Below, piece after piece: positions 1 through 32,873 of a DNA stretch of 32,873 nt. The notes beneath the pieces are model-generated. The model saw only the letters and a program-made list of their open reading frames with translations, ran no database searches and was not told the DNA's origin. The stretch comes from Verrucomicrobiota bacterium (GTDB taxonomy: Bacteria; Verrucomicrobiota; Verrucomicrobiia; Verrucomicrobiales; DEV007): NCBI GenBank assembly GCA_002862135.1, contig PKCI01000066.1, positions 1-32,873 of the forward strand. The letters run 5' to 3'. Position 1 is the stretch's first letter. Each line of letters opens with the position of its first letter. Position numbers and translations under genes: made by a program.

Positions 1-2277
1 GAGTCTCTGAGCGACGGCTTGCGTGAGACCATTTTTATGGTGATGGCCGATGACTGGACTCCCGAGGTGGATTACCCACGGGTTCGTGAGTTCATTAACA
101 CCTACAGCGTCATTATTGACCAGGATCCGTTTGGGGAACGGCACGAGCGGAATCGTCGGTTCGAATATCTTGCCCAGTTGGCTATGAGCGAGGCGGACCC
201 GATTCGGGCACTGGCCTGGTATGAGCGGATGGTGAATCCCAATCTCCTTGAACCGGAACTTCGGCGCCGATATGAGCAGTTGGAAAACCGGGTTGTTGCG
301 GAGTCCCTCGAGGTAAAGAAAAAAGAATCTCTCGATGCACTCGATAAGCAGATCAAACAGTTGCCGCTCGAATACGTTCGAATTCTGAACGGCGTCGGTT
401 CCATTCATTTTCTTCTCCAGAATTTCTCGGGAAGTTACGTCGCGTTCTCGCAGCTCTCTGACATCGCGGGCAAGCAGCATGAACAGCGGCCGGTTTTCCT
501 GCATAACGCCGTGGTCTCCGCGGCTCAGACGGAGCAGTGGAAGAGCGCCTATCATTACGGCCGCCAGTTTCTTGACGAGTTTCCGGATCACGAGCTGAAA
601 CCGGGGGTCGCACGGGTTCTCGTAGAGATTCTCTTCATCCGCGAAGAGTATGAAGACTCGTACGAAGTGTCCGGCGAAGTCCGGCAGGACATGACGGCTG
701 GTGATTCGATTCGCGATATTCCGGATTTTGTTTACGGGGCCTCTGCCTTCCAATTGGGGCATTACGAAGAAGCGGACCAGGAACTTTCCAAATACTTCAA
801 TGTTTATCCCAACGGTGAGCGAATGGAGTTAGCCCAGTTTTTTCTCGGGCTCTCCAAGGTGAGGCTGGCAAAGTGGCAGGAAGCAGCCGATGTGCTGAAC
901 TCCTACCTCGAAAAATATCCAGATTCTACTCTGGTTCCGACGGCACTCTATCAGTGTGCGATGGCCGAATTCATGATTGATGAGATGGATGCGGCTCTGG
1001 CTAAAGTCGAGCGGGTCATAAAAGAGTTCCCGGGTCATGAAGTCAGTGCGGTTTCCTGGAACTTGAAAGGGGATATCCTTGCGACGATTGGAAGCGAGTT
1101 TCCCGAGGTGGAGTTGTGTTATCTCAAGGGTCGTGACGGTGGCAAAGATCTAGGCCAACCTGACACAGTGGCCTATGCGCTCTGGCAGCTCGTTGTGCAG
1201 ACCGTTGAAGTGGAAGAGTGGGATAAGGCGTCCGGACACTACAACGAATTCCGTGACGAACACCCTGACTCAGGCTACAAAAATGATGTGTTGGTAGCTT
1301 CACTCCCGATGCTCGTAGTGCAGGGACGTAAGGAAGAGGGACTGCAAAAGTTGCGTGACGTGGTCTGGGAGAATCAGGGCGATCCGCTTTCTCCGGTGCT
1401 GGCGGAGATGTTTGGCAGCTACGTCGAATTCCTGAAGGACGAGTTTGATAATGAGGTCTTCTTCGCGCAGATGAATGGTCTTCAGGATCAGCGCGGTGCG
1501 ACACCTTGTATCATGGGATGGGCGACAGTAGCCAAAGCGGATGCTCTGGAGCGTCAGGAGGTGGAACAGGAGAATGTGGACAAGGAGTTCTACCGCCTCG
1601 AAGCCGGATTCAAACCTGAGGCGCAGAGTAATTACCCGATTGTCCGCCTGGCCCGCTGGAAAGCGCACGTCAGGAAGCGCCCTGAAGAAGCCAAGGTCCT
1701 TTATCAATATATTCTCGATAATCGTCCCGGCAGCGCGAACTTTGAATACTGCCTGATCGATACCGCCGAGATTCAGGCACTGTCAGACGATTCGGGCGAG
1801 CGCAACGCCGCGATGGAGAAGTTTCAGCAGGTGCTGGCCGAAATTCCCAATGAGGAACTGCAGGAGAAGGCGGTTCTCGGAATGGCCCGAATCAAGACCA
1901 AGGAAGGTGACTATGCCGCCTCTCAACCGATCTGGGAGCGCTACCTAGCGAACGCCGGATGGCGACTCAGCCGTCCCGAGGCTAACTTTCGCCTTGCTGA
2001 GTGTTTTGATAAGAGTGGCAGCACTTCGGATGCATTGAAGGTTTATGTTAGTATCTATGCCAATTTCCCCGGACATCTCGATTGGTCGACACGCGCCTAC
2101 CTGAGAACCGCAGCGATTACAAAAGCGGGAGGAGACGACTTGAAAGCTCTCAAGGTGCTTCAGGATATGCTGAAACGGATGGGGCATCTCGATCATCCAG
2201 GAGTGGATAAAGCGAAGGAAGTATTCGTGAAATGGCGCGAGGAATATCAGAGCAAAGCGGCAGCTGAAGCCGGTTGA
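1..2277 (+). CDS. TPR-repeat protein, 5' end cut by window edge
   Basis: The reading frame is open from the first base, so the true start probably lies upstream; in-frame TTG at 19 and ATG at 37 have no convincing ribosome binding site. About 755 residues are visible. They consist of repeated helical pairs typical of tetratricopeptide repeats, with motifs such as 'HYEEADQELSKYFNVYPNGE' and 'AADVLNSYLEKYPDSTLVP'. The pattern resembles the TPR part of YbgF/BamD-like envelope proteins. No enzyme motif is visible. It ends one base before the next gene, so the two are almost certainly cotranscribed. A scaffold role in an envelope or secretion complex is inferred from the pseudopilin genes downstream; the exact function is unknown. 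Confidence 0.85.
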   Translation, partial: ESLSDGLRETIFMVMADDWTPEVDYPRVREFINTYSVIIDQDPFGERHERNRRFEYLAQLAMSEADPIRALAWYERMVNPNLLEPELRRRYEQLENRVVAESLEVKKKESLDALDKQIKQLPLEYVRILNGVGSIHFLLQNFSGSYVAFSQLSDIAGKQHEQRPVFLHNAVVSAAQTEQWKSAYHYGRQFLDEFPDHELKPGVARVLVEILFIREEYEDSYEVSGEVRQDMTAGDSIRDIPDFVYGASAFQLGHYEEADQELSKYFNVYPNGERMELAQFFLGLSKVRLAKWQEAADVLNSYLEKYPDSTLVPTALYQCAMAEFMIDEMDAALAKVERVIKEFPGHEVSAVSWNLKGDILATIGSEFPEVELCYLKGRDGGKDLGQPDTVAYALWQLVVQTVEVEEWDKASGHYNEFRDEHPDSGYKNDVLVASLPMLVVQGRKEEGLQKLRDVVWENQGDPLSPVLAEMFGSYVEFLKDEFDNEVFFAQMNGLQDQRGATPCIMGWATVAKADALERQEVEQENVDKEFYRLEAGFKPEAQSNYPIVRLARWKAHVRKRPEEAKVLYQYILDNRPGSANFEYCLIDTAEIQALSDDSGERNAAMEKFQQVLAEIPNEELQEKAVLGMARIKTKEGDYAASQPIWERYLANAGWRLSRPEANFRLAECFDKSGSTSDALKVYVSIYANFPGHLDWSTRAYLRTAAITKAGGDDLKALKVLQDMLKRMGHLDHPGVDKAKEVFVKWREEYQSKAAAEAG

Positions 2278-2278
2278 T

Positions 2279-3934
2279 ATGATGGGGATGTTGAACAGAA
2301 TTATAGTTGTGGTTGCGGTAATCTTACTCGCTGGAGGCGTTGGCCGGGCAGAGTTGGCGACTATGCACCTGAGGGATGGGCGCAGCCTGACGGTGGAATT
2401 AATGCAAGTCGACCGTGGTCAAATTCAGTGGAAGGTTTCGGCGTCGGTCACCCAGGTGCAGCAAACCTTGAGGAGCCAGATCGATTACGTGGATTTTACT
2501 CCAACCAATGAGTGGGAGGCCGCTGAGGCGGCATTTCAGTCCGGCAAACTGAACGAAGCTATTAATCTCTACACTACCGTTCTAAATGCCCCGGCGTCGC
2601 AATTTTACCCGATGCCGGGAAATTTTGCTTCTCTAGCGAAAGTCAGGTTGCTGGATTGCCATCGAATCAGGATGGATATGAAAGCCATTGCCGCACAGGC
2701 CGCGATTGTTCGCGACGAGTTTGCTGATCTGCCGCCTTCTCACCGCAAGCTGGACCCTGAGGTGACGGCGTGGGTCGCGATTTCAAGGCAGAATTGGCAG
2801 GCCGCTATTGATGCGGTTACGGACGTCAAGATACCGACTCCGGAGACCTATCTGGTCCGCGGTATGGCCTATGAAGGCATTGGTGCTCTCGAAGAGGCAA
2901 TTCGTCAGTATGCCGGAGCCTACGTCCTGAATTTCGGAGGTCCCACTGAGTTGACGAGGACTTCCTTGCGTCGTTCCGCGGAGATGCTGGCCAAACTGAA
3001 GAATCAGGATCGCCAGAATGAGCTGCAGGGCCTGGTTAAAATCTACCAGGACCTCTTTGGAAAGGGGAACTTGTGGGAAGGGGCACCGGAGTGGCTGGTG
3101 AAGTTGGCTGCCGGGGAGTTGGTCGTGATGAGTGAACTCACCGAGGGGCTCGATGCGCCGGAGAAACCGGACGGTGAAAGCGGGCCCCTTGGGCAAAAAT
3201 CAGCAGAACTGGCGTCCTTACCACCTCTGGCTGACCGCGAGTGGATCCTGACGGATGAACTTCCACATAGGGCATATGTGGAAGGGCCCGGCGAGGCAGA
3301 CGTCTCGAGAACCGTTGAAGGAGGAGCTTCTGAATCAGGGAAGGGATATGCTTTCGATGGCTCAGGCGGAAAGGTGATGGTCTCAGGCGTCGCCGCCAGT
3401 CAGCCTTTCATGAGAATCAGGGGTGATCTTACTCCGGAGACTACTGATGGGATCATTGCAGAAATGAAGGGGGGCGCTGGCGGTTTCGGGGTCTACCTCA
3501 AGAAGGGTGAAATCATGTTTGCCTGGGCACCCAACGGGGCCAAAGTCGAGGCCTTTACCCTTGGCAAGATGGAAGAGGGAAGCCGTGGTCATTTTGTGAT
3601 CACTATTGGATCGGATCGCAAGGTGAGGGTCAGCGGTTTGGGCTTGGAACAGCAGGAAGTGTTGAGCCTGAAGACCAGGAAAAAAGGCTTGGAGATCCTC
3701 GACAATCAGAAGCTGTTTCTCGGTGATATGCATTCTCAGAAGCCACCTAACGAGGGTTGGCCACAGTCCACGCCTTTCAAGGGAACCATTCACCATTTCT
3801 CCGTAGTGTGCGGAAAGAATGGCGAGCAGCTGAAAGAACTTCAGCTGAAAGCATTCAGTGGGAAGAATCCCCGTTTCACGCCGCCATTGGCCGAGGAGGC
3901 CCCAAAAGAGGAGCCAAACAAAGGAAAAGAATAA
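2279..3934 (+). CDS. Exported TPR / LamG-like protein, function unknown
   Basis: The 551-residue product starts with a signal peptide (hydrophobic stretch about residues 6-22, cleavage near 'GRA-EL'). Residues about 80-260 read as TPR-like helices (for example 'FQSGKLNEAINLYTTVLNAP'). Residues about 350-525 look like a concanavalin/LamG-type beta sandwich, with alternating beta strands ending in 'FKGTIHHFSVVCG', a common closing pattern of that fold. The tail is charged (EEAPKEEPNKGKE). The start at 2279 follows the previous stop by one base, which implies translational coupling. The protein probably acts in the periplasm or at the outer membrane. I do not recognise a named family, and the LamG assignment is by pattern only. 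Confidence 0.85.
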   Translation: MMGMLNRIIVVVAVILLAGGVGRAELATMHLRDGRSLTVELMQVDRGQIQWKVSASVTQVQQTLRSQIDYVDFTPTNEWEAAEAAFQSGKLNEAINLYTTVLNAPASQFYPMPGNFASLAKVRLLDCHRIRMDMKAIAAQAAIVRDEFADLPPSHRKLDPEVTAWVAISRQNWQAAIDAVTDVKIPTPETYLVRGMAYEGIGALEEAIRQYAGAYVLNFGGPTELTRTSLRRSAEMLAKLKNQDRQNELQGLVKIYQDLFGKGNLWEGAPEWLVKLAAGELVVMSELTEGLDAPEKPDGESGPLGQKSAELASLPPLADREWILTDELPHRAYVEGPGEADVSRTVEGGASESGKGYAFDGSGGKVMVSGVAASQPFMRIRGDLTPETTDGIIAEMKGGAGGFGVYLKKGEIMFAWAPNGAKVEAFTLGKMEEGSRGHFVITIGSDRKVRVSGLGLEQQEVLSLKTRKKGLEILDNQKLFLGDMHSQKPPNEGWPQSTPFKGTIHHFSVVCGKNGEQLKELQLKAFSGKNPRFTPPLAEEAPKEEPNKGKE

Positions 3935-4028
3935 AGATCTCATTGGTTTGGCGCCATCGGACAAATAATTGCTGAATCAGGATTTTTTCTGTGTCAGGCC
4001 TCCCCCCCAGTTTTTCGGGTGTTTTACA

Positions 4029-4058
4029 TTGTAAATGCATCACTGACTCCGCTATCCT
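4029..4058 (+). promoter_or_regulatory. Possible promoter of the pseudopilin cassette
   Basis: TTGTAA (4029-4034) and TATCCT (4053-4058) are separated by 18 bases and lie 25 bases before the first cassette start at 4083. The -35-like element is part of a 13-base palindrome, TTTACATTGTAAA (4023-4035), which could be an operator. A short hairpin, GCTTC/GAAGC (4060-4064 with 4074-4078), sits just before the ATG. This is pattern matching only. Confidence 0.3.
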
Positions 4059-4082
4059 TGCTTCTTCAGAATTGAAGCACGG

Positions 4083-4751
4083 ATGAATCGTAGGTTTTGC
4101 CACCAGGAAATAAAGCGATCCCGGACAGTCCGGTCCGGGGGGTTTACGTTGATGGAGATGCTTACCGTATTGACGGTCATCGCCTTACTGATGGGGCTTT
4201 CAGGAGGGGTTCTTTATGTTTTGACCTCAACCGGGCTCAACACATCAACACGGAACTTTGCGGATTTCGTGAATTTCTGCCGAAGCGAAGCGATTGCCCG
4301 TCACACAGCAGTGAGAGTTGGTATTACCGTTCCCGATGGTAACCAGGCTTATCGAGAATACAGCGCCTGGGAGTGGAATCGCAAACGCCGTCAGTTTGAG
4401 CAGATGAGTGAGTGGACCGGTCTCGCGGGGGGTCTTTCCTTTACCCGGACGCTGCCGGATTACGTCCGCGGTGCCTCTTACGCAGCGGAGGATGCATCAT
4501 CCGTGCGGGGAGACTACATACTCGATCTTGCCGGGAACACGTTCACAACCAAGGGGATTGATGGTCAGCCGGTCGAGGTGAAGTTTTTCCAGTTTAATCC
4601 TTCCGGACGAGTCGAAGCGCCGGGTGCCGAGATGCGAAATCTAACCCTCGTAATCCAGCCGAGTGAGTCAACCGGAAGTGATCAGACCTTTAACTGGTCT
4701 CAAATCAATCTCGATACCCTGACAGGACGTTACCGGATTTACCGGCCATGA
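4083..4751 (+). CDS. Verru_Chthon cassette protein D-like prepilin (GspH-like)
   Basis: The 222-residue protein has a class III prepilin signal. A basic 20-residue leader ends in Gly-Gly and is followed by FTLMEM, with Glu at +5, and a roughly 20-residue hydrophobic helix. The body contains 'NFADFVNFCRSEAIARHTAVRV', which resembles the post-helix segment of GspH/FimT minor pseudopilins ('R...AR..AI.R'). Length and position fit protein D of the Verru_Chthon cassette (TIGRFAM family recalled, not searched). It should be processed by prepilin peptidase and assembled into an inner-membrane pseudopilus. Its stop overlaps the next start (ATGA), so the genes are coupled. Confidence 0.85.
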   Translation: MNRRFCHQEIKRSRTVRSGGFTLMEMLTVLTVIALLMGLSGGVLYVLTSTGLNTSTRNFADFVNFCRSEAIARHTAVRVGITVPDGNQAYREYSAWEWNRKRRQFEQMSEWTGLAGGLSFTRTLPDYVRGASYAAEDASSVRGDYILDLAGNTFTTKGIDGQPVEVKFFQFNPSGRVEAPGAEMRNLTLVIQPSESTGSDQTFNWSQINLDTLTGRYRIYRP

Positions 4752-5275
4752 ATGCTGGCAAAAGTTTCCCCCGAGTTTCTGCTTTCTCCCTCGTCGAAGT
4801 GACCTTCTCGATGGCGATTGCCGCGGTCGCACTGCTTGCTATTATTGGAATGCTCCCGCAGGCCATGGAAATGAGCCGGGACAGCGCTGATCGCACCGCC
4901 ATAGGTACTATCATGGAGGACGCGCACGACCGCATGGAGGGGCTGCCGCTTGAGGCAGGCGTTCCGTCCGTCAGCCCCCTTTTCTATGATCAGCGTGGGC
5001 GCTATATAGAAGATGTCGAACAGGTGGAAGACCCCCTGTTGGATCGCGCTTTCTTTCGCCTCGAACTCAATATTAGCGAAATCGAAGGGGCAAATGCTCC
5101 TGAGCATATTTCGGATCTCAAGGCTGCGGAGATGAAAATATTCTGGCCGCTTCGTGACGATGGTTCTTCTATTGATGCGGAGCCGAAGGTCCGCATTTCC
5201 TACTACATCAACGCGCTTACAGGACCGGATTGGCAGCTAATTGAACCGGGTTTCGCGCCCAAAATTGAGTTTTAA
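4748..5275 (+). CDS. Verru_Chthon cassette protein B-like prepilin (GspI-like)
   Basis: The 175-residue protein has a 12-residue leader followed by FSLVEV (Glu at +5) and a hydrophobic helix to about residue 35. The residue before the cleavage site is Ala instead of the usual Gly, which prepilin peptidases tolerate in some minor pseudopilins. The sequence after the helix is acidic and has no disulfide pair. Position in the operon and the 'VEV' motif match GspI. The ATG overlaps the previous stop by four bases, and the stop overlaps the next start as TAATG. It is most likely protein B of the Verru_Chthon cassette. Confidence 0.85.
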   Translation: MNAGKSFPRVSAFSLVEVTFSMAIAAVALLAIIGMLPQAMEMSRDSADRTAIGTIMEDAHDRMEGLPLEAGVPSVSPLFYDQRGRYIEDVEQVEDPLLDRAFFRLELNISEIEGANAPEHISDLKAAEMKIFWPLRDDGSSIDAEPKVRISYYINALTGPDWQLIEPGFAPKIEF

Positions 5276-6345
5276 TGATCGTCCGGTCTCACAGAGTTGA
5301 CTGCAAAAATCGCGCGGGAATGGTCTTGCCGAAATCGAGGCGGACGAACGCCGGCTTGTCGCTGGTCGAATTGATGGTGGCCTTTGTTGTCTTTGCAGGA
5401 TTGATGGTGATTCTGGTTGGCGCTGTTGAGCCGGTTTCAAAAACCTGGGTCGATTCAGAGCGAAAGGTTCTTACCTATCAACGGGCCAGGGGAGCACTAG
5501 AACTCCTGACTCGTGAATTAACTCCTGCGGTGGTGGATACCCGAATGCAGTTTGCTGTCGTTCCCGGAAAAATGCTGGAAGAAGTGGGCGCCCCTTCAGT
5601 GGTTGAGGATTCTCCGGTGATTCTCTGGATGGCTCCGCTAGGGCGATATGGAGATCTCAGGTGTGTGGGCTATTACCTGTTCGGTGACGAAGACCGCCAG
5701 TTATTTCGTCTCAAGCGGATCTTCGTGAAACCCTTTGTGGATGACCGGAAGGAGAATCCGTATTTCCCGGCCGTAGGAAATTCGGAGAATATCGAGAATC
5801 TTAAGGAGGAGAGTTTGTATCTGAGGACGTCTCCGGTGGAGCCAAACTGGTTCCTCGATCAGTGGGACGCTGAGGCGTTTGATGAAGAAGACGCCTACAA
5901 TCAGGACGCCATCGTATCGACTGCAGCTGACGGTATCCTTGCGTTTTGGGTTCAATGTTATGATATTCTCGGGAATCCGGTTCCTTGGCTTTCGAATGTG
6001 GACAATCATCCGAAAAGTGAAATGATCTACAACTCGGCGGCCTATTTTCATCAAGCCAACGTTGAACCGTTCGAGGATGGCTCCACGACCGTGTTTCTCA
6101 AGGAAACGAGATACACAATGAAAGCCAATCGATTGCCTGCAGAAATTGAAATCACGATTGTGACTCTCGATGATGATGTGTCGATACAGGGATATGACAT
6201 TCCGCCAATGGAGACCGTTCTGACCTCGGGCGGAGCACTCGATTTGAAGGCATCGGTTGAGAGTTTTCAGGATGCGCTGAAGGAAAATGGAATTCTTCGA
6301 TCGAGGACATTCTCGACCCGAGTCAAACTGCTGGGAGGATCATAG
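5275..6345 (+). CDS. Verru_Chthon cassette protein C-like prepilin (GspJ-like)
   Basis: The 356-residue protein has a prepilin motif at residues 27-32 (Gly, then LSLVE) followed by a hydrophobic helix to about residue 48. An internal Met at residue 16 is an alternative start that would give a more typical 12-residue leader. After the helix, 'RARGALELLTRELTPAVVDTR' resembles the conserved start of the GspJ globular domain. The rest is beta-rich and acidic. It is longer than usual GspJ (about 200 residues) but agrees with cassette protein C as I recall that family. The start is coupled to the previous gene by TAATG. Confidence 0.85.
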   Translation: MIVRSHRVDCKNRAGMVLPKSRRTNAGLSLVELMVAFVVFAGLMVILVGAVEPVSKTWVDSERKVLTYQRARGALELLTRELTPAVVDTRMQFAVVPGKMLEEVGAPSVVEDSPVILWMAPLGRYGDLRCVGYYLFGDEDRQLFRLKRIFVKPFVDDRKENPYFPAVGNSENIENLKEESLYLRTSPVEPNWFLDQWDAEAFDEEDAYNQDAIVSTAADGILAFWVQCYDILGNPVPWLSNVDNHPKSEMIYNSAAYFHQANVEPFEDGSTTVFLKETRYTMKANRLPAEIEITIVTLDDDVSIQGYDIPPMETVLTSGGALDLKASVESFQDALKENGILRSRTFSTRVKLLGGS

Positions 6346-6347
6346 GT

Positions 6348-9300
6348 GTGAAATTTAGACATCGAAAGGCGACTGTGCGAAACCGCCGGAAGGGGGCTGC
6401 ATTAATCCTGACATTAATTTTTGTCGCCCTGTTGACGGCGATGGTGATTGCTTTCTTTGCGACGATGCGTGTTGAACAACGCGCCTCCCATGCTTATGCG
6501 AACACGCAGCGAGCCAAGATGGTGTCGCAGGGCGCAGTCAGTCACGGTATCGAATTATTGAGAGCTAACATTCCGGACCCTGCCTTGATCAGCGAAAGTG
6601 CGGAAGTTGCCCCCGGCGAAGTCTGGATCACCAATCCGGGAAGACTCATGGTGGTCGGTGAGAACGGAGACGAAAAGATCGTACCTCTGCACACTGGTGC
6701 TGCGGATCGTTCCCCCCATGAGACCGGTGATCCGGATGTATATTCCGTTGATTTGAATGAGCCACTTCCGGGGCGAACCGATCCTCCCATCGCCACGGCT
6801 GTCAGCAGTGACGGTCGACCAGACCTGAAAGGGGATGCACCGCCGATGCGGGTGAAGTGGGTTCCGGTTCTCGAGCAACCCGACAAGACAGCAGCCGAGG
6901 ACAACCAGATCTCAGGTCGCTATGCGTTTTGGATGGATGATGAGAGTTCCAAGATCAACTTCAACGTAGCTCTCGGCAAGCCGTCGAGGGACGATGTTGA
7001 TCCGCAGGGGTTCTGGGAGCAGTATGACATGGGTATGATGACACCGCTGTTCACTTCGGGAGCAGGCGATGTTGAGTTCAACGAGAATAGTAAAGACCGT
7101 GAATGGGCTCTCGGGCGACCGAGGTCAGTCAACCTCGACGTCCTCTTCGATGACCCCAGCGTCCTTGATGTCGACGCGCTTCTGGCCCATGCCTGGTTAC
7201 GAGGGTTTGCTCGCTATCCCGAGTCGATTCTTCAATTCGTCGATCTGCCCGATAATCAGAAGCGGGAATGGTTTACCGGGCAGCGCTACAACCTGACTTT
7301 TTACAGCCGTAGTCCTGAATTTAATGCGTTTGGGAAACCGAGACTCTTCACCACAAATATACCGCTGTCTCTCGAAGCAGGCCCCATGTATCAAATGCCG
7401 TTCGTTTACAACGGCCCTGAAGTGCCCGAGCCCGATTTTGACATCAGCGGCGTGCTGCACTTGAACGCGCTGATGGGAAGCATGGGCTTCACCTATGGCG
7501 TCAAGAATGAAGATGGTCGTAAAGAGCTTGCCGGAAATGTGGTGAATCGTGCCCAGTTTGAAATGCTGAAGCGATATATGTCGCGCAAGTGGCCTGGGTA
7601 TCGCGCCAGTTTTGTCGACAAATACGGGGAGCGGGAGTGCTACCAGATGGCTCTTTCGATGCTCTTGATGGCTCGCATGGCTACGACAACCATGTCGAAT
7701 GCTAACCGACCTAATGGTTCCAGTTTCAGTCGAGATTATGCCTGGAGAACTTCATCTACCATTTACTCTCCTCCCAACGGGGTGAGGACCTGGTGGCGTC
7801 CTGAGCGGCACTATTGGCCGATTAAGCTAAACAATGATTCAAACGTCAGTGAAGAGGAGGACAGCACCGAGAATGACGACATTGTCCCGATGCTACCCCA
7901 GCACCCCGGTCCTTTCATTACCGAGGTGTTGATGACATTCGATGTAGTGAATGACAGCAACTCAGGAAAGAAGAAAGTTCGCTTTCGCTACAAAGTCGAA
8001 TACTACATGCCGGACCTTGGGCCCGAAGTGTTCTTGAAATACTTTCCGGCAAAAGTGGATTATCTCCGTATTGAACCGACGGCAGCAAGACCTGAGGGAA
8101 TGCCTCAAGTCTATGAGTTGGGGCCGCCGAATCCGGATGCAATGACGCGTCCGAGAAGACGTAATGATCAGGATTGGAACTTCAATTTTAGGCGCATGCG
8201 GCGTGATGCCAATGGCGAGCCAATCTTGAATCCTAAAACCGGGAAGCCAAGATATGCGCTCGATAAACTCAGTCTGGGTTCATTGCGGATCAGTCCTAAC
8301 AGGAACATCAGATTGGTGAGCCGAAATTCAACTATTCACGGTGAGGGTAAAAACAGGGGTGCTGAGAGGAAAATTGTAACAAGTCCGTGGCGTTATCTAG
8401 GAAAGTTTGGCGATTTTCTACCGCATACGAGAGACCGATTTGAGAACGAAACGGGAGGAAACCATGCTGAAGACGAGGCGCTTTTGATCGATTCTGAAAC
8501 CGGGGTATTGGAGTTCGATGTGAAGTGGAGACTTGGAATGGGAATTCTGAACGATTCGAAACGAACCGTTCAGATGATTCCGCTTGGGGAAACTAACGAA
8601 CCAGAGCATGTGCTTGAGGCCCAGTTTAAACTTGATACTCGTTTTTCTAGCGGTCCGCAGACGGTCTCTTGGCAGATATCCGATCCGAGGCTTAGCTGGT
8701 ATAAAGACGCCTGGGTTCGGGATGACGAAGAGGAAGGAACGCCGGGCTATCCCAACGAAGTTGGCAGCAATACGCTTGAACCCGACGATGATTCTACTGA
8801 GAAGAGCAAGCTGCGATATTTTCAGCGTGGCCCCGGTCGGGTGAAGGCATTGGAAGATGGTTCAGACAGAGAATTCAATTTGAATCGTCCAGACGAGTAC
8901 AATTCCCGAAGCCGGATCACTTCGAAAGGCTACTGGTCAATGCTGCACACCGGCATCCAGGGGAACCCCGATGCTGGGGAAGAGCCCACTCCCTGGCGCA
9001 CGCTCGACCTTGGGGGAGGTGAATCGAATGAGGACGGGCCACCCGATTACCTGTTGCTCGACCTGTTGGGGGCCACTTATCCGATGCAACATGATCAGTG
9101 GAGAATTAACTCAACCCTTCCCGACGAGTTTTCCACGGTGTCATTTATGAACAGCACGGCCGGGCAGGTAAACCTCAACTCCAAGGTTTATCCTGATAAC
9201 AGCCCTTACTTTACCCCTCCCGAGCGTAAGCGGCCTTTGGAGGCTGTATTCAAACACCTAAGGACGAACAAAGAGGTGAATCAGTTTGTGAGTGCCATCA

Positions 9301-9929
9301 CAGATCATCAGGAGAACGATCCTTTCCTTTACGTAGGAGAATTGGCAGAGGTTCCCGGATATCTCAGGAATGACTCGGACGCGACGCAGTTCCAAAATGA
9401 GGAGTTATTGCGGAATATGATGGGCAGTTTGACTACGAACTCGAACACGTTTGGTTTGTGGGGCGCTGCTCAGGTCGTGCAGAAGATTCCCGGGCATAAC
9501 GATTGGGGGGAATTTGAAGACGGCGACAGGGTCCTCGCAGAAAAGCGTTTCCATGCCATCATTGAACGATATATCTGGCCGGGGAATGACGGCGTACCCG
9601 GGAACGCTCACGTTAATACTTCGGGCGAGTGGGATCGGATCGCGCAACAGCGGGCTGAGATTCCCTTTGATGGCAATTTAACGGATACCTTGTTTGGTCT
9701 TCCCGGATCGCCTCCTTTGTTCAAGGCGGGTGATTCAAGACGCCTCCGATTGGATCAAGGGGGGAGCTATCCTGTTTTTGACGGGCCCCAGAAGGTGGAA
9801 ATGGACCGGTTTGTCACCCGAGCCCTGGGAAAGGTCACATGGCATCAAAGTTCTCTTGAAGATGCTTACAATCCGCCGCAGCCGGTGATTAAATACCGCG
9901 TCGTTTACTTTCGATACCTGGACGAATGA
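6348..9929 (+). CDS. Verru_Chthon cassette protein A-like, giant GspK-like protein
   Basis: The 1193-residue protein starts with GTG two bases after the previous stop, preceded by a good ribosome binding site (GGGAGG, 6333-6338). The N terminus is basic, then Gly16 and the hydrophobic run 'AALILTLIFVALLTAMVIAF'. There is no Glu at +5, as in GspK, the tip pseudopilin of type II systems. 'RASHAYANTQRAKMVSQGAV' matches the Ala-rich post-helix segment of GspK. The large remainder is rich in Asp, Pro and Asn and has no recognised catalytic motif. Usual GspK is about 300-350 residues, so this is three to four times longer. It fits cassette protein A. Confidence 0.85.
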   Translation: MKFRHRKATVRNRRKGAALILTLIFVALLTAMVIAFFATMRVEQRASHAYANTQRAKMVSQGAVSHGIELLRANIPDPALISESAEVAPGEVWITNPGRLMVVGENGDEKIVPLHTGAADRSPHETGDPDVYSVDLNEPLPGRTDPPIATAVSSDGRPDLKGDAPPMRVKWVPVLEQPDKTAAEDNQISGRYAFWMDDESSKINFNVALGKPSRDDVDPQGFWEQYDMGMMTPLFTSGAGDVEFNENSKDREWALGRPRSVNLDVLFDDPSVLDVDALLAHAWLRGFARYPESILQFVDLPDNQKREWFTGQRYNLTFYSRSPEFNAFGKPRLFTTNIPLSLEAGPMYQMPFVYNGPEVPEPDFDISGVLHLNALMGSMGFTYGVKNEDGRKELAGNVVNRAQFEMLKRYMSRKWPGYRASFVDKYGERECYQMALSMLLMARMATTTMSNANRPNGSSFSRDYAWRTSSTIYSPPNGVRTWWRPERHYWPIKLNNDSNVSEEEDSTENDDIVPMLPQHPGPFITEVLMTFDVVNDSNSGKKKVRFRYKVEYYMPDLGPEVFLKYFPAKVDYLRIEPTAARPEGMPQVYELGPPNPDAMTRPRRRNDQDWNFNFRRMRRDANGEPILNPKTGKPRYALDKLSLGSLRISPNRNIRLVSRNSTIHGEGKNRGAERKIVTSPWRYLGKFGDFLPHTRDRFENETGGNHAEDEALLIDSETGVLEFDVKWRLGMGILNDSKRTVQMIPLGETNEPEHVLEAQFKLDTRFSSGPQTVSWQISDPRLSWYKDAWVRDDEEEGTPGYPNEVGSNTLEPDDDSTEKSKLRYFQRGPGRVKALEDGSDREFNLNRPDEYNSRSRITSKGYWSMLHTGIQGNPDAGEEPTPWRTLDLGGGESNEDGPPDYLLLDLLGATYPMQHDQWRINSTLPDEFSTVSFMNSTAGQVNLNSKVYPDNSPYFTPPERKRPLEAVFKHLRTNKEVNQFVSAITDHQENDPFLYVGELAEVPGYLRNDSDATQFQNEELLRNMMGSLTTNSNTFGLWGAAQVVQKIPGHNDWGEFEDGDRVLAEKRFHAIIERYIWPGNDGVPGNAHVNTSGEWDRIAQQRAEIPFDGNLTDTLFGLPGSPPLFKAGDSRRLRLDQGGSYPVFDGPQKVEMDRFVTRALGKVTWHQSSLEDAYNPPQPVIKYRVVYFRYLDE

Positions 9930-10681
9930 GAGAATTTTTTTGGCTTTTTTGCCTCGCTAAGAGTTTTGCTATTTCGACCATTTCCGCTCAAGACGAGAAC
10001 GCTGAGGAGGGAATGAAGCCGGTGGCACCTCAGGTGTTGTGGGAAGCTTTGCCGGGAAACCTCAACGAATGGGTGATATTGAAGTCGACTGGTGAAATGG
10101 GACTGGGGTCATGGCTGGAGAGCAAGGCCGTTCGCGAGTATAAGCGAAAAGATTTACCTTTGCTCGAAGGGCAGCCGAAGCCGTTGCCGGCACCCCAGAT
10201 GTGGACTCGAATTCTTGTGACCGATACCGGAAAGCACCCGGAGCCGCTAGGCCAGTTTCGTGATTTCTCAACGGAAACGCCCTCGGGAGATGACCGAATC
10301 GAAAAGCTCAGGATCCAGTCCTGGCCGACCATTACAAAAACCTACGAGGACGGACTGATTGTGGCCAACATGATGGTGGCAGAGCGTTTTGTGGTCGAGT
10401 TTGTCCTAAAGGAACAACCCAAGCGAAACCTTCGTTCCTGGGCTCGCCAGATGGACTTCTCTGTTCTGACTGGAATAAGAGATTCTGATGTGATCTCTCT
10501 TCCTCCTGAGGTCTTAATGGTGAAACTCGATCAACTGAAGCCAAAGAGGAACAAGGGTTACCTGATGGGGACAACCTCAGAAGCAGAACTCGAAGCCGAA
10601 CTGGCGGCGGAAGAGGAGGAGTTGCGCGAAGTAATGGGCTACGTGCCCGAGCTCGAGGACGAGGAAGGTGGCCTCGAATAG
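9926..10681 (+). CDS. Small exported protein of the pseudopilin operon, unknown
   Basis: The 251-residue product begins inside the stop of the preceding gene (ATGA overlap). It has a plausible signal peptide (about residues 3-21, ending 'ISA-QDE'). The middle is mixed alpha/beta with no motif I recognise. The last 35 residues are very acidic (AELEAELAAEEEELREV and onward). The tight coupling suggests it belongs to the same complex, for example as a periplasmic partner of the pseudopilus. That role is inference from position only. Confidence 0.8.
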   Translation: MREFFWLFCLAKSFAISTISAQDENAEEGMKPVAPQVLWEALPGNLNEWVILKSTGEMGLGSWLESKAVREYKRKDLPLLEGQPKPLPAPQMWTRILVTDTGKHPEPLGQFRDFSTETPSGDDRIEKLRIQSWPTITKTYEDGLIVANMMVAERFVVEFVLKEQPKRNLRSWARQMDFSVLTGIRDSDVISLPPEVLMVKLDQLKPKRNKGYLMGTTSEAELEAELAAEEEELREVMGYVPELEDEEGGLE

Positions 10682-10722
10682 GCTGGATCGCTGCGAGCCA
10701 GCCTGTAAGGGCGGCTGCCATC

Positions 10723-10813
10723 CGCTTCGAATGCGATACCACAATATATTAGAGGCCCAAGTCTTTGCTGCACTTGAGAATCAGGCCATTCAATGGCGGT
10801 CAAGGTGGGATTC
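10723..10813. repeat. Decayed copy of tRNA-Ser 3' end plus terminator
   Basis: This 91-base segment aligns almost end to end with 10875-10964. Shared blocks include CGCTTCGAAT at the left and AATGGCGGTCA(A/G)GGTGGGATTC at the right. The right block is the reverse complement of the tRNA-Ser T-stem 3' half, acceptor strand, discriminator and CCA. The central hairpin has decayed to imperfect pairing. The rest of the tRNA is missing. CGCTGCGAG just upstream of both copies suggests the duplicated unit was longer, about 120-150 bases. Confidence 0.75.
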
Positions 10814-10874
10814 TGTGCGTCGCTTTGCTTAGGCAGATCTCTTCGCTCGCATGAGCTCGCTGCGAGTCAAACTG

Positions 10875-10944
10875 CGCTTCGAATCCGTTACCGCAAAATA
10901 TTAAAGGCTCGAGTCTCCGCTGCGCTGGAAACTCGAGCCTTTAA

Positions 10945-10964
<20 letters not shown>
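10875..10964. repeat. Intact copy of the duplicated tRNA tail unit
   Basis: This segment holds the 3' 20 bases of the functional tRNA-Ser (minus strand), its terminator hairpin and flanking DNA. It is the better preserved partner of the decayed copy at 10723-10813; the two are offset by about 152 bases. Confidence 0.75.
10903..10942 (-). terminator. Terminator hairpin of tRNA-Ser
   Basis: A perfect 12-base-pair inverted repeat (AAAGGCTCGAGT at 10903-10914, ACTCGAGCCTTT at 10931-10942) encloses a 16-base loop. On the minus strand it begins two bases after the tRNA CCA end and is followed by AATATTTT, as expected for an intrinsic terminator of the tRNA transcript. Confidence 0.75.
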
Positions 10965-11034
<70 letters not shown>

Positions 11035-11134
11035 GTGTCGAATCAATTTCCGTAATTTCTGGCGAAATCCGGAGCGCGGAAAGTGCCAGCGATGGTAGCC
11101 CCAGTCAAGGGGGATTTGTTCAGATGGGCAGATT

Positions 11135-11476
11135 TTATGGGGCGTTGGTCGAAGTCTCGCTCAACCGGACCTCAATGGCGCCGTCCGACTCGCGAACCTC
11201 GTAGATTTGAATGTTCTCGCAGGCAGGACCGCTGAGGACTTCTCCGGTTTCCAAACGGAATTCAGCAAAGTGCCAGGGGCAGGCGATAGCTCCGTTTCCG
11301 ACCATGCCGAAAGCTAGAGTGGCGTCGGCGTGGGGACAGCGATCTTCGAGCGCATAGATTTTTCCTTTGTGCCGCACCACGGCAATGCGATGACCATCCA
11401 GTTTGAAGGGGCGCGAGTCGCCTTCGCCCACTTCGGTGGAACTGGCGATTTTGTGGAAGTCTCCGGAATCACTCAT
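11135..11476 (-). CDS. Rieske-type [2Fe-2S] ferredoxin
   Basis: The 113-residue protein is a single soluble Rieske domain. The cluster ligands are C47-x-H49 and C66-x2-H69, in 'RCPHADATL' and 'CPWHFAEF', with the usual 16-residue spacing. Length and the CPWH motif match Rieske ferredoxins of the dioxygenase/NirD-like group. No signal peptide or membrane anchor is present, so it is cytosolic. It lies 19 bases downstream of gluQ on the same strand and is probably cotranscribed. No oxygenase or reductase gene is adjacent, so its redox partner cannot be named. Confidence 0.93.
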   Translation of the reverse strand: MSDSGDFHKIASSTEVGEGDSRPFKLDGHRIAVVRHKGKIYALEDRCPHADATLAFGMVGNGAIACPWHFAEFRLETGEVLSGPACENIQIYEVRESDGAIEVRLSETSTNAP

Positions 11477-11495
11477 GGAATCTTTTTTCTTTGAT

Positions 11496-12335
11496 TCAGA
11501 CTCCGAAGCCGAGCTCTTTTTTCAGTTCGGCTGCCGACACACCGGATCCTTTGAGACGCTTCAAGGTGATGGATTTGTCCCGCTTAGCGAGTCGGCGGCC
11601 TTTATCATCGGTAAGGAGTTTATGGTGGTGGTAGACCGGGGCGGGAAGATCGAGGAGCTGTTGCAAGACGCGGTGGAGGTGGGTCGATTCAAAAAGATCG
11701 ACGCCCCTCACGATGTCGGTAACTCCTTGGAGGCCGTCGTCGACGACTACGGCCAGGTGATAACTCGTGCCGATGTCTTTGCGGACAATGACAGCGTCGC
11801 CGAACTCCTCGGGCCGGGCGATCTGTTCTCCATGGATGGAATCCTGCCAGGTGAGTCGACTCCCGATAATTTCGAGTGCCTTGGATAGATCGAGGCGAAG
11901 GGCATAAGGTTTACCGGAGGCGATGCGTGCCCGTCTTTCATCTTCAGACAGTCTTCGGCAAGTGCCGGGGTAAAGGGGGCCGTCACCGCCGTGGGGAGCA
12001 TGACCAGCCGCTTCGATTTCCCGCTGGATGTCTTTGCGAGTGCAGAAGCAGGGGTAGAGGAGACCTTGATCCTGCAGCGACTTTGTCGCTGCAGTGTAAT
12101 CAGCCAAATGTTCACTCTGGATTCTAACTGGCTTATCCCATTCGATGCCAAGCCACGCCAAGTCCTCGAGGATTTGGGCAGTGTCCCCTCGACTGCAGCG
12201 GTTGAAGTCGATGTCTTCGATGCGTAACAGGAATTTCCCGTTTTCGTTCAGCGCCTTCTCGTAGGCTGTCAGGGCGGACCACGCGTGTCCCTTGTGCAGG
12301 TGTCCGGTTGGGCTTGGCGCAAAGCGGGTAATCAT
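11496..12335 (-). CDS. gluQ: Glutamyl-Q tRNA(Asp) synthetase
   Basis: The 279-residue protein is a shortened glutamyl-tRNA synthetase catalytic core without the anticodon-binding domain. The family transfers activated glutamate to queuosine at position 34 of tRNA-Asp. The N-terminal signature is 'APSPTGHLHKGHAWSA' (HIGH motif, residues 6-21). Zinc ligands are visible as C96, C98, Y122 and C126, the arrangement of GluQ-RS. 'RRLAKRDKSITL' near the C terminus takes the place of KMSKS. Length is normal for the family (about 280-310). No Shine-Dalgarno sequence precedes the ATG. It is divergent from the peptidase gene across an 84-base gap. Confidence 0.93.
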   Translation of the reverse strand: MITRFAPSPTGHLHKGHAWSALTAYEKALNENGKFLLRIEDIDFNRCSRGDTAQILEDLAWLGIEWDKPVRIQSEHLADYTAATKSLQDQGLLYPCFCTRKDIQREIEAAGHAPHGGDGPLYPGTCRRLSEDERRARIASGKPYALRLDLSKALEIIGSRLTWQDSIHGEQIARPEEFGDAVIVRKDIGTSYHLAVVVDDGLQGVTDIVRGVDLFESTHLHRVLQQLLDLPAPVYHHHKLLTDDKGRRLAKRDKSITLKRLKGSGVSAAELKKELGFGV

Positions 12336-12419
12336 GTTCCGGAAGAATCATTGAACAATCTCATTGATTTCGCAATCTACCACCATTGCGGATCGTAACG
12401 TCGTTGACCCACCAAAATC

Positions 12420-15400
12420 TTGAATTCAATGTTTGCTCTTATGATCTCCTCCCACTGTGTATTTGCGTTCAATAGGGTTCGGTTTGCTGTGCAACCCTGT
12501 TGTATTCTCGTGATGGCCGCTATGGTAATTTATTCACCTCTCGTCGGCGAGGATGGTAGCGCTGAAAATGAGGAAGTGCTTCTGTCAGGCACACGGCAAC
12601 TGACCTTTGAGGGACGCCGCGCAGGTGAAGGTTATTTCTCTTCGGATGGCTCCAAGATGGTTTTCCAGAGCGAACGCGAAGAGGGGAATCCATTTTACCA
12701 GATTTACCTGATGGACTTGGAGTTGGGCGACATCGAAAGAGTTTCGCCGGGCATGGGGAAGACCACCTGTGCCTGGATTCACCCTGACGGCAAGCGGGTC
12801 CTTTTCGCATCGACTCATGAGGACGCACAGTCCGAAGCGCTTCAAAGGGCTGAGTTTGAAGAAAGGGAATCCGGAAAGGCTCGCAAGTATTCGTGGGACT
12901 ACGACGAGCATTATGAACTTTACGCTTTCGATTCCGAGTCAGGAGAATACACCAACCTGACAAATACCAAAGGATACGATGCGGAAGGGGCCTATTCGCC
13001 GGATGGATCCATGATTGTCTTTGCCTCAAACCGACAAGCTTATGACGGCTCCATGAGTGAAGAGGATCAGAAATACTTCAAGCTCGACAAGAAGTTTGCG
13101 ATGGAGATCTACACGGCGGGTGCCGATGGATCCAATGTCAAGCGACTGACCGAGGTCGACGGATACGACGGAGGACCTTTTTTCAGCGCTGACGGCACGA
13201 AAATTTGCTGGCGCCGCTTTGATCGCAAAGGTCTGAGCGCTGAAATCTTTTCGATGAATATCGACGGAACGGAGCAAACGCAGTTGACCCGGATTGGAGC
13301 AATGTCATGGGCGCCTTACTTTCACCCCAGCGGCGACTACCTGATCTTCGCAACCAATAAGCATGGCTTTGATAACTTTGAACTTTATCTCGTCGACGCA
13401 GCAGGAGAAAAGGATCCAGTTAGAGTCACGGAAACTGCCGGCTTCGACGGTCTGCCGGTCTTTTCTCCGGACGGAAGTCAGTTGTCATGGACGTCGAATC
13501 GTACGCCTCAGAAACAGTCTCAGATTTTTCTCGCCAATTGGAATCATGAAAAAGCGCTCGAACTTCTCGATGCTAGCCGGGAATCACTCAAGGTAACGGA
13601 GGCGGTGGCTCGCACAAAGGTCGGACAAGAGAAAACGGCACTACCCAAAACGGTGTCAGCGATCGATGAAGACGATTTGCGTCAGCACATCGAATATCTC
13701 GCGTCTGATGAACTGGAGGGTCGCTTGACCGGGACTGAGGGGGAAATCAAGGCAACCCAATATGTGGCCGATCTGTTTGAGAGTCTCGGGCTCGAACCAG
13801 GCGGCGATGACGGCACTTTCTTTCAGCCTTTTGAGTTTACGGCTGGTGTTGCTGTTGGCGAAGACAACGCCATGACATTGAAGATTGGTGACGCGGAGGT
13901 GACGCCAAAAGTCGAAGATGATTGGCGGCCGGTTTCGTTTTCCCAGACGGGCGAGATAGAAGAGCGGGCTATCGCATTCGCCGGGTATGGCCTTGAAATT
14001 CCAGACGGAAAAGGAGGTGAATCTTATTCCAGCTATTTCCATCTCGATGTGAAAGACAAATGGGTCATGGTGCTGCGTTACGTCCCGGATGATGTGTCTA
14101 AAGAGCAGCGCGATGAAATGCAGCGCCATTCACGACTGCGCTTCAAGGCAGCTCAGGCGAGAAGGAAAGAAGCCGCGGGCATTATTTTTGTTACCGGCCC
14201 TAATACGGAAGTAAATGAAGAACTCATTCCGATGCGGTTTGATGCTTCTCTGGCTGATTCAGGCATACCGTCGATCAGTATCACCACAGAGATTGCAGAA
14301 AAACTCGTCGCGCAGGCCGGAAAAGATCTGAGAGAAATACAAACGACCCTGGACACCGGCGAGATGGTCCAGGGGTTTGATATCCCTGACACGAAACTCA
14401 AGGTTGAAATCGATGTGGACCAGGAGAAAAGAACCGGAAGGAACGTTCTCGGGATTCTGTCGGCCGGCCAGACCGGGCCTCATCCGAATCCAGCGGTGGT
14501 GATTGGGGCTCACGTAGACCACCTAGGGGCAAAAGCGGGCCAGGGATCCCGCGCCACCGAAGAAGAGCAGGATCAAATTCATTATGGAGCGGACGACAAC
14601 GCTTCGGGAGTTGCTGCCTTAATAGAAATTGCTGAGTTCCTTGCTGATCAACGCGAGCGCGCCAAGCTCGAGTTGACGCGGGACGTGGTATTCGCAGCTT
14701 GGTCGGGAGAAGAATTGGGACTGCTGGGTTCTTCTCACTTTGTTCGGGATCTGGCGAAGCAGGCCTTGGGAGACGAGAGTGCGCCCTTAGGACTTTTGAT
14801 TTCCTCCTACCTGAATATGGATATGATTGGGCGCCTTGCCGACAAATTAGTTCTGCAGGGGACTGGTTCCAGTAACTACTGGGAAGGCGTCATTGAGAGA
14901 AGAAATGCTCCCATCGGTCTGCCAATCACAATTCAGCCAGATACCTACCTCCCGACGGATGCTACCAATTTTTACCTGAGAAAGATTCCGATTTTGAGCG
15001 CGTTCACGGGAGCGCACGCAGACTACCACACTCCCCGAGATACAATAGACAAGATCAATTACGAAGGAACTGCCGACATTGCTAAATTGATGGGGCTGAT
15101 TGTGAGGGAGTTGTCAATCGACAAAGCGGGACCAAAGTATGTGAAAGTCGCCCCCCCTAAGAATCGGGGTGCAAGAGGTTTTCGGGTTTATCTGGGCACG
15201 GTCCCAGATTACAGCCAGGGTGAAATCAAGGGAGTGAAATTGAGTGGGGTAGCGGATAATGGCCCAGCAGGAAAAGCGGGCGTAAAAGGTGGTGATGTGA
15301 TTGTTGGCCTGGCCGGCAAAAACATTCTCAATATCTATGACTACACCGATGCCATGGCCGGTCTCAAGGTGGGAGAGGAGACCCAAATTGTCATTCTAAG

Positions 15401-15449
15401 AGGGGAAGAGCAGCTGACCCTGAAACTCGTTCCGGGCTCCAGAGACTGA
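12420..15449 (+). CDS. Exported TolB-like propeller / M28 peptidase / PDZ protein
   Basis: Residues 1-45 form a long signal region (hydrophobic core about 27-42). Residues about 55-385 carry PD40/TolB-like propeller repeats ('YSPDGSMIVFASNR', 'FFSADGTKICWRR', 'FSPDGSQLSWTSNR'). A PA-like insert follows. An M28 zinc aminopeptidase domain then shows expected ligands: 'GAHVDHLG' (His near 698), 'GADDNASG' (Asp), 'SGEELG' (catalytic and ligand Glu), 'NMDMIG' (Asp) and 'DYHTPRDT' (His). The C-terminal 100 residues are a PDZ domain ('GPAGKAGVKGGDVIVGLAGK'). The longest frame starts at TTG 12420; ATG at 12429 is equally possible. It likely degrades peptides in the periplasm or at the cell surface. 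Confidence 0.92.
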   Translation: MNSMFALMISSHCVFAFNRVRFAVQPCCILVMAAMVIYSPLVGEDGSAENEEVLLSGTRQLTFEGRRAGEGYFSSDGSKMVFQSEREEGNPFYQIYLMDLELGDIERVSPGMGKTTCAWIHPDGKRVLFASTHEDAQSEALQRAEFEERESGKARKYSWDYDEHYELYAFDSESGEYTNLTNTKGYDAEGAYSPDGSMIVFASNRQAYDGSMSEEDQKYFKLDKKFAMEIYTAGADGSNVKRLTEVDGYDGGPFFSADGTKICWRRFDRKGLSAEIFSMNIDGTEQTQLTRIGAMSWAPYFHPSGDYLIFATNKHGFDNFELYLVDAAGEKDPVRVTETAGFDGLPVFSPDGSQLSWTSNRTPQKQSQIFLANWNHEKALELLDASRESLKVTEAVARTKVGQEKTALPKTVSAIDEDDLRQHIEYLASDELEGRLTGTEGEIKATQYVADLFESLGLEPGGDDGTFFQPFEFTAGVAVGEDNAMTLKIGDAEVTPKVEDDWRPVSFSQTGEIEERAIAFAGYGLEIPDGKGGESYSSYFHLDVKDKWVMVLRYVPDDVSKEQRDEMQRHSRLRFKAAQARRKEAAGIIFVTGPNTEVNEELIPMRFDASLADSGIPSISITTEIAEKLVAQAGKDLREIQTTLDTGEMVQGFDIPDTKLKVEIDVDQEKRTGRNVLGILSAGQTGPHPNPAVVIGAHVDHLGAKAGQGSRATEEEQDQIHYGADDNASGVAALIEIAEFLADQRERAKLELTRDVVFAAWSGEELGLLGSSHFVRDLAKQALGDESAPLGLLISSYLNMDMIGRLADKLVLQGTGSSNYWEGVIERRNAPIGLPITIQPDTYLPTDATNFYLRKIPILSAFTGAHADYHTPRDTIDKINYEGTADIAKLMGLIVRELSIDKAGPKYVKVAPPKNRGARGFRVYLGTVPDYSQGEIKGVKLSGVADNGPAGKAGVKGGDVIVGLAGKNILNIYDYTDAMAGLKVGEETQIVILRGEEQLTLKLVPGSRD

Positions 15450-15456
15450 TGGAAGC

Positions 15457-18123
15457 TTGAAAAACGCCGTAAAATCGGGGAAAAAGCGACTTTTTCTCGC
15501 TTTTCGGCGTCAAATTGGCGAGCAATTACCCGCTTGCGAACCGAGGCGGTCTGCTGCTACAGTCTTGGCATCCGGGTTTAACGACAATCGAGATTCCTCC
15601 TTTTTGGCTAATTTCCGACATAATCAACCGCTTAAAGCGCGGTTTCTGAAGGCTGGGGCGGCGTTTACGGCAACGTTTCTCATCGGACTGTTGGGGTATG
15701 TTGATATTGCCCTCTCACAAAGTGACATCGCTACGGTGGCGGCTCGCGAGGCTCAGAAAAGGCAGTCACAAGTCAAAGCCGCCCAGACACTTTACACGGC
15801 AGGTGCTTCAGCCATGTCTGATCGATCCTATGGCGAGGCCATGGACAACTTCAAGGGGGCGTTCCGAGCCATGCCGAATGTTCCGGCAGTTGAAGATCAG
15901 CGACGCATCTTCTTCAAGCAGTTCCAGACGGCTTCCCTGGCGTTTACCGATGTGTTAATCGAGGAAGCGAAGTGGGCTGAAGCCGTTCAGACCCTGGAAG
16001 GCGTCTTGGAGACGGCACAGGACGGATTCATTCCTGATTCGTTGATCGACCCGAACGTCAAGATAACGCTGGAGGAACTCCGCGTCCATGACGGGCGTTT
16101 TAATCAGGCGATGACTCCCCAGCATCTTCGCAATATCGAGGAAGTTCAGGCGAAACTCATTCTCGCAAAAGGCTACATGGAACTCGGCGACTATGACCGG
16201 GCCGATTATACCTACAACCGAGTTCTCAATATCGATCCCTCCAATGAGGCGGCGCGGCGGGGGCAGGAAGAAGTCGAGCGCTATCGCACGAATTATTACG
16301 ATGCCGCCTACAACCAAACTCGGGCCAAGGCACTCGCAGAGGTGGCAGCGGGATGGGAGACTCCCATTGTGAGAATGGATTTGGGAGATGGTATCAATAC
16401 TGGCGCAACGACCGAGATTGCCAACTCCGGTAATGTCATCATCGAGCAAAAGCTTAAGAACATTATCATACCGAGCCTGGAGTTTCGTGACGCCCGACTT
16501 GTAGATGTGATCGATTTCCTTGTCGCTAAGTCGCAGGAACTCGATGTTAACGAAGCGGATCCGGCCCGGAAAGGTGTCAGTATTGTGGTGGATCCGAGCG
16601 GATCAATTGACGGACAGGATCTTTCGCAACTACCCGTGACGGTTCGCCTGACGAGTGTTCCGATGGAGGCGGCCCTGAAATATGTGACTCAGTTGGTCGG
16701 CATGAAGTATCGCATCGATGAGTATGCGGTCTTCGTGGTTCCGAATTCTGTGGCGTTCGATGAGGGCATGATCACTCGCCGCTACCCGGTGCCTCCTGGC
16801 TTCATTTCATCAGGGAATCAGGGTGTGGGATCTGCTGATGCGATCAATGATCCGTTTGCGACACCCTCGGCGTCAGGATCAAGCGGCCTAACCCTCAAGC
16901 GAATTACCGCCGAGGAATTTCTCGAACAGTCTGGTGTGGTTTTCCCGCCCGGTGCTTCTGCCAACTACATACCGACGACGAGCACGCTCGTTGTAACCAA
17001 TAATGTGGACCAGCACGCCACAGTCGAGAACTTGATCCAGATCTCGAAAGATAGCGGCAGCAAGATGGTCAAGGTGAATGTCAAGATGGTCTCCATAGAA
17101 AACGAAAACTTGGAGGCTTCGGGGCTCGACTGGCTGCTTGGAGCAGCGAACCTCGGTAGCAGCTCGGGCACGTTTTTTAGCGGTGGGACGGATGGTTCGA
17201 CATCCACTCCGACATCGGTGGTAGATTTTCCTTTGCTTGACCCAGTAACGCAACTTCCGATTGGCCTGAATCCGGTCACCAGCGGTCTCCGCATGGCTGA
17301 CGTCTCTTCGACCCAAACGATTGAGGATGTCATAAATCGCAACAGCCCATCGTCTCCTTCCGCCAAGTATCCCGGTGTTTTCTCTGTGGCTGGAGCTTTC
17401 ACTGATCCTCAGTTTCAGATGGTCCTCCGGGCGTTGAGCCAAAGCAAAGGCTCTGATGTGATGTGTGATGTGCATGTCTTCGTGAAGCCGGGCCAGATTG
17501 CTTCCATTGAGCAGGTGCGCGAGTTTATTTATCCAACAGAGTATGATCCACCGGAGATTCCTAACCAAATTGGTGGAGGAATTGGTGACGGAGCTGTGGA
17601 GGTGTTTCCTGTGACCCCAGCAACGCCGACTGCGTTCGAGACGCGGTCGCTTGGCAAAATAATCGAGGTGGAACCCACCGTTTCATCGGACAACCTCGCC
17701 GTAAATTTGAACGTAACGGCAGATTTCAGCGACTTTATTGGTTTTATTAATTACGGCACACCAATACTGGGTGGTGGCGCAACCACCAATGGTCAGCGCG
17801 TTGTTGTGACTGAAAATGAGATCCTAATGCCGGTTTTCGATGTCGTTCGTGAAACGACGAACGTGACAGTCTGGGACGGGCAAACGATCGCCATTGGTGG
17901 ATTCCATGGCGAGAGTGTTGAAGTATTCAATGACAAAGTTCCCGTGGTCGGTGATCTTCCCGTTTTGGGTAGAGCTTTCCGGTCAAACGGTAGCGATCGC
18001 AACAAGAGAGCTCTCCTTATCTTTGTATCCGTGCGCCTCGTTGACCCGGGTGGCAATCCGATTAACGCTGCTGCGGAAGTTGAACCCGAGTTGATGACTC
18101 GACTCGACGACAGCAGTAATTGA
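15457..18123 (+). CDS. Secretin, Amuc_1098/PilQ/GspD-like outer-membrane channel
   Basis: The 888-residue frame has a signal-like helix at about residues 67-86 ('AGAAFTATFLIGLLGYVDIA'). A TPR segment follows at about 225-275. An STN/N0-like domain contains 'LEFRDARLVDVIDFLV', and an N1-like domain contains 'YIPTTSTLVVTNNVDQHATV'. The secretin core carries the classic signature 'DKVPVVGDLPVLGRAFR' near residue 830. The listed TTG start leaves about 65 residues before the signal helix, so the true start is probably downstream, for example TTG at 15604. A weak inverted repeat (15482-15504) lies within this extension. It probably forms the outer-membrane pore for the pseudopilus encoded at 4083-9929. 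Confidence 0.9.
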   Translation: MKNAVKSGKKRLFLAFRRQIGEQLPACEPRRSAATVLASGFNDNRDSSFLANFRHNQPLKARFLKAGAAFTATFLIGLLGYVDIALSQSDIATVAAREAQKRQSQVKAAQTLYTAGASAMSDRSYGEAMDNFKGAFRAMPNVPAVEDQRRIFFKQFQTASLAFTDVLIEEAKWAEAVQTLEGVLETAQDGFIPDSLIDPNVKITLEELRVHDGRFNQAMTPQHLRNIEEVQAKLILAKGYMELGDYDRADYTYNRVLNIDPSNEAARRGQEEVERYRTNYYDAAYNQTRAKALAEVAAGWETPIVRMDLGDGINTGATTEIANSGNVIIEQKLKNIIIPSLEFRDARLVDVIDFLVAKSQELDVNEADPARKGVSIVVDPSGSIDGQDLSQLPVTVRLTSVPMEAALKYVTQLVGMKYRIDEYAVFVVPNSVAFDEGMITRRYPVPPGFISSGNQGVGSADAINDPFATPSASGSSGLTLKRITAEEFLEQSGVVFPPGASANYIPTTSTLVVTNNVDQHATVENLIQISKDSGSKMVKVNVKMVSIENENLEASGLDWLLGAANLGSSSGTFFSGGTDGSTSTPTSVVDFPLLDPVTQLPIGLNPVTSGLRMADVSSTQTIEDVINRNSPSSPSAKYPGVFSVAGAFTDPQFQMVLRALSQSKGSDVMCDVHVFVKPGQIASIEQVREFIYPTEYDPPEIPNQIGGGIGDGAVEVFPVTPATPTAFETRSLGKIIEVEPTVSSDNLAVNLNVTADFSDFIGFINYGTPILGGGATTNGQRVVVTENEILMPVFDVVRETTNVTVWDGQTIAIGGFHGESVEVFNDKVPVVGDLPVLGRAFRSNGSDRNKRALLIFVSVRLVDPGGNPINAAAEVEPELMTRLDDSSN

Positions 18124-18162
18124 GACTCGGTGTTTCCGATCCAGAATCTGTTTTACCTAGCG

Positions 18163-18181
18163 AGGTGAAAAACGCCTTTTT
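18163..18181 (+). terminator. Weak possible terminator after the secretin gene
   Basis: AGGTG (18163-18167) can pair with CGCCT (18173-18177, one T-G pair), and the stem runs into TTTT. The stem is only five pairs, so this is tentative. Confidence 0.3.
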
Positions 18182-18271
18182 ACAAGGATTTCTTGCGACA
18201 TTTTCTTTGCAATCCGCGAGTGGCTTGGTTAACTCTCCAAAACTCTCTCTCCTTGCGATTTTCCCACTAAA

Positions 18272-20095
18272 ATGAGTGTGTCCGCGACTTCGGATTCCCC
18301 CGAAACAAGCGAAGGCCCTTCTGGTTCAGCAGAAGGGGTCACTGAACTTCAAAATGCTATTATCCGCTTTGCGGGTAACTCCCAAGACGGCATTCAAACC
18401 ATCGGCGCCTTTTTGGCAAAGCTCGCCGGTCGAAGTGCAAGGGAAGTCATGACTTACATGACGATTCCTTCCACAATTTCGGGTGGTCCCTCGATCTTCC
18501 AAGTCCATCTGGGGTCGGGCGAAGTGCTCTCAGCCGGTGATGAATCTGACTTTCTTGTCGCCTTTTATCAGCATTCCTATGACAACCACATTGCGTCGTT
18601 AAAAGACGGCGGGATCTGTATCTATGACAGCGATCACGTGGAGGAAGTCAAGAAGGGTGAGCGAGGTATTGTTCATGTGGGTATTCCGATTACAAGTACA
18701 ACGGTCGAAGCAATTGGCGGCAGTGCGAGAGACCGAGGTAAAAACATTTTCGTTCTGGGTCTGATCACTCAGTTATTCCAGTTAAAAAAAGAAAAGTTGG
18801 TTTCCCTCATTGAAAAGCAGCTTGGCCGAAAAGGGGAGAGCGTCCTCAGAAATGCGATGCTGGCGTTCGATTCCGGTTTTGCCTATCCAGTTGGCGATAT
18901 CGTAGGGCAGCAGTTTGATCTCAAAGAAGGAGTTGAGAAAGCGGGGGACCAAGTGACGACTGACGGGAATACCGCGATCACCCTTGGCCTGATTGCCGGC
19001 GGGGTTCGTTATGGGGCAGGATATCCGATTACTCCCTGGTCTACGATTATGGAGCAACTCCGTAGCGAACTTCCAAAGTATGGTGGGCTATTCGTCCAAG
19101 CTGAGGACGAACTGGGTGCTGTGGCCATGGCGATCGGTTTCGCTTATTCCGGCCACGTCGCCATTACCGGAAGTTCCGGCCCTGGATTGTCCCTGAAGAT
19201 GGAAGCCTTGGGTTATGCCACCATGGCCGAAATTCCACTGGTGGTGATTAATGTGCAGCGTGGTGGACCCAGCACCGGGCTCCCGACTAGTGTTGAACAA
19301 TCAGATCTGATGCAGGCCATCTATGGCAGTCATGGTGACGCTCCGCGTATTGTGATCGCTCCTAAGAATGTTGAGGATTGTTATTACACGGCTATCGAAG
19401 CATGTGAAGTGGCCAAAGAATACAGCTGCCCGGTGATTGTGTTGACTGATCAGGCGCTTGCGTCTCGGATTGAAGCCTTCTCGGAGCCCGACCTATCAAG
19501 CGTCGTCGATCCAGAGCTTGATCAAGAGATCCGAGGCGAGGAGTTTAAACCATACCCGCTGGATGGATTGACTAAGCACGCGCCTCCCGGAGCACCTATG
19601 GCCGAGGGCAAGTATCCTGTGGTGACTGGCCTCGAACATGACGAGTGGGGGCACCCTAGCGGTAATCCTGAGATGCACCAGCGCATGATGGCCCGTCGCC
19701 GCAATAAGTTGAAGGCGATGGCTGAGACACTTAGCCTCCCGGAAATTTATGGAGACGAATCCGGAGACGTGCTCCTCGTTGGCTGGGGGTCTACTTGGGG
19801 GCCGATTCGCGAATCCGTCAGTCGAATTCAGTCTCGCGATATCAGTGTGGGCGCGATCCACCTGCGTCACCTCAATCCTCTTCCTAACGGACTCGAAAAA
19901 CTCTTTGCGTCATACAAACACGTCGTTGTTGTGGAAATGAATGACGAAGGGCTCTACGGCAGCGGCCAGCTCGCCACGCTGCTTCGTTCCCGTTACTGTG
20001 ATCCTAAGATAACTTCGATCTGCAAAACTGACGGTCTGACTTATAAAGTGCGCGAAATTGTTGAAAAAATTGAGGCCATTGTATCTCCAGCCTAA
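18272..20095 (+). CDS. korA: 2-oxoacid:ferredoxin oxidoreductase, fused gamma-alpha subunit
   Basis: The 607-residue protein joins the gamma domain (about residues 27-200, 'RFAGNSQDGIQTIG') to the alpha domain (about 225-605). The alpha part shows the family motifs 'GYPITPWSTIME', 'GSSGPGLSLKMEALGYA' and 'QRGGPSTGLPTSVEQSDL'. With KorB it decarboxylates a 2-oxoacid, most likely 2-oxoglutarate, to acyl-CoA, reducing ferredoxin. The size matches two-subunit KorAB enzymes. The start ATG lacks a Shine-Dalgarno sequence. A gap of 21 bases separates it from korB. No ferredoxin-like delta subunit is present nearby. Substrate choice is inferred from architecture. Confidence 0.93.
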   Translation: MSVSATSDSPETSEGPSGSAEGVTELQNAIIRFAGNSQDGIQTIGAFLAKLAGRSAREVMTYMTIPSTISGGPSIFQVHLGSGEVLSAGDESDFLVAFYQHSYDNHIASLKDGGICIYDSDHVEEVKKGERGIVHVGIPITSTTVEAIGGSARDRGKNIFVLGLITQLFQLKKEKLVSLIEKQLGRKGESVLRNAMLAFDSGFAYPVGDIVGQQFDLKEGVEKAGDQVTTDGNTAITLGLIAGGVRYGAGYPITPWSTIMEQLRSELPKYGGLFVQAEDELGAVAMAIGFAYSGHVAITGSSGPGLSLKMEALGYATMAEIPLVVINVQRGGPSTGLPTSVEQSDLMQAIYGSHGDAPRIVIAPKNVEDCYYTAIEACEVAKEYSCPVIVLTDQALASRIEAFSEPDLSSVVDPELDQEIRGEEFKPYPLDGLTKHAPPGAPMAEGKYPVVTGLEHDEWGHPSGNPEMHQRMMARRRNKLKAMAETLSLPEIYGDESGDVLLVGWGSTWGPIRESVSRIQSRDISVGAIHLRHLNPLPNGLEKLFASYKHVVVVEMNDEGLYGSGQLATLLRSRYCDPKITSICKTDGLTYKVREIVEKIEAIVSPA

Positions 20096-20116
20096 ATTCC
20101 ACACCCTAATCGAATC

Positions 20117-21040
20117 ATGTCCTCCACGACCGACGAGCCCAAAAAACTGACCAAAAAAGATCTCTCTGCGGACCACCCAACGTGGTGTCCTGGTTGCGGC
20201 GATTTCGCCGTGTTAGCTGCTTTTTTCAAAGTGCTGGAAAAACTTCAAATTCCCCACGAGAAAATCTGCACGATTGCCGGTATCGGCTGTTCTTCCAGGT
20301 TTCCCTACTTCGTCAACAGCCACGGCGTTCACTTTATTCATGGGCGTGCCTTACCACTGGCCTCGGGAGTGAGCCTCTCGCGCCCCGACCTTCACGTGTT
20401 TGCTTTTGGGGGTGATGGCGACGGATACTCAATCGGTGGAAACCACCTTGATCATGCGGCGCGGAAGAACATCAACCTCACCTACGTGGTGATGGATAAT
20501 TTTGTCTACGGTCTGACGAAGAAACAAACGTCTCCGACGAGTCCCGAAGGGTTCAAGTCTAAGACGGACCCAACCGGGGCGATTGACCGTCCCATCAATC
20601 CGATGAAGAAGCTTGTCTATGGGGGAGCTTCATTCGTTGGGCGTACACACGCGGCTCAAGTGAAGCATATGATGGAAATGTTTGAGCGGGCGATTAAACA
20701 TCCTGGTTTCAGTGTGGTGGAAGTTCAGTCGGAATGTGTCGTTTTCTATCCAGGTATCTTTGATAATGCCAACCCTCGAAAAGGTGGGGAGTTTGAGATC
20801 ATTGAAGAGAAAAAGTGGGATGATACTGAAGAGGATAAGGCCCGTCATGATGTCACCGATGAGAACGCGGCTTACGAGTTAGCTTCGCTTCAGTATCCCG
20901 GCAAATTTGGCGTCTTTTATGAAGCGGACCGCCCCACCAAAAACCAACTCGAGCAACAATGGATTGATGCTTCGCGAGAGAAAGTTGGGGACAAACCATC
21001 GGCCGAGATACTCGCGGACCGGTTTGCTTCGATGAAGTAA
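20117..21040 (+). CDS. korB: 2-oxoacid:ferredoxin oxidoreductase, beta subunit
   Basis: The 307-residue protein binds thiamine diphosphate and one [4Fe-4S] cluster. C24 and C27 lie in 'WCPGCGDF', a third cysteine is in 'GIGCSS', and a fourth in 'SECVVFYPG'. The ThDP/Mg motif runs from 'GGDGDGYSIGGNH' to 'VMDN' with about 26 residues between. It forms the catalytic half of KorAB with the gene just upstream. A strong intrinsic terminator follows the stop codon, so the unit ends here. Confidence 0.94.
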   Translation: MSSTTDEPKKLTKKDLSADHPTWCPGCGDFAVLAAFFKVLEKLQIPHEKICTIAGIGCSSRFPYFVNSHGVHFIHGRALPLASGVSLSRPDLHVFAFGGDGDGYSIGGNHLDHAARKNINLTYVVMDNFVYGLTKKQTSPTSPEGFKSKTDPTGAIDRPINPMKKLVYGGASFVGRTHAAQVKHMMEMFERAIKHPGFSVVEVQSECVVFYPGIFDNANPRKGGEFEIIEEKKWDDTEEDKARHDVTDENAAYELASLQYPGKFGVFYEADRPTKNQLEQQWIDASREKVGDKPSAEILADRFASMK

Positions 21041-21071
21041 ACCCGGCGAAGATAAAGCTGTTTCAAGAATA

Positions 21072-21104
21072 GGCCTGCTTCCCACCCGGGGGCAGGCCCT
21101 TTTT
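21072..21104 (+). terminator. Intrinsic terminator of korAB
   Basis: GGCCTGC (21072-21078) pairs with GCAGGCC (21092-21098). The stem extends inward by two T-G and two C-G pairs to about 11 pairs around a five-base loop, and a T run follows at 21100-21104. It lies 31 bases after the korB stop. Confidence 0.9.
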
Positions 21105-21137
21105 GTGTTCACGGTGAAGAAAAGGGAACCCCGAGTA

Positions 21138-21219
21138 CTTTAAAAAATTTTTGAAAACAGTCGCAAAATTGATCATTTTTTTAAAATTTATTCGCAGCAT
21201 TTAAAATATTTGGTATCCT
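21138..21219. promoter_or_regulatory. AT-rich tract with possible promoter
   Basis: This stretch is strongly AT-rich (A and T runs such as TTTAAAAAATTTTTG and CATTTTTTTAAAATTTA) against the roughly even-to-GC-rich surroundings. It ends with TATCCT at 21214-21219, which could be a -10 element; TTCGCA (21191-21196) sits 17 bases upstream. It could be an UP-element-type promoter for the structured RNA and/or the glycosyltransferase operon. Basis: composition and weak motif matches. Confidence 0.35.
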
Positions 21220-21363
21220 TGACTAACGCGAGACACTTGTTTTCTGGAATTGCTGACGAACCGCCCCAATTCTTCCGATACCTAGCAGATAGTTTCCGAC
21301 CTATTTTCGGGGTGCTTTGCGACTTGTGACGTTTTTTTAACACAAACAGACATGTCCACTTTT

Positions 21364-21536
21364 GAGGCTGTAGGGCGCGCGACTTAGCGAGCCTCGGGCA
21401 GAATCACTGGTAGTAGTTTGGGAATACGGACGTTAGCTGCTTCTCCCTTGTTATCAGCAGCTTCCGGCCGATCCCGAGTTGAGGAATAGTCGCAGTCCGT
21501 GGCATTGGCAGGTGCCCGGGCTGCGACTTGTTTCTT
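21364..21536 (+). ncRNA. Candidate structured RNA or 5' leader, unknown family
   Basis: Several stems nest within 175 bases. P1 is GAGGCT/AGCCTC (21364-21369 with 21390-21395). P2 is CTCGGG/CCCGAG (21393-21398 with 21473-21478). P3, inside P2, is CGGA+AGCTGCT with AGCAGCT+TCCG (21427-21441 with 21456-21466), 11 pairs with a four-base bulge. The last stem is an intrinsic terminator (21489-21536). P1 and P2 share bases 21393-21395, so they compete. There is no plausible coding frame. I do not recognise tmRNA, RNase P, SRP, 6S or a known riboswitch core. It could be a free small RNA or an attenuating leader of the gene at 21726. Confidence 0.5.
21489..21536 (+). terminator. Strong intrinsic terminator inside the intergenic region
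   Basis: GTCGCAGTCCG (21489-21499) pairs with CGGGCTGCGAC (21517-21527), 11 pairs with one T-G. The loop region can also pair (GGCA with TGCC). A T-rich tail (TTGTTTCTTT) follows from 21528. It lies about 190 bases before the next start codon, so it ends a separate transcript or attenuates the operon. Confidence 0.8.
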
Positions 21537-21725
21537 TCGGGGGTCTTAGCTTTTAAGTTGGTCGAATAGGTGAAGGTGACGAAGCTGTCGCTTTTATCGG
21601 CATCACTTCAGGGAATGATCCATAATAATTTTTCGATGAGGTTTCGCGATGAGGCCCCGCGATCGTGAGTGCATGTCAACAACGTCATTTGTTTCGACCC
21701 AAAACCATTACCAAGGTCGTTCGCT

Positions 21726-22889
21726 ATGAAAATCACCTTTGTCACCGACACCTATTCTCCGCAGGCCAACGGCGTGGCTACCACACTGGAGCGTCTCGTT
21801 AAGGGATTACAGGAACGGGGAAACGAAGTGGATATTATCAGGCCGGCTATCCTTGCTTGCGAAGAAGCGGGGCTGCGAGTCCCATCCTTCGGTCTGCCCG
21901 GTTACAAGGAAGTCAGGTTTGGGTTCCCGATGAAACTGGTGCTTCAGTCCCGTTGGAGCAGGAATCGACCGGATGTGATCTATGTGGCCACTGAGACTCC
22001 CCTTGGAGCTTCAGCCATTTCTGCAGCGCGTGCCCTCGCCATCCCTGCCGCTTCCGGATTTCACACTAACTTCCAGCAATACATGGCGCACTACCAGATG
22101 CCGCTATTGGAAAAGGCGACGCTCAAATACCTCCGTCACCTCCACAATCGCTCGACCTGCACTTTTGTTCCGTCGCGAGATGTGATTGCCGATCTTGATG
22201 CTCGTGGATTTGAAAACCTTGAGTTGTTGCCGAAGGGTGTGGATACCCGGCTCTACTCGCCTAAGAAACGAAATTTGGCGCTTCGGCAGTCCTGGGGCGT
22301 TCGCGAAGGGAGCATGGTCGGTCTTTATGTGGGACGAATTGCCGCGGAGAAGAATCTTCCGGTGGTGGCGAGATCCTTTTTCGAGGTAAAGAAGCGGATC
22401 CCTGATTTCCAGGGGGTGTTCGTCGGAGACGGACCTCTTCTCAAGGAGATGAAGAAGGAGCATCCTGAGTTTATTTACGCAGGCGTTCAGAGAGGAGATG
22501 ACCTGGCCGAACACTACGCCTCGGCGGACCTCTTTGTTTTTCCAAGCATCACGGAGACTTTTGGCAACGTGACGCTTGAAGGCATGGCGAGTGGACTGGC
22601 AGTCGTTGCCTACGACTACGCCGCTGCCCGTCAGCATATCATTTCGGGTCACAATGGTTTCTCAGTTCCGTTTAATGACGAGGAAGCCTTCGTTGCGGCA
22701 GTGGTAGACGCAGCGAAATCCGACCTGACTGACTTGCGGGCTGAAGCCCGATCTTCCGCTCGCAAGGTGCGCTGGAAGAAAGTCGTGAGGCGATTTGAAA
22801 AGCAACTTAAGAACATGTCCATGGGTGATGCCCCGGGCTTCGATTCTGAGTTTCTCGAAGTTCCCACCGCTCATTCTGCTTACTCATGA
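21726..22889 (+). CDS. GT4-family glycosyltransferase, possible glycolipid synthase
   Basis: The 387-residue GT-B protein has its N-terminal domain from 'MKITFVTDTYSPQANGVATT', an acceptor-side 'SGFHTNFQQY', and the donor domain with 'LYVGRIAAEKNL' and 'FPSITETFGNVTLEGMASG', the E-x7-E motif of retaining GT4 enzymes. The ATG at 21726 gives the classical GT4 N terminus; a longer frame from 21669 is less likely. AAGG lies 10 bases upstream. GT4 enzymes of this type mannosylate or glucosylate lipids such as diacylglycerol or phosphatidylinositol. The gene overlaps the next by four bases. A role in glycolipid synthesis is inferred from the neighbouring phosphoesterase and PhoU. Confidence 0.9.
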   Translation: MKITFVTDTYSPQANGVATTLERLVKGLQERGNEVDIIRPAILACEEAGLRVPSFGLPGYKEVRFGFPMKLVLQSRWSRNRPDVIYVATETPLGASAISAARALAIPAASGFHTNFQQYMAHYQMPLLEKATLKYLRHLHNRSTCTFVPSRDVIADLDARGFENLELLPKGVDTRLYSPKKRNLALRQSWGVREGSMVGLYVGRIAAEKNLPVVARSFFEVKKRIPDFQGVFVGDGPLLKEMKKEHPEFIYAGVQRGDDLAEHYASADLFVFPSITETFGNVTLEGMASGLAVVAYDYAAARQHIISGHNGFSVPFNDEEAFVAAVVDAAKSDLTDLRAEARSSARKVRWKKVVRRFEKQLKNMSMGDAPGFDSEFLEVPTAHSAYS

Positions 22890-23728
22890 AAAAATACGAC
22901 TATCACACGATCTTCATCTCTGACCTGCATCTCGGCACCCGGGACAGCAAGGCAAAAGAAGTGATCGAGTTCCTCAAAGCAACTCGTTGTCAGAAACTGA
23001 TTCTTAATGGTGACATCGTGGATGGATGGGCGCTGAAAAGTGGAGGCAAGTGGTTGCCGGAGCACACCAAGTTTGTGCGCACCGTGTTGAAGAAGATTGA
23101 GAAGCAGGGGACCGAGGTGATTTACCTGCGGGGAAACCACGATGACATCCTCGAGCGTTTCATGCCCATCAATTTCGGCAATCTCAAAATCATGGATGAA
23201 TACCTCCACGAGACGCCTGCCGGAGATTATCTAGTGGTTCACGGGGACGGGTTTGATTCCGTCACCACCGACAACAAGTGGGTCGCCGTGGTCGGGGCAA
23301 AGGGCTACGAATTGCTCCTCAATGTGAACCGGCTCTACAACAAGTGGCGGGCTTGGCGGGGGAAGGAGTATTACTCTCTCAGCAAGAAGATTAAGGAGAA
23401 AGTGAAGTCTGCCGTGAGCTTCATTGATCGCTATGAGGATCAGCTGAAGGAGTTGGCCGTGGTCCGCGATTGCTGCGGTATCATTTGCGGCCACATCCAC
23501 ACGCCTGCCGACAAGCAGCTCGATAACGGGGTTCACTACCTCAATTCCGGCGACTGGGTCGAATCGTTGACTGCGATCGTTGAGAAGGAGCCGGGTGAGT
23601 TCGAATTGATTAACTACACCGAATTCATGGAGCGCGGTGAAACTTCGGAATGCCTCAAAGAAAATGAAGGGGACTTTATTGAAAATGAGGAACTTGAAAA
23701 CTTTCCGATTAGAGTCGTCGCGGCTTAG
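22886..23728 (+). CDS. LpxH/PlcP-like calcineurin-fold metallophosphoesterase
   Basis: The 280-residue protein has all two-metal phosphoesterase motifs: 'SDLHLG' (D13, H15), 'NGDIVD' (D43), 'RGNHDD' (N84, H85), 'VHGDGFD' (H119) and 'CGHIHTP' (near residue 200). This is the UDP-2,3-diacylglucosamine diphosphatase-like group, which also contains the phospholipase C PlcP. At 280 residues it is longer than typical LpxH (about 240) and close to PlcP. ATGA overlap with the glycosyltransferase indicates a coupled pair. In other bacteria PlcP strips phospholipid head groups under phosphate starvation. Here the choice between lipid A synthesis and lipid remodelling rests on context. Confidence 0.88.
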   Translation: MKKYDYHTIFISDLHLGTRDSKAKEVIEFLKATRCQKLILNGDIVDGWALKSGGKWLPEHTKFVRTVLKKIEKQGTEVIYLRGNHDDILERFMPINFGNLKIMDEYLHETPAGDYLVVHGDGFDSVTTDNKWVAVVGAKGYELLLNVNRLYNKWRAWRGKEYYSLSKKIKEKVKSAVSFIDRYEDQLKELAVVRDCCGIICGHIHTPADKQLDNGVHYLNSGDWVESLTAIVEKEPGEFELINYTEFMERGETSECLKENEGDFIENEELENFPIRVVAA

Positions 23729-23789
23729 TATTAAAAGTGTGCGGAGGCTTTGATACTTGCCCAGCTTAATAGGTGTGGTATTTAGTATT

Positions 23790-24497
23790 ATGGCAGTGGT
23801 TTCCCATACCTTCGGCAACTTCAGTACTGCGCTCCAGGAAGCGAGAAACAGCGTCCTGAGAATGGCCAGTATCGCCGAGCAAAACCTCGAGAATGCGGTT
23901 CGAGGTTTGCTGACCCGCAACTCCGAGCTTTGCAACGAGGCCATTGTCGAGGACGATGAGGTGAACAATCTCGAGCGTCGAATTGATGCCGATTCTTTCG
24001 AGATCCTGATGCGCTACAATCCGGTCGCCAGTGACCTTCGCGAAGTGATTGCCGGGATGAAGGTTGCCAATAACCTGGAGCGGGTATCTGACGAGGCTCA
24101 GAACATTGCCCGTCGCGCCCGCAAGATTTTGAAACACCCTGAACTGGACGGGGTGGCCATGGTTGAGCCGATCTATGAAAAGGCTCTGAGCATTTACCGT
24201 GACGCTCTGAAATCCTACGCTGAAGGGGACAACGTTCTGGGCCTTTCTCTTTATGAGCGGGACAGTGAACTGGATAAGGCGCACAACGATTTCATCAAGG
24301 ATCTCACCAAGCGCATGGACAGCGATGCGGTGAAGGTGAAGCCATACCTGCACCTCGTCTTCATCGTCAGGAGCCTTGAGCGGGTTGGTGACCATGCGGT
24401 GAACATCGCAGAGGACGGCATCTTCCTCGAGAGCGCCGCCGATGTGCGTCACCTTGGACCTGAGAAGGCTGCCGAGGAGATTGAAGCGGCCAACTAA
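23790..24497 (+). CDS. phoU: PhoU-like phosphate-response regulator
   Basis: The 235-residue protein from ATG 23790 (a TTG at 23757 would add 11 residues) has two PhoU helical bundles. Visible motifs are 'VIAGMKVANNLERVSDEAQNIARRA' in the first bundle (residues about 80-110) and 'LVFIVRSLERVGDHAVNIAED' in the second. These carry the E/R-V-x-D metal-binding pattern. PhoU represses the Pho regulon through the PstSCAB transporter and PhoR. No pst or phoBR genes are in the window. It follows the phosphoesterase by 61 bases and is closed by a strong hairpin. Confidence 0.92.
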   Translation: MAVVSHTFGNFSTALQEARNSVLRMASIAEQNLENAVRGLLTRNSELCNEAIVEDDEVNNLERRIDADSFEILMRYNPVASDLREVIAGMKVANNLERVSDEAQNIARRARKILKHPELDGVAMVEPIYEKALSIYRDALKSYAEGDNVLGLSLYERDSELDKAHNDFIKDLTKRMDSDAVKVKPYLHLVFIVRSLERVGDHAVNIAEDGIFLESAADVRHLGPEKAAEEIEAAN

Positions 24498-24597
24498 TTG
24501 GCCGCCAAGGATTATTTATCCAATGGAGAGGGGAGCCGTAAAGCCGTGACAACCTTTTGTGCCCAATTCATTGGCTGAAATGGGCGCCTCATACGCA

Positions 24598-24630
24598 AAA
24601 CAGGGTTGAGTGAAACACCCAACCCTGTTT
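24598..24630. terminator. Bidirectional terminator between phoU and rpsI
   Basis: AAACAGGGTTG (24598-24608) pairs perfectly with CAACCCTGTTT (24620-24630), 11 pairs with an 11-base loop. The A/T ends allow it to act on both strands. It lies between the convergent ends of phoU (+) and rpsI (-). A second weaker hairpin, GCCCA/TGGGC, lies around 24560-24584. Confidence 0.8.
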
Positions 24631-24657
24631 GCGAAAAAGGTCTGTTAGGTTTGAAAA

Positions 24658-25051
<394 letters not shown>

Positions 25052-25086
25052 AGCGTGATTTGCTGCTTCGAATTTAAGCTTCGGAA

Positions 25087-25515
25087 TTAAAGTTCGTAGG
25101 CCTCAGCGTTCTGGGCATCGTGCGGGTGCTCGGTACCGGCGTAAACCTTGAGTTTCTTCATGATCTGACGACCAAGGCGGTTGTGGGGGACCATTCCGTT
25201 GACAGCACGCTCGACAATCAGTTCGGGGCGGCGCTCACGGAGCTTGGCGGCGTTCTCACGCTTCTGACCACCAACGTAGCCGGAGTAGGAGGTGTAAATC
25301 TTTTGCTCTTCTTTGTTACCAGTGAGTTTCACCTTGTCTGCGTTGACTACGACAACGAAGTCTCCGCAGTCCACGTGGGAAGTGAAGAGAGGCTTATCCT
25401 TGCCGCGTAGCAGCTTGGCAGCAGCTACAGCGACATCTCCGAGAACCTTGTTCTCGGCGTCGATCACATACCATTTACGGTCGATTTCTTCAGCTTTGGC
25501 AGAAAACGTTTTCAT
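25087..25515 (-). CDS. rplM: 50S ribosomal protein L13
   Basis: The ATG at 25515 gives 142 residues, the same length as E. coli L13, and is preceded by a good ribosome binding site (AGAAGGG on the minus strand). The longer frame to 25650 is not supported. Signature stretches are '[20 protein letters not shown]', '[18 protein letters not shown]' and '[20 protein letters not shown]'. It is the first gene of the rplM-rpsI operon. A small GGACC/GGTCC hairpin (25548-25565) lies in the leader and might be regulatory, but is weak. Confidence 0.97.
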
Positions 25516-26116
25516 TTCCCTTCTTATCATCCCCCCCTCCTGGAATCGGACCCAAGATTCGGTCCTATCTGACTTCCCAATAGCGGGAGGGGAGCGGGAA
25601 TTTAGGCGGTTTGTCCAGCTTGTCAAGGCTTTGGAACCGCGAAAAATCAAGGGCTTTTGCGCAAATCCACGATTCTAAAGCGCCCAAAGTATGTGTCAGT
25701 AGTCTAAGAGAGTCTGTCGCTGCTTTGTAATGGAGATGACCCTCGGCTAAACGCCTATGCTTTTCTCTCCGTTTTTCATCGCTGGAAGCCTCCTTCTGGG
25801 CGCCTTTTGCCAGCAATCCCGGGCCTCCACATCTGAATCTGATCTCAATCTCTTCAAGCCTCAAATGAGTGGCTCGCTGGCTCTCCCAAATTGGGCTGAG
25901 GGCATCGATATTTGAATTTGGCCCGAAGGTGTTATCGTCTGGCTGGAATGGGAGAATTTGAGTGACCTGATCGCTGATCCAAACATTCCGGAGGAGGAGA
26001 AACAGGCGCTTCGTCAGATTCTCGTCCATCAGAAGGCGTGGCGCGCGCCTCGCCTTTTTGAGCACGGAAGCTAGGTTTGACGAGATTGGCCCGATCTGGC
26101 ATAAGGAAACCCATCT
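25516..26116. other. 601-base region between rplM and the NlpC-like gene
   Basis: Apart from the rplM leader at its left end and the possible interrupted small gene at 25757-26074 (+), I see no clear feature. The minus-strand frame across this region has no recognisable protein character. Confidence 0.6.
25757..26074 (+). pseudogene. Possible small exported protein interrupted by an in-frame TGA
   Basis: From ATG 25757 the frame reads 52 codons, then TGA at 25913-25915, then continues in the same frame for another 52 codons to TAG at 26072. The first half has a hydrophobic start ('FFIAGSLLLGAFCQQ'). The second half reads like genuine soluble protein ('NLSDLIADPNIPEEEKQALR'). One base change at the TGA would restore a 105-residue protein. 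There is no good ribosome binding site and no positive charge before the hydrophobic segment. Possible explanations are a nonsense mutation, a sequence error, or chance openness. Confidence 0.35.
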
Positions 26117-26965
26117 GTGATGCCGGATTTTTTACGAATTGGATGGTTGTTGGGGCTCATGTTTGGGCTTGGTTCTCCAGCGTTGTCGAGGGATTACAAT
26201 CAACTCATCCTTGATCGGATCGAAAAGATGCCCGCTGGCGGTGTCTACGCCCGCTACCGCAGGGATTTGCCGGAATCGCAGCGATTCAATGAGCTTTACC
26301 AGACGGTAGAAGATCTCGGCAGTTCTCTTCAGGTTGGGCTGGGCGGCCAGTTGAAAGTCAGGCCGGAAAAGTCAGCTCGTTACAGTTTCTGTTCCAGCGC
26401 GACCTACCTGCTCTTCTGCGATGTTGTTAGTGAGGTGAACTTTGCCGGGAGCGGTTCGAGGGAACTCAGCGGCGAAATGGCTGATGTGGGAGACAAAATT
26501 TCTGTGATTCACGGGAAAATGGACGGTGTCGGTATCTTCGGGCACTGGAACGCTGACGGACCCGGAACGGCTGTTCTCTTCGAACGACTCGGTCTCGGTA
26601 CAAATTTTTCTTCTTTCGACGACGCGAGGCCCGGAGATTTCATGAAGATTTTCTGGAACGAGTCGATTGGAAAAGGAGAGAGCGGGCATCTCGTCGTCTA
26701 TCTTGGACTGAATGAGACCAGCGATCAGGTCAAAGTCTGGTCGAGTAACATGAACAACGATGATGGCTCTCACGGTTACGGGACCATGTGGGTCGAACGC
26801 AGCCGGATTAAGCGTGTGCTCTTTTCCCGTCTCGAACGTCCTGAGAACCTTGCCAACTGGCTGAAGTTCTCCGAAGCCGAGCACACCAGTGAATACCTCG
26901 TTCGCATTCGCCAGACGGGTTCGACGGGCGAGGAGATGAAGCAGGTCACCGCGGCAAAAAACTGA
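26117..26965 (+). CDS. Exported NlpC/P60-like (papain-fold) protein
   Basis: The 282-residue product has a signal peptide (about residues 6-24, 'LSR-DYN'). 'YSFCSSATYLLFCDVV' places a candidate catalytic Cys at 92 at the head of a helix. 'ARPGDFMKIFW' and 'SGHLVVYLG' (His near 195) follow, the Cys...His order and GD/H-strand pattern of NlpC/P60 and CHAP amidases. This suggests a periplasmic cell-wall peptidase or amidase, but the similarity is distant and the third polar residue is not clear. AAGGA lies 12 bases before the ATG. The gene stands alone on its strand. Confidence 0.75.
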   Translation: MMPDFLRIGWLLGLMFGLGSPALSRDYNQLILDRIEKMPAGGVYARYRRDLPESQRFNELYQTVEDLGSSLQVGLGGQLKVRPEKSARYSFCSSATYLLFCDVVSEVNFAGSGSRELSGEMADVGDKISVIHGKMDGVGIFGHWNADGPGTAVLFERLGLGTNFSSFDDARPGDFMKIFWNESIGKGESGHLVVYLGLNETSDQVKVWSSNMNNDDGSHGYGTMWVERSRIKRVLFSRLERPENLANWLKFSEAEHTSEYLVRIRQTGSTGEEMKQVTAAKN

Positions 26966-27063
26966 ATTCGTCTCTACGCGGGGCTCCGCGAGGGCTTTGA
27001 ATTTGAAATTCGTCCTCGAGCGCGGCGGAGAATTATGAAAATTAAAGAAATTATCTTTACTTA

Positions 27064-27091
27064 TTGTAAATATTTTAGATTTACGTAATAT
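27064..27091 (+). promoter_or_regulatory. AT-rich possible promoter, perhaps leaderless
   Basis: Bases 27031-27095 are very AT-rich. TTGTAA (27064-27069) and TAATAT (27086-27091) are 16 bases apart. Transcription would begin near 27098, at or next to the ATG at 27099, giving a leaderless mRNA. The motif match is weak. Confidence 0.3.
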
Positions 27092-27098
27092 TTAGGCT

Positions 27099-28604
27099 AT
27101 GGCACCTGCTCACAACCGGCTTTGCTTTAACGAACTCAGCGAAAAGGCGGCTGCTGCGCCAAGATGGGGTCGATCGCATCACCGCCCGGCACTGGATTGG
27201 CTTGCACCGGTTTCGGATGTGAACCAGGTAGATTCGCCAACTCATGACGCCTTACTGGTGGGACCTTCGGATCAGTATGTCGTGGGCGAAATGCTTAAGC
27301 CTCACGTTTTGGCCCACCTCCTCAATTTTTCGCGCTTTCGTTGCGCCGGACTGGCCGGAATCGATCGCACCGACGTGGGAGGTCATGCTGTGAGAAACTA
27401 CGGCGAAGGGGCACTCGAGATGGGGGGCAAGCAATTGCAGCTACTCCACTTCGGAACTCAGAGTATCAGCGAACATCTAGTCGACGGATATCTTAAGGCA
27501 GTCAATGAAGAGGAGGCCGAGCGTTTTGAAAGCCTGGCGCTGATCAGCAGAGACGAGGAGTTGAATGCCTACGTGCGTCGACGAACTGGTCAGTTGGATG
27601 ACTTTGCCTACATGCTCGCTCCTGAGGGCGAGTTCTACGGAGCTCGCGCCAGTTTCCTCGCGGTCGGCCTCGCCGATCCCAATGCGATGAACTCTGAAAT
27701 GCGGGATCGACTGGTTTCCCAGATGCTCCGAGCCGATTTTGTTGGTATCAGCGATGAGAACGGGGCTGATTTTCTTGAGAAGGAAGGCGTCGACGTTCAC
27801 CGGATGCCGTGTCCGCTCAGCGTGATTCCGCAGGTTTGCGCCCGCCAGTTGCATGAGTATCGCGACAGCGAAGATTTGGAGGCCGTGCGTAACCGTTTTC
27901 CCGATGGCTGGATTGCCGTGGAAATCGGAGCGGCCGATCAGGCCGACTTCGAAAAACTGACATCCACGTTGCGTGATGTGAGCGCAGAGGAAGGTCTTGG
28001 TCTTGTCTTTTTTGATGCGTCCCGTCAGGGGACGGCTTCGACTCGCCGATGGGTCAAAGCCTTTCCAGAGTGGAACGCTGCCAGTTTCGGCTCCGATAAC
28101 ATCTGGGAGATAGCATCACTGCTTCTCCACTCACGCCTCTACTGCGGAACTTCGCTCGATTGCCGTGTGATCTGCATGTCAGGAGGGGTCGCGAGGATCA
28201 ATATTCCAACCCAAGGTAACACGACCCGCAGCTACTGTGAACTGTGGGAGCACGATGAGATGCCGATCGAGTTTTCCAACGAGAAAGAATGGAAGGTCGC
28301 CTTCGCCGAAGCTCTGCGGGTCGGGCCTTCCACTCTGCAAGAGCATGCCGGCGATTTGCACCGGGAATTTTTTGAAGTGCTTACCGAGTTCTGCGAGAGC
28401 ACAGGTCTCACGCCGAAAATGCATCCGGAAAGCTTGGAAACGCCCCACATGAGGGCGGCGACCCGACTTCACCATCTTCAGGATGAGTGGCTATCCGATG
28501 AAGCGAACCTGAAACTTTTCCGCGAGCTGAACCGCAAGGTAAGCAAGCGATCCATCGCCAGCCAGATCAAGCAGAAGCTGGGACTGCAGCGGCAGCGCGC
28601 CTAG
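27099..28604 (+). CDS. Polysaccharide pyruvyl transferase-like protein
   Basis: The 501-residue cytosolic protein shows features of the polysaccharide pyruvyl transferase superfamily (GT-B-like fold). These are a start near 'LLVGPSDQYVVGEML', a middle element 'ADFVGISDENGADFLEKEGVDV' resembling the 'iSvRD..S...L...G' motif, and a late 'YCGTSLDCRVICMSGGVARI' resembling 'GtRLHg.i.al..g.P'. In place of the usual His of the last motif there is Asp-Cys, so activity is uncertain. The family adds pyruvyl ketals to surface glycans. No other capsule genes are adjacent. The basic C terminus (KRSIASQIKQKLGLQRQRA) is unusual. Confidence 0.6.
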   Translation: MAPAHNRLCFNELSEKAAAAPRWGRSHHRPALDWLAPVSDVNQVDSPTHDALLVGPSDQYVVGEMLKPHVLAHLLNFSRFRCAGLAGIDRTDVGGHAVRNYGEGALEMGGKQLQLLHFGTQSISEHLVDGYLKAVNEEEAERFESLALISRDEELNAYVRRRTGQLDDFAYMLAPEGEFYGARASFLAVGLADPNAMNSEMRDRLVSQMLRADFVGISDENGADFLEKEGVDVHRMPCPLSVIPQVCARQLHEYRDSEDLEAVRNRFPDGWIAVEIGAADQADFEKLTSTLRDVSAEEGLGLVFFDASRQGTASTRRWVKAFPEWNAASFGSDNIWEIASLLLHSRLYCGTSLDCRVICMSGGVARINIPTQGNTTRSYCELWEHDEMPIEFSNEKEWKVAFAEALRVGPSTLQEHAGDLHREFFEVLTEFCESTGLTPKMHPESLETPHMRAATRLHHLQDEWLSDEANLKLFRELNRKVSKRSIASQIKQKLGLQRQRA

Positions 28605-28610
28605 AAAAGA

Positions 28611-28627
28611 GGCACCCCGAGGGTGCT
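28611..28627 (+). terminator. Small hairpin after the 27099-28604 gene
   Basis: GCACCC (28612-28617) pairs with GGGTGC (28621-28626) around a three-base loop, seven bases after the stop codon. There is no T run, so it may be an mRNA-stabilising stem instead of an intrinsic terminator. Confidence 0.35.
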
Positions 28628-28703
28628 GTGATCTTGCCAATTGTGCAGAAGGCTTTACCTTCGTTACAGATGCCGGCAGTCTGGGCTCCGGTAATTCAGT
28701 AGA

Positions 28704-30011
28704 ATGCAACGGTATGTTTTTACATCCCTCTCAATCGGGATCGGTGCCGCTCTGGTAATCATCATCGCGATCTCGCTAGGCGTGTTCTCTGCTGTAGCGA
28801 CATGGCTGGAGAATCTTTACCTTTCCCGGGGGATCCTGAAGGTCTCTTCGGTGGAGCGCTACCGATGGTTGGAGATGCTGGTTGTCCTCGCGGTTTCCGT
28901 GGGACTGGCCTGGAGTGTCATCGACGTGTCGCAGGTGGCACAGAAGATTCTTGTGCTCGGTTGTGCGATCCTGCTCGTTCTCGGGCTTTCACCAACGATG
29001 GCCTTGTATGGGGTTTTATTTGAGCCGTTTTCCTCACTCGGCGCCGGTCTTCTCGCTGCGGCGGGGGGCTTTGTTTTTGCCGCTACAGAACGGGGAATGA
29101 GAAAGCGTGTCCTCGAGGATGTGCTCGGCCTTCGTGTCTCGCATTCGACTTTCAGCCAGCTGCTCAATGCGCCGGAACCTCCCGATTTTGACGGGGCCGT
29201 GCGAGAAGTGACGGTGTTGACCTGCCGAATTTTCAATCACTCCGAGCTCAGGGAAAAACTGGAAGCGGCAGAGTTGATGAAAATGAGTAATCTTTTCATT
29301 CGAAGCGTTTCGGCCTTTCTCACTTCTCGAGGTGCCTACCTCGATGAATCCGGCCCCGAACTGGTACGCGTCTTCTTTGGAATGCTCCAGCCGGATGATG
29401 AGCATGCCGAAAAGGCCTGCCACACAGCTCTCGAACTCCGGTGCCGCCTCAAGGCCCTCAACCAGGAATGCGAGACGCGTTGGTTTCAGCCGCTCCTTTA
29501 CGGGATTGGTATCAGCTCCGGTCCCATGACCGTAGGCGTTTATGGGGCGAAGGAACACTATTACTTCAGTGGCATCGGCGCCGAGACCGATTTCTCGAGG
29601 CGGCTCGCGCACGCCAATCTCCGCTACAACTCCGATCTTCTGATCGGTCCGGAGACCTACCGCCTCGTTCAGGATCGGTTTGCGTTCCGTCCCATGGAAA
29701 TGTTCTACGATCCCGAGGAAGATGTCATGACCGAGATCTACCAGTTGCTGGCGGCCTCCGATTCGTTTGATGAAAAAGAGCGGGAACGACGCGATCTGTT
29801 CTGGCAGGGGGTAATCTACTATCGTGAGAAGAAATACGAGGAAGCGCTCAATCACCTGACCCGGGCCCGCATCGCCGGTGGAGGAGATGGAACGGTCGAG
29901 TTTTTCATTGCCCAAACCCAGGACGCGCTGACAGCGCTGGAGGACGGGCCCAAGGCTAGGTCCGAGCAATTGACCGAAGACGGGCACGCGCGATTGATCA
30001 GTTTGATGTAG
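28704..30011 (+). CDS. Membrane protein with degenerate class III cyclase domain and TPR
   Basis: The 435-residue protein has about four hydrophobic segments (roughly 4-30, 57-75, 80-100, 112-130), then a class III adenylate/guanylate cyclase-like domain (about 165-350), then a TPR-like tail ('GVIYYREKKYEEALNHLTRA'). The cyclase fold is recognisable from 'REVTVLTCRIFNHSEL', 'LVRVFFG', 'GIGISSGPMTVGVYG' and 'GAETDFSRRLAHAN'. Both metal-binding aspartates appear lost: the usual ADIRGFT reads CRIFNHS and the usual GDAVMAVF reads GPELVRVF. It is therefore probably a non-catalytic regulatory domain. The gene precedes recR by 30 bases. Confidence 0.8.
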   Translation: MQRYVFTSLSIGIGAALVIIIAISLGVFSAVATWLENLYLSRGILKVSSVERYRWLEMLVVLAVSVGLAWSVIDVSQVAQKILVLGCAILLVLGLSPTMALYGVLFEPFSSLGAGLLAAAGGFVFAATERGMRKRVLEDVLGLRVSHSTFSQLLNAPEPPDFDGAVREVTVLTCRIFNHSELREKLEAAELMKMSNLFIRSVSAFLTSRGAYLDESGPELVRVFFGMLQPDDEHAEKACHTALELRCRLKALNQECETRWFQPLLYGIGISSGPMTVGVYGAKEHYYFSGIGAETDFSRRLAHANLRYNSDLLIGPETYRLVQDRFAFRPMEMFYDPEEDVMTEIYQLLAASDSFDEKERERRDLFWQGVIYYREKKYEEALNHLTRARIAGGGDGTVEFFIAQTQDALTALEDGPKARSEQLTEDGHARLISLM

Positions 30012-30041
30012 TCGCCGGTCGGGTCTATGGATTGAATCAAT

Positions 30042-30653
30042 ATGGCACAAGTCGACTATCCGGAGCCGGTCAAAGCGCTGATCGTGCAACTCAAGCAACT
30101 TCCCGGTATCGGACCGAAGAGCGCTGAGCGAATTTCGGTTTGGATGATGCAGAAGGGACCGGAGATATCGGCATTGTTTTCTGATATTGTCAGGACGGCC
30201 GGCGACACGGTGGTGGAATGCCGGATCTGTGGGTTCTTTGCCACGGAAGAGAACGGCTGCGCGATCTGCGATTCGGCCCAGCGCGACGGCAGTTCGCTGT
30301 GCGTGGTGGAGCAGCCTACAGACATTCTACCGTTGGAACGTTCTGGAGCCTATCGCGGTCACTACCACGCACTGCGTGGTAGAATCTCACCACTCGACAA
30401 TGTGGGCCCCGAGGACTTGCGCATCCGCGAGCTGGTGGAGCGTCTCAAGGCCGGTGAATTTGCCGAGGTCATTCTTGCATTGAGTTCCGATGTGGAGGGT
30501 GAAGCGACTGGTAATTACCTCGCGGAACTCCTCGGAGAATTTGCCGAAATCAAGGTATCGCGGCTCGCCCAGGGAATACCAGCAGGGGGAGGCCTCGAGT
30601 CGGCAGATGAGTTGACCCTGATGCGGGCCCTTCAAGGCCGCGTCGGAATTTAA
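30042..30653 (+). CDS. recR: Recombination mediator RecR
   Basis: The 203-residue protein has the normal RecR layout: helix-hairpin-helix ('LPGIGPKSAERIS', residues 20-32), a C4 zinc finger (C60, C63, C73, C76), a Toprim domain beginning 'LCVVEQPTDILPLERSGAYRG', and the C-terminal 'GIPAGGGLESADELTLMRAL'. It loads RecA with RecF/RecO in gap repair. No Shine-Dalgarno sequence is visible. It converges on the minus-strand gene, leaving only 21 bases. Confidence 0.97.
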   Translation: MAQVDYPEPVKALIVQLKQLPGIGPKSAERISVWMMQKGPEISALFSDIVRTAGDTVVECRICGFFATEENGCAICDSAQRDGSSLCVVEQPTDILPLERSGAYRGHYHALRGRISPLDNVGPEDLRIRELVERLKAGEFAEVILALSSDVEGEATGNYLAELLGEFAEIKVSRLAQGIPAGGGLESADELTLMRALQGRVGI

Positions 30654-30674
30654 GGCAGCTGAGGGACTGGCGGC

Positions 30675-31601
30675 TCAAGGCGTTGCGGAAGCCTGGAGAA
30701 AGGAAGGTGTAACTTTGATTGTCACCTCTTCAAGTCCACGGAGGATAACGACCTTGGCAGGAACGCCGACTGGGAGATTAAAAGGAGCGTCACAGAGATC
30801 AATCAGCTCCTCGATTTCAGATCCGTTGAGGGAAATGATAACATCTCCCGTTTCGAAGCCGGCTTCTTTCGCGGGCGAGTCAGGTTTTACCTCGATGATG
30901 ACAGGAGTCGAGGACTGATCGTGAAAACTCAGGCCGACCCAGGAAGGGGCGGATTTTTCAAAGCGTTCTAAGTCGAGAATGACCTTGCGTATCTGTGCCG
31001 CGGGAATGGCATGAGCTTCGTTGTCCAACTCGAGGTCGAGGTCGGATACGAGTCCGACAATCTTCCCTTTTTCGCTCAAGAGAGGCATTCCAATCCGGCA
31101 GACTTTTTCGGCTTCGGTAATGCGCACTCGGAGGAAGGGAATTGTGAAAGCTTCCCCTCTGTAGTAGAAATCTTTTCCGGCGACGAGGGATCGACAGGTG
31201 TTATTGCTGTAAAGGCAGGTGAGTTTCATTCCGGCCCGGGGAAAGGGATTGGAAGTGAGGGGGACCGGGTTCGCTCTGAGGTGCCCTTCTGCGACTGCGA
31301 GAACGCAAAGGCGGCGGGACTCATCGAGGTAAATCACTTTGCCGTCAGCTTCGGCCTCTCCACTCTTGAGGCTGATGGTATCGACTTCGTCGAGTTCAAT
31401 TTCATTCGGCACAAGGGTGACAAACCAATGGGGACGACCCACGCAGAGTGCTGGAACCTTGGCGCTCTCAGCCCAAATGGCAAAAATGGGTTTGGGATGG
31501 GCCTCACCCTGAGCCTGCGCGCCTATAGCGGTAGTGAAAAGGCCAATGCTCGTCAGAAGATGAACTCGAACCGGAGTAAACATCGCGATCAAAATTCCCA
31601 T
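30675..31601 (-). CDS. HtrA-like PDZ protein lacking the protease triad
   Basis: The 308-residue exported protein has a signal peptide (about residues 10-30, 'IGAQA-QGE'). Residues 35-215 follow a trypsin-like S1C pattern and residues about 222-300 are a PDZ domain ('SPAKEAGFETGDVIISLNGS'). The three catalytic positions are replaced: the usual 'TNxHVV' reads TLVPNEI, 'DLAVLKV' reads RLCVLAV, and 'GNSGGPL' reads CRIGMPL. It is thus probably a pseudoprotease that binds peptides. The longest start overlaps the upstream gene by 13 bases; ATG at 31583 (MFTPVRV) would leave a five-base gap. Confidence 0.85.
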   Translation of the reverse strand: MGILIAMFTPVRVHLLTSIGLFTTAIGAQAQGEAHPKPIFAIWAESAKVPALCVGRPHWFVTLVPNEIELDEVDTISLKSGEAEADGKVIYLDESRRLCVLAVAEGHLRANPVPLTSNPFPRAGMKLTCLYSNNTCRSLVAGKDFYYRGEAFTIPFLRVRITEAEKVCRIGMPLLSEKGKIVGLVSDLDLELDNEAHAIPAAQIRKVILDLERFEKSAPSWVGLSFHDQSSTPVIIEVKPDSPAKEAGFETGDVIISLNGSEIEELIDLCDAPFNLPVGVPAKVVILRGLEEVTIKVTPSFLQASATP

Positions 31602-32032
31602 TTGGCAGGAAGTAACCCGGAATGGCCCATCCTATCTTCGTCAGACGAAGGGACACGGCTATCTCTCGGAGGAAGGGAAATATCGAAAGTTTCGGTTGGG
31701 GGAAGCACCGCTTGGGCCTCTTCAGATGAAGAAACAACTCCACTGGCGAGGCCCTGAGGCAAACTTTTTTCCGCAGGACGCCGCGTGTTCACAAAAACGC
31801 CAACGCTAACGGCGGCGGCGGCGGCACCTGCAGGAATAAGCCATTTGGCACCGCCCAGTTCGTCAAACCAGACCGTAATTCTTTCTGTCAGGATTGAACG
31901 GGCCGAGCGGCTGAGAAGTTCGGAACGCTGTCGATTTTTAAAATCGTTGAGGAAGGAATCGAAATACTCTTCTCCGGGGGTCTCGTAGCGCTTGAGTCGG
32001 AGCAGTTGTCGAACTTCGTCGGTATCTTTCAT
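31589..32032 (-). CDS. Single-pass membrane protein, putative anti-sigma factor
   Basis: The 147-residue protein has a charged cytosolic N terminus of about 60 residues, rich in Arg/Glu and helical ('EEYFDSFLNDFKNRQRSELL'). One membrane segment lies at residues 64-81, followed by a Ser/Pro-rich outer part. There is no HxxxCxxC zinc motif. It follows the ECF sigma gene by 74 bases and precedes the HtrA-like gene. The topology and place are those of a membrane anti-sigma factor, but the sequence does not prove it. Confidence 0.7.
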   Translation of the reverse strand: MKDTDEVRQLLRLKRYETPGEEYFDSFLNDFKNRQRSELLSRSARSILTERITVWFDELGGAKWLIPAGAAAAAVSVGVFVNTRRPAEKSLPQGLASGVVSSSEEAQAVLPPTETFDISLPPRDSRVPSSDEDRMGHSGLLPAKWEF

Positions 32033-32106
32033 CTACAGTCGAGAGCGGGGGAAGTTACGGGTAACCTGAGACAATTTCAATCTATATATCGCTTGCCAGC
32101 TAGAGG

Positions 32107-32742
32107 CTACTTTCTAAAGTCGTCGAGGAAGGTTTGCAAGTGCCGGTGTGCATAGAAGAGCCGTGATCTGACTGTTCCCTCGGAAACACCCAGGATCTTC
32201 GCAATTTCTGCGTGTGGCATACCTTGGATATCAAACATCGTCACTGCTGCTCTGTGATCCTCAGACAGCTGCTGCATGGCCATGTTCAATCTTTCCTGCA
32301 ATTCCGAAATATTTGCCTCCCGGACGGGGTCCGATTTAGAAGTAGCCTCGATGAATTCCTTGTCGTTCTCGATGGCGAGATCGACGTCATTGAGGCTCAT
32401 GGCGCGCCGCCGATTCCTTTTTTTGAGGAAATTCAGCGTCATGTTCGTCGCGATTGAGTAAATCCAGGTGTAGAAGGTGGATTTTCCGCGGAATCGCTTG
32501 AGCGCACGGTAGGCCTTGGCAAAAACGTCCTGGAGAACGTCGTTGGTGTCCTCATGATTCGAGGTCATGTGGTAGACGAGGCCGTAGAGTTTGGGCGTGT
32601 ATTTTTCGACGAGTTCGTCAAAAGCAGCGCTGTCTCCTTCGCGGGCACGGGAGACGAGGTCCGTGTCGGGGTCGACACGGTGACGTTTCCTCCCATCCGC
32701 GGTCGTGACTGGCGGGGCTGTTTCTGTAGTAGCGGATTCCAT
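32107..32742 (-). CDS. ECF sigma factor, RpoE-like
   Basis: The 211-residue protein has sigma region 2 ('DLVSRAREGDSAAFDELVEK', 'DVLQDVFAKAYRALKRFRGK', 'FYTWIYSIATNMTLNFLKKR') and region 4 ('LSEDHRAAVTMFDIQGMPHA', 'EIAKILGVSEGTVRSRLFYA'), with the short acidic linker typical of ECF factors. It would direct RNA polymerase to a stress or envelope regulon. The region before the ATG has no Shine-Dalgarno sequence and instead contains CCTCC blocks. The next gene downstream probably encodes its regulator. Confidence 0.95.
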   Translation of the reverse strand: MESATTETAPPVTTADGRKRHRVDPDTDLVSRAREGDSAAFDELVEKYTPKLYGLVYHMTSNHEDTNDVLQDVFAKAYRALKRFRGKSTFYTWIYSIATNMTLNFLKKRNRRRAMSLNDVDLAIENDKEFIEATSKSDPVREANISELQERLNMAMQQLSEDHRAAVTMFDIQGMPHAEIAKILGVSEGTVRSRLFYAHRHLQTFLDDFRK

Positions 32743-32873
32743 TCAGATGGAGGAGGGCCTGAGTCAGGAGGGGTGAGGCAGGAAAGAAACCTTTAATAGT
32801 TGGTTTATTCGGAAAAGGTTACGTAAGGTTTGCCGGTTTAGGTCCCGCGGGCCTCGCATATACATACGGCGGG

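Follow-up and report, generated by a model that had tools for sequence, protein, structure and literature searches.

A Verru_Chthon gene cassette as a probable pseudopilus tip complex with a giant GspK-like cap

What kind of machine do the Verru_Chthon proteins of the Verrucomicrobiota form? In the open-licence literature, no paper naming Verru_Chthon, no described function and no earlier GspH-I-J-K assignment of these proteins were found. The DNA analysed here, referred to as the window, is a stretch of 32,873 nucleotides corresponding to one contig (C23) of a draft genome (3.48 Mb, 239 contigs). The Verru_Chthon families A-D (TIGR02600, TIGR02598, TIGR02599 and TIGR02596) are all recognised side by side in the window. 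The initial annotation had read their genes as a gspH-I-J-K-like minor pseudopilin operon with an enlarged K. In our reading, D, B, C, A and a fifth gene form a pseudopilus tip complex, an exchangeable head on a general secretion engine, and we assign to it a probability of roughly 0.62.

All features described below are on the forward strand. The predicted GspH-, GspI- and GspJ-like minor pseudopilins are encoded by D (4083..4751, 222 aa), B (4748..5275, 175 aa) and C (5275..6345, 356 aa), and the putative giant GspK-like cap is encoded by A (6348..9929, 1193 aa, GTG start). The fifth cassette gene is located at 9926..10681 (251 aa). D and B overlap at ATGA, B and C are joined at TAATG, C and A are separated by 2 bases, and A and the fifth gene overlap at ATGA. 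The prepilin sites are G^FTLME in D (4140-4157), A^FSLVE in B (4781-4798), G^LSLVE in C (5353-5370) and G^AALIL in A (6393-6410). The residue at -1 is Gly in D and C and Ala in B, and the residue at +5 is Glu in D, B and C and Leu in A. The pattern first described, Glu at +5 in three genes and not in the fourth, is thus present. The gene order and coupling were also found as annotated, and the H-I-J-K order matches that of E. coli K-12. The A reading frame does encode 1193 residues, against about 300 in GspK. As to the extent of the unit, D-B-C-A was correctly delimited as far as it goes, and the fifth gene extends it.

According to the NCBIfam models, D scores 52.4 bits against TIGR02596 (cut-off 70), B 43.1 bits against TIGR02598 (cut-off 51.4), C 41.3 bits against TIGR02599 (cut-off 256.5), and A 168.6 bits against TIGR02600 (E 1.9e-49, cut-off 332.3). 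The name Verru_Chthon cassette therefore holds in that four recognisable genes are adjacent, and needs amending in that all four score below the curated cut-offs. Since the proteins are recognisable at sub-cut-off scores, the window cassette is, to judge from these scores, a divergent branch of the families. A second, canonical cassette is present on contig C42 of the same genome, where A (844.8 bits) and D (119.2 bits) are both over the cut-off. Its order is A-B-C-D, whereas the window cassette has the order D-B-C-A, sub-cut-off scores and the fifth gene. The order D-B-C-A also occurs among the cassettes of another genome (G049). Across 193 genomes of the phylum, with up to 3 candidates scored per genome, TIGR02600 matches 109, at least 5 of them over the cut-off. 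Among the matches listed, most sub-cut-off ones cover only the first 60 or so positions of the model. Counting sub-cut-off matches in the phylum as cassettes was rejected because they are mostly short N-terminal matches.

Long A matches were detected in 14 of 76 genomes, that of the window included, and in 47 when weaker N-terminal or motif matches are added. Named genomes yielded 30 related loci. Among their hosts are Verrucomicrobium sp. BvORR034 and BvORR106, MAGs of the Verrucomicrobiales and Akkermansiaceae, and a Chthoniobacteraceae MAG. As D-B-C-A occur in this order in 23 of the 30 loci (A runs off the contig in L095 and L109), the arrangement is not due to chance; the models of B, C, D and the fifth gene were built partly from the scanned loci, so that their presence is circular, but their order is not. 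In the remaining seven, D was not detected (L114), A stands alone (L096, L097), or the locus is cut by a contig end (L087, L093, L101, L110).

The profile of the fifth protein matches 12 of the 76 genomes, each time directly after A, and one extra weak fragment was found in G009. Of the 14 genomes in which A has a long match, only G050, where the contig ends, and G062 are without the fifth gene. Where the downstream side of a named locus is covered (27 loci), the fifth gene comes after A in 22, with a gap of 200-300 bp in L111 and L113. In three of the five loci that lack it (L096, L097 and L105), the slot after A is occupied by a long protein with an export-like leader. The other two (L098 and L099) have neither type of gene after A. 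No Pfam family was matched by the fifth protein. Its predicted model has a pLDDT of 84.3, and the fold matches are only tentative. The N-terminal hydrophobic leader indicates that the protein is likely periplasmic. The alignment A8 contains 21 of 23 rows, L092 (masked stretch) and L111 (then unrecognised) being left out.

The H-I-J-K assignment was examined by profile comparison, which agrees with it for C and B and only partially for D. With hhalign, C is aligned with GspJ over 207 columns (E 7.8e-16) and B with GspI over 111 columns (E 5.1e-12). These are the best and longest alignments, and the other pseudopilins give at most 65 columns for C and 59 for B. The GspJ and GspI sets were collected by a motif rule on 25 GspK loci and contain 16 and 12 rows, including those of this genome and of E. 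coli; the candidates L120 and L122 were left out of the GspJ set. As a control, the columns after the helix were shuffled in 60 runs for each pair. The score and the length of the B-GspI alignment were attained in none of the runs (at most 55 columns). For C-GspJ, the length was attained in none and the score in one (at most 69 columns). With the helix removed, C-GspJ gives E 4.7e-4 over 34 columns, and B-GspI only E 0.032. B also matches TIGR02523 (PilV, E 8.8e-4) and TIGR01707 (gspI, E 0.012). D matches the Pfam family GspH (PF12019) at residues 56-192 with E 0.0029 and 18.5 bits, below the cut-off of 21, and 13 of 25 D-family members match it at E 0.1 or better. The hhalign alignments of D with GspG, GspH, GspI and GspJ are N-terminal only (39-56 columns), the GspG and GspH sets being small (3 and 2 rows). 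In the PDB sequence search, the A, B and C profiles found pilin N-termini and chance matches, and the D profile found pilins, GspG and FimU (4ipu, E 0.0053, one among many pilins); none of the four profiles matched GspK or GspJ. From these comparisons and the predicted structure of A, the reading of D, B and C as GspH-, GspI- and GspJ-like and of A as GspK-like, that is, as a tip set, appears well supported.

Structure models were predicted for two proteins, A and the fifth protein. In the A model, the GspK fold, a pilin domain with an inserted alpha-domain, was found. The initial annotation had expected it in the N-terminal 300 residues; it is not confined to them but is divided over both ends of A. 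Foldseek alone ranks GspK 15th for A (E 1.1). When parts of A are compared with GspK profiles, the first N-x-N motif pairs with the GspK motif at a probability of 2-5%, and the C-terminal half is aligned without pairing the second N-x-N motif. As the sequence and profile searches are weak for this pair, the GspK claim rests on the predicted fold.

The first GspK-type motif (DDESSKINFN, A residues 197-206) is located at 6936..6965, and the second (AGQVNLN, A residues 938-944) at 9159..9179. Glu199, Asn204 and Asn206 of the first motif and Gly939, Asn942 and Asn944 of the second are invariant in 28 aligned A proteins (alignment A2, 28 of 31 possible rows; the partial L101, L109 and L110 were left out). 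Their GspK counterparts are Asn107, kept in 25 of 26 GspK proteins, and Asn217 and Asn219, kept in 24 and 26 of the 26. The spacing of the two motifs is 738 in the window protein and 611-750 over the 28 rows, whereas it is 87-126 (median 118) in the 26 GspK proteins. Accordingly, GspK and XcpX (PDB 3ci0_K, 5vtm_X and 6utu_C) have about 300 residues against 1193 in A. The insertion between the motifs extends over 6993..9152 (A residues ~216-935, boundaries approximate). Conservation within A is lowest in the beta-rich part of the insertion (7896..8705, residues 517-786), where gaps make up 17% and the mean identity is 0.33, against 0.72 and 0.56 in the two motif regions (three closest relatives left out of the means). 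By a pattern rule, both motifs are also seen in 37 of 40 other A-type proteins longer than 800 residues, with a spacing of 529-1177. These 37 proteins have 899-1704 residues, and the idea of an enlarged K peculiar to this locus is thus to be abandoned. Sequence and model support the interpretation of A as a GspK-like cap in which some 700 inserted residues would interrupt the alpha-domain. A tip that reads ligands or cargo would be expected to look like this, a conserved cap with a variable outer module. In the crystal complex of GspI-J-K, GspK is the tip cap and has a large inserted domain (PMC7248040, in part), and in the tip complex XcpX occupies the top position and XcpU the lowest (PMC6211770, in part).

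The cassette is not encoded with a T2SS engine: PF00437 (ATPase) and PF00482 (platform) have no match on C23, and no further pseudopilin was found among the 22 distinct window ORFs scanned. The absence of a nearby ATPase, platform or major pseudopilin gene had been stated at the outset and is borne out, for the first two on C23 and for the third among these ORFs. The window set also differs from that of GspK/XcpX in this lack of a linked ATPase or platform gene and in the addition of the fifth gene, which matches no Pfam family. Elsewhere in the genome, contig C7 has a gene row with GspF- and GspG-like members; J- and K-like genes close it, the K being normal-sized (308 aa), and the places of H and I are taken by two prepilin-like ORFs. 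C92 carries GspE-, F-, G- and D-like genes and a GspK-like gene. C2 carries type IV pilus (T4P)-like genes (two ATPases, a platform and a pilin). Further ATPases are on C39, C55 and C16, and the two on C16 are read as PilT-like. The giant-K head could run on an engine resident elsewhere in the genome. In 115 genomes searched with NF037980 (GspK), 85 match, 2 of them over the cut-off.

A secretin of the Amuc_1098 family is encoded 5.5 kb downstream of the cassette (15457..18123; NF042912 817.9 bits, cut-off 750; PF00263). This gene was not listed in the initial annotation. It is a possible outer-membrane partner of the cassette. The secretin is at the same position in L085, L086 and L087, and a 37% identical one is near the divergent cassette of L075. 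The relative in Akkermansia was located to the outer membrane by immunogold and is described as a type IV pilus secretin (PMC4960237, in part).

Upstream of the cassette, a TPR protein (19..2277, TPR models) starts at the contig start and has 752 residues in the window; it is longer at the related loci L085 (849 aa) and L086 (962 aa). It is followed by a Mul1B-like TPR protein (2279..3934, 551 aa; NF052542 51.4 bits, cut-off 75). Among the 30 named loci, a Mul1B-like gene is beside the cassette in L085 and L086; L087 is cut before this position, and several other loci have little upstream sequence. The Mul1B-like neighbour first prompted the idea of mucin use. The Mul1 locus, ExbB-ExbD-TPR-Mul1B with Mul1B over the cut-off, is not found in the window, where ExbB and ExbD could precede the contig start. 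A full ExbB-ExbD-TPR-Mul1B layout is present on C5 of the same genome, with Mul1B also under the cut-off (49.8 bits). At least three TPR and Mul1B-like pairs are in the genome (C5, C23 and C42). Both in G178, an Akkermansia-like genome, and on C5, the ExbB-ExbD-TPR-Mul1B block has no cassette in the 20 kb read; the pair in the window is thus one of several, and the view of the cassette as a part of the Akkermansia Mul1 mucin system was set aside as at most a possibility. Mul1A is mentioned once in PMC11790493 (in part). No paper was found that ties Akkermansia mucin use to ExbD and tetratricopeptide proteins. In L011, L077 and L078 (same genus), the canonical cassette is preceded at a distance of about 3 kb by a TPR-Mul1B-like-ExbB-ExbD-ExbD block, and further genes lie in the interval.

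For Verrucomicrobium and Chthoniobacter, the TIGRFAM notes reportedly describe cassettes in several copies, and these notes may already mention PEP-CTERM neighbours. In two genomes of the same order, 12 (G049) and at least 21 (G062) A matches to TIGR02600 are over the cut-off, or 13 and at least 23 with the divergent ones; for G062, the gene order was listed for part of the loci. In G049, a PEP-CTERM gene is within 600 bp of 9 of the 13 A genes, counting as A genes those with more than an N-terminal match (L159 and L162 included). When positions on these contigs are drawn at random 10,000 times, the mean is 2.2 and none of the draws attains 9; the test omits matches under 16 bits, C6:200114 (16.2 bits only with its neighbours) and contigs without A genes. 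By the C-terminal motif in complete ORFs, PEP-CTERM genes are within 600 bp in 17 of 35 loci of G049, G062 and G143, where L173, containing more than one cassette, was not split. The same rule gives 6 of 13 for G049 alone, the three other genes extending past the stretch or sharing the frame of A. In all three long neighbours scanned, TIGR02601 beta-strand repeats are combined with an over-cut-off PEP-CTERM end. Two of them directly follow a window-type A in loci without the fifth gene (L097 and L105). The window cassette has no PEP-CTERM neighbour, which counts against a general rule; its genome has only 3 PEP-CTERM matches that exceed the cut-off, and C23 and C42 carry none of them. The PEP-CTERM signal was originally identified in Verrucomicrobium spinosum, where 65 cases occur (PMC1569441, in part). 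The Verrucomicrobiota isolate AB-alg1 over-expresses a pseudopilin on alginate and is reported to have, alongside a type II secretion system, 67 pseudopilin homologues of the PulG-like kind (PMC13274419, in part). These are PulG-like and not minor pseudopilins; the multiplication of pseudopilins in the phylum is thus already in print.

By the mechanism of the T2SS, the prepilin peptidase would cleave all four leaders. The I- and J-like proteins would nucleate a short filament, with H below, and the giant K would cap it. A major pseudopilin, an ATPase and a platform encoded elsewhere would drive the filament in the direction of a secretin. In the periplasm or the secretin vestibule, cargo or ligand would be contacted by the giant K through its variable outer part. 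Judging from its strict gene linkage, the fifth protein probably serves the giant cap in the periplasm, as its partner or chaperone. As an exchangeable head, the cassette would give a new specificity to the general secretion engine. We infer what the tip handles, and likewise that the head is cargo- or ligand-specific and that its engine acts in trans. As its function, we favour the secretion of exported proteins over adhesion or uptake. A wider proposal is that few ATPase/platform engines serve up to about 20 exchangeable H-I-J-giant-K heads in a genome. Each head would recognise a cargo of its own by means of the K insert, which evolves fast, and this cargo would often be the giant surface protein of the adjoining gene. 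This proposal is tentative, and we consider it rather unlikely.

The same genes could instead belong to a retractable type IV pilus, as its tip. D-B-C-A would then be FimU-PilV-PilW-PilX-like, the giant K would replace PilY1 as an adhesin or glycan receptor, and polymers would be pulled through the Amuc_1098-type secretin with the TPR and Mul1B-like proteins. The four-subunit logic is the same as in type IVa FimU-PilV-PilW-PilX with PilY1 (table of PMC7248040, in part), B matches PilV, and T4P-type genes exist in the genome (C2, and the PilT-like reading of the C16 ATPases). The downstream secretin and that of L075, the upstream Mul1B-like and TPR genes, and the five-gene block near the canonical cassettes of L011, L077 and L078 fit this as well. 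Modular pilins are widespread, the extreme cited case having 860 residues with a repeat module (PMC8179133, in part). Like A, Thermus ComZ and S. sanguinis PilB carry a large, tip-exposed module (PMC7248040 and PMC8179133, both in part), and ComZ, which is located at the tip and has a sizeable inserted domain, is described as DNA-binding (PMC7248040, in part). In A, however, the module sits inside a GspK-type domain. A also has the inserted domain of GspK, which P. aeruginosa PilX does not have (PMC7248040, in part). Instead of a small PilX without the inserted domain and then PilY1, the locus has a protein of 1193 residues with the GspK fold, and the gene after it has no Pfam match, so nothing marks PilY1. 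Moreover, L085-L087, the closest relatives, are the only ones among the 30 named loci where the secretin and Mul1B-like genes were seen next to the cassette, and the ExbB-ExbD-TPR-Mul1B block occurs in G178 and on C5 with no cassette in the 20 kb read. We consider a pilus tip quite unlikely.

It is somewhat unlikely that each cassette is a dedicated exporter head for an adjoining giant repeat protein (PEP-CTERM, beta-strand repeat), the cargo of the window cassette being lost, relocated or the fifth protein itself. The 9 of 13 A genes of G049 and the 17 of 35 loci with a PEP-CTERM gene nearby are in line with this, as is the replacement of the fifth gene by a long export-leader protein in L096, L097 and L105, a beta-strand-repeat PEP-CTERM protein in the latter two. 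Adjacency is no proof of transport, however, the window cassette has no such gene nearby, and L098 and L099 have neither gene type after A. Finally, the prepilin leaders could be mere membrane anchors that do not enter a filament, with A as a structural envelope protein. The cassette indeed has no linked engine gene, and A stands alone in L096 and L097, and in L159 and L162 of G049, where B, C and D were not detected beside it; D-B-C beside A are thus not always needed. But the H-I-J-K set is kept in fixed order in 23 of 30 loci, and the full GspK fold is predicted to be kept despite the insertion, so that we regard mere anchoring as highly improbable.

To our knowledge, cargo recognition in the T2SS is still poorly understood. 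In the reading as a pseudopilus tip complex, the insert of a pseudopilus cap can be about two times as large as an ordinary GspK protein. Where several heads occur next to candidate cargo, head swaps would allow a direct test of cargo recognition. The GspH-I-J-K reading would give an unexplained Verrucomicrobia family, with at least 21 over-cut-off A matches in one genome (G062), a likely structure, a role and a testable machine.

The window cassette of GspH/I/J/K-like genes (order D-B-C-A, where A encodes the giant GspK-like cap) is adjoined by a TPR and Mul1B-like gene pair at 19–3934. The contig breaks at the TPR gene, or about 1 kb before it, in the window and at two of the loci most closely related to it (L085 and L086). 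A fuller ExbB-ExbD-TPR-Mul1B block is present on contig C5 of the same draft genome (locus L151, 8269–14898), and also in the Akkermansia-like genome G178 (L150). About 3 kb upstream of the canonical A-B-C-D cassette, a block of TPR, Mul1B-like, ExbB, ExbD, ExbD and VWA-like genes is found. This TPR-to-VWA-like block was observed upstream of the canonical cassette in all three same-genus genomes examined (L011, 18–14708; L077; L078).

Downstream of the window cassette, a gene for a beta-propeller/M28 peptidase/PDZ protein (12420–15449) precedes the gene of an Amuc_1098-family secretin (15457–18123). The position of this pair is conserved at the three closest relatives, L085, L086 and L087. No pilus alignment gene was seen in the scanned ORFs of the window. 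The region that separates the cassette from the secretin holds a gene of opposite orientation for a 279-residue protein with a Glu/Gln-tRNA synthetase catalytic domain (11496–12335, minus strand; Pfam PF00749).

At locus L090, a second C-like ORF of 417 residues (12910–14163; 29% identical) is located 3' of the fifth gene, and this ORF gave no match to the C profile. A genes or A-like genes also occur outside full cassettes. Verrucomicrobium sp. BvORR034 and BvORR106 each possess one A gene of the divergent window type that is accompanied neither by D, B and C nor by the fifth gene. In both, the lone A is located immediately 5' of a long protein bearing an export-like leader (A gene at L096, 9956–13399, and L097, 9983–13426). 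In genomes of the small-genome family f2, which is probably Akkermansia, an A-like N-terminus is found on large or shorter proteins (L146, 4807–8835; L147, 9032–10000). The gene of the A-like protein is divergent from that of a second protein of about 990 residues, which is alike at both loci. D, B and C were not detected with these A-like proteins.

The cassettes of G049, G062 and G143 (L154–L186, L075 and L076) vary in gene order, the arrangements including A-B-C-D, D-B-C-A, B-C-A-D and B-C-D-A. B and C are possessed together by 11 of the 13 G049 loci, and are neighbours in all 11. PEP-CTERM exported proteins often adjoin the cassettes of these three genomes, and the adjacency in G049 is far above that of random placement. 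At L155 (7958–14182), a single A open frame of 2074 residues includes a PEP-CTERM end, which lies upstream of the frame's prepilin site. This frame is possibly a fusion, or a continuous frame, of an exported protein and the giant K.
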